This document shows positions 1-64,000 of a stretch of 64,000 bases of DNA, piece after piece. The stretch is from Sphingobacteriaceae bacterium (GTDB taxonomy: Bacteria; Bacteroidota; Bacteroidia; Sphingobacteriales; Sphingobacteriaceae). The number at the start of each line of letters is the position of its first letter. Within the stretch, counting starts at the first letter, position 1. The position numbers and the translations under genes are program-made. Location: NCBI GenBank assembly GCA_029266635.1, contig JAQSWM010000003.1, positions 248,001 through 312,000 of the forward strand, in the 5' to 3' direction. The notes beneath the pieces were generated by a model, which saw only the letters and a list, made by a program, of their open reading frames with translations, had not been told where the DNA came from and did not search any database.

Positions 1-333
1 CCGTTTATCGCGGCCGGAGGTGCTTACGCCTTTGTAGCGGGAACCGTAGAGAAAATGGTTGAGCAAATTATAACTCAAAAGTGGGTTGCTTCCACCCGTA
101 CGCAGGCATGGGATGCCTTCTTTGATCAGAACCGCACCGGATACCCTGCTGTGAGCCCGGTAGCTACCACAAGCGCAACGTACGTTCCGGGACAATACAC
201 GATTTCAGTGAATACTGTGCTACCAGCCGGCGAGCTGCCAAGGAGGTTGTTGTTCCCTAAAAACTCCAGCGATTACAACACCAACACGCCGAAGGTGGTT
301 CCGGAAAGCCAGAAAATGTGGTGGCATAAATAG
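1..333 (+). CDS. SusD/RagB-like nutrient-binding outer membrane lipoprotein (3' end only)
   Basis: The frame is open from the first base of the window, so only the last 110 codons are present. The C-terminal block has the look of the SusD-like_2 family: a helix with KMVEQIITQKWVA, AWDAFFDQNRTGYP, then a loop containing PRRLLFPKN, ending in MWWHK. SusD proteins sit on the outer surface over a SusC channel and capture glycans or peptides; the SusC partner should lie upstream, outside the window. The next gene, 22 bp downstream, is a lipoprotein type usually found in such operons. The substrate cannot be told from this fragment. Confidence 0.8.
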   Translation, partial: PFIAAGGAYAFVAGTVEKMVEQIITQKWVASTRTQAWDAFFDQNRTGYPAVSPVATTSATYVPGQYTISVNTVLPAGELPRRLLFPKNSSDYNTNTPKVVPESQKMWWHK

Positions 334-355
334 TAACAATCTAATTAGAAAGAAC

Positions 356-871
356 ATGAAATTAAAACATATAACAGTTGCCTTGCTTGCCCTGATAACA
401 ATGTCATTTTCGGCTTGCGAAACGATGGATGACCAAGAGGTAGAATATTCACCTGTATGGCCGATCTCGGGCGAATGGCAAACACACGTTGCCGATGAAA
501 ATGGTGCTAATGTGGTGACTACCAGCGGCTCAAACCCCACCGGGATAATAACATTACGCACCTATAACACAAGCGATAACGTGAGTGACAAAGTGTGGGT
601 TCGCTTGGGTACGACCCAAACATATGCTATCTGGGGCAAGGCAACCTGCGATGTTAGCCAAAGAACCATTTCTGGCCAGGCTTTGCCTAATGATGCAAAA
701 GCCAATAACACGTTTACTATCCAGGAAGCAAAGGTGTTTGAACAGGCAGTCAAAGTAGGAAGCGGGCTTATTGCTGACAGCATTTATCTAAAATACACAA
801 GTACTGCAGCACCCGGGAAAACATATACAGTAAAAGGGCATAGACGGACCAGAACAGACGGACTTGAATAA
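356..871 (+). CDS. Lipid-binding-like lipoprotein of SusCD operons
   Basis: A 171-aa protein with a lipoprotein signal peptide (lipobox FSAC, Cys at about residue 21). The pattern PVWPISGEWQTHV near the start, IWGKAT in the middle and the end block GKTYTVKGHRRT resembles the Pfam family named lipid-binding putative hydrolase (PF12888), which accompanies SusC/SusD pairs in Bacteroidota. No catalytic motif is visible, and the hydrolase label in the family name is not supported by anything here. It probably shares a transcript with the upstream SusD-like gene (22 bp gap), and a strong terminator follows, making it the last gene of that operon. Confidence 0.65.
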   Translation: MKLKHITVALLALITMSFSACETMDDQEVEYSPVWPISGEWQTHVADENGANVVTTSGSNPTGIITLRTYNTSDNVSDKVWVRLGTTQTYAIWGKATCDVSQRTISGQALPNDAKANNTFTIQEAKVFEQAVKVGSGLIADSIYLKYTSTAAPGKTYTVKGHRRTRTDGLE

Positions 872-890
872 GTGTAAATTTGGAATTTAA

Positions 891-929
891 AAAGGTGCTG
901 CAGCTGATGGTTGCAGCACCTTTTCTTTG
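891..929 (+). terminator. Intrinsic terminator after the first SusD operon
   Basis: Perfect 10-bp arms (aggtgctgca at 893-902 and tgcagcacct at 912-921) with a 9-nt loop, followed by tttcttt. It lies 20 bp after the stop of the lipoprotein gene. Confidence 0.85.
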
Positions 930-1053
930 TTTAAGACCGCTCTCTCAGCCACCACCCGTTTAGGGTGAATTTCGGGTATCAGAATGTTAATAGTGTTTTA
1001 GGCACATCAGAGAGGGGCTTTGGAGGTCAATTTTGATAAAAAAAGACCGAACC

Positions 1054-1506
1054 ATGAAAGCAAAAATCCTAATACTACTGATTGCCGCCGGGCTGGGCTC
1101 AGGCAGCGCCGTAGCACAAACAAAGTCCTGCGAGCCTATTATTCAGAATTTTATCGAAAGCCACATCAATTCTGATGCAAAGGCCTTAAATAAGATACTC
1201 AGCAGCGAGGCAGTCTATAAAGTTCCTAAACAGGCTAACCTGAGGGTGCAAAGCCGAACTGATGTTATAAGCGCAATGCAGAGAGTATCGGGCACCAAGC
1301 AAAACTGCACCGGCACTTTCCAGGTACTGGGGAATACAGAAGCCTTTGTGCTGGCACGTGTAGATTTTAAATACCCGGAGTTCACCCAGCAAAACTTCCT
1401 AACCATTGAGAGAAATGATGGAAGTGACTGGAAGATCACGATGGTGTGCAAAGCGTTCATTGATGATGCCACTGCGAAGCCGGCCAATGTATCTACTGTT
1501 TATTAG
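1054..1506 (+). CDS. Small secreted NTF2-like/SnoaL-like protein
   Basis: A 150-aa protein with a Sec signal peptide (MKAKILILLIAAGLGSGSAV, cleavage about AQT). The mature part has the size and rhythm of the NTF2/SnoaL fold: an early helix with SHINSDAKALNKIL, a strand pair around AVYKVPKQ, and a final sheet with LTIERNDGSDWKITMVC. No catalytic residues can be assigned. I chose the ATG at 1054; the open frame extends to a TTG at 1033, but that start would put a charged tail before the signal peptide. It is flanked by terminators on both sides and so is probably monocistronic. The function is unknown. Confidence 0.65.
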   Translation: MKAKILILLIAAGLGSGSAVAQTKSCEPIIQNFIESHINSDAKALNKILSSEAVYKVPKQANLRVQSRTDVISAMQRVSGTKQNCTGTFQVLGNTEAFVLARVDFKYPEFTQQNFLTIERNDGSDWKITMVCKAFIDDATAKPANVSTVY

Positions 1507-1529
1507 TTTCTTTTCATTCTGTTAATATG

Positions 1530-1557
1530 AAGCTGCCTTAGAGCAGCTTTTTTTTTG
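1530..1557 (+). terminator. Intrinsic terminator after the NTF2-like gene
   Basis: 7-bp arms aagctgc (1530-1536) and gcagctt (1543-1549), then a run of nine T. It starts 23 bp after the stop codon. Confidence 0.85.
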
Positions 1558-1666
1558 TTGCCGGGCGGGGAATGGTGATTTTTTCCTATCGCTTGCGGCG
1601 ACCTGGGGTTAGTTTTGCTTAACTAAGAGCTTCATACCTTTTTAGTAAAATGATTAATAATAATGT

Positions 1667-1703
1667 GCAAAGGCCGTCCGCGAGGGATGGCCTTTGCTGT
1701 TTT
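1667..1703 (+). terminator. Orphan terminator-like hairpin
   Basis: 13-bp arms (1667-1679 and 1685-1697, one G.T pair) around a 5-nt loop, followed by tgtttt. It lies 110 bp after the terminator of the NTF2-like gene and 280 bp before susC, so it does not end any gene I can recognise. Confidence 0.6.
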
Positions 1704-1776
1704 GGAGATTAGTTTTAACTGACCCCTTCAGGCTTCCAAAAGTGATCTTCGCATACTGTGCAAAATCATTTTAAAA

Positions 1777-1784
1777 TAAATTTG
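1777..1784 (+). promoter_or_regulatory. Possible Bacteroidota -7 box for the susC operon
   Basis: TAAATTTG fits the TAnnTTTG consensus. No clear -33 TTTG is seen 19-21 bp upstream. If used, it gives a leader of roughly 200 nt before susC. Confidence 0.35.
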
Positions 1785-1985
1785 TGTAACAATATAGATG
1801 AATAGAAAAATCTCTATCTTAGAAGGCTTTTTCGGAGAGAGGCTGAGATTCCGCGACATTGATAGAAAAAAGCTAAGTGAGATTTGAGGGCATTTAATTC
1901 TTTTTAAAACAGTTTTTATCAGGGCTGACAGGTTCCTCTAGGGGTGTTTTGCACAATTTTTACATTATATATTAACCATTAAATT

Positions 1986-4900
1986 ATGAAGGGTAACTTT
2001 TACCAAAAGGGGAAGCTTAAAAGTTTTCTGCTGTCTGGTATCCTGATTTTGTCGTTCTCGGCAAGATCTGGTGCAAGTACGGTAGAAATTTCTACGGCTT
2101 TTAAAGAGCCAGACCGGCAGTCAGCGAGCAAAAGCCCTGACTTTAAACAGAAAGCACCTGCGTCGCCTAAGGCGAAAGACATTATCGTGAGCGGTAAGGT
2201 ACTGGACAAGACAGAAAACGGCGGGGCAGGATTGCCGCTTCCAGGAGTAAACGTCATGGAAAAGGGGACCCAGAACGGCACATCGACAAACGCAGCCGGC
2301 GAATTCAAGTTATCCGTAAAGGATAACGCGACGCTGGTTATCTCTATGCTCGGGTTTAAAACTCAGGAGATTGCTGTAGACGGCCGCACAAGCATTACTA
2401 TTATTCTTGAAGAGGATATAAGTACGTTGAAAGACGTGGTTGTAACCGGTTATCAAAACATCGCCAAAAGGCAATTTACAGGTGCTGCCACTACCATTAA
2501 GGGCTCTGATGTTAAGCAGGAAGGCACAACGGATATCAGCCGGATGCTTGAGGGAAAAGTTGCCGGTGTATCTGTACAGAACGTTTCAGGTACTTTCGGA
2601 GCTGCGCCTAAAATCCGCGTACGCGGAGCTACTTCAATCTCGGGGGAAAACAAGCCTCTTTGGGTAGTAGACGGTGTAGTGCTGGAAGATGTGGTAAACA
2701 TTTCTAACGATCAGTTAGCCAGTGGTGATGCTACAACACTTATAGGTTCTGCAGTAGCAGGATTGAACGCTGAAGACATTGAAAGCTTCAATGTTTTGAA
2801 AGATGCATCAGCTACAGCTCTATACGGCGCACGTGCGATGAATGGAGTTGTGGTAATCACTACCAAAAAAGGAAGAGTTGGTAAACCGGTTGTAACATAC
2901 ACAGGTAACTTCGGCACATTTTTAAAGCCAACTTACAGCTCGTTCAATATCATGAATTCTGCCGACCAAATGTCGGTATACTCTGAAATTGCACGTAAGG
3001 GCGGACTCACCGCAAATATTGCAAATGGTATGAACGGCGGTGTTTACGCTAAAATGTACCAAAGCTTGAACTATAATGATGCTACTGGTCAGTTCGGCGT
3101 GATTAACACTCCCGAAGGCCGTGCTGCATTCCTGCAACGTTACGCTCAGGCGAATACGGACTGGTTTGATGTTCTTTTTAAGAACTCGTTTGTTCAGGAG
3201 CATTCAGTAAGTATCTCAAGCGGTACAGAAAAGTCGCAACATTATTTTTCTACAAGTTATTACAATGATAATGGGTGGACCATAGCAGATAATGTTAAAC
3301 GTTACACCATGAATATCCGTGGCGACTATCAGTTATCTTCCAAGCTGAGTGCGAGAGCTATTGCCACGGGCTCTGTACGCCAACAGCGTGCGCCAGGTAC
3401 CTTAGGGCGTACCAACAACGTGGTTGAAGGTAATTACAGCCGCGATTTCGATATTAACCCATTTAGCTATGCTCTGAATACCAGCCGCACCATGACTGCT
3501 TATGATGAGAACGGCAATCTGGAATACTTCACCAGAAACTGGACGCCGTTCAACATCATCAACGAAAGCGAGAATAACTACATTGATCTTGGTCAATTGG
3601 ATATGAAGCTGCAGGGCGAGGTTGGCTATAAATTTCTGAAGGATTTTGAATTCAGAACCTTAGGATCTGTGCGTTACGTTAAAACATCACGTGAGCATAA
3701 GATCACAGAATATTCGAACATGGCTAATGCTTACCGGTACGCTCCAAACTCTACAATTGCCAACGCTAACCTGTACTTATATGACAATCCTGATGCTCCA
3801 ACTATCATCGATAAGGAATCAGTATTGCCACAGGGAGGTTTTTACAATCGTAACGATGACAACCTGGTAAGCTATTACGTAAGGAACACTGTTAACTGGA
3901 CAAAGAAGTTTGGCAACAAGCACGAAATTACTGCTCTGGGCGGACAGGAAATCAAGTTTGCTGACCGCGAGAATTCGTTCAGTAACGGTTACGGTTACCA
4001 GTATGATAAAGGAGGCGTTCCGTTTACGGATTACAGGATCATCAAACAGAATCTTGAAGGCAACTTTAATTACTTCGGCATGGACCAGTTGTATGACCGT
4101 TACGCATCTTTCTTTGCAAATGCCAACTACGTGTTCAATGAAAAGTATGTCTTCGATGGAACTATTCGCTATGACGGAACAAATAGGCTGGGCGAGTCAA
4201 GAGCTGCCCGCTGGTTGCCAACATGGACGTTGAGCGGAGCCTGGAATATAGACTCTGAGCCGTTCATGCAAAATATGAACGCTATTTCTTACCTGAAGCT
4301 GAGAGGATCTTACGGACTTCGTGCGAGCCTGGGTAGTGCGACTAACTCACTTGCCGTTTTCACCAACAGTTCATCCCGCCGCCCCCGCCTTACAGAGGTT
4401 GAGCCAAGGATTGTATTGTCTGAACTTGAAAATTCTGAACTTACGTGGGAAAAGCAGTATGTGACCAATGGCGGACTTGACATTGGCTTATTCCAAGACA
4501 AACTGAATATTTCCTTGGACGTATATCAGATGAACAGTTTTGACCTGATCAGTACCCTTCGTACATCAGGTATTGGGGGTCAGGATACAAAACAAGCTAA
4601 CTATGCAGATATGAGGTCGCATGGGGTAGACCTAACCATTGGAAACCGGGTTTTCAAAACCAAAAACTTCGGCTGGAACTCAAGCTTTACCTTCGGATAT
4701 AACAAGAATAAGATCGTAAACCTGAAAAACAATCCGCGATTGTTTGATCTGGTTATTCCGGAAGGTGGTGCCCTTGAAGGCGGAGCAGTTCGTGGTTTAT
4801 ACTCGATAGATTTTCAGGGGTTGAATGATTTGGGTATCCCAACGTTCATTGACGAAGCTGGAAATACAGCGAACGGAGTTTACCTGCAAAGCCGCGAGAC

Positions 4901-5447
4901 AAAATACCTGAAATATGAGGGCTCAGTAGATCCTACCGTTACTGGAGGGTTGAGCAATTCGTTGAGGTATAAAGACTTTAGCTTCAATGTATTTTTCTCG
5001 TATCAGGCTGGAAATAAAATAAGGTTGAGCCCGGTATTCCAAACCAATTATGACGACACAGACGCTATGCCGAAAGAATTCCGCGACAGATGGACCTTGC
5101 CTGGCGATCAAAGTGTGACGACAGTTCCCTCAATTTCTGATTACTTGTTGAGAAGCAGGTTCCCTAGCGGGATATATCCATACAACGTTTACAACTACTC
5201 GTCAGACCGCGTTGCTGATGGATCATTCGTACGTATGAAGACTATATCATTAACATACAACCTTCCTGCTAAATGGATGAAATCAATAGGCGGATCAAAT
5301 CTTTCAGCTTCATTGGTAGGAAACAACCTGTGGTTGGTTTACGCCGATAAGAAGTTGCATGGCCAGGACCCTGAATTCTTCAGCTCAGGTGGGGTGGCGT
5401 TGCCTGTACCTAAGCAAATTACCTTAAACCTGAGGGCAAGCTTTTAA
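1986..5447 (+). CDS. SusC/RagA-family TonB-linked outer membrane transporter
   Basis: A 1153-aa TonB-dependent channel that works with the SusD lipoprotein encoded 10 bp downstream. In order: signal peptide (about 1-32), carboxypeptidase-D-regulatory-like domain (about 66-152, with LPLPGVNVMEKGTQNGTS), plug domain (about 150-300, with DVVVTGYQNIAKRQ, a GKVAGVSVQNVSG block and DASATALYGARAMNGV), then a long beta barrel ending in the aromatic NLRASF typical of outer membrane proteins. The length is normal for the family. It is the first gene of a four-gene operon with metallohydrolase and DUF4302 partners, which suggests import of peptides or protein-derived material rather than a polysaccharide, since no glycosidase is in the operon. 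The substrate is an inference. Confidence 0.95.
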   Translation: MKGNFYQKGKLKSFLLSGILILSFSARSGASTVEISTAFKEPDRQSASKSPDFKQKAPASPKAKDIIVSGKVLDKTENGGAGLPLPGVNVMEKGTQNGTSTNAAGEFKLSVKDNATLVISMLGFKTQEIAVDGRTSITIILEEDISTLKDVVVTGYQNIAKRQFTGAATTIKGSDVKQEGTTDISRMLEGKVAGVSVQNVSGTFGAAPKIRVRGATSISGENKPLWVVDGVVLEDVVNISNDQLASGDATTLIGSAVAGLNAEDIESFNVLKDASATALYGARAMNGVVVITTKKGRVGKPVVTYTGNFGTFLKPTYSSFNIMNSADQMSVYSEIARKGGLTANIANGMNGGVYAKMYQSLNYNDATGQFGVINTPEGRAAFLQRYAQANTDWFDVLFKNSFVQEHSVSISSGTEKSQHYFSTSYYNDNGWTIADNVKRYTMNIRGDYQLSSKLSARAIATGSVRQQRAPGTLGRTNNVVEGNYSRDFDINPFSYALNTSRTMTAYDENGNLEYFTRNWTPFNIINESENNYIDLGQLDMKLQGEVGYKFLKDFEFRTLGSVRYVKTSREHKITEYSNMANAYRYAPNSTIANANLYLYDNPDAPTIIDKESVLPQGGFYNRNDDNLVSYYVRNTVNWTKKFGNKHEITALGGQEIKFADRENSFSNGYGYQYDKGGVPFTDYRIIKQNLEGNFNYFGMDQLYDRYASFFANANYVFNEKYVFDGTIRYDGTNRLGESRAARWLPTWTLSGAWNIDSEPFMQNMNAISYLKLRGSYGLRASLGSATNSLAVFTNSSSRRPRLTEVEPRIVLSELENSELTWEKQYVTNGGLDIGLFQDKLNISLDVYQMNSFDLISTLRTSGIGGQDTKQANYADMRSHGVDLTIGNRVFKTKNFGWNSSFTFGYNKNKIVNLKNNPRLFDLVIPEGGALEGGAVRGLYSIDFQGLNDLGIPTFIDEAGNTANGVYLQSRETKYLKYEGSVDPTVTGGLSNSLRYKDFSFNVFFSYQAGNKIRLSPVFQTNYDDTDAMPKEFRDRWTLPGDQSVTTVPSISDYLLRSRFPSGIYPYNVYNYSSDRVADGSFVRMKTISLTYNLPAKWMKSIGGSNLSASLVGNNLWLVYADKKLHGQDPEFFSSGGVALPVPKQITLNLRASF

Positions 5448-5457
5448 ATAGACAATC

Positions 5458-6903
5458 ATGAAAAAATCATTTTTATATCTCATTTTGCCCGCACTGGTTC
5501 TCAGTTCGGGATGTAAAAAGTACCTGGAACACCTTCCAGACCAACGTACACAGTTGAATACGCCTGAGAAGGTTTCAGAGCTTCTTGTTACAGCCTATCC
5601 GGCAGGCCATTACTTCACATTTGCTGAAGCGATGTCTGATAATCCGGTTGATGTAAGCCCTACTGGTGTGTTAGATAACCGGAACGCGGCTCCTTATTTT
5701 TGGCAAGATGTACTGGACATCAACCAGGATTCTCCCACTTATTACTGGAACGAGTGTTACTCCGCAATTGCTGCAGCCAATCAGGCACTTGATGCTTGTA
5801 ACAAAGCTTCTAATCCAGCTCAATATAGTGCTCAGAAAGGTGAAGCTTTAGTCGCCAGAGCTTATGCACACTTCATGCTTGTAACACTATTCTCAAAAGC
5901 ATATGATCCTGCAACTGCTTCAACAGATCTGGGCATTCCTTATGTGCTGGAACCTGAGAATGTGGTGATCAAAAAGTATGAGCGCAAAACAGTAGCCTAT
6001 GTTTATGAGCAGATTGAAAAAGACCTGAAAGAAGGTTTGCCGCTTATTGTAGACAACTATGATGTGCCGGCATATCACTTCACCCGGAAGGCAGCAAATG
6101 CTTTTGCCACACGTTTTTACCTGTTCAAAAAGGATCCGGCTAAGGTTATTGAGCATGCAAATGCAGCATTTCCGGCCAATAACTTTGCTGCAAACGTAAG
6201 GCCGTGGTTGTCATACCAAAGCTTTACCGCTGATGAATTGAGAGCTAATTTCACCAATGCTTCTAACCCGGGCAACCTGTTGCTCGCCGAAACGGTTTCA
6301 TTGTGGGCTCGTAATTATTACCGTTACAGGTATGATTTAACCCAGGCAAAGTTGAATACTATCGTTGCGCCCCTTGGTCAAACGCTTACAGCGTATGCAC
6401 GTTACTCCACATCCAGCACCTTCTATTTCGTGATGAAGTTTGTTGAGCATTTTGTGCGGATTAATATCAACGCAACTACAGGTACCGCTTACGCAATGGT
6501 GCCTTTATTTACAACAGAAGAAGTTTTGTTGAATCGTGCAGAAGCTTACATCATGCAGGATAAATATACTGAAGCCTTGGCTGATATGAATACCTTGATC
6601 AGCACACGTGTGGTAGGTTATAACCCGGGCACGCATAATTTCACTGATAACCGTATCCGCAACTACTATGCAGCCGTTACAACCGATCAAAAGCAGGCAT
6701 ATTTAAATGCGCTGCTTGACCTCAAGCGTGCTGAATTTGTTCATGAAGGCATGCGCTGGCTTGACATTTTGCGCCACAAACTGCCAGTCACCCATCGTAC
6801 GTCAGATAACCAGGTGTTTGAATTGACAGCAAATGACCCGCGGAAAGTAGTCCAATTACCCGAAGCTGCTATACAAGCAGGTTTGGAGCCTAATCCTCGT
6901 TAA
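5458..6903 (+). CDS. SusD/RagB-family surface nutrient-binding lipoprotein
   Basis: A 481-aa lipoprotein (lipobox SSGC, Cys19) whose mature protein begins KKYLEHLPDQRTQLNTPEK, the usual SusD N-terminus. The middle shows the TPR-like helices of the family (YYWNECYSAIAAANQALDAC, EALVARAYAHFMLVTLF), and the end has the common block LLDLKRAEFVHEGMRWLDIL. It acts as the lid of the SusC channel just upstream. The gene starts 10 bp after susC and is followed 8 bp later by the metallohydrolase gene, so they are almost surely co-transcribed. Confidence 0.93.
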   Translation: MKKSFLYLILPALVLSSGCKKYLEHLPDQRTQLNTPEKVSELLVTAYPAGHYFTFAEAMSDNPVDVSPTGVLDNRNAAPYFWQDVLDINQDSPTYYWNECYSAIAAANQALDACNKASNPAQYSAQKGEALVARAYAHFMLVTLFSKAYDPATASTDLGIPYVLEPENVVIKKYERKTVAYVYEQIEKDLKEGLPLIVDNYDVPAYHFTRKAANAFATRFYLFKKDPAKVIEHANAAFPANNFAANVRPWLSYQSFTADELRANFTNASNPGNLLLAETVSLWARNYYRYRYDLTQAKLNTIVAPLGQTLTAYARYSTSSTFYFVMKFVEHFVRININATTGTAYAMVPLFTTEEVLLNRAEAYIMQDKYTEALADMNTLISTRVVGYNPGTHNFTDNRIRNYYAAVTTDQKQAYLNALLDLKRAEFVHEGMRWLDILRHKLPVTHRTSDNQVFELTANDPRKVVQLPEAAIQAGLEPNPR

Positions 6904-6911
6904 GAAAGAAC

Positions 6912-8258
6912 ATGAAAAAGAAATTTTTATATAGTATACTTTTCTTGTCAGCTGTATCTATGATGCAGAGCTGCAAAAAGGAAGATGATAACCTGGACCG
7001 TCAGATCGTTGGTTTGGGAGGGGACACTTACCCGAAGACGGCTTTAGACACCTGGTTGTTTGACAATTTTACCAAGCCTTACAACATAGATGTAAAATAT
7101 CGTTGGGATGGCGCAGAGTTGGCAATTGACCGTACGCTTGTGCCGCCATCTGTAGACAAGGTACAGCCGATCATGGAAACTGTTAAGGCTGCCTGGATTG
7201 ACGTTTACGCTGCGGAAGCCGGCGAAGTGTTCGTTAAAAAGCTTGCCCCTAAGCAATATGTTCTTGTTGGCAGCCTGCAGTATAATAGCGGCAATACCGT
7301 AACCTTAGGGGAAGCTGAAGGCGGAAATAAGGTTACGCTGTTCAACGTCAACAACTTTGACAAAACCAACAGGAATGTTGTTAAGCCGGTGCTTAAAACC
7401 ATCCATCACGAGTTTGCCCACATCCTTGCTCAAAACATAACTTATCCCAAGGATTTCCCTCTGGTTACTCCGGCAGGATATACCGCAGACTGGAATAATA
7501 CTACGTTAGCAAGCGCAAGGGCTGCAGGGTTTATTACCCAGTACTCACAGGCAGCACCAGGCGAAGATTTCGCGGAGATGGTTTCTGTAATGCTTACAGA
7601 GGGCAAAGCTGGTTTTGACGCTATCATCAAAAGCAACACCACTGCAACGGCAGTGACTGCGTTGCGCAAGAAGGAAGAGATCGTAGTAGGATATTTCAAG
7701 CAAGCTTGGGGTATTGACTTTTATGCTTTGCAAAACCGCACCACAGTAGCGATCAACAATTTAACTTCGCCGCTTCAGCTATCAAGCTATCTGGGTTTTG
7801 GCAAAACGTATACTGCTGTCGCGGTTAATCCGGCAACAACGTCAGGAATGTCGGCAGATTTTATTACGGCATACAACGCTGCAAAAACGAATCTGGCAAA
7901 CCTTAGTGCTACGGCCAAGTACTCGTTAGATAACTTCTCTATCGTGCATACCACAGCTACCGACGCCGTGCTGCGGGTTACCTTCACAGCTACCGGCGGT
8001 ACACAGGCTGGCACATCTTTCCAGGCTAATATTACCTACAAGCTGGTTACGGCTCCTGATGGCACTATTACTTTTACTGCACCTACATTAGATGCTAATG
8101 CGGGTGTCATAGCCGCTTCTATAGCTCCTCTAACTAATTATTTAACGACAGGTAGCTTCAGATACACATTTTACTACAGCCCAGACTTTAAGTATGAGTA
8201 CGGTGGGTTCACTAAAGTGAGTAACCCTGGTTCATTCTTCTTCGGCACTTTAGGTTAA
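6912..8258 (+). CDS. Substrate-import-associated zinc metallohydrolase lipoprotein with a C-terminal DUF4302-like domain
   Basis: A 448-aa lipoprotein (lipobox MQSC, Cys21). A zinc motif HEFAH sits at 166-170 (context KTIHHEFAHILAQ), and a conserved GEDFAEMVSVML follows about 50 residues later, as in the putative zinc-binding metallopeptidase lipoproteins encoded beside SusC/SusD pairs. The predicted job is trimming peptides or other substrate at the cell surface before import. From about residue 314 to the end, the protein matches the last ~130 residues of the next gene's product (SFQANITY against NFQANMTY, NAGV, VSNPGSFFFGTL against VSNPSSFYYGTL), so it carries a second, non-catalytic domain. 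The gap to the next gene is 7 bp. Confidence 0.85.
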   Translation: MKKKFLYSILFLSAVSMMQSCKKEDDNLDRQIVGLGGDTYPKTALDTWLFDNFTKPYNIDVKYRWDGAELAIDRTLVPPSVDKVQPIMETVKAAWIDVYAAEAGEVFVKKLAPKQYVLVGSLQYNSGNTVTLGEAEGGNKVTLFNVNNFDKTNRNVVKPVLKTIHHEFAHILAQNITYPKDFPLVTPAGYTADWNNTTLASARAAGFITQYSQAAPGEDFAEMVSVMLTEGKAGFDAIIKSNTTATAVTALRKKEEIVVGYFKQAWGIDFYALQNRTTVAINNLTSPLQLSSYLGFGKTYTAVAVNPATTSGMSADFITAYNAAKTNLANLSATAKYSLDNFSIVHTTATDAVLRVTFTATGGTQAGTSFQANITYKLVTAPDGTITFTAPTLDANAGVIAASIAPLTNYLTTGSFRYTFYYSPDFKYEYGGFTKVSNPGSFFFGTLG

Positions 8259-8265
8259 TTAAATC

Positions 8266-9612
8266 ATGAAAAAAATAACATACATATTTCTATTAGCAGT
8301 TAGCGTGTTTGCTTCCTGCAAGAAAGAGGATGATCCGATTCTGGATGATCCGGATACACGCCTGTCTGCTACACTTTCCGCTGACGAAGCAATACTGAGC
8401 GGAGCAGCTAACGGCTGGAGGGCTGAAATATATCCAGTTGGTGGAAAAGGGTTTTCTTATTACCTGAAATTCAACGCAGGTAAGGTTACGATGCTATCTG
8501 ACTTTAACTCGACTACAGCAGTAACTCCAAAGGAAAGCACTTACAGACTGAAGGCGCTTCAATATCCAACTCTGATTTTCGACACTTATTCTTACCTACA
8601 CCTTCCCGCTGATCCGGACCCCGCAATTAGCGGCGGCACCCAAGGGAAAGGCTTGACATCAGATTTCCAGTTTTATATCACTGAAATTAGTGCCGACAGG
8701 ATAGTGCTACTTGGTTCGACTAACCTGAATGTGATGGTGTTGACCAAACTTACCCCTGCCCAGGAAGCAAGTTTTCTAGCCGGTGCTTACAAAGTATCGC
8801 GTGATGCGAATGCAACTTACCTCGCAGCCAATAAGTTTCCATACCTGCAGTTCGCCGACGGAGTAAAAATTGCTGTGGCGATGGATCCTGTTAAGAAAAC
8901 AATTGTGTTGACCTGGGCAGATGCCAATGATATAAGTAAAACTGTGTCCTCAACTTTTGCATTCGGCTTAACCGGCTTTACGCTGAACACGCCGTTAATT
9001 TATGGGAACAACACTTTCAATGAAGTATTCTACGATCCGGCTACCAAGCAATATTACCTAATGCTTGGTACCACCCGTGTAAACTTCCAAAACTCCACTA
9101 CTCCAGTCATTCCATTCAGAGTTGTGTTTGGAGCAGGAAAGGATTATTCTCAAATTAGCTACAACCCGGCTGTTAACCCGACCAATTCTGTGGTGGTGGC
9201 GACGGGACTTTCTGCAGACTGGAACTCCAAGTACGCGACTGCCAAAACGGGCCTTGCAGCTGTGGGCGGAGCCGGACGTACGCTAGATTGGGTGGCTGTG
9301 CTATTCCCAATTGATGCGCCAACGCAGATGGTTTTGCGTTTCTATTATCACAATACTGCCGGATCAAACTTCCAGGCCAACATGACGTATAGTTTCACTA
9401 AAAACGCTAATGGTGAGTATGACTTTACTTACCTGGCAAGCGATGGCAACGCAGGCGTTGTGGGCGGTGGTCTTGTTGCTATCAAAGACTACTTTGATCA
9501 AAACGTTTTCCGTGCAGACTGGGTGGCGAATCCAAGTGGCGGCGCCTCATACGGCGGACTTTATGTAGTTTCAAATCCATCTTCTTTCTACTACGGAACA
9601 TTAGTGAAATAA
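8266..9612 (+). CDS. DUF4302-family lipoprotein
   Basis: A 448-aa lipoprotein (lipobox FASC, Cys18; mature start CKKEDDPILDDPDTRLSA). The opening block, with ANGWRAEIYPVGGKGFSYYL, is characteristic of the DUF4302 family of Bacteroidota surface lipoproteins encoded in SusCD operons. No enzymatic motif is visible; a role in substrate binding is an inference from context. Its last 130 residues are homologous to the C-terminus of the upstream metallohydrolase. This is the last gene of the operon, and a terminator follows 27 bp after the stop. Confidence 0.8.
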   Translation: MKKITYIFLLAVSVFASCKKEDDPILDDPDTRLSATLSADEAILSGAANGWRAEIYPVGGKGFSYYLKFNAGKVTMLSDFNSTTAVTPKESTYRLKALQYPTLIFDTYSYLHLPADPDPAISGGTQGKGLTSDFQFYITEISADRIVLLGSTNLNVMVLTKLTPAQEASFLAGAYKVSRDANATYLAANKFPYLQFADGVKIAVAMDPVKKTIVLTWADANDISKTVSSTFAFGLTGFTLNTPLIYGNNTFNEVFYDPATKQYYLMLGTTRVNFQNSTTPVIPFRVVFGAGKDYSQISYNPAVNPTNSVVVATGLSADWNSKYATAKTGLAAVGGAGRTLDWVAVLFPIDAPTQMVLRFYYHNTAGSNFQANMTYSFTKNANGEYDFTYLASDGNAGVVGGGLVAIKDYFDQNVFRADWVANPSGGASYGGLYVVSNPSSFYYGTLVK

Positions 9613-9639
9613 GATTAGCGTAAGAAGGATTTGCCAAAG

Positions 9640-9682
9640 GCATCCATGGTGGCGAGTACATCACTGGATGCTTTTTTGTTTT
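9640..9682 (+). terminator. Intrinsic terminator of the susCD-metallohydrolase-DUF4302 operon
   Basis: Arms gcatcca (9640-9646) and tggatgc (9665-9671), a loop with further partial pairing, then tttttt and a second T tract. Confidence 0.75.
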
Positions 9683-9720
9683 TAAATAAGCCGCATGAAT
9701 AAGCCGTGCTATATTCCCCT

Positions 9721-9728
9721 TATTTTTG
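9721..9728 (+). promoter_or_regulatory. Possible -7 box for the small membrane protein genes
   Basis: TATTTTTG matches TAnnTTTG and lies 30 bp before the ATG at 9759, downstream of the preceding terminator. No clear -33 element is visible. Confidence 0.45.
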
Positions 9729-9758
9729 TACTTTTAAGTTATCAACGTTTGATTTACG

Positions 9759-10088
9759 ATGATCACATACTTAGCTCTTTTCGCTGTAGTTGCCGGCTTC
9801 ATTTTCCTGGAATCATATCTTAGAAGCGAGCCGGAGCTATACCGAACTAAGGCTTATAAAGCCTACATTGTTATGTTAGTAGCAATATGGATAGGAACAT
9901 CGGTTTTCCTTTTCAAAACCATGCCTCTGATCACCTTAGCGTTAGGCGTGGGTGCAATATTTTCGTTTTATGAGAAATATCTTCTCTCTCAGGGCAGAGG
10001 TATCCCGAGCGCATTTAAAAGGCTCAAAATTGTCGGGTATTTCGTTGCGGCAGCGGTGATCGCATTCCTTTTTTATGATGTTTTATAA
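9759..10088 (+). CDS. Small integral membrane protein, unknown function
   Basis: 109 aa with three or four predicted membrane segments (about 2-20, 36-52, 55-70 and 90-107) and a short basic loop with SAFKRLKIVG before the last one. I recognise no family. It overlaps nothing, and the next small membrane protein begins 5 bp after its stop, so the two probably form a small operon of their own after the upstream terminator. Confidence 0.65.
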   Translation: MITYLALFAVVAGFIFLESYLRSEPELYRTKAYKAYIVMLVAIWIGTSVFLFKTMPLITLALGVGAIFSFYEKYLLSQGRGIPSAFKRLKIVGYFVAAAVIAFLFYDVL

Positions 10089-10093
10089 AATTG

Positions 10094-10420
10094 ATGTTAA
10101 AACAAGCATTTAGACAAAAGTTAATCAACTATGTAGATCAGTTCTTCATTGACAAAGACCAACGGAGGAGCTTCTTTTCGTTTCTGTTGGTGATGTCTGC
10201 CGTTGTTGTTGGGTTTGCGTGCTTATTAGGGATTAGAACTATTGAAGACAAGCCACACCGGGAACTTGCTTATTGTTTGCTCTATCTACTGCCAACTATT
10301 GTGCTAGGGATTGTAAATTTTCTAAAATATAAAAGAAAGATTATTCCTCTCTGGCGACTATTAATTCCGGTAGTACTTTTAGTACTGATCATTGGCAATT
10401 ATGTTTTACAACTTCTGTAA
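10094..10420 (+). CDS. Small integral membrane protein, unknown function
   Basis: 108 aa. A basic N-terminus (KQAFRQKLINYVDQFFIDKD) is followed by three hydrophobic segments (about 28-48, 62-78 and 88-107). No recognisable family or motif. The ATG at 10094 was preferred to the TTG immediately before it. Transcribed with the preceding small membrane protein. The genes to the right converge on it. Confidence 0.6.
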   Translation: MLKQAFRQKLINYVDQFFIDKDQRRSFFSFLLVMSAVVVGFACLLGIRTIEDKPHRELAYCLLYLLPTIVLGIVNFLKYKRKIIPLWRLLIPVVLLVLIIGNYVLQLL

Positions 10421-10463
10421 GGGGAAGCTGCTGGTGTGGCGGATTGTTGATTTCTGTTGGGAA

Positions 10464-10504
10464 AGCCTCCGGAACAAAGCTTGAAAGCAATGGCTCCGAA
10501 GGCT
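10464..10504 (-). terminator. Possible terminator of the sigma-YceI-Rieske operon
   Basis: 10-bp arms (10464-10473 and 10495-10504, one G.T pair) with a loop of about 21 nt, 20 bp beyond the Rieske stop. Only a short T run follows on the minus strand, so the call is weak. Confidence 0.35.
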
Positions 10505-10524
10505 AAAAACACACAGTCCTTATT

Positions 10525-10974
10525 CTATCCGCTGACAGAAAGCGTAGTGCCGCTGATTGCTATTGCATAAGTTTTTAAGCTGGCAGTTGCAGGTCCTGTA
10601 ATAACGCTTCCGCTATTAGAGAATTCACTGCCGTGGTTTGGGCAAACAAATTTACCCTGATTTGCGCTGTAGCCTATCGAACTGCCCTCGTGAGTACAGG
10701 CAACCTGAACCGCTGTAAATGACGACACAGAGTTCCCGGCTGCAGTGCGCACTACAATTACTCCGTTGCTAACTTTAGAATCGCCCACATTTCTGAGCTC
10801 AGTGTTCAGGTCAACTGTAAAGCCAACATTGGTGGGCGGCTTAGGGGGCGTAACGGTGCCACCGCCGGTAGAAGGAGTTCCGGTATCTCCCTTTCCGCAG
10901 GCAGCTAAACAGCTTCCGGCGCAAACAGCAACAAAGCTTATGCCCAGTTGGCTTAAAAATTCATCTCTTTTCAT
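10525..10974 (-). CDS. Rieske [2Fe-2S] lipoprotein
   Basis: 149 aa, lipoprotein signal (LAAC, Cys26; N-terminus MKRDEFLSQLG resembles a degenerate Tat signal with KR), then a proline/glycine/threonine linker and a small Rieske domain. Ligands are C93-T-H95 and C111-P-N-H114, spaced as in the family. The two extra cysteines that form the disulfide in bc1/b6f Rieske proteins are replaced (CTHEGS, CPNHGS). It is the last gene of a five-gene operon with YceI and DUF5777 and has no cytochrome b neighbour, so it is not a bc1 subunit. A periplasmic one-electron carrier is the likely role. Its redox partner is unknown. Confidence 0.85.
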   Translation of the reverse strand: MKRDEFLSQLGISFVAVCAGSCLAACGKGDTGTPSTGGGTVTPPKPPTNVGFTVDLNTELRNVGDSKVSNGVIVVRTAAGNSVSSFTAVQVACTHEGSSIGYSANQGKFVCPNHGSEFSNSGSVITGPATASLKTYAIAISGTTLSVSG

Positions 10975-10984
10975 ATTAGTTTAT

Positions 10985-11869
10985 TTAATGGTGTAGCGTA
11001 AACATTCTGGATATGGTGAAACCAAAGCGGTATTGTCCTTTTCCCCAGGAGGATGTTGAATTAGGCAGGAAGTTGTTTTCTACGATGGCTTTTGCGTTCA
11101 CAAAATTCATCGTGAATACATGGCCGCCGGTTTCTATTTCAATCCCGAGGCCGAGCGGATCGTAGAAATTGGTGCTTGTACTATTGCTGCGATAATTTGA
11201 GAATGGGTGATAACAGTCCGCCACTATCCCAAAGCGTTTTGTGAACTTGTACCTCGCAGCAGCACCCAGGGCAAAAAGCGTTTTTTCATCTCCTGCAGGT
11301 ACTACACTCCTGAGCAGCAACGTTGGCGATACCTGGAGCGAGAAGTTGGACGAGAACTTTCTGGCGAGGATTGCCTGACCGAGGTAGGAAAACCTATTCA
11401 TATAATCGTCAAAGACATTGGTTACCACTTTGTAGGGAGTGAAGCCGGCTTTTGCCAGCAGAGCTACTGAGATCGGCGCACCGTTGTTTGTAGTTTGTTG
11501 CAACAGTGCATATTTCAACTGTAGATCTAGCAGTTGTTCATATTTGCTCCTGCCAAAGCCAATGTTTAGCTTATCGCTGAGGCCATACTCAAAGTCGATG
11601 TAGATGTCGCTGGAGTTGTCGAGCCCCCAGAGCATTTTTGAGCCGCCGTCTGTTCCGCCGATGTCGCCGAAGCGGTGGGCAACCTTGAAGTCAAGGTCGT
11701 GCTTTTTGACCATTGTGGTGGTTTGAGACAAGATCAGCCTGCTTGACTTAAAAGTGGCTGACACAGGTTCTTTTTCGTTGCCGGACATGGCTTGCATTAA
11801 AGAGTCAGATTGTGCTGTCGCAGAAAAAAAAAGGCATAGCAGTAGCAAAGAGAGTAGATATTTCTTCAT
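10985..11869 (-). CDS. DUF5777-family beta-barrel protein
   Basis: 294 aa with a Sec signal peptide (cleavage about ATAQ). The mature protein shows the DUF5777 landmarks: SSRLILSQTTTMVKKHDLDF, HRFGDIGG, SSDIYIDFEYGLSDKLNIG and a C-terminal strand block with GGHVFTMNFVNAKA. Alternating hydrophobic strands throughout and an aromatic-rich end (FGFTISRMF) suggest an outer membrane barrel of about 12 strands. The family has no established function that I know of. It lies between YceI (4 bp away) and Rieske (10 bp away), a grouping that suggests a shared envelope redox or lipid/quinone role. Confidence 0.8.
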   Translation of the reverse strand: MKKYLLSLLLLCLFFSATAQSDSLMQAMSGNEKEPVSATFKSSRLILSQTTTMVKKHDLDFKVAHRFGDIGGTDGGSKMLWGLDNSSDIYIDFEYGLSDKLNIGFGRSKYEQLLDLQLKYALLQQTTNNGAPISVALLAKAGFTPYKVVTNVFDDYMNRFSYLGQAILARKFSSNFSLQVSPTLLLRSVVPAGDEKTLFALGAAARYKFTKRFGIVADCYHPFSNYRSNSTSTNFYDPLGLGIEIETGGHVFTMNFVNAKAIVENNFLPNSTSSWGKGQYRFGFTISRMFTLHH

Positions 11870-11873
11870 GAAA

Positions 11874-12422
11874 TCAGGGTTTTTTATATGCTGAGAAGGT
11901 GCCCGAGACCGTGACCTGAATGCTCTCGGCTATGTTTTGGAATACTAACTGCGGGATGTCAATGTTGTGGTCCTTACACAACACGTTAAACTTAGAAGTT
12001 ATAGTGACGGAGTTATCTTTTATCCTGATCACTCCAGGAATAGTTCGATTCTTCTTTACGCCGTGGACGTCCAGATCGCCTGTTACCGTGACGGGATAAT
12101 TGCCCTCTTTCGTGGGATCAATCGACTCCCTGATCTTGCCTTTGAATTGAGCATTCGGATACTTGTCACTTTCCAGGTAGTTTTCGTTGAAGTGCTCCTG
12201 CATCAGGCTCTTTTTGAACTGAAAAGATTTGATCGGGATATTAAACTGAACCTCGCTTTTATTCAAATCAATCACCGAAAATCCCTTTACGGAAGTTGCC
12301 TCAATATTTTCTATCGGCGCTTCTGAGTATATTACGGCTTTAACCGCTTTGCACACATATAGCGATGACGAGCTTTGTGCAAGAGGAGAAAAAATCAGCA
12401 ATATGATCCCGAGCAGCTTCAT
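11874..12422 (-). CDS. YceI-family periplasmic lipocalin-like protein
   Basis: 182 aa, signal peptide, then the YceI fold signature SLMQEHFNENYLESDKYPNA followed by a GDLDVHGVKKNRTIPG block. YceI proteins have a lipocalin-like barrel that binds polyisoprenoids or related amphiphiles; some are tied to stress or quinone handling. Its start overlaps the stop of the upstream gene by 4 bp (ATGA), so the two are translationally coupled. Position between the sigma/anchor pair and the DUF5777/Rieske pair suggests it is an output gene of the sigma factor. The ligand is not known. Confidence 0.88.
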   Translation of the reverse strand: MKLLGIILLIFSPLAQSSSSLYVCKAVKAVIYSEAPIENIEATSVKGFSVIDLNKSEVQFNIPIKSFQFKKSLMQEHFNENYLESDKYPNAQFKGKIRESIDPTKEGNYPVTVTGDLDVHGVKKNRTIPGVIRIKDNSVTITSKFNVLCKDHNIDIPQLVFQNIAESIQVTVSGTFSAYKKP

Positions 12423-13657
12423 TTTTTACCGGTAATGGTGGAAAGATTCATGTTCAGATTGAAAGCAACCCCTGTTGAAAGCAGCTTCACATTCCCATAC
12501 CCGATTTCAGCAAGGGGCAGTTTGAAGTAAGGCTGAATACTTACAGACGTATTTGCATTTAGCTTCCGCTGATAAGCGATTGCCAGATTACCTACGCTGA
12601 AATAATGCTGATTAAGATTTCGAACCTGGTATGACCGCGGGCCTTTCGTGTATGTTCCGGCATAAGTGTAATCGTATTTCTCGGTAAGCATCAGGTATGA
12701 TGACGCTCCTAATGAAAGCTCAAAATTGCTTTTAGCATTTTTTAGGAAGCTGTAGTTAATGTTTAGAGGAATATCGAGCACCCGGCAATTGGCGTTTACA
12801 TATTCCGGATTTACAGGAAACTTGTAATTGGTGTAAGGCTTGTAGTTACTGAAGCTTGTGCCGTAGATCTTTTCGGCCAAAACAGCCCCTGTGGTAAGGC
12901 TCAGGCGAGGGCTTAAAGTCAGGGTTGCTAATAGGCCGCCGTTAAATCCAAGTTTATCATCTCTCAGAGAATTTACTCCGCTCAAATCCGGCGCAGCCGA
13001 CATGCTTAAAATGATAGACGGTTTAAATTTGCTAACCACATTCATGCTTGTCCGTGTGGTGTCAACTTCTGAGGCTTTCTTGTTTTCTAAGCCAGTTTCC
13101 GCTTGTGCTAACGCGATGCTTTCTGCAGAAGCATCTGTCTTTGCTGTTTCACTATTTACCGTAGGCTGAATGGAGTTTTCAGAAGGCCCGGACTGATTTC
13201 CGGGTTTTACTGCAGCAGAAGCAATATGTTTTTCGCTATAAGTGCTCCCGGCTTTCATGTTGCTGCTTGCTCCTGGATTTTTAACTTCTCTTATCTCTGT
13301 TGATTGACTTGTTACAGCCAATTGTTTTGATGGAACTGCTTTAGACGTTTCAGCCGAGTTTTGCAGAGGAGCGGGTGCCACTTCGCTGTTCTCGGTTTTA
13401 ATCTCGTGTTTCGGTAAGCGCTTGACAACTTTCGGCATTGTCTTTTCAGGCTGATCCATGCTCCACCAAACTGTTGCCATCAATAGTGCTGCCGCTATGC
13501 CGCTTGCACTTGCCCACCACACAAATCCTCTTTTCTTCTTATCCTGCTCAAGCTTCTGCTTCATCGCCATCCAATTTGCCTCCACAAACTGAAGGTTCGG
13601 ATCGCTTAAGCTTGCGCTGAACAGTTCGTCTATTTTATCCTTATTTAAATCTTCCAT
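12419..13657 (-). CDS. Membrane-anchored protein with C-terminal outer-membrane-type beta-barrel domain; candidate anti-sigma partner
   Basis: 412 aa in three parts. Residues 1-47 are polar (MEDLNKDKIDELFSASLS...) and probably cytoplasmic. Residues about 48-66 form one membrane helix flanked by tryptophans. Residues about 70-190 are a Ser/Ala/Lys/Glu linker without clear fold. Residues about 205-412 resemble PorT/OMP_b-brl_2 barrels (GFNGGLLATLTLSPRLSLTT, LDIPLNINYSFL, final strands to MNLSTI). The gene starts 3 bp after the ECF sigma gene, the place normally taken by an anti-sigma factor. The short N-terminal region plus single helix fits such a role, but I see no zinc-finger motif. How the barrel-like part folds in a protein held in the inner membrane is unclear. 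Confidence 0.75.
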   Translation of the reverse strand: MEDLNKDKIDELFSASLSDPNLQFVEANWMAMKQKLEQDKKKRGFVWWASASGIAAALLMATVWWSMDQPEKTMPKVVKRLPKHEIKTENSEVAPAPLQNSAETSKAVPSKQLAVTSQSTEIREVKNPGASSNMKAGSTYSEKHIASAAVKPGNQSGPSENSIQPTVNSETAKTDASAESIALAQAETGLENKKASEVDTTRTSMNVVSKFKPSIILSMSAAPDLSGVNSLRDDKLGFNGGLLATLTLSPRLSLTTGAVLAEKIYGTSFSNYKPYTNYKFPVNPEYVNANCRVLDIPLNINYSFLKNAKSNFELSLGASSYLMLTEKYDYTYAGTYTKGPRSYQVRNLNQHYFSVGNLAIAYQRKLNANTSVSIQPYFKLPLAEIGYGNVKLLSTGVAFNLNMNLSTITGKK

Positions 13658-13660
13658 GGC

Positions 13661-14323
13661 TTATAGGCCCCCGCTTATTGTAGCCTGTAAGGCTGTTACT
13701 GATTGAAACGGAATTATCTTTCCATTCTCTGATTCTGCCCGGCTGATAACCGGATTGCTCTTTTGCAACTCCCGCTGCAACTTCTGCCTCGCTTTGAAGA
13801 GATTCGATTTTGATGTTCCTACAGATATTCCTAGCATCTTGGCAATCTCCTCATGGCTGTACCCGTCAATGGCAAACAGGTTGAAAACTGTACGATATGA
13901 CACGGGAAGCTTTTGGATCATCTTCAGCATATCCTGATAATTCATCGCCTGATAAATACTCGCTTCCTGTCCGTAATCTTCCACTACTGTTAACTCCTGG
14001 GTGTGCGAGTGCTTTAGCTCAGCCCGGTACCGGTCTATAGCGGTATTCGACATTATTTTGCCAACCCACGAGTGGAAAGGCCAGGAGTAATCATATTTGT
14101 GGATGTTCTTAAATACTTTCAAAAAGCCATCGTTCAGGATCTCGGCTGCGTCATATCTATTACTTGCATACCGCAGGCACTTTCCCATCGCGAAGCTGTA
14201 AAGGCGTTTGTATAACCTTTCCTGCCACTCAATTTCGTTGCGCAAACAGCCTTCTATAAGCGGCTTCAAGTCTTTTTCGTCGAACCTGGCTATCACCGTG
14301 TCTTGTGTGTTTGTACCTATCAC
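13661..14323 (-). CDS. ECF-type RNA polymerase sigma factor
   Basis: 220 aa. Sigma-2 region about 25-100 (YSFAMGKCLRYASNRYDAAE then FLKVFKNIHKYD and the FHSWVGKIMSNTAIDRYR block), sigma-4 about 125-190 with the helix-turn-helix YSHEEIAKMLGISVGTSKSN. About 30 extra C-terminal residues are without clear homology. It heads the minus-strand operon with the anchored barrel protein, YceI, DUF5777 and Rieske genes, and presumably controls them and itself. The operon is divergent from the outer membrane receptor-like gene at 14471, and the 147 bp between them should hold both promoters; I cannot define the ECF box. Confidence 0.9.
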   Translation of the reverse strand: MIGTNTQDTVIARFDEKDLKPLIEGCLRNEIEWQERLYKRLYSFAMGKCLRYASNRYDAAEILNDGFLKVFKNIHKYDYSWPFHSWVGKIMSNTAIDRYRAELKHSHTQELTVVEDYGQEASIYQAMNYQDMLKMIQKLPVSYRTVFNLFAIDGYSHEEIAKMLGISVGTSKSNLFKARQKLQRELQKSNPVISRAESENGKIIPFQSVTALQATISGGL

Positions 14324-14470
14324 GTAAGGCTGAATTAAAAGGTTGCCTCCGACAGTAAAAATTTTTAGTCATTAAATATACCTAATCCTCCCGGGTGATT
14401 TTTGGGAGAAAAAATAACTGATGTGCAACATTTCACGTGGTGCAGAGTCTTATTGAAAAAATACATACAA

Positions 14471-16915
14471 ATGAATACCCGCTTGACCAGAACTTTTGCC
14501 CTTTTAATTTACGTAAGTACTTACATAAATCTTGCCTTTGGACAGACTGCAGAACACTTCCGCATCAGCGGAAATGTCTCCACGAAAGCCGATATTAATA
14601 TTCAGGAACTTACTTTACAGTTGATCCGGTCGAAGGATTCATCGCTTGTGAAGGTTGAGTTTCCATCCGCAAGCGGCGAGTTTCAGTTTGAGAACATCCC
14701 GGCAGGGGAATACCGGCTACGTACTGCGCACGTTGCTTTGGCTCCGTACATATCAGAACTCATTAATCTTTCAAAAGACATCAGCCTCGGAAAGATCATT
14801 CTTGAGCAAAAGACAAATGCTTTGAAGGAAGTAGCCGTTTCGGCTAATCGACCTTTTATTCAACAGCAGTTTGATAAAACCGTGCTCAACGTGGAAAGCA
14901 GCATAGTGTCTGCGGGCAGCACCGCGATGGACGTTTTGGAGAAAGCGCCGGGAATCTCAGTTGACCAAAATGACAACTTAAGCATGCGGGGCAGGCAGGG
15001 AATTCTGGTGATGATCGATGGGAAGAAAGTCCCGATGAGCGGGGCGGAATTGGCTACGATGCTGCGGGGGATGTCGGCAAGTTCAATAGATAAAATTGAG
15101 CTGGTTACTAACCCTTCAGCGAAATACGAAGCAGCGGGAAACTCCGGCATTATCGATATCAAACTCAAAAAGGACAAACGGAACGGAACTAACGGGAGCA
15201 TCACATCATCATTCACGCAGGGCAAATACGCCAAAACAAGCTCGGGATTTAACATCAACAGCAGAAGCAAAAAACTGAATGCGTTTGCTTCATACAACTA
15301 TGGATTCAGAAAGGAGTTTAATGACCTTTCAATTTACCGGAACTTCTATAATGGCGTTAATTTTACCGGATCAGACGATCAGCAGAATTATTTTAAGCCT
15401 CAGTATAATTCTCACAACTACAGAGCCGGACTCGATTTTTACGCCTCGCCCAAAACAGTGATCGGGTTTGTAGCAAGTGGTTTTAATTTGAACATAGACA
15501 GAAGCTCGGAAAGTAAATCAACTTCTATAAACAGTTCCCATACGCCAACATCATATTCGCTTACGGACGCAGAGTCGGCAAACAACAGGTTCAATCCAAG
15601 TTTGAATGTGAACTTTAAGCAAGTTCTTGACACTTTGGGCAAAGAGATAACTGCCGATCTGGATTATGCCAGCTATAACACAAACGATGATCAGAATTAT
15701 GTAACCAAGTTTTTCAATCTCAACAACAGCCAAACTGCATCACCTTACCTGCTTTATGGAACTTTGAATGGGAATCTTGATATCAAATCTGCAAAAATCG
15801 ACTACACACACCCGTTTAAAGGTAAAGAGGCACGGCTTGAAGCTGGACTGAAAAGCAGCCTTGTGGAAGCGGATAATAATCTTCAATTTTTCGACAGGAG
15901 CAACGGGTCGGATGTATATGATGCCGGCAAGAGCAATCATTTTCTGTATAAAGAAAACATCAATGCGGCGTATGTTAACGTTTCTAAAAACTGGAGCAAG
16001 CTAAGTGCTCAGTTCGGACTGAGGTTAGAAAACACACAGGCGAAAGGCACACAGCTTACAAATGGCGAAAACTTTGACCGCTCTTATTCGCAACTCTTCC
16101 CAAGCGGATACATCGGCTACAAGTTCAATGCTAAACATGAGTTGGGAATATCCGTAAGCCGACGCATTAACCGCCCCACTTACAATCAGCTAAACCCGTT
16201 CAAGTACTACATCAATGCGAGTACCTACAGCACAGGAAATCCGTTCTTAAAACCGGAACTCACCTATTCTTTCGAGATAACTCATACTTACAACCAGCAG
16301 CTGAACATGAAGTACAGCTACAGCCGCACAGTAGATAACATGATTTCAGTATTATCATTAGACAATCCTTCAAGCAATCTGGTTATACAAACCGACCGGA
16401 ACCTCGCCCTTCTTAATTACTACAGCTTCAGCCTGTCAACACCTGCTCAAATTACCAATTGGTTTACCAGTACCAATAATGTGACAGCTTACTACGGGCA
16501 ATACTCGGGCAATCTGGTTAATACCAACCTGAGAAGCGGGCGAGCCACGGTCCAGGTAAATAGCAACAACAACCTGACGTTTAGCCCTACTTTCAGCGGC
16601 GAGATCGTAGGTACTTATCAGTCTCGTGAGATTTATGCTTTTCTGGATTTAAATCCGATCTGGTCTCTGTCTGCAGGGGTTCAAAAGCAATTATGGAACA
16701 AAAAAGCAAGTGTAAAATTGAACGTGGGGGATATGTTCTATACCAACACTGTGAAAGCCACTACACGATCTAATGGCTACGAAGAAAAGTTTTTTCAAAA
16801 ACGCGACACCCGGACCGCGGCCGTGAGTTTCACTTACAAATTCGGAAAAAGCCAGGGTTCGCAAGGACCGCGGAAAACAGGCGGTGCTGAAGAGGAAAAA
16901 AGGAGAGCAAATTAA
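14471..16915 (+). CDS. TonB-dependent receptor-type outer membrane barrel (OMP_b-brl_3 class)
   Basis: 814 aa. Signal peptide (MNTRLTRTFALLIYVSTYIN, cleavage near FGQ), a carboxypeptidase-regulatory-like domain (about 28-118), a plug-like domain (about 125-235 with MDVLEKAPGISVDQNDNLSM and GSIDKIELVTNPSAKYEA-type sequence), then a barrel of about 550 residues with NQLNPFKYYINASTYSTGNP, typical of this subclass. The C-terminal tail is basic and glutamate-rich and runs past the last strand. The ATG at 14471 was chosen because the longer frame starts at TTG and would bury the signal peptide. It is divergent from the sigma operon. The substrate is unknown; such proteins often serve metal or small-molecule uptake. 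Confidence 0.85.
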   Translation: MNTRLTRTFALLIYVSTYINLAFGQTAEHFRISGNVSTKADINIQELTLQLIRSKDSSLVKVEFPSASGEFQFENIPAGEYRLRTAHVALAPYISELINLSKDISLGKIILEQKTNALKEVAVSANRPFIQQQFDKTVLNVESSIVSAGSTAMDVLEKAPGISVDQNDNLSMRGRQGILVMIDGKKVPMSGAELATMLRGMSASSIDKIELVTNPSAKYEAAGNSGIIDIKLKKDKRNGTNGSITSSFTQGKYAKTSSGFNINSRSKKLNAFASYNYGFRKEFNDLSIYRNFYNGVNFTGSDDQQNYFKPQYNSHNYRAGLDFYASPKTVIGFVASGFNLNIDRSSESKSTSINSSHTPTSYSLTDAESANNRFNPSLNVNFKQVLDTLGKEITADLDYASYNTNDDQNYVTKFFNLNNSQTASPYLLYGTLNGNLDIKSAKIDYTHPFKGKEARLEAGLKSSLVEADNNLQFFDRSNGSDVYDAGKSNHFLYKENINAAYVNVSKNWSKLSAQFGLRLENTQAKGTQLTNGENFDRSYSQLFPSGYIGYKFNAKHELGISVSRRINRPTYNQLNPFKYYINASTYSTGNPFLKPELTYSFEITHTYNQQLNMKYSYSRTVDNMISVLSLDNPSSNLVIQTDRNLALLNYYSFSLSTPAQITNWFTSTNNVTAYYGQYSGNLVNTNLRSGRATVQVNSNNNLTFSPTFSGEIVGTYQSREIYAFLDLNPIWSLSAGVQKQLWNKKASVKLNVGDMFYTNTVKATTRSNGYEEKFFQKRDTRTAAVSFTYKFGKSQGSQGPRKTGGAEEEKRRAN

Positions 16916-16924
16916 TTTAGCTTT

Positions 16925-16950
16925 AAACGCTCGGCTTGTGCTGAGCGTTT
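16925..16950 (+). terminator. Hairpin between the receptor gene and marR
   Basis: 11-bp arms (16925-16935 and 16940-16950, one G.T pair) and a 4-nt loop. The only T run is within the 3' arm, so termination may be partial. It ends 9 bp before the marR start and could also affect marR translation. Confidence 0.5.
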
Positions 16951-16959
16951 GAAATTCAT

Positions 16960-17445
16960 ATGGGTATGGACTTTTTAGATGAATTAGGTGAACTGGCTCT
17001 GGCCACACGACTCAAACGGCTAAGCGACAGGCTAGCCAATGACGTGAGCTTGATTTATAAGGAAGCGGGACTTGAGCTTGAGCCGAAGTGGTTCCTGATT
17101 CTAATGTTGCTCAAAAAGGAGAAGCTTTTGTCTATTGGAGAGATTTCTGAGATGCTGAAGCTCAGCCATCCCGCGATTGTGCAGTTTGTAGATGAATTGC
17201 TGAAGCAAGGACTTGTGATTACATCAAAGGATAGCAAAGACGCCCGCAGGCGGATGATTTCTTTATCCCCGAAAGGGAAAGACGTTCTATTGAAAGCAGA
17301 ACCAGTTCTGGAAATCGTGAAAACAGAAAACCAGAACTGGCTGAATGAGCAAAACTATAATCTGCTAAACCTCATCGTTCAACTGGAGCAATCGCTTGAT
17401 GAGAAAAGCATGTACGAACGCATACAATCGAAGCTTTCTTCTTAG
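16960..17445 (+). CDS. MarR-family transcriptional regulator
   Basis: 161 aa with the winged-helix layout of MarR: dimer helices at both ends, a recognition region about 60-90 (SIGEISEMLKLSHPAIVQFV) and the wing around SKDARRRMISLSPKGKDVL, a well-conserved MarR signature. The 3' end overlaps the convergent GH2 gene by 4 bp. A second in-frame ATG lies 6 bp inside. Targets cannot be told; it is not divergent from any gene, so its neighbours are not obvious targets. Confidence 0.9.
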   Translation: MGMDFLDELGELALATRLKRLSDRLANDVSLIYKEAGLELEPKWFLILMLLKKEKLLSIGEISEMLKLSHPAIVQFVDELLKQGLVITSKDSKDARRRMISLSPKGKDVLLKAEPVLEIVKTENQNWLNEQNYNLLNLIVQLEQSLDEKSMYERIQSKLSS

Positions 17446-19295
17446 TATTTATCTCCGGCGTAACTTCTGGAATTTAGCAAACCCGGAGGAATATTTAGCT
17501 CTCCCGTTATCGGATCAATTAAGCCATTTTGCTCATCTTCAATATTTGTAGCCTGAGTGTACACATCACCTGCAATGGGGCGCTTGCGCAGCTCCTGTTT
17601 GTAAAGCTTGATTTGGTTAGCCCGCTCGTTATCGTTCGCCGGCCCACCATAATCCACAAAACCAAAACCGCCCCATTCGCTCACAAGCAAAGGAATCTGT
17701 CTGCGAAAGAAGAACGGATCTCCAACCACTAAAGGAAATGCCGCCACGCCTTCCAGCTTTCCTGCAACCAACCCATCGAGCATTTTGCACCAGGTTTCAT
17801 TATCAGGAGTGTAGAGGTGGGCTGTGAAAATATCCGTTTTCAGCCTGCCTTGATACGATATGTGCTGCCATCCATCATTATCCACCACTAAGAATTGCGG
17901 GTGAGCTATCTGCATATAGTGATACATATCCATGATGTATTGCCGGGTTTCGGCGTTCGTGGCAATATCCTGTGCTCCCCAGTCTTCATTGTAAAGGCTC
18001 CAAATAATGATGGAAGGGTGCGTTTCAATCAAAGCAAGCATCCGCATTAGTTCCTCCCGGTGATTTGTCCGGCTCTTATGGCTGGACTGGTGCGGGCTTG
18101 GCACCTCAACCCATAGCAACATCCCGAGCCGATCGGCTAACTTATAAATACGTGGGTCAACCCCGGCAATATGTATGCGTACCAGGTTGCAGCCAAGCTT
18201 TTTCATGGCATACATGTGCTTTTTGATCTCCTGGTAAGTTGCCGCTCCCGGCTGATATAAAATGCCATCTAAATAAACAGACTTGTTATTCAGATATATG
18301 GCGTGGCCGCGAGCTTCGATCTTGCGCAAGCCGAAGTGGGTTTCTATGGTAGCCGAATAGCCGTTTGAATCTACCAGTTCAGCCACAAGGCGATAGAGGT
18401 GTGGAAACTCCGGAGACCATAGTTTCGCGTTAGGGATTTCTATTACAACGCGTTGCTGCTTTTGCCCTGCTTCAAGAAGCAAGGGGAACTCATCACTTGC
18501 TATCACTTTCCGGTCGGGATCGCTTCTGTCGGAAACTTTAAGCCTGATGATGTAGGCGCCCGGATCGTGGATGCGTGTGGTCAAATTGAACCGCACCAGG
18601 TTATCTTCAACCGTGCTTACCACGCCGACTCTTGAGCGCAGGCGGTTGCGCTCTACGGTTTCTAACCAGATGCTGCGAACAGCTCCGGTGTAGGTTTGAT
18701 ACCAGATCCCACCGCGTTTGTAGACGAACGACTCCTGTTTTCCGCGAGGAGTGTCGGCGTCCATGGTGGCCATGATGCGAACCGTCAGGCGATTTACCGG
18801 TTGAAGAATCCGTTCCTCAAGTTCAAAAGAAAATGATGTGTATTCGCCTACGTGGACAGCTTCGCCCTCCACTGTATTTAACTGATATCCATTTAGCCAA
18901 ACCTGAGTTTCATAACCGCAAGCGCCGAATGTTAGCTGGAAAGTAGACGAAGGTGCGCCTTCAATCTGTTCCAACTGAGGCAAAGGGAACTCTCGTTCAT
19001 ACCAAACTATAAGTTTATCCTGCCAGCGGGTTTCGGAATTAAGCCCCTTTTCCATATGTTGCTCTACGCTGCCTGGCCACTGAGCGGTGTGCTCGTATTT
19101 ATGGTGTAAATGCCAGCCTTCGCGTAGGCCTTTATCCTCAGGGTCGTGAGCAAAATGCCAATCGCCATCTAAAAGCACAAATGAGTTTGGGCGGATAACG
19201 GCTCTCGGAAGGGGATCAACGTAGCTTTCGTCGGCAACAGACTCTTCCTGGCTCTTGGCAAAGCCATAATTCGGATGGATTAATTCGCTATTCAT
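17442..19295 (-). CDS. Glycoside hydrolase family 2 (beta-galactosidase/beta-glucuronidase-like)
   Basis: 617 aa, no signal peptide, so probably cytoplasmic. Domains: N-terminal jelly-roll sugar-binding (about 35-210, with LDGDWHFAHD), Ig-like (about 215-325), TIM barrel (about 330-617). The acid/base glutamate is in IIWSLYNEDWG (about residue 437) and the nucleophile in LLVSEWGGFG (about 540), both in place. At 617 residues it is nearer to beta-glucuronidases and short GH2 enzymes than to LacZ. It is divergent from a vSGLT-like sugar symporter 242 bp away, suggesting uptake and hydrolysis of a galactoside or similar. The exact substrate is not determined. Confidence 0.9.
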   Translation of the reverse strand: MNSELIHPNYGFAKSQEESVADESYVDPLPRAVIRPNSFVLLDGDWHFAHDPEDKGLREGWHLHHKYEHTAQWPGSVEQHMEKGLNSETRWQDKLIVWYEREFPLPQLEQIEGAPSSTFQLTFGACGYETQVWLNGYQLNTVEGEAVHVGEYTSFSFELEERILQPVNRLTVRIMATMDADTPRGKQESFVYKRGGIWYQTYTGAVRSIWLETVERNRLRSRVGVVSTVEDNLVRFNLTTRIHDPGAYIIRLKVSDRSDPDRKVIASDEFPLLLEAGQKQQRVVIEIPNAKLWSPEFPHLYRLVAELVDSNGYSATIETHFGLRKIEARGHAIYLNNKSVYLDGILYQPGAATYQEIKKHMYAMKKLGCNLVRIHIAGVDPRIYKLADRLGMLLWVEVPSPHQSSHKSRTNHREELMRMLALIETHPSIIIWSLYNEDWGAQDIATNAETRQYIMDMYHYMQIAHPQFLVVDNDGWQHISYQGRLKTDIFTAHLYTPDNETWCKMLDGLVAGKLEGVAAFPLVVGDPFFFRRQIPLLVSEWGGFGFVDYGGPANDNERANQIKLYKQELRKRPIAGDVYTQATNIEDEQNGLIDPITGELNIPPGLLNSRSYAGDKY

Positions 19296-19537
19296 AACAA
19301 AAAATGAGGAGAGTTTTTAACTCAAAATGCACTGAATTAACCATCATTACAAAAGAATGTTTCCTGCAAGGCGTCTTACTTCTTCTAACTGTCATATAAA
19401 AAAGGTGTTATATTTTATAATCTGGCCTACATCATCAGCTTTATCAACAACAAACTACAAAAAACGCATCTAAATCTTTTAATTGAGATATTTAATTATT
19501 TTAGACGTCGCTAAAACAACAACCTAAAACTTAAAGA

Positions 19538-21217
19538 ATGAACAAACTTGAAACCAAAGATTACATTGTTTTTCTGATCTACTTTGTCATAGTCTCGGCT
19601 TATGGCTTGTGGATTTATAACCGCAAAAAAGTCAAGTCAGCCGAACACGGGGCATCCAAGGACTATTTTCTTGCAGAGGGTTCTCTTACGTGGTGGGCAA
19701 TAGGCGCATCGTTAATCGCATCTAACATATCTGCTGAACAGTTTGTGGGCATGAGCGGATCAGGTTTCAAAATGGGCCTTGCAATCGCCACTTACGAGTG
19801 GATGGCGGCGGCAACACTCATCATAGTAGCGGTGTTTTTCATTCCGGTTTACCTCAAGAACAATATTTCCACCATGCCGCAGTTCCTCAGCCAGCGCTAT
19901 AACGGCACTGTTGCTATGATCATGGCGGTGTTTTGGCTGTTGTTATATGTGGTTGTAAACTTAACATCTATTCTATACCTGGGGGCTTTAGCTGTAAACA
20001 GTATCTCCGGCATTAGCCTTAATACGTGTATGTATGCAATGGCAATTTTTGCTATCATCATCACCCTTGGCGGGATGAAAGTAATAGGCTACACAGACGT
20101 AATACAGGTGTTCTTCTTAGTGTTGGGAGGATTAGCCACAACGTACCTTGCTCTAAACCTGGTAGCTGACCATTATGGTTCTTCAGGCGTATTAAGCGGG
20201 TTCAATTTGATGACGGAACATGCCAATGATCACTTCCACATGATATTTGAACGCGACGATCCCAACTATCTCGATTTGCCGGGTTTATCACTGCTGGTAG
20301 GCGGTATGTGGATTGTTAACCTGAACTACTGGGGCTGTAACCAGTACATCACTCAGCGGGCTTTAGGTGCGGATTTGAAAACTGCACGTGCGGGTATCTT
20401 ATTTGCCGCGTTTCTGAAATTGTTAATGCCTGTTATAGTAGTTATTCCGGGTATTGCCGCTTATGTTTTATATAAGGAAGGTAATTTTCAAACAGACATG
20501 CTGCAGAACGGCGAGCTAAACCCAGACCGGGCTTACCCTGTACTTCTCAACTTATTGCCAGCCGGATTAAAGGGGCTTTCTTTCGCGGCTTTGACAGCAG
20601 CAGTTGTTGCTTCATTGGCAGGTAAGGCAAACAGTATAGCCACGATATTCACGCTGGACGTTTATAAGAAAGTGTTTAATAAAGAAGCGAGTGAAGATAA
20701 GATGGTAACAGTAGGTAAAACTACAGTGGTTGTAGCTATGATATTGGCGGTTATTATTGCTCCAAATCTAGGTATCGACAAAAAAGGTGGATTCCAATAC
20801 ATTCAGGAGTATACCGGCTTTGTTTCGCCAGGGATATTTGCAATGTTCATTTTGGGTTTCTTCTGGAAGAAAACTACTTCCAATGCAGCCCTATTTGCAA
20901 CTATCGGAGGATTTGCACTGTCACTGCTGCTAAAATTCTTACCAGGCATGATGGATCTTTCCTTCCTTGGACCGGTTGGATTTGCTGTTCCGGCAGGAGG
21001 AGGCGTTTACGAAATCCCGTTCATCGACCGGATGGGAATTGTGTTTGTGATTTGTATCATCGGGATGTGGATCATTTCCATGATAGAAAATCCTGATGGA
21101 AAGAAAGCAAACGGGCTTGAGGTTGATGCCCAAATGTTTAAAACAACGCCGGGCTTTGCTGTCGGTGCCTTGATCATAGTTGGAATATTGGCTGCTCTTT
21201 ATACCATTTACTGGTAG
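19538..21217 (+). CDS. Sodium/sugar symporter of the SSS family (vSGLT-like)
   Basis: 559 aa, about 14 membrane helices. The sequence keeps vSGLT hallmarks: SAEQFVGMSGSGFKMGLA, ATYEWMAA, NLNYWGCNQYITQRALGA and FAAFLKLLMPV. These contain the Gln, Glu, Asn, Tyr and Lys positions that contact galactose in the Vibrio transporter as I recall its structure. The helix with ALTAAVVASLAGKANSIATI matches the helix that carries the second sodium site. It therefore looks like an active sodium-driven galactose/glucose-type importer in the inner membrane. It is divergent from the GH2 gene and followed by a strong terminator, so it is monocistronic. Confidence 0.92.
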   Translation: MNKLETKDYIVFLIYFVIVSAYGLWIYNRKKVKSAEHGASKDYFLAEGSLTWWAIGASLIASNISAEQFVGMSGSGFKMGLAIATYEWMAAATLIIVAVFFIPVYLKNNISTMPQFLSQRYNGTVAMIMAVFWLLLYVVVNLTSILYLGALAVNSISGISLNTCMYAMAIFAIIITLGGMKVIGYTDVIQVFFLVLGGLATTYLALNLVADHYGSSGVLSGFNLMTEHANDHFHMIFERDDPNYLDLPGLSLLVGGMWIVNLNYWGCNQYITQRALGADLKTARAGILFAAFLKLLMPVIVVIPGIAAYVLYKEGNFQTDMLQNGELNPDRAYPVLLNLLPAGLKGLSFAALTAAVVASLAGKANSIATIFTLDVYKKVFNKEASEDKMVTVGKTTVVVAMILAVIIAPNLGIDKKGGFQYIQEYTGFVSPGIFAMFILGFFWKKTTSNAALFATIGGFALSLLLKFLPGMMDLSFLGPVGFAVPAGGGVYEIPFIDRMGIVFVICIIGMWIISMIENPDGKKANGLEVDAQMFKTTPGFAVGALIIVGILAALYTIYW

Positions 21218-21230
21218 CCAGTTATTCGAT

Positions 21231-21271
21231 AAAAAAAACCGCCTGGTCATTCAAGATCAGGCGGTTTTTTT
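21231..21271 (+). terminator. Bidirectional intrinsic terminator after the sugar symporter
   Basis: 11-bp arms (21238-21248 and 21255-21265, one G.T pair), 6-nt loop, T run downstream and a run of eight A upstream, so it can act in both directions. Confidence 0.9.
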
Positions 21272-21504
21272 ATGCTAAACGTTGTACTTATTTGGTTTTG
21301 AGTTTAAAAAATTGTGTAGTTGTGCAGAAGCTCACGTTTTTAATTATAAAAAACTCTTGCTTCCCCGCGGCAAAACCCCTAACTTTATGACAAGGTTAAT
21401 CAGCCCTCTAAGCGCTCTATATTATCTAGATTATAATATATTTTAGAATTCTGCTTTTGCAAAGTTTAATGTACGCTTAAGGGATTATAGGTTTTTTAAT
21501 TGTT

Positions 21505-21534
21505 AAACCCGTCGTGTGGAGCCACGACGGGTTT
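21505..21534 (-). terminator. Hairpin terminator at the end of the efflux operon
   Basis: Perfect 12-bp arms (21505-21516 and 21523-21534) with a 6-nt loop, 6 bp beyond the stop of the MFS gene. The T-rich side favours the plus strand, so it is probably a shared barrier for both converging units. Confidence 0.75.
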
Positions 21535-21540
21535 ATTATT

Positions 21541-23088
21541 TTAGTGAGCATCCACCGGCATAGCCACGTTTCTTTTGAACTTCTGCAGATAAAGCAGCGG
21601 AATGCAGCAAAGCATTATCACACCTGCAATCCAGTATGCATCAGTAAACGTAAGAAGCAAAGTTTGCCTGATCACAGTCCCCTCCATTGCTTTCAGCGCC
21701 AGGTGCTGGGCATCTAAGAGTGAATATCCCTTCGAAATAAAGCCTCTTATCATCATGTTGATTTTTTCAACATACGCGGGATTATAGATATTGACATTTT
21801 CCAGCAGCACGCTTCTGTGAAAACCTTGCCTTACATGTATTAGAGTGGTTAAAGCCGCAATGCCAAACGATCCGCCCAGTTGCCTCATCATATTATTCAG
21901 CCCCGTGCCCTGCCCGAGCTCCGGGCCTTTTAAGTCCTGGATTGCAAGCGTTGTAAGCGGCACAAAGAGCAGTGCCATTCCCGCACCGCGAATGATCAAA
22001 GGCAAAAAGAAATCTGATGTTCCTGATGAAAGCGTTGATTTGCTCAACATGGTGGAGAACACGTAAAAAAGGAACATTCCCGCTGTAGCCATGAACTGCG
22101 CCGGCACACCTTTTTTCAGCATAATGCCGATAAAAGGCATCATTATAATGGTAACCAAACCTCCGGGGAAGAGTATTTCGCCGGTTTGTTGTGCCGAAAA
22201 GCCCAGAAGCGTTTGGCAAAAAACAGGAAATACAAATACGGTTCCGTACAGGCCAAATCCCAAGATAAATGAGGTGAACATCCCCACGCTAAAGCTTCTG
22301 TGCCGTAATATCTTAAAATTCACAACAGGATGATCTGTACTCATTTCACGCCAGATAAACAGCAGGACCCCGAGCACTGAAGTGACAGATAAAAACGTGA
22401 TATAAGGGGTTGCAAACCAATCTTCACTCTCACCCTTTTCCAAAACAGTTTGCAAACTTCCTACCGAAACTGCCAATAGTACAATGCCCCACCAGTCAAT
22501 GGGCTGCCCCTTGCCTTCTCGTGGAGTTTCTTTAATAAATAGGTAGGTGCAATATGCTGCGAGAATTCCAACCGGAATGTTCACATAAAATATCCAGGGC
22601 CAGGAGAAATGATCCGTGATGTATCCACCGATCGTTGGTCCCACCGTTGGTCCCACCACCGCACCTAATCCAAAGAGGGCTGTAGCTGTGCCCACTTCTT
22701 CCCGCGGCCAGGTTTCAAGCAAAATTGCCTGTCCGGTAGATATCAAACCACCGCCCGCAAGCCCCTGGATAATCCGGAATATGATCAGTTCATTCAAGTT
22801 CGTCGCGTTTCCGCAGAGGAAAGAAGCAATGGTGAATATGATGATTGACAATAAGAAGTAGTTCTTCCTGCCAAGCCGGCTGCCCAACCATCCCGACATG
22901 GGCAGGATTATTACGTTGGCAACGGCGTAGCCTGTGGTAATCCAGGCGACATCTTCAAGCGTAGCCCCCAAATTGCCCTGTATCTGAGGCATAGACACGT
23001 TCACGATTGTGGTGTCTATAAGCTCCAGTAGTGCTGCGGTGATTACCGTGATCGTAATCACCCACTTTTTTAAACCTTTTTCGGCCAT
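21541..23088 (-). CDS. DHA2-family MFS multidrug efflux permease (EmrB/QacA-like)
   Basis: 515 aa, 14 predicted helices. Motif C-type sequence GLGAVVGPTVGPTIGGYITD, the motif A-like loop GSRLGRKNYFL and the TM1 block LELIDTTIVNVSMPQIQGNL identify the DHA2 drug:H+ antiporters that pair with HlyD-type adaptors. It follows the hlyD-like gene by 1 bp. With it and the TolC gene it should form a tripartite pump moving hydrophobic drugs, bile-like compounds or dyes out of the cell. Which compounds are pumped cannot be told. Confidence 0.93.
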   Translation of the reverse strand: MAEKGLKKWVITITVITAALLELIDTTIVNVSMPQIQGNLGATLEDVAWITTGYAVANVIILPMSGWLGSRLGRKNYFLLSIIIFTIASFLCGNATNLNELIIFRIIQGLAGGGLISTGQAILLETWPREEVGTATALFGLGAVVGPTVGPTIGGYITDHFSWPWIFYVNIPVGILAAYCTYLFIKETPREGKGQPIDWWGIVLLAVSVGSLQTVLEKGESEDWFATPYITFLSVTSVLGVLLFIWREMSTDHPVVNFKILRHRSFSVGMFTSFILGFGLYGTVFVFPVFCQTLLGFSAQQTGEILFPGGLVTIIMMPFIGIMLKKGVPAQFMATAGMFLFYVFSTMLSKSTLSSGTSDFFLPLIIRGAGMALLFVPLTTLAIQDLKGPELGQGTGLNNMMRQLGGSFGIAALTTLIHVRQGFHRSVLLENVNIYNPAYVEKINMMIRGFISKGYSLLDAQHLALKAMEGTVIRQTLLLTFTDAYWIAGVIMLCCIPLLYLQKFKRNVAMPVDAH

Positions 23089-23089
23089 C

Positions 23090-24130
23090 TTAATCGTTTG
23101 TGAGGACAGAAACTTTCACGCTCATTCCCGGGCGAAGTTTCTGCATCAATTCTTTGCTTGCTTTTAGTTTGATCTTAACCGGGATGCGCTGTACCACTTT
23201 CACATAGTTGCCAGTCGCGTTATCCGGAGGAAGAAGAGAGAATTTGGCACCTGTTGCGGGAGAGAAGTTATAGACTTCGCCTTCTATCTTCTCATCAGGA
23301 AAAGCATCCACCTTGACATCCACTTTTTCACCACTCTTCAACTTCTCAAGCTGTGTTTCTTTGAAGTTTGCGGTGATATATAAGTTGTCATTATCAACGA
23401 TCGAGAACAACGTTTGTCCGGGCTGCACAAGCTGGCCTTTCTGGATATTCTTTTTAGAAACGATCCCTGTTGCCGGTGCTTTAATTGTTGCGTAAGAAAG
23501 CTGGAGGCGGGCAAAATCCACATCCGCTTTGCGTTGATCTACCCCGGTGTTGGTTACTGCTAATTGCGAGCGAGTGGTTCCTACCTGCTCTAAAGCAGCT
23601 TTATATTGATCTTGAGCGGCTTTGTACGCAGCCTCTGCTGATTCCTTTTCTGCCTGCGCCTGCTCAAACTGCTGGCGTGGGATAGAACCATCTTTTACCA
23701 GGTTTGCATAACGCTGATAGTCTTTGGTGGCTTTCCAAACCCGTACCCTAGCGGCTTCTATGTTCGCTTTTGCGGTTGTAGAACTGGCAGCAGTTGCACT
23801 AATCTGTGACTGCGAAACTCCGATATTAGCGCTCGCTCCGCGTTGTGCAGCCAAAGCTTGCTCTACTTTAATCTGGTAATCGCGGTCATCAAGTTTAACC
23901 AGCAATTGCCCCTCTTTTACTTCCTGATTTTCTTCAAAAAACAAGGAATCGACATAACCACCTACGCGGGATACAACCGGGCTGATATCTCCATCAATCT
24001 GAGCATCGTCTGTGTCAACGTGCTTGCTGTAATACATGTATTCGCGTACTCCGAAAATTCCGCCAACTACAAGGAATACGGCAATGATGATTGGGATAAC
24101 TTTATTCTTTTTCTTTACTTGGGTTTCCAT
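23090..24130 (-). CDS. HlyD/EmrA-family membrane fusion protein
   Basis: 346 aa. One N-terminal membrane helix (about 13-30), then the lipoyl-like half motif VDTDDAQIDGDISPVVSRVG, a long coiled-coil hairpin (about 80-215, AQRGASANIGVSQ to GVDQRKADVDFAR), the second lipoyl half with ATIKAPATGIVSKKNIQKGQ, and beta-barrel domain. This is the periplasmic adaptor between the MFS permease and TolC. The gene lies between them with gaps of 1 and 2 bp. Confidence 0.93.
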   Translation of the reverse strand: METQVKKKNKVIPIIIAVFLVVGGIFGVREYMYYSKHVDTDDAQIDGDISPVVSRVGGYVDSLFFEENQEVKEGQLLVKLDDRDYQIKVEQALAAQRGASANIGVSQSQISATAASSTTAKANIEAARVRVWKATKDYQRYANLVKDGSIPRQQFEQAQAEKESAEAAYKAAQDQYKAALEQVGTTRSQLAVTNTGVDQRKADVDFARLQLSYATIKAPATGIVSKKNIQKGQLVQPGQTLFSIVDNDNLYITANFKETQLEKLKSGEKVDVKVDAFPDEKIEGEVYNFSPATGAKFSLLPPDNATGNYVKVVQRIPVKIKLKASKELMQKLRPGMSVKVSVLTND

Positions 24131-24132
24131 TT

Positions 24133-25494
24133 TTATTGTGCTGTTAAGATTGATCCGGTTGATTTTAAAAGTGAGTAGTATGCAAGCCCGGCATCTGCCT
24201 TGGCTATTTCTAAATTTACCTGTGTTTGGAAAAGCTGCGTTTGAGCATCAATGCGATCTGTTACTGAAGCCACATTGTTCTTGTACTTTGATTCCAGTAT
24301 TTTATCGTTTTCTGCCGCCTGTGCGATAGAAGTTTGGTACACTTTGATCCGCTGTAAAGCAGTTAAATAGTTCTGGTAGTTCTGATTAACTTCTGTTTTC
24401 ACAGCATCAGATGAAATGGTTCTTCCCAGTTCTGCTTCGCTGCGCTGAATGTTGGCTTCTGCAAGTTTGTTCTTGTTCATCCAAAACCGGTCGAAATTCC
24501 AGGCGATTGTTGCTCCCACGGAAATGGGGGCAATAAAGCTGTTGGCAGGCGGGATGAACTTGCCACTCGGGTTGATATAATACATGTTTGCGCCTACGCC
24601 AATGGTAGGTTTTATATCCGCTTTTATAGTGTTGATGTTATTTACTGCTAATTGTGTGCGCAGTCCGGCGCTTCTGATTTCCTGTCTGTTGCTCAGAGCC
24701 GAGTCAATGTAAGCGCTGAGAGGACCGGCATACTGAGGACTATCGGCGAATTCATTTACCTGGATTTGCGTGTTTTCAGGTAGGCCTAACAAAACATCCA
24801 GGTTGTAATTAACGATCTTACGATTATTCTCCAGGTCAATGCCGGTGAGCTCAGAATTGCTACGCTGAAGCTGGAAGCGGAGGACATCGTTTTTAGTCAC
24901 TATTCCCTGATCAAAAAAGCGTTGAGCTTGTTTTAGTTGGTTGTCGATGGCTTCTAAATTCTGTTCTACAACCTTTTTAGTCTGGTTGATTTTATAGAGA
25001 TTGTAATACGCGTTTACTATTGTATAGACGATCTCGTCCTTATCGCGTTCAGCGTCTAATCTTGCCGCACGTGCCAACAGATCGGTTGATTCTTTCGCGT
25101 ATTTGAATTTATTTCCTGCGAAAATCATTTCCTGAACAGACAATGTTCCAATGAAAGCATCCGCCCGTTTTGGTAAATGGAGCGGTGTGCCCGGACCAAT
25201 CTGTAAAGTGGTGGTTGGGATCTCGGCATGGTTGTAAGCGTAGCTGGCACTTGCCTTCGGCAGGATGTTGTCTTTTGCCTGGTTGTACCGCGATACTGCT
25301 TCGTCAACCCGAGCCTGAGACAACTTCAGCGTCGTGCTGTTTTGAATGCCCAGGTTTATTGCCTCACTTAGCGTAAGAGGTTTTACCTCCTGAGCGGAAG
25401 CCTTACTCACTGCCAAAGCCGACAAAAGCATGCCGCTCATCGCCAGGCTTCGGAATGGCTTTGAGGATAGAAAACTAAAAAATGAATATATCAT
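24133..25494 (-). CDS. TolC-family outer membrane efflux protein
   Basis: 453 aa. Signal peptide ending near SKASAQ, then two repeats of the outer membrane efflux protein fold: long helices with LSEAINLGIQNSTTLKLSQA and KNDVLRFQLQRSNSELTGI, and the second half with NRQEIRSAGLRTQLAVN. It forms the outer membrane channel of the efflux pump. Its start overlaps the end of the tetR gene by 4 bp, so it is translationally coupled to the repressor. Confidence 0.92.
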   Translation of the reverse strand: MIYSFFSFLSSKPFRSLAMSGMLLSALAVSKASAQEVKPLTLSEAINLGIQNSTTLKLSQARVDEAVSRYNQAKDNILPKASASYAYNHAEIPTTTLQIGPGTPLHLPKRADAFIGTLSVQEMIFAGNKFKYAKESTDLLARAARLDAERDKDEIVYTIVNAYYNLYKINQTKKVVEQNLEAIDNQLKQAQRFFDQGIVTKNDVLRFQLQRSNSELTGIDLENNRKIVNYNLDVLLGLPENTQIQVNEFADSPQYAGPLSAYIDSALSNRQEIRSAGLRTQLAVNNINTIKADIKPTIGVGANMYYINPSGKFIPPANSFIAPISVGATIAWNFDRFWMNKNKLAEANIQRSEAELGRTISSDAVKTEVNQNYQNYLTALQRIKVYQTSIAQAAENDKILESKYKNNVASVTDRIDAQTQLFQTQVNLEIAKADAGLAYYSLLKSTGSILTAQ

Positions 25495-26114
25495 GGTTTG
25501 GTTAAATGTGCTTTAAGTAAATCTGTTAAATGGGCTTTGATCCGGGGCTTGACACTCTCGTTGAGTGTTTTCTCGTCATTAATATCTTCCCCCAATAGTT
25601 TTGAAGCGAGGACAGAAGCATTAATAACGTAGTATTTAGTGCCAAAAATGGTTGCTACAGTCATTTCTGGATCCACCTTCCTGAAGGTGCCATTTTCTAT
25701 TCCTTCCACGATAATGCGCTTGACTTCATTGGCATTCCGCAACAGGTTATCTGTAATGAAATCTTTTATGTCTGAGCGCTGGTGCAACGAAAGCTCCCGG
25801 TGGATGAGCTGGTGGAAAGAATTATCGCCCATAATCCTGTTGGAGTAAATGTCAATGCACTGGTAGAGCTTGTCCCAAGAGGAAATGTCCTGATCGTTTA
25901 TATCAGAAAGCGTTTGCCTGAAACCGTCAAATCTGCGCTCGAGCACAGCCTGGTACAAGCCGTCTTTTGACCCGAAGTAATAGCTGATCATCGCCATGTT
26001 GACGTTTGCTTCCGAAGCTATCGACCGGGTGGAAGTGCCATCGAAGCCGTTCTGCGCAAAGAGTTTTTGCGCAGCGTCAAGAATGTGGTCTTTTTTATCT
26101 GTCTTATCTTGCAT
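25491..26114 (-). CDS. TetR/AcrR-family repressor of the efflux operon
   Basis: 207 aa. N-terminal helix-turn-helix in KDHILDAAQKLFAQNGFDGT and TSTRSIASEANVNMAMISYY, followed by FGSKDGLYQAVLERR; the C-terminal ligand domain is variable, as usual. The ATG at 26114 gives the normal TetR N-terminus (MQDKTDKK); the open frame continues upstream for 64 more codons that look non-coding and contain the operator. It is the first gene of tetR-tolC-hlyD-emrB. A 20-bp palindrome 16 bp upstream is the likely autoregulatory operator. Confidence 0.93.
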   Translation of the reverse strand: MQDKTDKKDHILDAAQKLFAQNGFDGTSTRSIASEANVNMAMISYYFGSKDGLYQAVLERRFDGFRQTLSDINDQDISSWDKLYQCIDIYSNRIMGDNSFHQLIHRELSLHQRSDIKDFITDNLLRNANEVKRIIVEGIENGTFRKVDPEMTVATIFGTKYYVINASVLASKLLGEDINDEKTLNESVKPRIKAHLTDLLKAHLTKP

Positions 26115-26130
26115 AACAATGGGCGCAAAA

Positions 26131-26150
26131 TTAATCAATCGTTTGATTAA
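26131..26150. promoter_or_regulatory. Palindromic operator of the TetR-controlled efflux operon
   Basis: ttaatcaatcgtttgattaa: perfect 8-bp half-sites (ttaatcaa / ttgattaa) with a 4-bp centre, ending 16 bp upstream of the tetR ATG. Its size and symmetry suit a TetR/AcrR dimer. It is 97 bp from the divergent PIG-L gene start, so control of both sides is possible. Confidence 0.8.
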
Positions 26151-26246
26151 ATAATATTGATGACAAAATATTTTTACTTCGTGACAATTTCGTGAACCAG
26201 CGGTATGCTGATTTAGAATTTGGCAATTACTAAGTACTTTCGTGGT

Positions 26247-28697
26247 ATGCGGATTACAGTTTTTGCAACGGCCTTCATATTTTTTATCAAATTTTCTATC
26301 GCACAAACTTCGCCCCAGCTCAACTCAGCAGAGATTCAGCTCGGTTTGAAGAAATTAAATGTGCTTGGGAGCGTGTTATACATTGCAGCACATCCCGATG
26401 ATGAGAATACACGGCTGCTTGCGTATCTGGCAAAGGAAAAACTGTATCGTACCGGATATTTGTCGCTGACACGCGGCGATGGCGGTCAAAACCTCATCGG
26501 CAGCGAACAAGGAGATCTACTCGGCGTGATACGCACACAGGAGCTTCTGGGAGCCCGCAAGATTGATGGCACTGAACAATTTTTTACCCGGGCAAATGAC
26601 TTCGGTTTTTCCAAAACTGCTGATGAGACTTTAAAGATCTGGGATAAAGAAATGATCCTTTCGGATGTGGTTTGGGCTATCAGAAAATTCAGGCCTGATG
26701 TGATCATCACCCGTTTTCCCTCTGACTCGCGGGCCGGGCACGGGCATCACCAGTCCTCCTCAATTTTAGCCCAGGAAGCATTTTCGGCAGCAGCCGATCC
26801 CAACCGCTTTCCCGGGCAGCTTAAATATGTTTCGCCCTGGCAGGCGAAACGGATTTTGTGGAACACCTTCAACTTCGGTGGAATGAATACCACCTCAGAA
26901 GATCAGTTAAAAATTGACATCGGCGCTTACAACAGCCTGCTTGGCAAAACTTACGGCGAACTGGCTGCCGAAAGCCGTTCCAACCACAAGAGCCAGGGAA
27001 TGGGCTCAACAGTTCAGCGGGGGCAATCTTTTGAATACTTCAGCTTGTGGAAGGGTGATATGCCGAAAGCGGAATTGATGGAAGGAATTACTGCGTCGTG
27101 GGAGAGAGTAAAGGGTTCTGAAAACCTGTCAGCCTTGGTGAAAAAGATCTATTCGGAATATAATCCTGAACAGCCGCAAAATTCTGTCGCGGCACTTGTT
27201 AGTCTGTTGAGCCAATTAGAATCCCTCAAGGATAATTATTGGAAAGAGCAGAAGAGCAAGGAAGTTAAAAATCTGATTGCCCAATGCGCTGGACTATGGT
27301 TTGAAAGCTATTCGCCTGATCCAACGGTCGCAATTGGAAGCCCCGTCACTATCAGGTCGCAAATTCTTCTCAATACAAGTGCCCCAATTAAACTCGTGAG
27401 TACCAGCGTTTCCGGAGAAACAGTAAAGTCGGACGCTGTCTTGGCGACTCAGAAATTACTCAACGTTCAAAATAGCGTTACTCCAAAAGCAACATCGCAA
27501 CCCTATTGGCTTTCTGAAAAACATCCGACAGGAAATTATTCCGTAGCTAATCAGTTAATGATCGGCAGTCCAGAAAACCCCGAGCCGCTGAGCATACATT
27601 ATGAATTTGAGGTAGCGGGGAAGCGGATTGAATATGTGCGCCCGGTGGTTTACAAATACACTGATCCAATACGCGGCGAAGTGTATCAGCCTCTGGCCAT
27701 CGCCCCGCCGATTACCGCTAATCTTGAGAACAAAGTTCTGCTATTCAGCGGAGGTAATCCTAAAACGGTGTCGGTAAGATTGAAGGCGTTTAAAGATGAA
27801 GCCTCGGGAACGCTACGGTTGGATATTCCGCAAGGCTGGACTAGTGAGCCTTCGCTCGTGAACTTTGCACTGAAAAACAAGGGAGATGAGAGGTTGATAG
27901 ACTTCCGCGTAAGCCCATCCGCAAAAGCCGGGTCGGGCACATTAACAGCTGTTGTTGAAACTGGGGGCAGCACCTACAGCCAGGAGTATAAAACCATCAA
28001 CTACAATCACATTCCTTTGACAACATTATTCCCCGGCGCTGAAGCTAAACTTGTAAAACTTGACCTGAAAACAGCAGGGAAGAAAATCGGGTACATAGCG
28101 GGCGCAGGCGATTTGATACCCGATATGCTTAAACAAATTGGCTATGATGTTGATGTGCTTTCAGAAAAGCAGATCAGCGATGGAAACCTCTCGGCTTATG
28201 ACGCGATAGTAACTGGCGTGAGAGCTTACAACATCGATCCACGGCTAAAGTTCCAGCAGCCAAATCTCCTTAAGTACGTAGAAAATGGTGGCAACCTGGT
28301 TATTCAGTACAATGTAAACCGACCGCTTCAGATAAATCAGATCGGCCCTTATCCTTTCACAATAGGGAGCACCAGGGTTACTGAAGAAGATGCAATGGCC
28401 ACTATTACTGACCCGGGAAATGAAGTGCTGAACTATCCAAACAAAATTACGAGAGCAGATTTTAACGGCTGGATTCAAGAGCGGGGCATTTATTTTGCGC
28501 AAGACATTGATCCGCGTTATCAGACGCCTTTAAGTATGCACGACACAGGAGAAAAGCCCTCGAACGGCTCGTTGCTTGTTGCAAACTATGGAAAAGGCAG
28601 GTTCGTGTATACCTCCTTAGTGTTTTTTAGAGAATTACCTGCCGGAGTTCCCGGAGCGTACAGATTATTTGTAAATTTGCTCGCAAGAAAACAATAG
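26247..28697 (+). CDS. Secreted PIG-L (GlcNAc deacetylase-like) family protein
   Basis: 816 aa. Signal peptide (MRITVFATAFIFFIKFSIAQ), then the PIG-L/LmbE domain: metal-binding AAHPDDENTRLLAY (about 47-60), LSLTRGDGGQNLIG, and GHGHHQSSS with the third ligand. The middle is beta-rich (about 370-600), and the end (about 605-816) resembles a glutamine-amidotransferase-like Rossmann domain (GYIAGAGDLIPDMLKQIGYD, YDAIVTGVRAYN). The family removes acetyl groups from amino sugars, using zinc. The ATG at 26247 was chosen for the signal peptide over a TTG at 26220. It is followed by two mini-genes and a symporter, probably one operon for an amino-sugar-like substrate (inference). Confidence 0.85.
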   Translation: MRITVFATAFIFFIKFSIAQTSPQLNSAEIQLGLKKLNVLGSVLYIAAHPDDENTRLLAYLAKEKLYRTGYLSLTRGDGGQNLIGSEQGDLLGVIRTQELLGARKIDGTEQFFTRANDFGFSKTADETLKIWDKEMILSDVVWAIRKFRPDVIITRFPSDSRAGHGHHQSSSILAQEAFSAAADPNRFPGQLKYVSPWQAKRILWNTFNFGGMNTTSEDQLKIDIGAYNSLLGKTYGELAAESRSNHKSQGMGSTVQRGQSFEYFSLWKGDMPKAELMEGITASWERVKGSENLSALVKKIYSEYNPEQPQNSVAALVSLLSQLESLKDNYWKEQKSKEVKNLIAQCAGLWFESYSPDPTVAIGSPVTIRSQILLNTSAPIKLVSTSVSGETVKSDAVLATQKLLNVQNSVTPKATSQPYWLSEKHPTGNYSVANQLMIGSPENPEPLSIHYEFEVAGKRIEYVRPVVYKYTDPIRGEVYQPLAIAPPITANLENKVLLFSGGNPKTVSVRLKAFKDEASGTLRLDIPQGWTSEPSLVNFALKNKGDERLIDFRVSPSAKAGSGTLTAVVETGGSTYSQEYKTINYNHIPLTTLFPGAEAKLVKLDLKTAGKKIGYIAGAGDLIPDMLKQIGYDVDVLSEKQISDGNLSAYDAIVTGVRAYNIDPRLKFQQPNLLKYVENGGNLVIQYNVNRPLQINQIGPYPFTIGSTRVTEEDAMATITDPGNEVLNYPNKITRADFNGWIQERGIYFAQDIDPRYQTPLSMHDTGEKPSNGSLLVANYGKGRFVYTSLVFFRELPAGVPGAYRLFVNLLARKQ

Positions 28698-28699
28698 AC

Positions 28700-28879
28700 A
28701 TGTCAAACCACACCGAAACTAACAACAGCGATTCAGTTTATTATTGGTTATCCTTTATTTGTGGCTTGTTAACTGCCTGGGTAATTAGCGGTTCAGTTGT
28801 GTGGACCATCTTAGGTGGGCTTATCGGGTTGCTTTTCGCCGCTTTCTATCTGAATGCGCTTGTAAAGAACCGTGACTAA
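28700..28879 (+). CDS. 59-aa membrane protein, possible symporter accessory subunit
   Basis: Starts 2 bp after the PIG-L stop and ends with TAA at 28877-28879. The product (MSNHTETNNSDSVYYWLSFI...) has a polar N-terminus and two hydrophobic stretches (about 15-30 and 32-51) broken by a short loop, then a basic end LVKNRD. Its stop overlaps the start of the next mini-gene by 8 bp. Small two-helix partners of SSS symporters are known (DUF485, DUF997 and DUF4212 types), but I cannot assign this to one of them. Confidence 0.7.
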   Translation: MSNHTETNNSDSVYYWLSFICGLLTAWVISGSVVWTILGGLIGLLFAAFYLNALVKNRD

Positions 28880-28997
28880 ACCTGACAAGGAACTTCCTCC
28901 CTTTTTAAAATCCTGGCAACAGTTCTACCTGTTGCTTATATTCTGGCTTGCCGTTCTGATTGCTGCATTCTACGCTTTCACAAAATATTTTGAATGA
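28872..28997 (+). CDS. 41-aa single-pass membrane protein with GTG start
   Basis: A GTG at 28872, inside the end of the preceding mini-gene, opens a 41-codon frame: polar KPDKELPPFLKSWQQ, then one membrane helix (about 18-36, FYLLLIFWLAVLIAAFYAF) and a TKYFE end. Its stop TGA at 28995 overlaps the ATG of the symporter at 28994 (ATGA). Such stepwise overlaps argue that all three are made together. Very likely translated, function unknown; an accessory subunit of the symporter is plausible. Confidence 0.65.
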   Translation: MTKPDKELPPFLKSWQQFYLLLIFWLAVLIAAFYAFTKYFE

Positions 28998-30682
28998 GCG
29001 TTCTTGACTGGATTGTTTTAACCTGCACTCTGCTGGCCATTGTTGTTTATGGCATTTACAAGAGCCGGGGCACGCAAAACATTCAGGGTTACTTATTAGG
29101 AAATCAATCGCTGCCCTGGTATCACGTTTTCCTTTCGGTGATGGCCACACAGGCGAGCGCTATCACCTTTCTTTCTGCCCCCGGTTTGGCGTATTCAACC
29201 GGGATGGGCTTCGTTCAATTTTATTTCGGTTTGCCCCTGGCGATGATCTTGCTCAGCATCACCTTTGTGCCTGCGTTTCACCGGCTCAAGGTTTATACAG
29301 CTTACCAGTTTCTCGAAGAACGATTTGATCTAAAAACCCGGGCACTCACCGCTTTTTTGTTCCTCATCCAGCGTGGCCTCTCTACCGGGATAACGATCTA
29401 CGCTCCTTCTATCATCCTCTCAATAATCCTCAACATTGATACCACATACACCACCATTTTCATAGGCGGATTGGTAATTATTTATACTGTTTACGGGGGC
29501 ACCAAAGCAGTGTCGTACACGCAGCTTCTGCAAATGAGCATCATTTTCTCAGGGCTTTTTGTAGCGGGATGCATGGTTGTGCATTTGCTTCCAAAAGACG
29601 TGAGTTTTAGTAATGCACTGCACATCGCGGGTAACATGGGACGCACAAAAGCCATCGATTTCTCATTCGACTGGCACAATCAATATTCCGTATGGAGTGG
29701 GTTGATTGGAGGATTTTTCTTGCAGCTGTCGTATTTCGGCACTGATCAGAGCCAGGTGGGACGGTACCTAACGGGCGCATCCGTGGGCGAAAGCCGCTTA
29801 GGGCTGCTGGCAAATGGGCTTGTTAAGATACCGATGCAGTTCCTGATCCTGCTGATTGGTGTTTTAGTTTTTTCCTTCTACCAGTACAAGCAGCCGCCAT
29901 TGTTTTTCAATAGCTATGAACTTAACAAGCTCGAAAAGAGCCCTTATCGGAACGAATTAGAGCAAATCAAGATTGACTATAAAAAGGCTTTTGATGAGAA
30001 GCAAATGTATGTTCAGCAATTGAATGAGCAGTTAAACGACGATAATGCACAGCAATTAAGCGGCACGAGGGAGTTGCTACAAGCTGCTGATGGAAAGGTA
30101 AAGGCTATACGCACCCGTGTTGTCGATCTGATGCTCATCAACGACCCGCATGCCGACACAAACGACAACAACTATATTTTCCTCAGTTTTGTAACGAAGT
30201 ATCTGCCGCAGGGCTTAGTAGGTTTGCTGATTGCGATCATCTTTTTAGCTTCGATGGGCTCCACAGCAAGCGGACTAAATTCTCTTGCATCTACAACTGT
30301 GGTAGATATTTATAAGCGCCTGGTGAGCAAAGGTGGCAGTGATCAGCAATATTTATCCGCGTCGAGATGGTTTACGGTTGGTTGGGGCGTGTTTTGTATT
30401 GGGATGGCTTTATATGCCAGCAAACTCGGCAACCTGATAGAAGCTGTAAACATTCTGGGTTCATTGTTTTACGGTACTATTTTAGGCGTGTTTATCGTTG
30501 CATTTTATCTCAGGATGGTACAGGGGCGGGCAGTGTTTTGGGCTGCCGTGATTACCGAGCTTGTAGTTATGGCGATTTGGATATTTACGAACATCGCTTT
30601 TCTATGGCTGAACGTGGTGGGATGCTTGTTAGTTGCAATAATATCATATTTGATACAACTGCTCGCGGAAAAAAGCCGCTGA
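28994..30682 (+). CDS. Sodium:solute symporter (SSS family) with a long inserted loop
   Basis: 562 aa, about 13 membrane helices. SSS features: GNQSLPWYHVFLSVMATQAS, AYSTGMGFVQFYFGLPLA, YTVYGGTKAVSYTQLLQM, and the sodium-site helix IIFLASMGSTASGLNSLAS. Between the helix ending near residue 297 and that sodium-site helix (about 405) lies an insertion of about 105 residues, rich in Glu/Gln/Lys and probably coiled coil (KSPYRNELEQIKIDYKKAFD). The GH2-linked symporter at 19538 has only about 50 residues in the same place. The cargo is unknown; the operon suggests a product of the PIG-L enzyme. Confidence 0.88.
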   Translation: MSVLDWIVLTCTLLAIVVYGIYKSRGTQNIQGYLLGNQSLPWYHVFLSVMATQASAITFLSAPGLAYSTGMGFVQFYFGLPLAMILLSITFVPAFHRLKVYTAYQFLEERFDLKTRALTAFLFLIQRGLSTGITIYAPSIILSIILNIDTTYTTIFIGGLVIIYTVYGGTKAVSYTQLLQMSIIFSGLFVAGCMVVHLLPKDVSFSNALHIAGNMGRTKAIDFSFDWHNQYSVWSGLIGGFFLQLSYFGTDQSQVGRYLTGASVGESRLGLLANGLVKIPMQFLILLIGVLVFSFYQYKQPPLFFNSYELNKLEKSPYRNELEQIKIDYKKAFDEKQMYVQQLNEQLNDDNAQQLSGTRELLQAADGKVKAIRTRVVDLMLINDPHADTNDNNYIFLSFVTKYLPQGLVGLLIAIIFLASMGSTASGLNSLASTTVVDIYKRLVSKGGSDQQYLSASRWFTVGWGVFCIGMALYASKLGNLIEAVNILGSLFYGTILGVFIVAFYLRMVQGRAVFWAAVITELVVMAIWIFTNIAFLWLNVVGCLLVAIISYLIQLLAEKSR

Positions 30683-30728
30683 TGAAACAACTAAATACTT
30701 ATTTTTAGAAATTATTTTATTCAAGAAT

Positions 30729-31274
30729 ATGAAAAAGATCATCTTAACGCTTGTATGCGCAATTTGCTTTTTAGGCGCAGAAGCTCAGTACAAATTTCCG
30801 GCTTTAGACGCAAGCCCGGCAGATTTTGTCATTTATCCGCTCAAGGCAGCAAACACAGGTGCTCCGGCAAAAATCAAGGTTTCCTACTCTCGCCCTGCAA
30901 AGAAGGGAAGAGAGATTTTTGGTACGCTTGAGGCATTTGGAAAAGTATGGCGTGCAGGTGCAAATGAATCAACCCAGATACAGTTTTATGTTCCGGTTAC
31001 AGTTGGGGGCAAAAGCATCGCGGCAGGAACTTACAGCTTGTTCGCAATTCCTGATAAAGATAAATGGACCATCATCTTAAACTCTGCTACAAACAGATGG
31101 GGAGCATACAGCTATGACCAGACAAAAGATATTGCCCGCGTTGATGTGCCGGTAAAAACATTGCCTGATGTAGTTGAGAACTTTTCAATCACCTTTACAG
31201 ATAAGCCGGGCGGTGCAAACCTGGTTATGGGCTGGGATAAAACGGCTGTTGAGCTGCCTATCACTTTCCAATAG
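30729..31274 (+). CDS. DUF2911-family secreted protein
   Basis: 181 aa with a signal peptide (cleavage near GAEAQ). The DUF2911 signature is clear: VSYSRPAKKGREIFG, KVWRAGANESTQIQF, AAGTYSLFAIPDKDKWTIIL and the end block NLVMGWDKTAVELP. The family is common in Bacteroidota and has no proven function; many members are annotated as asparagine synthetase B by transfer, for which this sequence gives no support. It starts 46 bp after the symporter and ends at a hairpin, so it may be either a separate unit or the last gene of that operon. Confidence 0.88.
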   Translation: MKKIILTLVCAICFLGAEAQYKFPALDASPADFVIYPLKAANTGAPAKIKVSYSRPAKKGREIFGTLEAFGKVWRAGANESTQIQFYVPVTVGGKSIAAGTYSLFAIPDKDKWTIILNSATNRWGAYSYDQTKDIARVDVPVKTLPDVVENFSITFTDKPGGANLVMGWDKTAVELPITFQ

Positions 31275-31284
31275 GTATAAAACA

Positions 31285-31314
31285 AAACATCCCGGACACA
31301 ATGCCGGGATGTTT
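31285..31314 (+). terminator. Hairpin after the DUF2911 gene
   Basis: Perfect 11-bp arms (31285-31295 and 31304-31314) with an 8-nt loop, 10 bp after the stop. Only three T close the hairpin and no T tract follows. Confidence 0.65.
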
Positions 31315-31412
31315 CAACCTAAACCTTATCACAATTAAACCAATTACTTGGTTCATTTATTAAACGCTTTGGTTCTTAAATAGTTTTAAGGGAATTTGAT
31401 TTTTTTTAAGGG

Positions 31413-31922
31413 CTACAAATATCGCTCAGACAAAATCTTTTTATGATGATTTAAATGCCCTGCACAAATAAAAAGCAGGGCTTTTGTGCTTATGGGATGT
31501 CCGCTTGCCACGCCAATTCTCGATAGCTCTTCCTCACCAAAGCACCTGAAAAGCGCAAGGCTGGCTTCCCGAACCAACTTGAACTCTTTCGCCAGGCTCT
31601 CCAGGCTTCTGTCACCGAAATTCGCGTTAGCAACAAAATTATTTTCTTCAAACCCCGGGAGTGATGTTTTGTCATTCCGCCCAACCCGCAAAGCCCGGTA
31701 AGCCATGATACGCTCAGTATCTATCATGTGGCCGATCAGCTCTTTCACGGTCCACTTTCCATCCGCGTATGCAAAATCCCCTTTTTCATGAGGGATAGAA
31801 TTTACAAAAGCTGGAAAGCTTTCTAACTGCTCTTCAAGAGCTCCAATTACATCGTCTTGAACTGTGTCAATGTACTTTTGGAAGAATATTCCAAACTCAG
31901 TGTGCGGTAGTGGCCGGTTCAT
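31413..31922 (-). CDS. DinB-superfamily protein
   Basis: 169 aa, four-helix bundle of the DinB_2 type. The metal-binding histidines appear in KWTVKELIGHMIDTERIMAY and at the end in AGHLNHHKKILSERY, and the block FEENNFV between them is also usual. Members are zinc- or nickel-binding enzymes, several being thiol transferases for bacillithiol or mycothiol; the substrate here is unknown. Its start lies 26 bp inside the end of the histidine kinase gene, so the two are co-transcribed. Confidence 0.88.
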   Translation of the reverse strand: MNRPLPHTEFGIFFQKYIDTVQDDVIGALEEQLESFPAFVNSIPHEKGDFAYADGKWTVKELIGHMIDTERIMAYRALRVGRNDKTSLPGFEENNFVANANFGDRSLESLAKEFKLVREASLALFRCFGEEELSRIGVASGHPISTKALLFICAGHLNHHKKILSERYL

Positions 31923-33135
31923 ATGATAAGCTGCTTTTTAATACTATCCTGATTGTTGTTGCCCTGCCGGGGTCAGAATCTTTCACATAGATTTGCCCGT
32001 TGTGGTAATTTTCTATTATCCGTTTGGTGAGCGATAGGCCTAAGCCCCAGCCTCGTTTTCGGGTTGTATAGCCTGGCTGGAAAATTGTTTCCCACTTCAG
32101 GCGGGGAATGCCCTTTCCGGTATCGCAAACATCAATGATGACCTGCTCTTTTGCCAGGTTTTCTGTTACCGTAACCTCAATTTTCCCGGCACCCTCAATG
32201 GCGTTCACGGAGTTTTTAAAAAGGTTTTCAAGCACCCAATCAAACAAGGGTATGTTCATTAAAGCCTCTGCCTGATCATCGCCCGCGATTAAAATTTGGA
32301 TCTTATCGCTCGTCCTCACGCCGAAATAATCCACGTACTCTTTAACGGTTTCGTAAACATTATGGCTTTGCAGGATAGGTTTGGAGCCGATCTTGGAGAA
32401 GCGGTCGGCAACCATTTCCAAACGCTTCACATCGTTTTCCATTTCGATCATCAGCGGATCTCCCTCTGCATTGAACTTAGATTTAAGCAGTTCTATCCAG
32501 GCCATGAGCGATGAAATGGGCGTCCCTAACTGGTGGGCGGTTTCCTTCGCCATACCCACCCAGACCTGGTTCTGTTCCGATCGCCGCGAGGAACTAAAAA
32601 CCATGTAGGCTATGAGCAGGAAAATTGCAATTACGGTAAGCTGTATGTAGGGAAAAACCTGTAGCTGCGTGAGCAGGGGCGAATCGCGGTAATATACTTT
32701 CCAATAGTCTTTACTTGATATTTTCAGGATGATAGGGCTGTGCTGCTGCTTCATTTCAGCAAGCTGATTGTGAAAATACTTCGGATCATAAATCTGTTCT
32801 GCATGACTGTCCAGATCATCTGCAGGTACTTTCACATAAGTTTTAGTACTGTCAAGTCCGCGGTAATAGATAATGTTTTCATTAGAGTCTGTCACTATCG
32901 CCGGTAGCGAAAGGCTATCGCGGATGGAGTAGATCAGCGTGACGAATTCGTCGTTGGCATCGTACATAGATGCTATTTCCTTCTGGGCGGTGGCCCAAAT
33001 CTCCGCCCGTGTCCGCTCAGCGACAGAAATATTTTTGACCAGGTAGTTGGTGTACCATAACGATGCCCCGGCAATAATCACCGCAAAGGCAAGAAGCAAA
33101 AATTTCCATCTCCGTTTCTGGTCGTAGGGATTCAT
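31897..33135 (-). CDS. Membrane sensor histidine kinase
   Basis: 412 aa. Two membrane helices (about 11-33 and 165-185) enclose a periplasmic sensor of about 130 residues. The kinase core has the H-box MAKETAHQLGTPISSLMAW (His about 203), N-box LENLFKNSVNAIEG, G1 DTGKGIP and G2 RGWGLGLSLTKRI. No response regulator is next to it, so it is an orphan kinase in this window. The ATG at 33135 was preferred to an upstream start that adds 12 residues with no role. It overlaps the dinB-like gene by 26 bp. Confidence 0.92.
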   Translation of the reverse strand: MNPYDQKRRWKFLLLAFAVIIAGASLWYTNYLVKNISVAERTRAEIWATAQKEIASMYDANDEFVTLIYSIRDSLSLPAIVTDSNENIIYYRGLDSTKTYVKVPADDLDSHAEQIYDPKYFHNQLAEMKQQHSPIILKISSKDYWKVYYRDSPLLTQLQVFPYIQLTVIAIFLLIAYMVFSSSRRSEQNQVWVGMAKETAHQLGTPISSLMAWIELLKSKFNAEGDPLMIEMENDVKRLEMVADRFSKIGSKPILQSHNVYETVKEYVDYFGVRTSDKIQILIAGDDQAEALMNIPLFDWVLENLFKNSVNAIEGAGKIEVTVTENLAKEQVIIDVCDTGKGIPRLKWETIFQPGYTTRKRGWGLGLSLTKRIIENYHNGQIYVKDSDPGRATTIRIVLKSSLSYEPATTAH

Positions 33136-33223
33136 GTTGGTGAGCAAATTACAAATTAGAAACGATTGCAACGTCGGCGCCGCTGTTTTCTGTATGCGGA
33201 ACTAAGCAGCAAGTCGAAAATCC

Positions 33224-33231
33224 TATCTTTG
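33224..33231 (+). promoter_or_regulatory. -7 promoter box of gltX
   Basis: TATCTTTG matches TAnnTTTG, 16 bp before the gltX ATG, in the gap between the divergent kinase and gltX. A -33 TTTG is not evident. Confidence 0.6.
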
Positions 33232-33247
33232 CGGCTTATTCTACAAT

Positions 33248-34765
33248 ATGCCTTCTAGAAAAGTAAGAGTACGATTTGCGCCCAGCCCAACCGGTGGCTT
33301 GCACCTTGGCGGGATGAGAACAGTGTTATTCAACTACTTGTTTGCACGCCAAAACGGCGGCGACTTTATCCTGCGGATTGAAGACACCGATCAGGCCCGT
33401 TTTGTGGAGGGCGCAGAACAATACATCATAGATTGCCTTAACTGGTGCGGGCTGAATCCTGACGAAGGCCCTCACGTGGGCGGTCCCTTCGCTCCGTATC
33501 GCCAAAGTGAACGGAAAGAAAACTATCGAAAATACGCGGAGCAATTAGTTAAACAAGGCAACGCATATTATGCTTTTGATACCACAGAAGAGCTCGAGAA
33601 CAAACGCAAGGAAATTCCTAACTTCCAGTACGGGCATGCACATCGCATGGAAATGCGCAACTCTCTTTCACTTTCGGATGATGAGGTTCAAAGCTTGTTG
33701 AGCCAGAACGTGCCGCATGTAATCCGAATAAAAGTGCCAGAGGATGAGACTATCGCATTTACGGATATGATCCGCGGTGCTGTTAGTTTTGACACAAACC
33801 TGGTTGATGACAAGGTTTTGCTCAAAGCCGATGGAATGCCAACCTATCATCTGGCTGTAGTTGTAGACGATTATCTGATGCAAATTTCGCATGCTTTTAG
33901 AGGCGAAGAATGGCTGCCATCGGCTCCGGTGCATTTGCTTCTGTGGGAATATTTAGGCTGGAAAGCCGTTATGCCGGAATGGGTGCATTTGCCCCTGATC
34001 CTCAAGCCTGATGGAAATGGAAAGCTCAGCAAGCGGGATGGCGACCGGCTCGGTTTCCCGGTTTTTGCGATGGACTGGAAAGACCCAAAATCCGGAGAAA
34101 TTACCAAAGGATTCAAAGAACTCGGCTTCCTGCCAGAAGCATTTGTAAATATGCTGGCTTTGCTGGGGTGGAACGACGGAACCGAGCAGGAGATATTTAC
34201 AATCGCAGAGCTTATCGAAAAATTCTCAATAGAACGCGTTAGCAAAGCCGGGGCGAAATTCGATTTTGAGAAAGCGAAGTGGTTTAACCAGGAGTGGATC
34301 AAACGAAAGCCTGTCTCCGAGCTCGAACCGTTTGTAGCAGATATTTTGAAGCAAAAAGGTGTGGAAGTAGAAAGTAGTTTTTTGCAAAAGGCCATAGCGC
34401 TTGTGAAGGAGCGGCTGGTTTATGTTAATGACTTCTGGCAACAGGCTTCATTCTTTTTTGTTAGTCCTGAACAATATGATCTTGGTTCTGTGAAGCCGAA
34501 ATGGAACGATCAAAAAACGGAGTTTTTCCATCTAATGGGCGAAGTTTTCAAAAGCACAGCTAGCTGGGAAGCAATAGATATTGAACTCTTATTTAAATCG
34601 CAGGCCGAAACGAGCGGCCTTAAGGTAGGCGAATTAATGCTTCCTTTCCGCATCATGCTTGTGGGTGGAAAATTCGGTCCGCATGTTTTTGATATTGCTC
34701 ATTTACTAGGCCGGCAAGAAACCGTTTCCCGCATTGAACGCGGCCTGAATGCCATAGCTGAGTAG
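33248..34765 (+). CDS. gltX: Glutamate--tRNA ligase
   Basis: 505 aa, class I aminoacyl-tRNA synthetase that charges tRNA-Glu in the cytoplasm. Class signature RFAPSPTGGLHLGGMRT (HIGH equivalent, about residue 10-25) and KLSKRDGDRLG (KMSKS equivalent, about 258). The NYLFARQNGGDFILRIEDTD block and GWNDGTEQE are typical of GluRS. The length is normal for the bacterial enzyme. It is an ordinary housekeeping gene; it has its own promoter and starts 112 bp from the divergent histidine kinase. Confidence 0.97.
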   Translation: MPSRKVRVRFAPSPTGGLHLGGMRTVLFNYLFARQNGGDFILRIEDTDQARFVEGAEQYIIDCLNWCGLNPDEGPHVGGPFAPYRQSERKENYRKYAEQLVKQGNAYYAFDTTEELENKRKEIPNFQYGHAHRMEMRNSLSLSDDEVQSLLSQNVPHVIRIKVPEDETIAFTDMIRGAVSFDTNLVDDKVLLKADGMPTYHLAVVVDDYLMQISHAFRGEEWLPSAPVHLLLWEYLGWKAVMPEWVHLPLILKPDGNGKLSKRDGDRLGFPVFAMDWKDPKSGEITKGFKELGFLPEAFVNMLALLGWNDGTEQEIFTIAELIEKFSIERVSKAGAKFDFEKAKWFNQEWIKRKPVSELEPFVADILKQKGVEVESSFLQKAIALVKERLVYVNDFWQQASFFFVSPEQYDLGSVKPKWNDQKTEFFHLMGEVFKSTASWEAIDIELLFKSQAETSGLKVGELMLPFRIMLVGGKFGPHVFDIAHLLGRQETVSRIERGLNAIAE

Positions 34766-34820
34766 CAACAAACATTTTCCGGCGCAGCCCTGTTATCCAA
34801 CCACACTTAAATTAAACTTT

Positions 34821-35675
34821 ATGCGCTGGTTAGGAAGAAGCGGAAGCGGAAATATCGAAGATCGCCGTAGCGGCGGTGGCGGCTTGGCACTTGGCGGAGG
34901 CGCCGGGATAGTAGTGGTTATCCTCGGGCTTATTTTCGGCAAGGATTTTAGCGGGATGGTTAGCCAGGTGATGCCCGGACAGGAGCAGGGGCAAGCCACA
35001 AGCGGAACTCCTTCTGATGAGCAGGGCAAGTTTGTTGATGTTGTCTTAGGCGATACAGATGCTGTATGGGATAAAATATTCCAGGAAGAAGTTGGCCAGC
35101 AATATGAACATCCAACCCTAGTGCTTTTCAGGGACGGAGTGCAATCTGCCTGCGGGAACGCCAGTTCGGCTGTTGGCCCTTTCTACTGCCCCGCCGATCA
35201 CAAAGTGTATATTGACCTTTCTTTTTACGACGAACTAAAGCAGCGTTTTGGCGCTCCGGGCGACTTTGCTCAGGCATATGTAATTGCCCATGAAGTTGGC
35301 CACCATGTTCAGAATCTTCTTGGCACCTCACAAAAAATGGATGAAGCCCGCGGACGCTTAAGCGAATCAGAAATGAATAAGCTTTCCGTGCGGCTGGAAC
35401 TTCAGGCTGATTTCTATGCCGGCGTTTGGGCGCACTATGAAAAACAGCGTACAGACGCAAATAACCAGAGCCTCATTGAAGAAGGTGATATCGAAGAAGC
35501 CCTCACCGCTGCCAACGCCATAGGCGATGACCGCTTGCAACGCCAGTCGCAAGGCCAGGTTGTGCCAGATGCCTTTACGCACGGAACTTCAGAACAGCGG
35601 ATGCGGTGGTTCAAAAAGGGTTTCGAAACCGGAGATATCAGGCAGGGCGATACATTCAACGCCGCTTCTTTGTAA
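34821..35675 (+). CDS. ypfJ: YpfJ-like neutral zinc metallopeptidase
   Basis: 284 aa. N-terminal motif MRWLGRSGSGNIEDRRSGGG, a single membrane helix (about 27-48), then the metallopeptidase domain of the YpfJ family (PF04228). Zinc site HEVGHH in AYVIAHEVGHHVQNLLG (about 157-162). Two cysteines, in QSACGNASSAVGPFYCPAD, are conserved in the family. LELQADFYAGVWAHY supplies the third ligand region, and the end has HGTSEQRMRWFKKGFETG. The physiological substrate is not known. The enzyme is anchored facing the periplasm or outside. Confidence 0.93.
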   Translation: MRWLGRSGSGNIEDRRSGGGGLALGGGAGIVVVILGLIFGKDFSGMVSQVMPGQEQGQATSGTPSDEQGKFVDVVLGDTDAVWDKIFQEEVGQQYEHPTLVLFRDGVQSACGNASSAVGPFYCPADHKVYIDLSFYDELKQRFGAPGDFAQAYVIAHEVGHHVQNLLGTSQKMDEARGRLSESEMNKLSVRLELQADFYAGVWAHYEKQRTDANNQSLIEEGDIEEALTAANAIGDDRLQRQSQGQVVPDAFTHGTSEQRMRWFKKGFETGDIRQGDTFNAASL

Positions 35676-35715
35676 TTACATCTGATAGAACGTGCCCTAA
35701 TTGCCTTGTATCAAC

Positions 35716-35723
35716 TAACTTCG
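35716..35723 (+). promoter_or_regulatory. -7 box directly before the first PH-like paralog
   Basis: TAACTTCG (TAnnTTyG) with only 4 bp to the ATG at 35728. A transcript from here would be leaderless or nearly so. Confidence 0.5.
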
Positions 35724-35727
35724 TCAC

Positions 35728-36231
35728 ATGGATAATGAAGAAGTTTATTTCCGCGAGAAGCAAAGCTTCAATCAGTGGTGGCTATATGCAATTGTGCTTG
35801 GTGTTGACCTGTTGATATTTAACCGGCTTTACCATCAATATCGGCTAGAAGAAAACTTGCCCACCAGCCCGGAACTTTACATCTCAGCTGCAATTGTCCT
35901 GCTGGTTACCTGGCTGATATTTTCCTCAAAACTTGAAACCATCATCAAAGCCGATGGCATTTATGCCAAATTTTTTCCCTTTCATTGGTCGTGGCGGCAT
36001 TACAAGTGGCCGGATATATCTAAGTGCTATGTTCGCAAGTACAGCCCGATAGCCGAGTACGGCGGCTGGGGTTTGCGGTTGGGCATGTTAGGGAAAGGAA
36101 GGGCTTTCAATGTGTCGGGAGATAAAGGGCTTCAGTTGGAGCTCTCAAATGGCAAACGCCTGCTTATCGGCACACAAATGCCCGATGAGCTAACCAGTGC
36201 TCTGGCTAAATCAGGGCGCCTTGCCGATTAG
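35728..36231 (+). CDS. Membrane protein with conserved C-terminal PH-like domain (copy 1)
   Basis: 167 aa. Two membrane helices (about 18-36 and 52-68), then a soluble domain of about 95 residues. The conserved block PFHWSWRHYKWPDISKCYVR, then AEYGGWGLRLG and LLIGTQMPDEL, resembles small bacterial PH-type membrane proteins, but I cannot name the family. A paralog is at 36604. The C-terminal halves are nearly identical in motif (DISKCYVR-YSP-AEYGGWGLRLG...GLQLE-SNG-RLLIGTQMPDEL), while the membrane halves have diverged. Function unknown. Confidence 0.75.
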   Translation: MDNEEVYFREKQSFNQWWLYAIVLGVDLLIFNRLYHQYRLEENLPTSPELYISAAIVLLVTWLIFSSKLETIIKADGIYAKFFPFHWSWRHYKWPDISKCYVRKYSPIAEYGGWGLRLGMLGKGRAFNVSGDKGLQLELSNGKRLLIGTQMPDELTSALAKSGRLAD

Positions 36232-36281
36232 TTTGTTTTTATGAGCGCAAATCTTGATTAATCACGGATCCGCGATAATAG

Positions 36282-36304
36282 CTTCGCGATTGCAAATCGC
36301 GAAG
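36282..36304. repeat. Perfect inverted repeat between the paralogs
   Basis: cttcgcgatt (36282-36291), gca, aatcgcgaag (36295-36304). It lies 50 bp after copy 1 and just upstream of the SprA relic. It may be the terminator of copy 1 (a weak ggggatttgttt follows) or mark the joint where the relic was inserted. Confidence 0.6.
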
Positions 36305-36311
36305 AGGGGAT

Positions 36312-36644
36312 TTGTTTAGCGGAGTTAAGTTGAACAACGACCGGAACTTCAGACTTGACTTTGCATTGAACGATCGGAAGACAGTTATTTATCGTCCAGA
36401 TGTGGCAGATGCAGAGGTTTCATCGGGAGCTAAAAACATTTCCTATCGTCCGTCTATTGATTACGTGCTTAACCAGCGCTTCAACATCCGCTTGTTTTAC
36501 GATGGGAACATCATCAAGCCGTACACATCCCAAACCTTCGACACAGCGTTTAGCAACTTCGGTACAAGCTTGAGATTTACACTGCAATTTGCTACCTTCG
36601 GTTATGGACAGAGAAGTGTACTTCCGGGAAAAGCAGCGGTTTAA
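36312..36644 (+). pseudogene. sprA: SprA C-terminal relic (type IX secretion translocon fragment)
   Basis: About 90 codons (to 36587) read like the last strands of the SprA barrel: LNNDRNFRLDFALNDRKTVI, ISYRPSIDYVLNQRFNIRLF, YTSQTFDTAFSNFGTSLRFT. SprA is a protein of over 2000 residues, and nothing upstream belongs to it: the frame is closed by TAG at 36279. At the 3' end the usual stop after SLRFTLQ is missing and the frame runs on for 18 codons into the next gene. No start codon except TTG fits. I take it as a duplication or recombination scar, not a functional gene. The identification rests on remembered family sequences. Confidence 0.6.
36570..36600 (+). promoter_or_regulatory. Promoter of the second PH-like paralog inside the SprA relic
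   Basis: TTG (36570-36572), 20-bp spacer, TACCTTCG (36593-36600), then only 3 bp to the ATG at 36604. This is the best -33/-7 pair I found in the window and predicts a leaderless mRNA. Confidence 0.55.
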
Positions 36645-37122
36645 TAGTTGGGGCATTCTTTTAACGTTAGTAGCCGCCAGTCTGCTTCTATTCATTGGCT
36701 TGTATAGGCAATTAGTTTTAGGAAAACCTTTCGGTCACCTCGGCAATCATCCGGCAAGTAGCGCACAAACAATCATTGCAATTTTCGTTGTACTATCTAT
36801 AACGGCTTTTTTGCTGTCTTCTAAACTTGATACAGTCATTAGGGGCGATGGTGTCTATGTGAAATTTTTTCCTTTCCATTGGTCATATAGATGTTATGCA
36901 TGGGAGGATATATCAAAATGCTATGTGCGGCAGTACAGTCCGATGGCTGAATACGGTGGCTGGGGCTTGCGGCTTGGATTTCGAAGAGGAAGAGCTTTTA
37001 ATATGTCGGGTAACACTGGTCTCCAGCTAGAATTTTCGAATGGCGCACGCCTTCTCATCGGCACTCAAATGCCCGATGAGCTAACACGTGCTCTGAGCCA
37101 AACCGGGCATCTTACGGATTAG
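36604..37122 (+). CDS. Membrane protein with conserved C-terminal PH-like domain (copy 2)
   Basis: 172 aa, paralog of the gene at 35728. Starts MDREVYFREKQRFNSWG against MDNEEVYFREKQSFNQWW in copy 1. The membrane region is different and a few residues longer, while the soluble half keeps PFHWSYRCYAWEDISKCYVR, AEYGGWGLRLG and LLIGTQMPDEL. The ATG at 36604 was chosen because it aligns with copy 1. The first 40 bp overlap the read-through frame of the SprA relic. The 3' end overlaps a convergent small membrane gene by 11 bp. Confidence 0.75.
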   Translation: MDREVYFREKQRFNSWGILLTLVAASLLLFIGLYRQLVLGKPFGHLGNHPASSAQTIIAIFVVLSITAFLLSSKLDTVIRGDGVYVKFFPFHWSYRCYAWEDISKCYVRQYSPMAEYGGWGLRLGFRRGRAFNMSGNTGLQLEFSNGARLLIGTQMPDELTRALSQTGHLTD

Positions 37123-37372
37123 TTGTTGCTTGTTCTTTCATCTGCGTGAGCTTTCGCCGTTTTCTTTTGTAAATGAACCTCGCCATCAAAACGATATAAG
37201 TGACTGTAAAGCTCATAGCTAAAAACACCTGTCCCAAGCCCATGTTGCCGGTGTGAGCAGGATCATCGGGTGGCGCAATGTTGTAAATTACCAAATACGC
37301 CAGCACAAAGAATATCACTCCAGTCAGGATCGATATAGCCAACGCAATCAGGATATCTGTTAATTTATTCAC
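37112..37372 (-). CDS. Small two-helix membrane protein
   Basis: 86 aa, two membrane helices (about 6-30 and 47-66) with the loop PPDDPAHTGNMG between them and a very basic tail (YKRKRRKLTQMKEQ). The positive tail suggests both ends lie in the cytoplasm. No family recognised. Convergent with the PH-like copy 2 (11 bp overlap) and divergent from prfB. Confidence 0.65.
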   Translation of the reverse strand: MNKLTDILIALAISILTGVIFFVLAYLVIYNIAPPDDPAHTGNMGLGQVFLAMSFTVTYIVLMARFIYKRKRRKLTQMKEQATTNP

Positions 37373-37417
37373 TACTTGTTAATACTACAGCGGAAGCTAA
37401 AGTAACCATATTCTTCC

Positions 37418-37425
37418 TACCTTTG
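37418..37425 (+). promoter_or_regulatory. -7 box directly before prfB
   Basis: TACCTTTG, an exact TAnnTTTG match, followed by only cccc before the ATG at 37430. This predicts a leaderless prfB mRNA. Confidence 0.55.
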
Positions 37426-37429
37426 CCCC

Positions 37430-38504
37430 ATGACTAAAGAACAATTAGCAGATTTAAGGGACAGATCAGCAGCCCTGAGGAGGCATCTTTGACATCGAAA
37501 CCAAACTCGATGAATTACACCAGGAAGAAGAGCTAACACTCACGCCCACTTTCTGGGATGATCCAAAAGCAGCCGAGAAAGTGCTGCATTCTATAAAAGC
37601 AAAAAAAGTCTGGACAGAAGGCATTAAAGAAGTCGACTCGGCGGTTGAAGACACTGCCGTTATGTTTGAATTTTTTCAAGGCGGCGACGCTACAGAAGCT
37701 GAACTCGACGAACAATATAAAGTTGCTCTTACTACACTTGAAGAGCTTGAGTTTAAGAACATGCTCAGTTCTGAAGAGGATCAGCTAAATGCCGTTTTGC
37801 AAATTACTGCCGGTGCCGGAGGTACAGAAAGCTGCGATTGGGCTTCGATGCTCATGCGCATGTACATTATGTGGGGCGAGAAGAACGGCTATAAAGTAAC
37901 AGAACAAGATTCGCAGGAAGGCGAGGTAGCCGGGATAAAATCCGTCACGCTGCAGATTGATGGTGAATTTGCTTACGGCTATTTGAAAGGCGAGAACGGC
38001 GTTCACCGGCTGGTGCGCATTTCGCCATTTGACGCCAATGCAAAACGCCACACCTCGTTTGCGTCTGTTTACGTCTACCCGTTAATTGATGATACAATTG
38101 AAATCGAGGTAAATCCAGCGGATATAGAATTCGAAACTTTCCGCTCGGGCGGCGCCGGTGGCCAGAACGTGAACAAGGTAGAAACGGCTGTGCGGCTGTA
38201 CCACAAGCCTTCGGGAATTATTATCAAGAACCAGGAATCGCGTTCGCAATTACAGAATAAAGAAAATGCCATCCGACTGCTCAAATCTCAGCTTTACGAA
38301 AACGAGATGCGGAAGCGCCAGGAGGCAACAGCGCTAATCGAGGGAAGCAAGAAAAAGATCGAGTGGGGCTCGCAGATCAGGAGTTACGTGCTTGACGACA
38401 GGCGTGTAAAAGACCACCGCACAAACTACACGTCTTCCAATCCGCAGGCGGTTTTAGACGGCGATTTGAACGAATTTTTGAAAGCTTATTTAATGGAGTT
38501 TTAA
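37430..38504 (+). CDS. prfB: Peptide chain release factor 2, with programmed +1 frameshift
   Basis: Translation starts at ATG 37430, reads 20 codons to CTT (37487-37489), meets TGA (37490-37492), and shifts +1 so that GAC (37491-37493) is read next; the rest is open to 38504. The join gives 357 aa, normal for RF2. The site AGGAGGCATCTTTGAC has the internal Shine-Dalgarno-like AGGAGG and the CTT TGA C slippery stop known from other bacteria. RF2 features are present: the stop-codon-reading SPF in [11 protein letters not shown] and the catalytic GGQ in [13 protein letters not shown]2 releases peptides at UGA and UAA, so shifting at its own UGA is autoregulation. This is not a broken gene. Confidence 0.95.
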
Positions 38505-38512
38505 AAATAACT

Positions 38513-38520
38513 TAACTTTG
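38513..38520 (+). promoter_or_regulatory. -7 box directly before the Uma2 gene
   Basis: TAACTTTG, an exact TAnnTTTG match, 5 bp before the first ATG at 38526 (a second ATG follows at once). It predicts a leaderless mRNA. Confidence 0.5.
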
Positions 38521-38525
38521 TTTAT

Positions 38526-39149
38526 ATGATGGATGAAGTTAAGTTGTATGATACTGAACCTGTTGAGGTTTCTTCATTCTCGGATATTGACCTTTCGGGA
38601 ACCTACAGCTATGCCCATTATCTGAAATGGTTATTTGATGACCGGGTCGAGCTGATCAAAGGAAAGGTTTTCAAAATGGGCGCTCCTCAGCGCCTGCATC
38701 AGGAAGTTTCCAGAGAGATATCAGGAACTTTATACAATTTCCTTAAAGGCAAGCCTTGCAAAGTTTACACTGCACCATTTGATGTTCGGTTTCCAAAAGG
38801 CAGCAAAGCTGATAAAGACATTTATACCGTCCTGCAGCCAGATGTATGTGTGATATGCGATCCCTCGAAATTAGATTATCGGGGATGTATAGGTGCCCCG
38901 GACATCGTGGTAGAAATATTATCTCCCGGAAATAGCAAAACTGAACTGCTACATAAGTACAACGTATATGAAGAATTTGGAGTAAAGGAATATTGGGTGG
39001 TGAGCGTTGCGGATAAATCGTTCTTGAAATACACACTTGACGATAACGGCAAGTTTCAGCCTTCTAAGCTGTTCACTTTAAGTGAAGTGGTAAACTCTTC
39101 AGTGCTGCCTGGTTTCGCATTAAATCTTGACGAGGTTTTTGCATTCTAA
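38526..39149 (+). CDS. Uma2-family putative endonuclease (DUF820)
   Basis: 207 aa. PD-(D/E)XK-like fold of the Uma2 family: HYLKWLFDDRVELIKGKVFK near the start, AGRLHQ-type helix (APQRLHQEVSREISGTL), then VLQPDVCVICD, GAPDIVVEILSPGNSKTELL with the Asp-x(n)-Glu, and the KYNVYEEFGVKEYWVV block. The nuclease activity of the family is assumed from fold and not proven; copies vary in number between related genomes. It overlaps the convergent transglutaminase-like gene by 4 bp. Confidence 0.9.
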   Translation: MMDEVKLYDTEPVEVSSFSDIDLSGTYSYAHYLKWLFDDRVELIKGKVFKMGAPQRLHQEVSREISGTLYNFLKGKPCKVYTAPFDVRFPKGSKADKDIYTVLQPDVCVICDPSKLDYRGCIGAPDIVVEILSPGNSKTELLHKYNVYEEFGVKEYWVVSVADKSFLKYTLDDNGKFQPSKLFTLSEVVNSSVLPGFALNLDEVFAF

Positions 39150-40024
39150 CTGGAAAAATCTGTTTCGGGAGGGAAAATCCGTAGTAGCTCTGTTAACTCG
39201 CTGACCTTTTCCTCCAACCCAAGCTTCTCATAAGAACTAATCAGGTTCCTAATAATACGTTTGACAATATCCACATTGTTGCAGGGTTCATAAAACTGCT
39301 TGTCGGGAGTAAGGTTTAGCTGCTTTAGGAAGGAATCTACATCGCGTCGGCCAAAGATGAAGCCACGATTAAAAGCATTGATGTAGAAGAGAATGCCGCT
39401 TTCAAAATCATCCTGCTGGCTTTCGTCAACGTAGGCGAGAATGAAGTGCTGTGGGAGGTTCACGCCGTAAATCGGGATATCGAGCTTTTGGGCAATCACC
39501 GAATAAATTGTCGCCAGCAGAATCTGGTTCCCTTTCTTCGATTCCAGCACCTGGCTGATGTAAGAGTTCTGTGGATCCTGGTGATTGGTGGTGTTGCCGG
39601 AGAATCCGCTTACGGTATAAAACACGTGGTTGATCAGCTTAACTTTCTCAACGGCGCTCATATCGTACAGCAACTGCAGCCAGATTTCGCGTTTTATGCT
39701 TTCAATCTGGTTGATGATTTTTTGCTCATCCAGATCAGGGTACTGGTATTTGTTGATCGTGATAACGCCTTGAAGCAAGTCAAACCCGCCGCCTAAATGC
39801 CAAAGCTCCAGCTCGTGCTTCACGTTTTGAAACTGGATCTTGTGGACGAGGTTTTCAATACGTTCCTGCAAAATGGCATCGAACGACTGCTCCCAAGCTG
39901 ATTCCAGAAAATAAATTACCTCGTTTCCATACGAAAGCAGCTTATTCTCCACGTGCTCAGATATCTCCTGGTCGGGATCATCCAGCAACTTGATCAATGA
40001 TTCTATTTCTTTGTCGTTCAGCAT
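39146..40024 (-). CDS. SirB1-type transglutaminase-like protein
   Basis: 292 aa. Helical N-terminal region (about 1-95), then a transglutaminase-like core of the SirB1 family (PF13369): ESKKGNQILLATIYSVIAQK, IPIYGVNLPQHFILAYVD and a C-terminal helical end with LLRIFPPETD. In the family the catalytic Cys of this fold is often lost, and no cysteine is visible at the nucleophile position here (KGNQILL), so it is probably not an active transglutaminase. The ATG at 40024 was chosen over a TTG 15 bp upstream. Divergent from the methyltransferase gene. Confidence 0.8.
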   Translation of the reverse strand: MLNDKEIESLIKLLDDPDQEISEHVENKLLSYGNEVIYFLESAWEQSFDAILQERIENLVHKIQFQNVKHELELWHLGGGFDLLQGVITINKYQYPDLDEQKIINQIESIKREIWLQLLYDMSAVEKVKLINHVFYTVSGFSGNTTNHQDPQNSYISQVLESKKGNQILLATIYSVIAQKLDIPIYGVNLPQHFILAYVDESQQDDFESGILFYINAFNRGFIFGRRDVDSFLKQLNLTPDKQFYEPCNNVDIVKRIIRNLISSYEKLGLEEKVSELTELLRIFPPETDFSS

Positions 40025-40076
40025 TCCGTTACAGACCAATCTATATAAAAACTTCTTTTCAGAAAAATCGTTTGCC

Positions 40077-40084
40077 TAATTTCG
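40077..40084 (+). promoter_or_regulatory. -7 box directly before the methyltransferase gene
   Basis: TAATTTCG (TAnnTTyG) with 6 bp to the ATG at 40091; a nearly leaderless transcript is predicted. Confidence 0.45.
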
Positions 40085-40090
40085 CCCTCA

Positions 40091-40876
40091 ATGATCAATT
40101 TACAGCTGTTAACAAGCTATTTAACACATCAATTCACGGCGAAAACCAGGCACGGCGTGCATTCTCCGTTTGTTTACAATCTGGTTGATAAAGTATTCTA
40201 CGATTTTTCTCCGCGACCAGATTACAAGCCGATTGAAGAACTAAGAGCTAAGCTCTTGGCCGACGGCCGAACCATTACTGTAACCGATCTCGGCGCAGGT
40301 TCTCATGTCAACAACAATAAGCAAAAACAGGTAAAGGAGATCGCTAAAAATGCGCTTAAACCTAAGAAACTGGCGCAGCTCATTTATCGGATTGTAAACG
40401 AGCTTAAGCCAAAAAATATTATAGAGCTGGGCACTTGCCTCGGGCTTACAACGGCTTATCTCACTAAAGCCTCGCCAAAGGCAAAAGTTGTTACCATTGA
40501 AGGATGCCCGCAAACTGCCTCGATAGCAGATGAGAATTTGAATAGTTTACATCTGGAGAACGTCAACATACTTACGGGCAATTTTGATACAGTTTTTCCA
40601 GAGGTTTTGAAGCATGAAGAATCGCTGGACTTTGTGTTTGTGGATGGAAACCATCGCAAGCACGCCACTCTTGATTATTTTAACTGGTGTCTCCCAAAAA
40701 TCCACGAAGGCAGTCTGATGATTTTTGACGATATTTATTGGAGCAAAGGGATGAAAGAGGCTTGGGAAGAAATTAAGGCGAACCCACAGGTTACGCTCAC
40801 AATCGATTTGTTCTGGATCGGGTTGGTGTTTTTCAGGAAAGGGCAGGTGAAAGAGCATTTCAAAATCAAAATATAA
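40091..40876 (+). CDS. Class I SAM-dependent methyltransferase
   Basis: 261 aa. Rossmann-type methyltransferase: motif I KNIIELGTCLGLTTAYL, acidic residue after strand 2 (VVTIEGCPQTAS), and the motif LDFVFVDGNHRKHATLDYF as in O-methyltransferases of the Methyltransf_24 type. An N-terminal extension of about 100 residues includes KTRHGVHSPFVYNLVD, which recurs in Bacteroidota homologs. The acceptor is unknown. Its stop TAA is directly followed by the start of the diheme peroxidase gene (no gap), so the two are co-transcribed. Confidence 0.85.
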   Translation: MINLQLLTSYLTHQFTAKTRHGVHSPFVYNLVDKVFYDFSPRPDYKPIEELRAKLLADGRTITVTDLGAGSHVNNNKQKQVKEIAKNALKPKKLAQLIYRIVNELKPKNIIELGTCLGLTTAYLTKASPKAKVVTIEGCPQTASIADENLNSLHLENVNILTGNFDTVFPEVLKHEESLDFVFVDGNHRKHATLDYFNWCLPKIHEGSLMIFDDIYWSKGMKEAWEEIKANPQVTLTIDLFWIGLVFFRKGQVKEHFKIKI

Positions 40877-42697
40877 TTGCGTTATATTCTCATAACCATC
40901 GGTCTTTTTATTCTGTTGTGCGGTTCGGTTGGTTTTACCGGACCTGCCAGAGAAGACAAATTAGAAGGCAGAACGGTTGAATACTTTAAACTTAATTCTG
41001 CTGCTTTTGCTACCGCGATAGGCGACTTAAAAACCGCTATCGCTGATCTCAAAGCCGACAGCACCAGCATTAAGGCTGCAAGGCACAAGCTGGCAGATGC
41101 CCGGCTTGCGTACAAAAAGCTCCAGTTTTTCTTTGAATACTTTTTTCCGCCACAAGCGATATTTTACAATGCTCCTGCGAAGGTTGAGGTTGAAGATCCA
41201 TTTATTGAGCTCGATGATCCTCGTGGGCTACAAGTAATTGAATCATTGTTGTTTGATGATCCTCTGGCGTATAAAGCCGAACTGGGGGAGCAAATTGAGC
41301 TGTTGGATCATACAGCGAAAGACTTGCCTGCGCTCATTTACAACTTTAAAGCTACTGATAAACAGATACTGGAAAGCCTAAGGCTGGAGTTGGTGAGAGT
41401 AATAGCCCTGACAATTACCGGCTACGATGCGCCCATGCTCAAAACCGGGATTAAGGAGGCATTTAATTCGACGACTGCAATTAAATACATAATTGAGCCT
41501 TACTTAAAGTTGGACTATAAAGGTTCGGATAGTTTAGCGGTCTTTTTGAACCGCTCTCTCTTATTGCTCGAGAGAAATCAGGATTTCGACAGCTTTGACC
41601 GAATGGCATTTCTGACATCAGCAGCCCTTCCGCTTCAGCAGGAGCTCGGCAGGTTTATAAAAGCTAATCAGCTTGAGCTCAATACATCGGATGTACTAAA
41701 TTACGATGCAGCTAACATTTTCTCCGCAAATGCCTTGAGGGTACCGGCACTTGCAAAAAGCACAGGCACTAATTCTGGCTTAGCCGAACTTGGGCAAGAG
41801 CTTTTTTTTGAGAAAGCCCTTTCGGGCGATGGGAAGAAGAGTTGTGCCAGTTGCCATCAGCCGGAAAAGTATTTCACGGATGCACTACCAAAAAGCGTTG
41901 CAGCTGATGGCCACAGCAGCCTGAACCGAAATGCTCCTTCAGTTTTGTATTCTGCGCTGCAAAAGAAGCAGTTTTGGGATGGGCGTGCAGAAAGCCTCGA
42001 GGAGCAGGTCGAAGCGGTGCTCTTTAACACAAACGAGATGAATTCTTCGCGGCAGCTCTTGTCGGGTTTGAAGAAGAACGTTGCGCTAGCAAAACAGTTC
42101 CAGCAAGTATTCCCCGATTCGGCTACGATCAATCACACGCTGATCGGGAAAGCCATTGCTACTTATCTTCAAACGCTGCAACCTTTTAGCTCAGCATTTG
42201 ACCGCTACATCGCGGGAGATAAAACCGCCATGACTTCCGAGCAAATTCGCGGTTTCAACCTGTTTATGGGAAAAGCGCAATGCGGCACCTGCCATTTTGC
42301 GCCGGTTTTTAATGGCTTGATCCCACCCTTGTACCAGCGTTCGGAGTTTGAAGTGCTTGGTACAACGGCATCAGATGATCTTGAGCATCCAGAGTTAGAC
42401 AAGGATTTGGGCCGATTTGAGGTGCTCCAAGCTGAACCGTATAAACGAGCTTTCAAAACCCCCACTGTGAGGAATGCAGCTAAAACTGCACCTTACATGC
42501 ACAACGGCGGGTTCAAAGATCTCAGCTCTGTTCTCAACTTCTACAATCTTGGCGGAGGTGCCGGGCTGGGAGTTAATGTAACAAATCAGACACTTTCTGC
42601 CGTTCCCCTGCACTTGTCTGGCGATGAAATGAAAGATATTATTAGTTTTATCGACGCTCTTACGGACGAAATTCCGATTAGTAAATTACCTAACTAA
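40877..42697 (+). CDS. Diheme cytochrome c peroxidase/MauG-family protein with N-terminal helical domain
   Basis: 606 aa. Signal peptide from a TTG start right after the preceding stop (LRYILITIGLFILLCGSVGF); no ATG is available for several hundred codons. Residues about 30-290 form an all-helical domain with imelysin-like character (AARHKLADARLAYKKLQFFF). Residues about 300-606 are a CCP/MauG domain with two heme motifs, CASCH (about 322-326) and CGTCH (about 469-473), and KTPTVRNAAKTAPYMHNGGF with the distal Met/His region. Likely a periplasmic peroxidase or MauG-like oxidase. Followed with no gap by a phosphatase gene. Confidence 0.85.
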   Translation: MRYILITIGLFILLCGSVGFTGPAREDKLEGRTVEYFKLNSAAFATAIGDLKTAIADLKADSTSIKAARHKLADARLAYKKLQFFFEYFFPPQAIFYNAPAKVEVEDPFIELDDPRGLQVIESLLFDDPLAYKAELGEQIELLDHTAKDLPALIYNFKATDKQILESLRLELVRVIALTITGYDAPMLKTGIKEAFNSTTAIKYIIEPYLKLDYKGSDSLAVFLNRSLLLLERNQDFDSFDRMAFLTSAALPLQQELGRFIKANQLELNTSDVLNYDAANIFSANALRVPALAKSTGTNSGLAELGQELFFEKALSGDGKKSCASCHQPEKYFTDALPKSVAADGHSSLNRNAPSVLYSALQKKQFWDGRAESLEEQVEAVLFNTNEMNSSRQLLSGLKKNVALAKQFQQVFPDSATINHTLIGKAIATYLQTLQPFSSAFDRYIAGDKTAMTSEQIRGFNLFMGKAQCGTCHFAPVFNGLIPPLYQRSEFEVLGTTASDDLEHPELDKDLGRFEVLQAEPYKRAFKTPTVRNAAKTAPYMHNGGFKDLSSVLNFYNLGGGAGLGVNVTNQTLSAVPLHLSGDEMKDIISFIDALTDEIPISKLPN

Positions 42698-44266
42698 ATG
42701 AACTTGAAATTTTACTTTAAAAGTGCTGCACTGGCAACGTTTGCATGTGTTTACCTGATAGGCTGTTCTGTAACTAAGCCTGCTTTAGATCCATCAGCAG
42801 GAGTCCTAATCCGCGGCCCGTATTTACAGGCAGCCACTGATAATAGCATCGTAATCAGGTGGCGTACAGAAAAGCCAACTATTGGGATGGTGTGGCTTGG
42901 CTCGTCAACAGATAATGTCAGTAAAAAAGGCTCGGAAGATGCGCCCACTACCGAGCACATCGTTAAGGTAGATGGGTTAAAGCCGGAGACCAAATACTTC
43001 TATTCAATCGGTGATAAGCAGGCAGCCTTACAGGGAAATGCCGAGAATTACTTTTATACACTGCCTGAACCAGGCAAGGCAGGAGTTTATCGGGTGGGAA
43101 TTTTTGGCGATTGCGGGACCAACACCGTTAAGCAGACCGACGCCCGTGATCAGTTGATCAAATACTTGGGAAGCAACTATATGACTGCCTGGATTTTGTT
43201 GGGCGATAATGCCTACAACACCGGCACTGATGCGCAATACCAAACTAACTTCTTCAATATCTACAAAGACAACCTGCTGAAGAAATATCCGCTCTTCCCA
43301 GCACCGGGAAATCACGATTACGCCAATTTGCGGGGGAAAGCAAACGATCCTCTAAATAGTTCAGGAAGCGCTGACTATTATAAGAACTTCACAATGCCGA
43401 TCAACGGTGAGTCTGGGGGAGTGCCATCAAAAGACAAGGCGTTCTATTCATTTGACATCGGCAATGCTCATTTCCTTTCACTCGATTCTTATGGGGATAG
43501 GGAAGGTTTGATTTACGATACCTTGAGTGCGGAGGTAAAATGGGTGAAAGAAGATTTAGCTGCTAACAAAAACAAACAATGGGTTATCGCCTACTGGCAC
43601 CACCCACCTTACACCATGGGCACACACGACTCCGACAAAGAGCAGGATCTCGTGAAAATCCGTGAAAACTTCATCAAAATTCTTGAACGGAATGGTGTCG
43701 ACCTGATTATTTGCGGGCACAGCCATACCTACGAACGTTCCAAATTAATGACCGGCTACTTCGGTCGTGAAAACGATTTTAGCCCTAAGTTCAATCTCAG
43801 CAACTCGACAGGAACATACACCGGAGCAGACAATTCCTGCCCGTACGTCAAATCATCAGTTGTGAATCAGGGAACCGTTTACGTGGTTACCGGCTCCGCG
43901 GGTAAGATTGGCGGCGCCCAGCCAACCTGGCCACACAACGCCATGACCTTCTCGAACAATACCATTACGGGAGCCAGTATGCTTGAGATCCAAGGCAACA
44001 GGATTGACCTAAAGTGGCTTTCCGCTGATGGCAAGATTGGCGACCAATTCACCATGATGAAAGATGTAAATCAAACCACTAACCTGGCGGTCAAAAAGGG
44101 CAAACAGCTAACGCTCACAGCATCGTATGTGGGCAACTACAACTGGGCTGGAAGTTCAGAAACAGCTAAAACCATCACAGTAAAGCCAACCGAAACAACC
44201 ACTTATACAGTTCGAGACCAGTTTAACTGTATTCAGGATACCTTCAACGTAACTGTAGAAGATTAG
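42698..44266 (+). CDS. Purple-acid-phosphatase-like metallophosphoesterase lipoprotein
   Basis: 522 aa, lipobox LIGC (Cys about 23). A fibronectin-III-like N-terminal domain (about 35-125, IRGPYLQAATDNSIVIRW) precedes the metallophosphatase domain with all metal motifs: FGDCG, LLGDNAYN, GNHDY, YWHHPPYT, CGHSHTYERS. The last 85 residues, with a TTYTVRD block, look like an immunoglobulin-type domain. Expected to release phosphate from organic phosphates at the cell surface. The start follows the peroxidase stop directly (TAA ATG). The substrate is not determined. Confidence 0.9.
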   Translation: MNLKFYFKSAALATFACVYLIGCSVTKPALDPSAGVLIRGPYLQAATDNSIVIRWRTEKPTIGMVWLGSSTDNVSKKGSEDAPTTEHIVKVDGLKPETKYFYSIGDKQAALQGNAENYFYTLPEPGKAGVYRVGIFGDCGTNTVKQTDARDQLIKYLGSNYMTAWILLGDNAYNTGTDAQYQTNFFNIYKDNLLKKYPLFPAPGNHDYANLRGKANDPLNSSGSADYYKNFTMPINGESGGVPSKDKAFYSFDIGNAHFLSLDSYGDREGLIYDTLSAEVKWVKEDLAANKNKQWVIAYWHHPPYTMGTHDSDKEQDLVKIRENFIKILERNGVDLIICGHSHTYERSKLMTGYFGRENDFSPKFNLSNSTGTYTGADNSCPYVKSSVVNQGTVYVVTGSAGKIGGAQPTWPHNAMTFSNNTITGASMLEIQGNRIDLKWLSADGKIGDQFTMMKDVNQTTNLAVKKGKQLTLTASYVGNYNWAGSSETAKTITVKPTETTTYTVRDQFNCIQDTFNVTVED

Positions 44267-44272
44267 AAAAGT

Positions 44273-44304
44273 CTTGGGAGAAGCATCAGAATGCTTCTCC
44301 CAAG
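44273..44304 (-). terminator. Terminator hairpin overlapping the 3' end of the surface-antigen gene
   Basis: Perfect 14-bp arms (44273-44286 and 44291-44304) with a 4-nt loop. On the minus strand, the first arm encodes the last sense codons of the barrel gene and the loop holds its TGA stop; acttttct follows. It also lies 6 bp after the phosphatase stop, so it can serve both converging genes. Confidence 0.8.
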
Positions 44305-45419
44305 CTTACATAAAAACCTTTTTGGCGTTCTTCGTTTGTACGTTTTTCGCCAAAGCCATAATCAAGGCGGATGCTCAGCCCCCGTTCTACATCAAAAAAG
44401 TAGCGCATCCCGGCACCGTATGAGGGCTTGAAGCGGCTTACGCTTAAGTTGTTGTTCTGATAAACGCTGCCCGCTCCGGCAAATCCCACAAAACCCAATC
44501 TCGGGATAAAACGATAGCGAATTTCAGCCTGGGCGGCGAGCAGGTTCTCATCGCGGTAGCGCCCGGTGTAATAGCCACGCATCATCTGGTCGTTGCCAAG
44601 CTGTGGCAAAAGGTAAAAGGGCGACTGATCTCCTTGCAAACTCTGGTGGATAATGTTGAGTCCCAAAGTTGTTTTTTGGCTCAGGCTTTTAAACGTTCTG
44701 AAATCTGCCTTGAGCACCCCGCCCGTGTAATTATCTCTCCCAAAAAAATCGGGAGCAAACGAGTAGCTCACTTTCAGGTAAGAGCCTTTGGTGGTGTAGG
44801 TATTTGTGTTTCGGCTATCCAGAATTTGTGAGATGCCCAGAAATACAACCTTACCCCCACTTTGACCAAGCAATGTATAGTTGCTGTAAACTCCGCCGGC
44901 TTCTTTATCGCTGAAACGATAGTTCTCAAATGCAGCGTTCAGGCCGAAATAATATCCCCGTTTGATCAGCTTTTCCACTTCTCCGCTTAAGCGATATAGT
45001 TTCTGCACAATTACGTCTTTGTCGGCGTTGAGCGTTCTGTCGCCAGTTCCATAAAAGTTGAAGGGGAAGTTTTTATAGCGAATCTCACCCAAATAATGAT
45101 ACCTATTTTTCGGAGCCCATACATCGGCCTGAAGTTTGAAATTCGACTGTTTCTTTGTTGTAATTGAAGCAACCCCGCTCAGGGAAGAATTTCTTGTTAG
45201 CGTGTCTTTTCTGTCGGTATAAAATGAATACAGAGCTACCAGCCCGAATTCAAATCCGGTTTCCTGGGCATAGCCGATGACTGGCAGTGGGAGGAAGCTA
45301 CTGGAACGGGTTGTATCCTTTACATCCGACAGGAGTTTGCCGCCGAATTTCTTTTGCGCCAGAACCGGATGGAAGAAAAACAAGACAGAGCAAATAGTAA
45401 GTGCAAAATATCTCCTCAT
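44286..45419 (-). CDS. BamA/TamA-superfamily outer membrane barrel (surface antigen domain)
   Basis: 377 aa. Signal peptide (MRRYFALTICSVLFFFHPVL, cleavage near AQKK). There are no POTRA domains; the mature protein goes almost directly into a 16-strand-type barrel with the conserved features RGYYTGRYRDENLLAAQAEI, FVGFAGAGSVY and the end SIRLDYGFGEKR...YVSLGEAF. The RGY..GRYRD motif corresponds to the Omp85 lid-lock VRGF/YR region. The ATG at 45419 was chosen for the signal peptide. Function unknown; such short members are often encoded near phosphatases or lipoproteins. Its 3' end is part of a terminator. Confidence 0.85.
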   Translation of the reverse strand: MRRYFALTICSVLFFFHPVLAQKKFGGKLLSDVKDTTRSSSFLPLPVIGYAQETGFEFGLVALYSFYTDRKDTLTRNSSLSGVASITTKKQSNFKLQADVWAPKNRYHYLGEIRYKNFPFNFYGTGDRTLNADKDVIVQKLYRLSGEVEKLIKRGYYFGLNAAFENYRFSDKEAGGVYSNYTLLGQSGGKVVFLGISQILDSRNTNTYTTKGSYLKVSYSFAPDFFGRDNYTGGVLKADFRTFKSLSQKTTLGLNIIHQSLQGDQSPFYLLPQLGNDQMMRGYYTGRYRDENLLAAQAEIRYRFIPRLGFVGFAGAGSVYQNNNLSVSRFKPSYGAGMRYFFDVERGLSIRLDYGFGEKRTNEERQKGFYVSLGEAF

Positions 45420-45518
45420 AAAGGCCGAATATATAGTTTGTAACTGATGTACCGATAATTGTGGGAAGCAATCAAACCTGGTTTTGTTTTTTGCCCCAAC
45501 CAAGCGCCACGAAATACC

Positions 45519-45526
45519 TATTTTTG
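45519..45526 (+). promoter_or_regulatory. -7 box of the deoxyhypusine synthase-like gene
   Basis: TATTTTTG, exact TAnnTTTG match, 19 bp before the ATG at 45546; a TTTG occurs at 45490-45493, a somewhat long 25-bp spacer. Confidence 0.5.
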
Positions 45527-45545
45527 CGCTCTAAATTTTCAAGAC

Positions 45546-46523
45546 ATGACGAACAAAGGCCCAATATCTCAATTCATAGAAAGAAATTACCTGCACTTTA
45601 ATGCTGCAGCATTGGTAGATGCCGCTAAGGGTTACGAAACCCATCTTGAAGAAGGCGGAAAAATGATGATCACCTTAGCCGGTGCCATGAGCACAGCCGA
45701 GCTAGGTATTTCACTTGCAGAAATGATCCGGCAGGACAAGGTTGCAATAATTTCCTGTACCGGAGCCAACCTGGAGGAAGACATCATGAACCTGGTGGCT
45801 CACACACATTATAAACGGGTACCAAACTATCGCGACCTGAGCCCAAAGGAAGAATGGGATCTGTTAGAGCAGGGCTATAACCGTGTTACGGATACCTGTA
45901 TCCCCGAGGAGGAAGCCTTCAGGAGGATTCAGCGCCATATTCACAAAATCTGGAAAGATGCTGAAGACAAAGGCGAACGCTATTTCCCACATGAATATAT
46001 GTACGAGCTTTTGCTTAGCGAAGTAATGAAAGGCGATTATGAGATTCCGGTTGAGAATAGCTGGATGATTGCTGCTGCCGAGAAAAACCTGCCGATCATT
46101 GTTCCGGGATGGGAGGATAGCACAATGGGAAATATCTTCGCCTCTTACGTGATTAAAGGGGAATTGCAGGCCTCCACTATGAAGAGCGGGATTGAATATA
46201 TGGGTTATCTGGCGGATTGGTATCAAAAGAACTGCAGTGGAAAAGGAATTGGGTTTTTCCAGATCGGTGGGGGTATTGCTGGCGATTTCCCGATCTGTGT
46301 AGTACCAATGCTTTACCAGGATTTGGAGATGCACGAGATTCCTTTCTGGAGCTACTTCTGCCAGATTTCAGATTCAACTACTTCTTATGGTTCTTATTCA
46401 GGAGCTGTTCCAAACGAGAAAATTACCTGGGGCAAGCTGGATATTCAAACGCCAAAATTCATTGTGGAATCTGATGCGACCATCGTGGCACCGCTCATCT
46501 TTGCCTGGGTGCTCGGTCAATAA
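45546..46523 (+). CDS. Deoxyhypusine synthase-family protein
   Basis: 325 aa, Rossmann-like NAD-binding enzyme family. Conserved blocks: TLAGAMSTAELGISLAEMIR, ISCTGANLEEDIMN, IIVPGWEDSTMGNIFASYVI, GGGIAGDFPI and, near the end, EKITWGKLDI, which holds the lysine that forms the covalent intermediate in the eukaryotic enzyme. Bacteria lack eIF5A, so the usual substrate is absent; bacterial homologs are thought to act in polyamine (homospermidine-type) metabolism or on unknown targets. The ATG at 45546 gives the natural start; upstream sequence holds the promoter. Confidence 0.88.
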   Translation: MTNKGPISQFIERNYLHFNAAALVDAAKGYETHLEEGGKMMITLAGAMSTAELGISLAEMIRQDKVAIISCTGANLEEDIMNLVAHTHYKRVPNYRDLSPKEEWDLLEQGYNRVTDTCIPEEEAFRRIQRHIHKIWKDAEDKGERYFPHEYMYELLLSEVMKGDYEIPVENSWMIAAAEKNLPIIVPGWEDSTMGNIFASYVIKGELQASTMKSGIEYMGYLADWYQKNCSGKGIGFFQIGGGIAGDFPICVVPMLYQDLEMHEIPFWSYFCQISDSTTSYGSYSGAVPNEKITWGKLDIQTPKFIVESDATIVAPLIFAWVLGQ

Positions 46524-46684
46524 AAATTATATATTAAGAAGCAAATCTGCTTTCGAAGGCAAGATTTTGCCGAGCTTGTAAACACCTTTAAAATGTGCTT
46601 AATAGGCGATTTTGGCAACTATTTAGAAAGGTTATAAATTAGTATTAACGGTCATGTAAGTGTCATCCATACCTTAATAAGTTA

Positions 46685-46692
46685 TACTTTTG
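46685..46692 (+). promoter_or_regulatory. Possible -7 box for the alternative complex III operon
   Basis: TACTTTTG matches TAnnTTTG and lies 75 bp before the actA ATG, in a 244-bp A/T-rich gap. No convincing -33 element. Confidence 0.45.
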
Positions 46693-46767
46693 TCGTCTGA
46701 AAAGGTGGGCATAAATTCTTGCCGCTAATTCTGATTTTTAATTCAAAATCTAGCATAAATACTCAAT

Positions 46768-48039
46768 ATGAGAAACATCTCATTGTTTTTTAGAAGTGTT
46801 GTAAAATCGTTAACCCTATTATTTTTCCTGGCAATAACAGCAAATTCTGTATCCGCCCAAAGCGCAGCAGAAGGCGTTACCCTCTTCAAGCAGAAATGTA
46901 CCGCATGCCATGCGCTTAACGCAAAGGTTGTTGGCCCTGCGCTAAAGGGTGTAACAGATCGCCGCAGCGAAGAGTGGCTGATAAAATGGATTCGTAACTC
47001 TCAGGCAATGATTGCCTCCGGCGATCCTGAAGCAGTTAAGATTTTTAACGAATATAAGCCTGCAGTAATGACTCCGTTCCCGGAGCTTACTGAAGAAAAT
47101 GTAAAAAGCATTTTAGCTTACATCAAAGAAGGCGATAAGCCTGCGCCAGCTGCTCCCGGCGATGTTGCTGCTCAGGGCGCAGGAGCTTCATCTAACGGCA
47201 TCAGCGATTTTGCTCTTTGGGGACTTGTTGCTGTAATTGTAATTGCTTTCTTAATCATCGTAGTTCTTAACCGCGTTGTTAAAACGCTGGAGCGTATGAT
47301 GCTGAAAAAGCAGGGCGTCTTGGTTGAGGAAGTTGAGCTTGTAGAAAAAGACAGGTTAGCTGGTCTTAAAAAACTCGCTAAGAACAAGAAATTTATATTT
47401 TTCGTGATTATTCTGGTGGTCATCTTCATGAGCACAGCAAGCTGGATGGGCATGTGGAATACAGGCGTTCATACAGGTTACCAGCCGGTACAGCCAATCA
47501 AATTCTCTCACCAGCTACACGCCGGCATCAACAAAATAGATTGTCAATACTGCCATACGGGAGCATATAAATCTAAGAACGCTTCAATCCCGTCGCTTAA
47601 CGTTTGTATGAACTGCCACAATTATGTAACCGCTGCTGAAAAGAACGGCGGGCAGCTATCGCCTGAGATTGCGAAAATATACCGTGCGCTCGATTACAAT
47701 CCAGATACTAAGCAGTACGGAAACAATCAGAAGCCAATTGAGTGGGTTCGCATCCATAACCTTCCGGATTTTGCATACTTCAACCACTCGCAGCATGTAA
47801 ACGTGGCCGGCGTGAAATGCCAGAAGTGCCACGGGCCAATCCAGACCATGGAAGAAGTTTACCAGGCGTCTCCACTAACAATGAAATGGTGTATCAACTG
47901 CCATAAGGAAACCGAAGTGAACCACAAAGGCAACGCTTATTACAATAAGCTGATTGCTGCACATGATCAGTTGAAAAAAGGAGAGAAAGTAACTCCTGCA
48001 GTTTTAGGCGGCCTCGAGTGCGGAAAGTGCCACTATTAA
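46768..48039 (+). CDS. actA: Alternative complex III subunit ActA, six-heme form
   Basis: 423 aa. Signal peptide (cleavage near VSAQS), an N-terminal single-heme cytochrome c domain (CTACH, 44-48; a Met-containing AVMTPFPELT about 100 as candidate axial ligand), two membrane helices (about 148-170 and 209-230) and a pentaheme region with CQYCH, CMNCH, CQKCH, CINCH and CGKCH (about 258-422). ActA is the multiheme electron wire of the quinol-oxidising alternative complex III. The five-heme core is the usual form; the sixth, N-terminal heme is an addition. First gene of the respiratory block; actB follows 43 bp later. Confidence 0.92.
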   Translation: MRNISLFFRSVVKSLTLLFFLAITANSVSAQSAAEGVTLFKQKCTACHALNAKVVGPALKGVTDRRSEEWLIKWIRNSQAMIASGDPEAVKIFNEYKPAVMTPFPELTEENVKSILAYIKEGDKPAPAAPGDVAAQGAGASSNGISDFALWGLVAVIVIAFLIIVVLNRVVKTLERMMLKKQGVLVEEVELVEKDRLAGLKKLAKNKKFIFFVIILVVIFMSTASWMGMWNTGVHTGYQPVQPIKFSHQLHAGINKIDCQYCHTGAYKSKNASIPSLNVCMNCHNYVTAAEKNGGQLSPEIAKIYRALDYNPDTKQYGNNQKPIEWVRIHNLPDFAYFNHSQHVNVAGVKCQKCHGPIQTMEEVYQASPLTMKWCINCHKETEVNHKGNAYYNKLIAAHDQLKKGEKVTPAVLGGLECGKCHY

Positions 48040-48082
48040 TCATATAATAATTTAAAACTTACGTAAAGTTTATATAGCTTAA

Positions 48083-51000
48083 ATGGAAAGCAATAAAAAA
48101 TACTGGAAAGGTTTAGAAGAGCTTCATAAAGAACCCGCTTTTGTTGAAAATAGCAAAAACGAATTCGCAGAGCCACTTCCTCTCGAGGAAGTGCTTAACG
48201 AAGCCGGGCTCAGCACTGTAGCACCACGCCGCGATTTTCTGAAAGCATTAGGATTTGGCCTTGGCGCTGTAACCTTAGCCGCTTGCCAGAGTTCTCCTGT
48301 ACAAACATCAATCCCATACCTGGTAAAACCCGAAGAAGTTGTTCCAGGCATACCCAACTATTACACTTCCACCTACAATGGGCACGGCGTGCTGGTAAAA
48401 ACCCGCGAAGGCCGTCCGATTAAAATTGAAGGAAACCCTAATTGTATTATAAGCCAGGGAAGAGTAGATGCCCAAACTCAGGCTTCTGTTCTTGACCTGT
48501 ACGATGTTTCCCGCCTTCATGATCCAGTTCTTAATGGACAGAAAGCTTCATGGCAGGCAGTTGACCAGTTTGTGAAATCAGCGTTAAGCAACGCTCAGGC
48601 TGGCGGTAAAAACATTCGTATTGTTGCCAAAACTATAAACAGCCCATCAACCAAGGCTGTAATTGCAGATTTTACTGCTAAATTCCCTAATACTAAGTTG
48701 GTTCAGGTAGATCCTGTATCGTATACCGGCATCATCCAGGCTAACCAAAACAGCTTTGGAAAAGCAGCACTGCCACATTACCGCTTTGATCTTGCTGATG
48801 TAATTGTAAGCTTCGGCGCTGATTTCCTTGGAACATGGATTTCGCCGGTTGAGTTTACCCGTCAGTATGTTTCGAACAGAAGCTGGGATGCGTTAAAAAC
48901 TAAAAAGATGTCACGCCACATTCAGTTTGAATCTGGCATGACGCTTACAGGCACAAATGCCGATGCTCGCATTGCAATAAAGCCATCTGAAGAAGGCATT
49001 GCACTATTAAATCTTTATACAGCTTTAGGTGGTGCAGTTAGCGGAGGAAAGACTCTTGCAAATAATGCTAAAGCCGATAAGGCAATCATGCTTGCTGCGA
49101 GGGAACTCGCTGCTGCTAAAGGACGTGCACTTGTTGTTTCTGGTTCTAACGATGTATCTGTTCAGATCCTGGTAAACTCTATCAATTCTTTGCTGGGCAG
49201 CTACGGAACAACTATCGACCTTGATAATGCTTCTTACCAGTATGCAGGTAACGATGCCGAATTTGTTGAGCTTATCAATGAAATGAAGCGTGGTATGGTG
49301 GATGCGGTGTTCTTCATCAACAGCAATCCGGCTTATGATTTCGTGAACCCGAAGGAATTTACCGATGCATTAGCCAAAGTGAAGCTCCGCGTTTCTTTCG
49401 CCGACCGCAAAAACGAGACTGCTGCACATTGCAACGTCATTGCACCTGCTAACCATTATCTGGAAGCATGGGGCGATTCAAATCCGTTAGAAGGATATTA
49501 CACGCTGGTACAGCCAACTATCAATCCGGTTTACAATACCCGTACAATTGAAGAAGGATTCCTGATCTGGTCTGATAACGCTGTTAAAGATTACTATCAG
49601 TATGTGCGCAACAATTGGGAAAAGACAGTACTTGCTCAAACAGGCAAAGACTGGAAAGGCTTGTTGCAAACAGGTTCAGTTTCCACCGGAGCCAAGTCTG
49701 GCGGTGCATATGCCTTTAACCGTGAGTTGGGCAGTGTTGCACAAACAATAGTTAACAAAAGCAATGCTTTGGCAAAAGGCGGCGATAATGTCGTTGAGCT
49801 CTCATTATATCAGAGTGTTGCTTTACGCGATGGTCACAATGCCAACAATCCATGGCTTCAGGAGTTGCCTGATCCGGTTTCGAAAGTAACCTGGGATAAT
49901 TTTGTTGCCATTAATCCAATCCACGCAGAAAAACTTGGCATTGTCGAGTTCGATCTTGTAACGCTTAAAAAAGGCAACTTGTCTATCACGCTACCGGTCT
50001 TGTATCAGCCCGGACAAGCAATGGGCACTGTGTCTGTAGCGCTTGGCTATGGCCGCACTGCAGCTGGAAAAGCCGGAAATGAAGTGGGCCAGAATGCTTA
50101 TCCATTTATAGATTTTGTAAACGGAACTTTCCAGGGAGTTGCGGCCGTTACGCTTGAAAAAGCGGGAGGTGCACGGGAACTTGCACAGACGCAAACCCAC
50201 CACTCGTTCGAAGGCCGCAACGTTGTCCGCGAAACAACTCTGAAAGATTACCTGAAAGATCATTACGCAGGTTCCGGTAAAAAGGCTGATCACAAGAAAT
50301 ATGACTTGTGGTATGATCACGAAAATCCGGGACACAACTGGGTAATGGCGATAGACCTGAATGCATGTACCGGTTGCGGTGCTTGTGTTGTGGCTTGTAA
50401 CGCCGAAAATAACATTCCGGTAGTTGGTCGCGATGAAGTGCGCCGCCGCCGTGAAATGCACTGGATACGGATCGATCGTTATTACACTTTCAACGAAGAC
50501 GGTAAAACCGTTACTGAAGAACGTGAAATAGATGATCTGAAGAATATGGAAAATGTGTCGGTGGTACATCAGCCGATGCTTTGCCAGCACTGCGAGCACG
50601 CACCGTGCGAAACTGTTTGCCCGGTATTAGCAACTGTACACTCTACAGAAGGCTTAAACCACATGGCTTACAACCGTTGCGTTGGTACACGTTATTGCGC
50701 AAATAACTGTCCGTACAAAGTACGCCGCTTCAACTGGTTTAACTACTGGAATGACTCACGCTTCGATAATTATATGAACAATGAGTTTACTCAGTTGGTG
50801 TTGAACCCTGATGTAACTACCCGCTTCCGTGGAGTTATGGAAAAATGCTCTATGTGTATTCAGCGTATTCAAAGTGGGAAGCTTCAGGCCAAATTAGAGC
50901 GCCGTCCTGTTAGGGATGGAGAAATCCAAACTGCATGTCAACAAACTTGCCCAGGAAACGCCATCATCTTCGGAGATGTGAATGATCCGAAATCGGCAGT

Positions 51001-51118
51001 GGCCAAGGCTTTGTTAAGCGAGCGCACGTATTATGTGCTTGAAGAGATTGGCACACAGCCAGGTATCGGTTACCAGGTTAAAGTTAGGAACACAGAAGCA
51101 GCAACAGCAGAGGCTTAA
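48083..51118 (+). CDS. actB: Alternative complex III subunit ActB (molybdopterin-like plus Fe-S domains)
   Basis: 1011 aa. Tat lipoprotein signal with RRDFLKALGFG (Arg49-Arg50) after a 48-residue leader and lipobox LAAC (Cys68). The first two thirds resemble a molybdopterin oxidoreductase fold, which in this complex carries no cofactor. The C-terminal part has the Fe-S cysteine sets: CTGCGACVVACNAE, CQHCEHAPCETVCPV, CVGTRYCANNCPYKVRRF and CSMCIQRIQSG...CQQTCPG, matching three [4Fe-4S] clusters and one [3Fe-4S]. It sits on the periplasmic face and passes electrons from quinol to the ActA hemes. The length is normal. Confidence 0.95.
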   Translation: MESNKKYWKGLEELHKEPAFVENSKNEFAEPLPLEEVLNEAGLSTVAPRRDFLKALGFGLGAVTLAACQSSPVQTSIPYLVKPEEVVPGIPNYYTSTYNGHGVLVKTREGRPIKIEGNPNCIISQGRVDAQTQASVLDLYDVSRLHDPVLNGQKASWQAVDQFVKSALSNAQAGGKNIRIVAKTINSPSTKAVIADFTAKFPNTKLVQVDPVSYTGIIQANQNSFGKAALPHYRFDLADVIVSFGADFLGTWISPVEFTRQYVSNRSWDALKTKKMSRHIQFESGMTLTGTNADARIAIKPSEEGIALLNLYTALGGAVSGGKTLANNAKADKAIMLAARELAAAKGRALVVSGSNDVSVQILVNSINSLLGSYGTTIDLDNASYQYAGNDAEFVELINEMKRGMVDAVFFINSNPAYDFVNPKEFTDALAKVKLRVSFADRKNETAAHCNVIAPANHYLEAWGDSNPLEGYYTLVQPTINPVYNTRTIEEGFLIWSDNAVKDYYQYVRNNWEKTVLAQTGKDWKGLLQTGSVSTGAKSGGAYAFNRELGSVAQTIVNKSNALAKGGDNVVELSLYQSVALRDGHNANNPWLQELPDPVSKVTWDNFVAINPIHAEKLGIVEFDLVTLKKGNLSITLPVLYQPGQAMGTVSVALGYGRTAAGKAGNEVGQNAYPFIDFVNGTFQGVAAVTLEKAGGARELAQTQTHHSFEGRNVVRETTLKDYLKDHYAGSGKKADHKKYDLWYDHENPGHNWVMAIDLNACTGCGACVVACNAENNIPVVGRDEVRRRREMHWIRIDRYYTFNEDGKTVTEEREIDDLKNMENVSVVHQPMLCQHCEHAPCETVCPVLATVHSTEGLNHMAYNRCVGTRYCANNCPYKVRRFNWFNYWNDSRFDNYMNNEFTQLVLNPDVTTRFRGVMEKCSMCIQRIQSGKLQAKLERRPVRDGEIQTACQQTCPGNAIIFGDVNDPKSAVAKALLSERTYYVLEEIGTQPGIGYQVKVRNTEAATAEA

Positions 51119-51146
51119 TAAATTTTATTAGAGATTAGATAGATAT

Positions 51147-52613
51147 ATGTCAGCTCATCACGAATCGATTTTAAGAGAACCCTTAATTACGGGAGACAAC
51201 ATAACGTATGCGAAAATAACGAACGATGTGTTAGACCCGGTTGAGAACAAGCCCAACAAAGCCTGGTGGATTGGATTCACCATAGCGGCGATCGGAGCTT
51301 TAATTTGGGTTGTTGCAGTAAGCTACACATTTTGGACCGGTATCGGTGCCTGGGGCTTGAATAAGACAGTAGGTTGGGCATGGGATATCACCGGCTTCGT
51401 TTGGTGGGTAGGTATTGGTCACGCCGGAACGCTTATTTCTGCTATTCTTTTACTGTTCCGCCAAAACTGGAGGAATTCCATCAACAGATCGGCGGAAGCG
51501 ATGACCATATTCGCGGTTATTTGCGCTGCTACTTACGTTGTATCGCACATGGGCCGCCCATGGTTAGCATATTTCTGTTTACCGCTTCCAAACCAGTTTG
51601 GTTCTTTGTGGGTAAACTTTAACTCGCCTTTGATCTGGGACGTATTTGCAATCTCGACATACTTCTCTGTATCGTTGGTTTTCTGGTACACAGGTTTGCT
51701 ACCTGATATTGCCAGCATCCGCGACAGGGCAACAGGTTTACGTCGCCGTATTTACTCAATATTATCATTTGGCTGGAACGGTTCGGTAAAAACCTGGCAA
51801 CGTTTTGAGTCAGTATCTCTAATTCTGGCAGGTGTTTCAACGCCGCTTGTACTTTCGGTACACACCATTGTATCCATGGACTTTGCAACTTCGCTGGAGC
51901 CGGGCTGGCACACCACCATCTTCCCGCCATACTTCGTTGCCGGAGCTATTTTCTCAGGATTTGCGATGGTTCAAACGCTCTTGCTTGTGGTAAGGAAAGT
52001 AATGGGCTTTGAGAACTACATTACCATGTTCCACATCGAGTCTATGAACAAGATTATACTGGTAACAGGTTCAATCGTGGGCGTAGCTTATTTAACAGAG
52101 TTTTTCATCGCCTGGTATTCAGGCAGTGAATATGAGCAATACACCTTCCTGAACAGGTTCATCGGCCCGTATTGGTGGGCTGGATGTATGATGTACGGTT
52201 GTAACGTATTGATGACCCAGTTAATGTGGTTCAAAAAAATACGCACCAGCATTCCGGCATCATGGGCATTGTCAATCGTGGTTAACATCGGTATGTGGTT
52301 TGAGCGTTTTGTAATTATCGTAATATCTCTGCACCGCGATTATATACCATCAAGCTGGGCAATGTTCTATCCAACTGTTGTAGATGCAGCTGTATTTATT
52401 GGGTCTATTGGGGTGTTCTTCACCTTGTTCCTTCTCTTCTTACGTGTTCTGCCTGCAATTGCAATGGCTGAAGTAAAACTGTTGCTAAAAGGCGCAAGCC
52501 ACCAGGCTAAGAAGAAATTGATAGCTGAGAATAAGGTTGACCCAGAACAAGTGCAATACTACAAGCAGTCTTTGGTAAAATTCGATAGCGTGCCGGAGGC
52601 GGAAACCGTTTAA
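51147..52613 (+). CDS. actC: Alternative complex III subunit ActC (NrfD/PsrC-like)
   Basis: 488 aa, ten membrane helices of the NrfD/PsrC family. Typical blocks are KAWWIGFTIAAIGALIWVVA, GIGHAGTLISAILLLFRQNW, and SVHTIVSMDFATSLEPGWHT with the histidine and aspartate in the helix next to the quinone site. Inner membrane subunit forming a quinol site and a possible proton half-channel. The gene lies between actB (28 bp) and actD (9 bp). Confidence 0.95.
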   Translation: MSAHHESILREPLITGDNITYAKITNDVLDPVENKPNKAWWIGFTIAAIGALIWVVAVSYTFWTGIGAWGLNKTVGWAWDITGFVWWVGIGHAGTLISAILLLFRQNWRNSINRSAEAMTIFAVICAATYVVSHMGRPWLAYFCLPLPNQFGSLWVNFNSPLIWDVFAISTYFSVSLVFWYTGLLPDIASIRDRATGLRRRIYSILSFGWNGSVKTWQRFESVSLILAGVSTPLVLSVHTIVSMDFATSLEPGWHTTIFPPYFVAGAIFSGFAMVQTLLLVVRKVMGFENYITMFHIESMNKIILVTGSIVGVAYLTEFFIAWYSGSEYEQYTFLNRFIGPYWWAGCMMYGCNVLMTQLMWFKKIRTSIPASWALSIVVNIGMWFERFVIIVISLHRDYIPSSWAMFYPTVVDAAVFIGSIGVFFTLFLLFLRVLPAIAMAEVKLLLKGASHQAKKKLIAENKVDPEQVQYYKQSLVKFDSVPEAETV

Positions 52614-52622
52614 AAGAATATC

Positions 52623-53159
52623 ATGAGCAACATCAAATATATATTAGGCAGCTTTGACGATCCGGATGACATGATGCACGGAATCGATAAGCTTAAGGAA
52701 AACGATATCAGTATCTATGATGTGTTTACACCAATGCCGATACACGGTATTGAAGAGAAGCTAGGATACAAGCGTTCACGCTTGCCGATAGTTGCATTCC
52801 TCTTCGGCATCACTGGTACTTTCACCGCATTTACAATGATTTTTTATATGCTGGTTTATGACTGGCCAATGAACATCGGCGGCAAGCCGGCATTCGCTGC
52901 ACCAGATTTTATTCCAATCATGTTTGAGCTTACAGTATTGTTCTGCTCATACGGTATGGCCTTTACTTTCTTTTTCAGAAACCACCTTTTTCCCGGACGT
53001 GCTCCGCGGGTGATGGATTTAAGAGCAACGGATGATCGCTTTGTAATCGCGATAGATGCCCACACAAATCCGTATCCTGAAAAAATCAACGACCTTTTAA
53101 AAGAAGCCGGTGCTATTGAAGTTAAGCACAATGAAAGAAAATATATTAGTTATGAATAA
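52623..53159 (+). CDS. actD: Alternative complex III subunit ActD (DUF3341)
   Basis: 178 aa. Cytoplasmic N-terminal domain (KYILGSFDDPDDMMHGIDKL, PMPIHGIEEKLGYKRSRLPI), two membrane helices (about 59-82 and 97-118), and a C-terminal cytoplasmic domain with DDRFVIAID. This is the DUF3341 pattern; in structures of the complex it packs on ActC. Its last 8 bp overlap the start of actE. Confidence 0.93.
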   Translation: MSNIKYILGSFDDPDDMMHGIDKLKENDISIYDVFTPMPIHGIEEKLGYKRSRLPIVAFLFGITGTFTAFTMIFYMLVYDWPMNIGGKPAFAAPDFIPIMFELTVLFCSYGMAFTFFFRNHLFPGRAPRVMDLRATDDRFVIAIDAHTNPYPEKINDLLKEAGAIEVKHNERKYISYE

Positions 53160-53739
53160 ACTCAGAATAGTTGGTGCTACTTTCTTTGTTACTGCGGCAA
53201 TTGCTGTAATATCTTCTTGTTCTGATAAACGCAGCACCGGATTAGAATATGCGCCGAATATGTATAAGGCTCTCGCGTTTAATCCGGATCAGCCTAATAA
53301 GAATTTCAGGAACGGCCAAACTGCTCAGGTTCCTCCTCCTCACACTATGCCTGTAGGCTTCGACGAGGTTGAGGAAGCTTATCCGAACACGCCTGAAGGC
53401 TACCAGGCGGCAAGTGCTAATCTGGTAAATCCTTTCCCGGCTACTACGGCAAACCTTGAGGATGGCAAAATATTGTATTTGCGCATGTGCTCACACTGCC
53501 ACGGCTTAACCGGTCAAGGCGATGGCTCTATCGTACAATTGGGCAAGTTTCCTGGTCCGCCATCTTACTCAAAGGGTAATTCATCTCGTGGCGGTACTAT
53601 GAAAGATCTTACAGACGGAAAGATTTTTCACACCATTACATATGGTGTAAACCTGATGGGCCCGCACCGTTATCAGTTAACTCCTGATGAGCGCTGGAAA
53701 ATAGTTCTATATGTACATGAATTACAAAAACTACAGTAA
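53152..53739 (+). CDS. actE: Alternative complex III subunit ActE (monoheme cytochrome c lipoprotein)
   Basis: 195 aa. Lipoprotein signal MNKLRIVGATFFVTAAIAVI then SSC; one heme motif CSHCHG and a likely Met ligand in GVNLMGPHRYQLTPDERW, ending LYVHELQKLQ, a class I cytochrome c. I chose the ATG at 53152, which overlaps actD by 8 bp; another ATG at 53131 is possible and would add 7 residues before the signal. Carries electrons from ActA towards the oxidase or is part of the wire. Confidence 0.92.
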   Translation: MNKLRIVGATFFVTAAIAVISSCSDKRSTGLEYAPNMYKALAFNPDQPNKNFRNGQTAQVPPPHTMPVGFDEVEEAYPNTPEGYQAASANLVNPFPATTANLEDGKILYLRMCSHCHGLTGQGDGSIVQLGKFPGPPSYSKGNSSRGGTMKDLTDGKIFHTITYGVNLMGPHRYQLTPDERWKIVLYVHELQKLQ

Positions 53740-53758
53740 AAAATTGCTATAAAACCAA

Positions 53759-55036
53759 ATGGGAACTCATAGTCATCAAACACATAATTTTTCTGCTCAA
53801 TTTGATTTTTCGGGTAAACCGAAGACCTGGAGCCTCATTGCCATGGTTATTGGCGTGATTGCAGTTCTTTACGGTTTCTTGCTGGATCCGTCTGAATTCC
53901 ACGGTGAGCGCACGTTCGCAAACCTGCTATTAATGGGCTATTATTTCACTTGCGTATGTGCAGCAGGGGCTTTTTTCCTTGCTATACAGTATGTGGCACA
54001 GGCAGGGTGGTCGGCAGGCCTATTGAGAATACCTCAGGCTTTTTCTAAGGTGCTGCCTATTGCGTCAGTAATTCTGGTTTTGATTTGTGCAGCAGGCTTA
54101 TTTTTCCACCACAATGTTATTGAAGACGGCAAGCAGGTGGAAGTGCCGTTCTTGTATAAACACTGGGCTACTCACGGGTTAGCTGATCCGCAGTCTGAGC
54201 ATTACGATCCTATTATTGCTGCCAAATCTGCTTTTCTGAACATTCCATTCTTCTTAGGACGACTGGTTATATTCTTAGCGATTTATAGCATTTTAGCTGC
54301 GATGTTAGTGAAGTTCTCAGAGAACGAAGATTTGAACGGCGGACTGAGCAACTATAAAAAGAGTTTCACATATTCTACAATATTCCTGGTGCTATTTGGA
54401 TTTACTACGCCAGTATGGGCTTTCGATGTGGTTATGTCGCTCGAGGCTCACTGGTTCTCAACCATGTTCGGCTGGTACAACTTTGCAGCCATGTGGGTTT
54501 CGGGATTGTGCGCAATGACCGTAATTATTATTCTGATGAAGAGGGCTGGATATCTCACCTGGATTAACCAAAACCACCTTCATGATCTTGGTAAGCTTAT
54601 TTTTGCATTCTCCATTTTTTGGACTTACGTATGGTTTGCACAGTTCTTATTGATCTGGTACGCTAACATGTCTGAAGAGACGGTTTATTTCTACAAGCGC
54701 TGGGAGCCTGAGTTTAAGCCTTGGTTCTGGCTTAATATCGTGATCAACTTTGTTGCGCCGGTTTTGCTGCTAATGTCACGCGATTCAAAAAGGAAAGAAA
54801 GCAGTTTGCTATTTGTAGCTATCCTGCTGCTTCTAGGCCACTGGCTTGATTACTATATAATGATAATGCCGGGCACAGTGGGAGCTGAAGGAAGAGGTTT
54901 TGGCATTACTGAAATCGGTATAGCAATTGGATTTGTTGGGCTATTTACCTTCCTTGTTCTTAATGCATTGAGCAAGACGTCACTTGTACCGAAGAACCAT
55001 CCGTTCCTTGATGAGAGCCTGCATCATCAGATTTAA
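53759..55036 (+). CDS. actF: Alternative complex III subunit ActF (NrfD-like)
   Basis: 425 aa, about ten membrane helices, second NrfD-like subunit and a distant paralog of ActC. Blocks include HGERTFANLLLMGYYFTCVC, FFHHNVIEDGKQVEVPFLYK, VVMSLEAHWFSTMFGWYNFA and LIWYANMSEETVYFYKRW, all typical for ActF. It forms the other half of the membrane core opposite ActC. Located 19 bp after actE and followed 42 bp later by the oxidase subunit II gene. Confidence 0.94.
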   Translation: MGTHSHQTHNFSAQFDFSGKPKTWSLIAMVIGVIAVLYGFLLDPSEFHGERTFANLLLMGYYFTCVCAAGAFFLAIQYVAQAGWSAGLLRIPQAFSKVLPIASVILVLICAAGLFFHHNVIEDGKQVEVPFLYKHWATHGLADPQSEHYDPIIAAKSAFLNIPFFLGRLVIFLAIYSILAAMLVKFSENEDLNGGLSNYKKSFTYSTIFLVLFGFTTPVWAFDVVMSLEAHWFSTMFGWYNFAAMWVSGLCAMTVIIILMKRAGYLTWINQNHLHDLGKLIFAFSIFWTYVWFAQFLLIWYANMSEETVYFYKRWEPEFKPWFWLNIVINFVAPVLLLMSRDSKRKESSLLFVAILLLLGHWLDYYIMIMPGTVGAEGRGFGITEIGIAIGFVGLFTFLVLNALSKTSLVPKNHPFLDESLHHQI

Positions 55037-55078
55037 TTGCAGTTTAAATTAAAGATTACTCAACGATTCGATAAAGAA

Positions 55079-56389
55079 ATGGGTTTAAAAAAGTTATTTA
55101 AGATCAAGCCGATATTTACACTGCTGTTGATATGTGCGTTAGGCGGAAGTTATCCTGCATTCTCGCAAGCCAGCGATTCTACAAGGACTAACAGCATTAC
55201 TGGTGCAGTTAAAGATTCAGCTACAGCCGCACCGGTTACCCCGGCAAAGCCTCTGATCAGCACAGATGTAGATACTACGCAGTTATCCTGGACAGGCGGA
55301 GGCATAGAAGTTCCAAAGCCTGCAGCTGAAACGTCAGCAGAATATAAATCAGCTGGATACTACGTGTTGTTATTCCTTTTGTTCTGCGTCTTCCTCGCGA
55401 TAATTGGAAGAGTGCTGAGGGTTTATGAATTGACTAACGGCATACAAGGCAAAGCAAGTAAGATAAATTGGAATAAAATTCAAAGCATCCTTTTCGGGAT
55501 TGCGCTTATCGCAGGATTGTATGGCGTTTACTGGTCGTATACCGTTCAGGGTGCAATGAGCGTAACAGAGAGCGCTTCGGTGCACGGTAAGAGATTGGAC
55601 TTCATGTTTAATGTTACTCTGATCATCACCACCATAGTATTCATCCTTACACACATTGCGTTATTCGGGTTTGCATTCAGGTATCCGGGTTCAGATAAAC
55701 GTAAGGCATACTTCTATCCGCATAACAATGCTCTTGAGCGTGTCTGGACTATTGTTCCGGCTATCGTGCTGACTGTGCTTGTGTTATTAGGATTTTTTAC
55801 CTGGAGGAGCATCACGAATGTGCCTGAGGAAGAGCAGAGGGGAGCGATCTCTATGGAAGTAACCGGCGAGCAGTTTAAATGGAACATACGTTACGCCGGC
55901 GACGACAACCAGCTGGGCGTTAAAAATTACAAGCTTATCAATGCAAATAACAACCTTGGCATTGACTTTAAAGATCGTAAGAGCTGGGATGACAAGTTGG
56001 GCGGAGAGATTATGCTTCCGGTCAATCGGCCGGTGCGGGTTACAATCGGATCAAAGGACATTATCCATAGCTTCCTGATCCCTGACTTTAAAGTTCAGAT
56101 CAACGCTGTTCCGGGTATGGCAACTTACTTCCAGTTTACACCTACCATGACTACTGCGCAAATGCGTGAGAAACGTCAGGATCCAGCCTACGACTACGTG
56201 TTGCTCTGTAACAAAATTTGCGGCGAAGGGCACTATAACATGCAGGCAAAAGTTACTGTTGTAACTGAAGAAGAATACAAAGCCTGGCTTGCTAAACAGC
56301 CTTTGTTTTACAACGACGAAGTGAAACAACAACTTCGCATGGCGGAACAAAAAGCCGCGAAAGATAATACGATTGCATTAAATAAATAA
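55079..56389 (+). CDS. coxB: Cytochrome c oxidase subunit II
   Basis: 436 aa. N-terminal signal/membrane segment (about 10-26), a linker, then two more helices before and within the COX2 transmembrane part (about 95-115 and 135-250 region), and a cupredoxin domain with an intact CuA site: Cys377, Cys381, His385 and Met388 in CNKICGEGHYNM, plus His in IHSFLIPDFKVQINAVPG and WNIRYAGDDN. No fused heme c domain, so electrons must come from a separate cytochrome, here probably ActE or the ActA N-terminal domain. The open frame begins 42 bp earlier at TTG; the ATG at 55079 starts the MGLKKLFK signal. Confidence 0.95.
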   Translation: MGLKKLFKIKPIFTLLLICALGGSYPAFSQASDSTRTNSITGAVKDSATAAPVTPAKPLISTDVDTTQLSWTGGGIEVPKPAAETSAEYKSAGYYVLLFLLFCVFLAIIGRVLRVYELTNGIQGKASKINWNKIQSILFGIALIAGLYGVYWSYTVQGAMSVTESASVHGKRLDFMFNVTLIITTIVFILTHIALFGFAFRYPGSDKRKAYFYPHNNALERVWTIVPAIVLTVLVLLGFFTWRSITNVPEEEQRGAISMEVTGEQFKWNIRYAGDDNQLGVKNYKLINANNNLGIDFKDRKSWDDKLGGEIMLPVNRPVRVTIGSKDIIHSFLIPDFKVQINAVPGMATYFQFTPTMTTAQMREKRQDPAYDYVLLCNKICGEGHYNMQAKVTVVTEEEYKAWLAKQPLFYNDEVKQQLRMAEQKAAKDNTIALNK

Positions 56390-56406
56390 TCAGATAGAGA
56401 GCGACT

Positions 56407-58284
56407 ATGTCAAGCACAGCGATGCATACTTTGGAACATGACGGACACCTAGATCATGGCCACCATAAAGAAACATTCCTGACCAAATATATTTTTAGCC
56501 AGGATCATAAAATGATTGCCAAGCAATTCCTGATAACAGGGATTATCATGGCAGTTATCGGAATGTTTTTGTCTATCCTGTTCCGTATACAATTAGGATG
56601 GCCGGAAAAATCATTCCCTTTATTAGAAACCTTTTTAGGCAAATGGGCTGAGGGCGGCCGTATAAAGCCTGATTTTTACCTTGCTTTGGTTACTATTCAC
56701 GGTACCATCATGGTATTCTTCGTGTTAACAACCGGCCTTAGCGGAACCTTTAGCAACTTGCTTATCCCACTTCAGGTAGGAGCAAGAGATATGGCATCGC
56801 CGTTCCTGAACATGCTGTCATACTGGCTATTCTTTATTTCAAGTGTTATAATGATTGGTGCTTTCTTTGTTGAGAGCGGACCGGCCAGTTCAGGCTGGAC
56901 AATCTATCCACCATTATCAGCTCTTCCAAAGGCAATCGCCGGATCCGGGACGGGTATGACCATGTGGCTTATCAGTATGGTGCTGTTCATCGCATCTTCG
57001 TTGATGGGCTCTCTGAACTACATTAGTACTGTATTGAATATGCGTACCAAAGGGATGGATATGTGGCGGATGCCGCTTACCGTTTGGGCATTTTTCCTGA
57101 CTGCTGTCTTAGGCGTTTTATCATTCCCTGTATTGGTTGCAGGTGTTGTACTATTGATTTTTGACCGTAGCTTCGGCACCAGCTTTTATCTTTCAGACAT
57201 CGTGCTGAAAGGCGAGATATTGCCCAACGAAGGCGGTAGCCCGATCTTGTTCCAGCACTTGTTCTGGTTCCTGGGTCACCCTGAGGTGTATATCATCATT
57301 ATGCCGGCGTTCGGTATAACATCCGAGGTTATTTCTACCAACGCACGTAAGCCGATCTTTGGCTACCACGCCATGGTTTATTCACTGATCGGGATTGCAG
57401 TTTTATCATTCCTGGTTTGGGGCCACCACATGTTCGTGACTGGTATGAACCCATTCCTCGGTGGCGTATTCATGATTACTACCTTGATCATCGCTGTGCC
57501 GTCTGCTGTTAAGACGTTTAATTATCTGGCTACGCTTTGGCGAGGCAATATCCGCTTCAGCCCTGCCATGTTGTTCGGCATCGGATTGGTATCATTCTTT
57601 ATCTCTGGCGGTTTGACCGGCATTTTCCTTGGTAATGCGTCCTTAGACATACCTCTTCACGATACTTATTTCGTTGTTGCCCACTTCCACCTGGTGATGG
57701 GCTCTGCCGCTATTTTCGGGATGCTTTGCGGAGTATATCATTGGTTCCCTAAAATGTTTGGGCGTTTGATGGACGAGAAGTTGGGATATCTGCACTTCTG
57801 GGTAACATTTATAGGCGCATACTTCGTGTTCTTCCCGATGCATTTTATGGGAATAGATGGAGTTCCACGCCGTTACTACGCGTTCACTGAGTTTGCCTTC
57901 ATGAAAGAATGGCTTACCGTAAATAAATTTATTTCATGGTCGGCTATTGTTGCGGCCCTCGGTCAGATAGCGTTCTTATACAATTTCTTCCATTCGATTT
58001 TTTACGGAAAGAAAGCCAGCCAGAATCCATGGCAATCAAATACTTTAGAGTGGACTGCTCCTGTAGAACATCTGCATGGCAACTGGCCAGGTGAAATACC
58101 AACCGTTTATCGTTGGCCATATGACTACAGCAAGCCTGGCCATCACGAGGACTTCATCCCACAAACTACTCCGTTCTCTCAGACAATGAGCTCGAACATG
58201 CCGCACGATTTCGAAGGAAATGCCGAGGCAGAGCGCATTCAACTTGAGTGGGAGAAGGCGAATGTGAGAGAAAAGGCTCTTTAA
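56407..58284 (+). CDS. coxA: Cytochrome c oxidase subunit I (aa3-type)
   Basis: 625 aa, 12 or more membrane helices. Active-site motifs: FWFLGHPEVYIIIMPAFG (CuB His, cross-linked Tyr, and the Glu of A1-type enzymes), VWGHHMFVTGMNP (two CuB His), and HDTYFVVAHFHLVMGSAA (heme a and a3 His). The Glu in GHPEVY places it in the A1 group with a D-type proton path. Terminal reduction of oxygen to water with proton pumping. In relatives, this oxidase forms a supercomplex with alternative complex III. An intrinsic terminator follows. Confidence 0.97.
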   Translation: MSSTAMHTLEHDGHLDHGHHKETFLTKYIFSQDHKMIAKQFLITGIIMAVIGMFLSILFRIQLGWPEKSFPLLETFLGKWAEGGRIKPDFYLALVTIHGTIMVFFVLTTGLSGTFSNLLIPLQVGARDMASPFLNMLSYWLFFISSVIMIGAFFVESGPASSGWTIYPPLSALPKAIAGSGTGMTMWLISMVLFIASSLMGSLNYISTVLNMRTKGMDMWRMPLTVWAFFLTAVLGVLSFPVLVAGVVLLIFDRSFGTSFYLSDIVLKGEILPNEGGSPILFQHLFWFLGHPEVYIIIMPAFGITSEVISTNARKPIFGYHAMVYSLIGIAVLSFLVWGHHMFVTGMNPFLGGVFMITTLIIAVPSAVKTFNYLATLWRGNIRFSPAMLFGIGLVSFFISGGLTGIFLGNASLDIPLHDTYFVVAHFHLVMGSAAIFGMLCGVYHWFPKMFGRLMDEKLGYLHFWVTFIGAYFVFFPMHFMGIDGVPRRYYAFTEFAFMKEWLTVNKFISWSAIVAALGQIAFLYNFFHSIFYGKKASQNPWQSNTLEWTAPVEHLHGNWPGEIPTVYRWPYDYSKPGHHEDFIPQTTPFSQTMSSNMPHDFEGNAEAERIQLEWEKANVREKAL

Positions 58285-58297
58285 GAATATCAACTTG

Positions 58298-58342
58298 ATG
58301 GGGTATTGCTGCACCTACGGTTGCGGGTACCCCATTTTTTTT
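58298..58342 (+). terminator. Intrinsic terminator between coxA and ctaA
   Basis: Arms atggggta (58298-58305) and taccccat (58328-58335) with a partly paired 22-nt loop and eight T. It starts 13 bp after the coxA stop and splits the structural genes from the assembly genes. Confidence 0.8.
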
Positions 58343-58349
58343 AACAGAT

Positions 58350-59426
58350 ATGTATCCATCGGGCGAGAAGCGTTTCCTGGTTATCAATCTCATCACTATC
58401 ATATCTCTGTTCGTCCTTATTCTGGCGGGTGGGGTAGTTAGAGGGACAGGTTCTGGTATGGGTTGCCCCGATTGGCCTAAATGCTTTGGCAATTTTGTGC
58501 CGCCAACCAACGTTTCACAGCTGCCTGAAGGATATAAAGACAAGTACGTAGCAGAGCGAGTGGCTAAGAATGAGCGCTTCGCCCATACGCTAGATGTTTT
58601 AGGCTACGGAGAGTTGGCGCAGAAGATAATTGAGGATAAAAGCATTTTAGAGCCCGAGGAGTTTAATGTTTCAAAAACCTGGACGGAGTATGTAAACCGC
58701 TTGATAGGAGTGCTGACGGGTTTTTTCCTGATTCTATGTGCGATTGCATCGGTGGTGTACCGGAAGAGTAAAAAGCGCATTTTCTATCTCAGCTTGGTGA
58801 ATTTGCTGTTGGTGATTTTTCAAGGCTGGCTTGGGTCAATTGTTGTTTCTACTAATCTGATGGCCTGGATCGTAACGGTGCATATGCTGCTAGCCCTCGG
58901 CATTATCGCGATAAGCATTTACACTTATTTTGAAGCCAAAAAGCTGCGTGACAGTGGCCTTATCCCCGTCCGAGCCGAACTTAATACTTACCTGATTGCG
59001 ATATTTTCTCTGTTACTGACGACTTTCCAGATCGTGCTAGGCACAGAAGTTCGTGAACAGGTAGACGCTGTTTCATCCACTATGGACCGTATAGGCAGGA
59101 CGGAGTGGCTGGAGAAGGTCGGATACACATTTAACTGGCACCGGGATTTTGCGATTGCGGTCTTGGTACTCAGCATTGCACTTTTCATAATCGTGCGGCG
59201 GAAATATGGGACCAGCAGCTTTCAGTTCAGATACGCATTGTATGCGTTATTATTTGTGGTGATGCAGGCAGTATCAGGCATTGTGCTGGAGAGGTTCGCC
59301 CTCCCCGGAGCAGCACAGGCCATCCACGTATTTGTCGCTTCACTGCTGTTCGGCAGCCAGTTTTATTTGATATTGTTGCTCAACCCTAAAAAGATTCACC
59401 TGCAGCACCTAAATACAAGAACGTGA
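58350..59426 (+). CDS. ctaA: Heme A synthase (COX15/CtaA family)
   Basis: 358 aa, eight membrane helices in two similar four-helix halves. GTGSGMGCPDWPKCFG near the start, TWTEYVNRLIGVLTGFFLIL, HMLLALGIIAIS and FNWHRDFAIAVLVL hold the heme-binding histidines. Converts heme O to heme A for the aa3 oxidase, next to ctaB, which makes heme O. Starts 65 bp after coxA, just behind a terminator, so it may rely on read-through or its own promoter. Overlaps ctaB by 4 bp. Confidence 0.94.
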   Translation: MYPSGEKRFLVINLITIISLFVLILAGGVVRGTGSGMGCPDWPKCFGNFVPPTNVSQLPEGYKDKYVAERVAKNERFAHTLDVLGYGELAQKIIEDKSILEPEEFNVSKTWTEYVNRLIGVLTGFFLILCAIASVVYRKSKKRIFYLSLVNLLLVIFQGWLGSIVVSTNLMAWIVTVHMLLALGIIAISIYTYFEAKKLRDSGLIPVRAELNTYLIAIFSLLLTTFQIVLGTEVREQVDAVSSTMDRIGRTEWLEKVGYTFNWHRDFAIAVLVLSIALFIIVRRKYGTSSFQFRYALYALLFVVMQAVSGIVLERFALPGAAQAIHVFVASLLFGSQFYLILLLNPKKIHLQHLNTRT

Positions 59427-60295
59427 GGAAATTTATTTCAGATTTCAAAAAGCTAATCAAGCTAAGGCTCACGTCTCTGGTTGTGTTTTCTGCGTCGGTT
59501 TCGTTTCTAATTGGCTGTAAGGCTCAACAGTTGGATATCAACTGGAAAAACTGGCTTATATTGACCATTGGAGGTTTTCTTGTAACCGGCGCTGCCAATG
59601 GCTTTAACGAGATTATCGAAAAAGATTTGGATAAGCTGATGAAGCGCACCATGGACCGCCCTCTTCCATCCGGGCACATGACCACCGGGCAGGCACTTGT
59701 ACTAAGCTTGTTCATGGGGTTGATAGGTACGTTGATCCTGGTGCGGCTGAATTTTCTGACGGGTGTGCTTTCTGTTTTTTCCATTTTCCTCTACGCGTTT
59801 CTGTATACGCCAATGAAGAGGAAGTCGCCGATAGCTGTATTCGTAGGAGCTTTTCCCGGAGCGTTGCCCCCGCTGATCGGCTACTTCGCGGCTTTTGACC
59901 GTCCCGAGATCTCATGGATACCGATCATCTTGTTCCTGATCCAGTTCGTATGGCAGTTTCCGCACTTTTGGGGAATTGCCTGGGTGCTTGATGATGATTA
60001 CAAAAAAGCAGGTTTCCGGCTTCTGCCCACCACCAAACGCGACCGTACGAGTGCTGTGGTTACCTTTATCTCTACGCTAATACTAATTCCGGTTAGCCTG
60101 TTGCCAACAATAATGGGTTTTGGCGGGTATGTTATTGGCGGAGTTTCCTTAATTCTCGGTCTCATTTTCTGCTGGTTTGCTTTAGAGCTCGTGCGCAAGC
60201 TAGATATACCTTCTGCCAGAAAAGTGATGTTCGGCTCTTTTTTTTACCTGCCTCTAGTGCAGTTAACATTGTTATTTGATTTTATCGTAAAATGA
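59423..60295 (+). CDS. ctaB: Protoheme IX farnesyltransferase (heme O synthase)
   Basis: 290 aa, UbiA-family membrane prenyltransferase. First aspartate-rich-type motif in GFNEIIEKDLDKLMKRTMDR followed by PLPSGHMT, and the second in WVLDDDYKKAGFRLLPTTKR. Attaches farnesyl to protoheme, giving heme O. GTG start overlapping the ctaA stop (GTGA); the stop overlaps the next gene start by 4 bp. Both overlaps point to tight coupling in the assembly operon. Confidence 0.95.
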   Translation: MRKFISDFKKLIKLRLTSLVVFSASVSFLIGCKAQQLDINWKNWLILTIGGFLVTGAANGFNEIIEKDLDKLMKRTMDRPLPSGHMTTGQALVLSLFMGLIGTLILVRLNFLTGVLSVFSIFLYAFLYTPMKRKSPIAVFVGAFPGALPPLIGYFAAFDRPEISWIPIILFLIQFVWQFPHFWGIAWVLDDDYKKAGFRLLPTTKRDRTSAVVTFISTLILIPVSLLPTIMGFGGYVIGGVSLILGLIFCWFALELVRKLDIPSARKVMFGSFFYLPLVQLTLLFDFIVK

Positions 60296-60873
60296 AACAA
60301 GTTCAATCCTCAGGGGATGAAAAGATAAATCTGAAAGCCAGAAAGTTTCTGATGTGGCTGTTCATTGTATCTTCATTCATTTATTTTGCCGGTCTCACCA
60401 GCGGCTTCATCGTTTATACATCTGGTAGCCCAAACCGTGGCATAAAGACGCTTTTGCCGTACGCATTCAAATATAGCACCATCGTAATTTTGGTTAGCAG
60501 TATCACGATGCACCTTGCTTATTTATCCGGAAAACGCTTACAGTTTCAAAAGCAGAAATTATACCTGATCCTTACAATGGCTTTAGGCGTAGCGTTCTTT
60601 TTTATCCAATTGGCTGCCTGGCGACAGTTGATCGATCAGGGCGTGTTTTTTGTCAGCCCGAATGCGTCGCAATCGTTCATCTATGTCTTTACCGGATCGC
60701 ACCTTGTGCACATCTTTGCGGGCCTGATGATCCTGCTCACAGCACTGATTGGAAGGATGGGAAACATCTCTCAGGTGAAGAATATGTTTCGGCTTGAAGT
60801 TGCTTCCATATTTTGGCATTTTATAGACATACTATGGATTTATCTGTATGTTTTCTTACTTTTGAACCAATAA
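60292..60873 (+). CDS. Cytochrome c oxidase subunit III-type protein (first copy)
   Basis: 193 aa, five membrane helices, heme-copper oxidase subunit III family: FLMWLFIVSSFIYFAGLTSG, FFIQLAAWRQLIDQGVFFVS, GSHLVHIFAGLMILL and FWHFIDILWIYLYVFLL. Shorter than its neighbour at 60883, lacking the first two helices of classic subunit III. A pair of subunit III genes in tandem is usual in Bacteroidota. Whether both join the same oxidase is unknown. Confidence 0.88.
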   Translation: MKQVQSSGDEKINLKARKFLMWLFIVSSFIYFAGLTSGFIVYTSGSPNRGIKTLLPYAFKYSTIVILVSSITMHLAYLSGKRLQFQKQKLYLILTMALGVAFFFIQLAAWRQLIDQGVFFVSPNASQSFIYVFTGSHLVHIFAGLMILLTALIGRMGNISQVKNMFRLEVASIFWHFIDILWIYLYVFLLLNQ

Positions 60874-60882
60874 ACTAACATA

Positions 60883-61584
60883 ATGAGTACTACTGTATCA
60901 CAATTAGATGAAGTAAGGACCGACGCCTGGGGTGGTGGAAAATCACCGTTTGCTGTAGAATACGGCAAGATCATGATGTGGTTCTTTCTTGTTTCCGATG
61001 CGTTTACATTTTCTTCTTTTTTGATTTATTACGGAGCCGTTCGGTTCAGCAAACCTACCTGGCCAAACCCTGATATTGTATTCCAATCCATTCCCGGAAT
61101 TGCCGACGCAGGATACCCGCTTGTATTCGTAGGTATCATGACTTTCATCCTCATTATGAGTTCGGTAACGATGGTATTGGCCGTTGAGGCTGGGCACAGA
61201 GGTGCCAAAAAGGAGGTGCTTTGGTGGATGGGCGGCACAATACTCGGTGGCCTTATGTTCCTGGGATGCCAGGCTCTGGAGTGGACTCACTTACATCACG
61301 AAGGCTTTTGGTGGGGAGCAATTCCCGGCGCCGAAATTGTGAAGGAGCTGGGTTCTGATAATGTGAGCACACAGCAGTTTGCCAATCTGTTTTTCACGAT
61401 AACAGGCTTTCACGGTTTCCACGTATTTACCGGGGTTGTGATCAATATCATCATCACGATAATGACCGCATGTAACGTATTTGAAAAACGCGGAACCTAT
61501 CTCATGATTGAAAAAGTTGGCTTATACTGGCACTTTGTAGACCTGGTTTGGGTATTCGTATTTACATTCTTCTATTTAGTTTAA
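60883..61584 (+). CDS. coxC: Cytochrome c oxidase subunit III (second copy)
   Basis: 233 aa, five membrane helices, with the subunit III landmarks KIMMWFFLVSDAFTFSSFLI, LGCQALEWTHLHHEGFWWGA, GFHGFHVFTGVVINI and LYWHFVDLVWVFVFTFFYLV. Longer loops than the first copy. It stabilises subunit I and proton uptake. Starts 9 bp after the first copy and 17 bp before the subunit IV gene. Confidence 0.92.
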   Translation: MSTTVSQLDEVRTDAWGGGKSPFAVEYGKIMMWFFLVSDAFTFSSFLIYYGAVRFSKPTWPNPDIVFQSIPGIADAGYPLVFVGIMTFILIMSSVTMVLAVEAGHRGAKKEVLWWMGGTILGGLMFLGCQALEWTHLHHEGFWWGAIPGAEIVKELGSDNVSTQQFANLFFTITGFHGFHVFTGVVINIIITIMTACNVFEKRGTYLMIEKVGLYWHFVDLVWVFVFTFFYLV

Positions 61585-61601
61585 TCATTCAGCTTTAAAT
61601 A

Positions 61602-61958
61602 ATGGCTACAGAACATATTCACGACCATGCCCATGACGAAGAGCATGGAGAAACAATGACCCGCAGTAAGATCTGGCAGGTATTCTTTTACCTGTTGGGG
61701 ATTACCTGTATAGAATTCTTTATCGCCTTGTACCTTAAGCCGAAAGGAATCCTTGGATTGGGTCCGTCAAACTTTGCGTATATAATCCTAACGCTGGTAA
61801 AGGCATTTTATATTGTTGCCTACTTCATGCACTTAAAGTTTGAGCGCCTGGCATTCAAAACGGGTATTATTATTTCTTTTATTTTCATTGTCTACTTCAT
61901 TGTTCTCATGCTTGCTGAAGGCTCATACCTGAACATCCACATGTTCAACATGGGTTAA
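61602..61958 (+). CDS. Cytochrome c oxidase subunit IV (prokaryotic type)
   Basis: 118 aa. Histidine-rich N-terminus (MATEHIHDHAHDEEHGE), then three membrane helices with WQVFFYLLGITCIEFFIALY, FAYIILTLVKAFYIVAYFMH and the final segment to MLAEGSYLNIHMF. This is the COX4_pro family. The histidine cluster could bind metal but is a common feature. Its TAA shares one base with the ATG of the SCO gene (TAATG). Confidence 0.92.
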   Translation: MATEHIHDHAHDEEHGETMTRSKIWQVFFYLLGITCIEFFIALYLKPKGILGLGPSNFAYIILTLVKAFYIVAYFMHLKFERLAFKTGIIISFIFIVYFIVLMLAEGSYLNIHMFNMG

Positions 61959-62665
61959 TGAAGAATAATTTTTCAGTTAAAAAGATTTTAATCCTGGCAA
62001 CCATACTTGTGTTGCCGGGATTTTTATATTATTTGCTAAAGGAAAAAGGGAAGAACCGCTACCGTCCTTTGCAAATTTATGGAGCAAAAAAGGCTACTGG
62101 TACATTTCATACCTATCGCGGCAAGCAAATACCGGATACCATCTATCATCTCGTAGACAGCTTCAAACTTGTAAATCAGTTAGGCAATACGGTAGCATTC
62201 CCTGCCGATACGCAGAAGATTACCATTGTAAATTTTTTCTTTACCCGGTGCCCTACTTTTTGCCAGAATATGAATGGTGAGATGGCCAGGGTGGTGGACG
62301 AATATCAAAAGAACAGGTTACTGAAGTTTCTATCGATATCGGTAGATCCGGATTATGACACGCCTGACGTGCTCCGGAAATATTCTGAACAGTATTATCC
62401 AGCGCCCGGAAAATGGGATTTCCTGACGGGAGATAAAGCGACTATCTACAGGCTATCACGACAAAGTTTTTTGGTTGATGCTTTAAAAGACACAGCCCAG
62501 CAGAACAATATTATCCACAGCCCGATGCTCATCCTGGTTGATCCGCAGAGGCGAATACGCGGATTTTACGATTCCGGCAGAAAAGATCAGGTGGACAAGC
62601 TCATTGATGAGGTTAAGGTATTGATAGCCGAGGAGCTTAGGCACGTCAAGAATGTTGGGTTTTAA
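61958..62665 (+). CDS. SCO1/SenC-family copper chaperone
   Basis: 235 aa. One N-terminal membrane helix (about 7-24) and a thioredoxin-like domain with FFFTRCPTFCQNMNGEM (Cys98, Cys102) and the distal histidine in NIIHSPMLILVDPQ. SCO proteins deliver copper to, or reduce, the CuA site of subunit II, whose gene lies upstream in the same block. All metal ligands are present. Start overlaps the subunit IV stop. Confidence 0.95.
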   Translation: MKNNFSVKKILILATILVLPGFLYYLLKEKGKNRYRPLQIYGAKKATGTFHTYRGKQIPDTIYHLVDSFKLVNQLGNTVAFPADTQKITIVNFFFTRCPTFCQNMNGEMARVVDEYQKNRLLKFLSISVDPDYDTPDVLRKYSEQYYPAPGKWDFLTGDKATIYRLSRQSFLVDALKDTAQQNNIIHSPMLILVDPQRRIRGFYDSGRKDQVDKLIDEVKVLIAEELRHVKNVGF

Positions 62666-62676
62666 CGCAGGGAGAT

Positions 62677-63249
62677 ATGAAAGATAAGTTTCTGTTCAGG
62701 CTTGTTGCAGCCATTTCTCTCGTGGTGCTGTTGGTGGTTGTTCTCCTAAACAGGAAGATTATCCCCGGGCCGGAAACCCTTCCAAGCTACACTTACTTTC
62801 TGCCCAGGCTAAATGCAATCATCAATGGAACATGTAGTGTTTTGCTGCTTGTGTCATTGTATTTCATCAGAAATAAGAATATCACCATGCATAAGCGGAT
62901 AAATCTGCTTACGTTTTGTTTGTCTGCGATTTTCCTTATCTCTTATATCCTTTTCCACTACCTCGCCCCGGAAACACGCTATGGAGATGTTGATCATGAC
63001 GGTATTCTGTCTTCACAGGAGAAGGCTTCCGCCGGAACAACGCGGTACGTTTATTACGGAATTTTGATTACCCATATTGTACTTGCAGCAGCGGTATTGC
63101 CGTTAGTATTATTGAGCTTTTATCGGGGCCTGCAGATGCAGGTCGAGCGGCACCGGAAACTGGTGCGGTGGAGCTTTCCGATATGGCTGTACGTAACTAT
63201 TACGGGCGTTGTTGTCTACCTGATGATTTCGCCGTACTATAACTTTTAA
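62677..63249 (+). CDS. DUF420 (CtaM-like) oxidase assembly membrane protein with an EF-hand-like loop
   Basis: 190 aa, five membrane helices. Family blocks: PRLNAIINGTCSVLLLVSLY, MHKRINLLTFCLSAIFLISY, FHYLAPETR, TRYVYYGILITHIVLAAAVL and VRWSFPIWLYVTITGVVVYL. The family is needed for assembly of heme-copper oxidases in some bacteria. The histidines in the helices may bind metal or heme. Between helices, residues 104-115 (DVDHDGILSSQE) have an exact EF-hand calcium-loop pattern, unusual for the family as known to me. Confidence 0.88.
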   Translation: MKDKFLFRLVAAISLVVLLVVVLLNRKIIPGPETLPSYTYFLPRLNAIINGTCSVLLLVSLYFIRNKNITMHKRINLLTFCLSAIFLISYILFHYLAPETRYGDVDHDGILSSQEKASAGTTRYVYYGILITHIVLAAAVLPLVLLSFYRGLQMQVERHRKLVRWSFPIWLYVTITGVVVYLMISPYYNF

Positions 63250-63263
63250 CGAAATTTGCGCTC

Positions 63264-63539
63264 ATGAAAACTTTCAAATATCTCTGTGTATTGGTTTTCT
63301 TCAGTTTGCTGACCTTTGCTGCATTTACCAGTAACGCTCAGTGCTCCATGTGCACGTTAAACGCGGAAAGCTCTGTGAAAAATGGGCAGACAGAAGGCAA
63401 GGGTTTGAACAAAGCGATTATGTTTTTACTTGCAGCTCCCTATGTGGCTGTGGCGGGCATTGGATACTTGTGGTACAAAAAGTATCGCCGTAAAAATATC
63501 CCGATTGACATGAAGGACGAAAAAATCCATCTGAACTGA
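63264..63539 (+). CDS. Small membrane protein with periplasmic CxxC motif
   Basis: 91 aa. Signal peptide (cleavage near SNAQ), then at once QCSMCTLNAES with a CxxC pair, one membrane helix (about 49-67) and a basic cytoplasmic tail (YKKYRRKN). It is the last small gene of the oxidase assembly block, 14 bp after the DUF420 gene. The exposed CxxC next to SCO suggests copper or thiol handling (inference). No family name is known to me. Confidence 0.75.
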   Translation: MKTFKYLCVLVFFSLLTFAAFTSNAQCSMCTLNAESSVKNGQTEGKGLNKAIMFLLAAPYVAVAGIGYLWYKKYRRKNIPIDMKDEKIHLN

Positions 63540-63543
63540 TTAA

Positions 63544-64000
63544 ATGATCAGCGATAAAGCCTTAACTTTTCTAAAGGGAGTTGCGGAGAATAATAACCGC
63601 GAATGGTTTCAGTCGCACAAGGCTGATCACGATGCTGCCAAAGCCGAAGTGCTTGATTTTACATCTGCAATTATAGATGGCCTTGCCAAGATCGATGCCA
63701 CCATCCCCGCTGATCTCCAGGCTAAGAATTGCCTGATGCGCATCTACCGCGACATCCGCTTCAGCAAAGATAAAACACCCTACAAAACCAATTTTGGAAT
63801 AGCCATATCCTCCACCGGAAAGAACTTTAACGGTCCTGGATATTACCTCCATATCGAACCCGAAAAGTCGTTTGTTGCGGGCGGGCACTGGATGCCAGAT
63901 CCTAATCACCTGAAAGCCATCCGGCAGGAGATCGACTACAATGGCGAGGATTTCAGGAATATAATTGAGGAAAAATCCTTCGTAAAATCCTTCGGCATCC
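63544..64000 (+). CDS. DUF2461-family protein (5' part, cut by window end)
   Basis: The first 152 codons are present. The DUF2461 (TIGR02453) pattern is clear: FLKGVAENNNREWFQSHK at the start, LMRIYRDIRFSKDKTPYKTN, and GPGYYLHIEPEKSFVAGG. The function of the family is unknown; it is widespread in bacteria and fungi. The start ATG at 63544 lies 4 bp after the stop of the CxxC gene. The 3' end lies outside the window. Confidence 0.9.
   Translation, partial: MISDKALTFLKGVAENNNREWFQSHKADHDAAKAEVLDFTSAIIDGLAKIDATIPADLQAKNCLMRIYRDIRFSKDKTPYKTNFGIAISSTGKNFNGPGYYLHIEPEKSFVAGGHWMPDPNHLKAIRQEIDYNGEDFRNIIEEKSFVKSFGI

Follow-up and report, generated by a model that had tools for sequence, protein, structure and literature searches.

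A five-gene operon from a Sphingobacteriaceae bacterium appears to form a self-regulating envelope-response unit, in which an envelope sensor and an ECF sigma factor would drive an outer-membrane redox set that is most likely protective; argued by analogy with known systems, this reading has in our estimate an even chance of being right. The locus ties DUF5777 to YceI, to an exchangeable electron carrier, and to envelope sensors of a class recognised only recently. The DUF5777 set is common in Bacteroidota, and its carrier appears to have changed between heme and iron-sulfur types on several occasions. The suggestion in a preliminary description that the system is undescribed agrees with the literature searched, in which no description was found: a search for DUF5777 found no paper mentioning it, and one for YceI with Rieske returned only papers whose titles and abstracts deal with unrelated subjects.

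Operon layout and promoter

The window is the whole 64,000-nt stretch analysed (positions 248001-312000 of the source contig), and operon coordinates are positions in that stretch. The features are as follows.

14319..14347, minus strand: ECF-type promoter, GGCAACC (14347-14341), N16, CGTGAT (14324-14319); upstream enrichment in sigma loci, PWM score 29.3, one exact match in the genome.
13661..14296 (longest ORF from 14323), minus strand: ECF sigma factor; Sigma70_r2/r4, TIGR02937 at 94 bits (above cut-off), orthologue alignment, promoter position.
12419..13657, minus strand: Dma-like anti-sigma factor, 412 aa; AlphaFold, Foldseek, alignment; weak OMP_b-brl_2 match, below cut-off.
11874..12422, minus strand: YceI-family periplasmic protein with signal peptide; PF04264 at 57.6 bits, adjacency, alignment.
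10985..11869, minus strand: DUF5777 outer-membrane beta-barrel protein with signal peptide; PF19089 at 289.9 bits, invariant columns in alignment.
10525..10974, minus strand: Rieske [2Fe-2S] lipoprotein; PF00355 at 40.2 bits, lipobox LAAC, ligands CTH...CPNH intact.

The five genes are tightly packed on the minus strand, with intergenic distances of 3, -4, 4, and 10 bases by ORF calls, in line with the earlier account of gaps of 10 bp or less and one 4-bp overlap. That account also held up on gene content: a Pfam/NCBIfam profile scan found no cytochrome b, oxidoreductase, or transporter encoded in the operon, and three products carry export signals, a signal peptide in YceI and DUF5777 and a lipobox in the Rieske protein. 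Scans of the operon region found no sigma-70 promoter and, on the minus strand, no terminator. Profile matches across the whole source genome gave one copy of DUF5777, four of Rieske, and five of YceI. Elsewhere in the window, two neighbouring lipoproteins (6912-8258 and 8266-9612) that follow a SusCD-like pair have C-terminal regions that resemble each other (...YGG...VSNP.SF.YGTL).

The sigma protein carries sigma regions 2 and 4 (Pfam/NCBIfam) and is preceded by its own conserved promoter, as expected of an ECF sigma factor. Because the -10 element CGTGAT covers the GTG at 14323, at which the longest ORF would begin, the in-frame GTG at 14296 is the most likely translation start, giving a predicted protein of 211 aa, not 220. 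Upstream regions of sigma genes show strong enrichment of the words GGCAACC and CGTGAT; in 67/79 loci the two form GGCAACC-N16-CGTGAT ahead of the sigma gene, with a spacer of exactly 16 in 58, and the final bases of the -10 element vary among these loci. A PWM trained on sigma upstream regions only was scanned over 2.76 Mb, with the reversed sequence as control. It returned 124 sites at a score of ≥15, versus 2 in the control, and 112 versus 0 at ≥17. Out of sample, sites were found at 15 of 20 divergent operons and at 12 operons with no sigma gene nearby, and all 12 of the corresponding genomes encode a Dma homologue elsewhere; one further weak match, at an operon without a nearby sigma gene (L224), may be due to chance. 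The exact motif occurs once in the source genome, at 14347-14319 ahead of the operon, and sites with one mismatch occur about as often as expected by chance. Hufsiella genome G414 has an exact site ∼670 bases upstream of the Dma gene, a spacing consistent with a sigma gene between the two. The matches listed by a text search for the promoter word were all unrelated. Control of the operon by its own sigma factor is thus well supported by these comparisons.

The sigma gene lies 3 bases upstream of the gene for the 412-aa protein. An AlphaFold model of the latter predicts N-terminal helices at residues 6 to 40 (low confidence), a transmembrane helix at about 44 to 65, a disordered tether at about 66 to 210 (residues 91 to 208 with pLDDT <50), and a C-terminal 8-stranded OmpA-like barrel at 215 to 404, mostly with pLDDT 70 to 93; Foldseek matched the barrel to OmpA, NspA, and OmpX (E values of 4e-9 to 3e-4). 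Dma anti-sigma factors combine an N-terminal domain, a transmembrane helix, a disordered tether, and a C-terminal barrel, and their cognate sigma factors belong to group ECF21 (PMC13088901). The 412-aa protein has each of the corresponding parts: N-terminal helices encoded beside an ECF sigma gene, a transmembrane helix with a long disordered tether, and a C-terminal outer-membrane barrel. We therefore assign it by its predicted architecture as a Dma-type anti-sigma factor, and gene position together with the precedent of Dma1/Dma2 suggests that it binds the sigma factor. The "membrane partner" of the preliminary description is accordingly still a membrane protein, now recast as a predicted Dma-type architecture spanning both membranes. 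A sigma-Dma pair is present at 76/184 DUF5777 loci. Among 201 genomes of the family, counted regardless of kinship, 95 have both a Dma-like gene and DUF5777, 27 DUF5777 only, 8 Dma only, and 71 neither.

Conservation of the neighbourhood and exchange of the carrier

DUF5777 loci were drawn from the family, the class, and the phylum, ORFs were called, profiles were built, and neighbours were tabulated, which gave 184 distinct loci in a sample weighted to the family and to strong DUF5777 matches. Across the Sphingobacteriaceae the gene order sigma, anti-sigma, YceI, DUF5777, Rieske is found again; close relatives in Hufsiella, Daejeonella, and Mucilaginibacter retain YceI-DUF5777-Rieske, in most cases behind the sigma and anti-sigma genes. 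YceI is near DUF5777 in 164/184 loci. Co-occurrence is therefore far beyond chance, and the shared order in relatives together with the YceI count rules out chance adjacency of the five genes. DUF5777 itself is present in 153/395 sampled Bacteroidota genomes, and by these sequence matches the DUF5777 set is phylum-wide.

The proposed membership of the Rieske protein stands for the source genome and for 59/184 loci, but it is not a defining part of the module, because most relatives carry a small lipoprotein cytochrome c instead (115/184 loci). Both carriers are found at 5 loci and neither, by profiles, at 15; one of the latter (L154) encodes a cupredoxin-like lipoprotein behind the same type of promoter. 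In a tree of DUF5777, Rieske loci are spread over at least three distinct clades, and their genes come in three orders: a large Sphingobacteriaceae clade has YceI-DUF5777-Rieske, in a second Rieske-DUF5777-YceI predominates, and a third, drawn from families farther away, has Rieske-YceI-DUF5777. This distribution suggests that the carrier slot has been refilled repeatedly, and the comparison supports repeated replacement of the carrier between heme and iron-sulfur types. The third clade has disulfide cysteines without counterpart in the window type, which points to separate recruitment of its Rieske protein. Strict exclusion of Rieske by cytochrome c is not proven: Fisher's test gave an extreme result (5 loci with both, against 36.9 expected) but ignores kinship, a kin-corrected pair test over independent branches was not significant, with too few swaps, and the exclusion is concentrated in few clades. 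At four Mucilaginibacter-type loci the Rieske gene has been lost, and no substitute carrier was found at the locus. Many of the module's small lipoprotein cytochromes carry, in place of CXXCH, the heme motif CX4CH (CALSGCH, CAISGCH), as at L106:7439-7822 and L132:6148-6534.

Rieske ligands of the form CxH...CxxH are present in 52 of the 59 carriers surveyed, among them the window protein (CTHEGSS...CPNH), which lacks the two extra disulfide cysteines of bc1/b6f Rieske proteins. In six loci of the Rieske-DUF5777-YceI type (L087, L111, L175, L180, L184, and L188) the second ligand motif departs from CxxH; that of L087 has four extra residues (CSQQDAAH). The best PDB matches of the window Rieske are b6f-type subunits; a role as a bc1 complex subunit is ruled out, as there is neither a cytochrome b in the operon nor the disulfide cysteine pair. 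Reading of the ORFs at 46768-61584 revealed an alternative-complex-III-like cluster (multiheme cytochrome, FeS/molybdopterin-type subunit, NrfD-like protein, and cytochrome c), then terminal oxidase and heme A genes, which is probably the host's route of quinol oxidation.

The window YceI is distant from crystallised YceI proteins (best PDB match, E = 0.0045), and an AlphaFold model of DUF5777 built from nine close relatives reached a pLDDT of 40. One DUF5777 branch (L086, L094, L106, L108, L115, L116, L124, L132, and L152) lies beside a divergent YceI or an ethylbenzene-dehydrogenase-like protein, and also beside cytochrome c, a TAT 4Fe-4S protein, and NrfD. The NrfD/4Fe-4S/cytochrome c set resembles quinol-linked complexes and is possibly a partner complex of DUF5777.

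Proposed function and rival readings

In the mechanism we propose, the Dma-type anti-sigma factor would reach from the cytoplasm to its outer-membrane barrel and hold the ECF sigma factor, and a change sensed by the barrel at the outer membrane would release it. The freed sigma factor would then transcribe its own operon from GGCAACC-N16-CGTGAT, a step strongly supported by comparison. The products, YceI, the DUF5777 barrel, and the Rieske lipoprotein, may act as one outer-membrane redox unit. Within it the Rieske lipoprotein would serve as a one-electron carrier, its place filled elsewhere by cytochrome c and at one locus by the cupredoxin-like protein, and would pass electrons to or from a YceI-bound quinone or similar amphiphile; DUF5777 is a putative outer-membrane partner or channel. 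The occurrence of heme, iron-sulfur, or, once, probable copper carriers beside YceI and the barrel fits one-electron service at the outer membrane. YceI proteins bind ubiquinone-8 or isoprenoids, and BcnA/LcoA, the latter a cytochrome b561, limits lipid peroxidation (PMC9113575). By analogy with BcnA, though with a soluble carrier in the place of cytochrome b561, we infer a redox or antioxidant role for the module, and the benefit would most likely be an outer membrane shielded from oxidised lipids or radicals. We rank envelope protection as the likeliest reading, above electron export, envelope remodelling, and sensing.

An unlikely alternative is outward electron transfer, in which the carrier would draw on the quinol pool, perhaps via YceI-bound quinone, and DUF5777 would hold or expose it at the surface for extracellular acceptors or secreted oxidative enzymes. 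A redox protein does adjoin DUF5777 in nearly all loci, the branch with NrfD, the 4Fe-4S protein, cytochromes, and ethylbenzene-dehydrogenase-like proteins would suit such a role, and there is a precedent in Cbp2D, a YceI domain fused to cytochrome c and tied to extracellular LPMO reduction (PMC8981238). However, most of these small carriers hold a single heme or 2Fe-2S centre, no multiheme conduit came to light, and DUF5777, at ∼250 residues, would form a narrow barrel; an operon placed under a Dma envelope sensor looks more like a response system than a respiratory one.

We give similarly little credence to envelope remodelling, whereby the regulon would tune the polysaccharide of the surface or the lipids of the outer membrane, with an amphiphile (lipid carrier or glycolipid) handled by YceI and DUF5777 and the electrons for one modification step coming from the electron carrier. 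In Mucilaginibacter this ECF promoter also stands ahead of exopolysaccharide genes, named by eye as a flippase, a Wzy-like polymerase, and GT2 glycosyltransferases (L263:503-9141 and L264:1082-9298, both of genome G542; L006, L085, L103, L190, L195, L197, and L209). G542 keeps sigma and Dma without DUF5777, and there the promoter marks the exopolysaccharide cluster. Dma1/Dma2 also affect vesicles and polysaccharide utilisation (PMC13088901), and YceI proteins can bind isoprenoids (PMC9113575). Against this, most lineages have no polysaccharide gene in the operon, the source genome's sole promoter copy sits at the operon, and no oxidoreductase is encoded. 

The Mucilaginibacter sites and G542 indicate that the regulon is not purely redox and that the response is an envelope programme, of which the source genome appears to retain only the redox operon. 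The dedicated regulon proposed earlier is thus borne out by the promoter evidence in the source genome, but elsewhere the regulon is sometimes wider. In four loci of one genus (L079, L093, L163, and L167), the promoter lies ahead of an operon that opens with a CHRD-like lipoprotein (by eye).

Redox sensing, with the Rieske protein or cytochrome and YceI informing the Dma barrel of oxidant or quinone state and thereby feeding back on sigma, would suit an operon and promoter common to sensor and products and an exchangeable carrier cofactor, but it is quite improbable, since 71 cytochrome loci (DUF5777-YceI-cytochrome) have neither a nearby sigma/Dma pair nor such a promoter, which indicates that the products work without sigma/Dma.

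The single-site regulon and precise promoter of the source genome offer a clean genetic test, with one deletion (dma), one promoter, and three products. Such a test could reveal the cues for Dma sensors, and whether the outer membrane has an electron-carrier system of its own.

Comparison with known systems

The Rieske protein shares its fold and 2Fe-2S ligands with bc1/b6f subunits but differs in having no cytochrome b partner, a lipobox anchor, and no disulfide cysteines. As in BcnA-LcoA of Burkholderia (PMC9113575), a YceI lipocalin is linked genetically to an electron-transfer protein, and a predicted envelope site and presumed stress induction are further shared traits. The cytochrome b561 of that pair was found neither in the operon nor among the flanking genes scanned; the partner here is instead a Rieske, cytochrome c, or cupredoxin-like lipoprotein, with an outer-membrane barrel and Dma-sigma control in addition. 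Cbp2D of Cellvibrio (PMC8981238) likewise associates a YceI-like quinone-binding domain with c-type cytochromes, but it is one secreted polypeptide that carries a cellulose-binding domain and feeds LPMOs, and has no barrel or sigma factor. Bacteroides dma2 is followed by DUF4943/DUF4858 proteins and an enoyl-reductase-like protein, whereas the downstream genes here encode YceI, DUF5777, and Rieske. With Dma/Das of Bacteroides thetaiotaomicron (PMC13088901), the operon shares the domain order of the anti-sigma factor and a directly adjoining ECF sigma gene; in that system the genes with the strongest induction in the mutant include its own operon, which we count as a shared trait.
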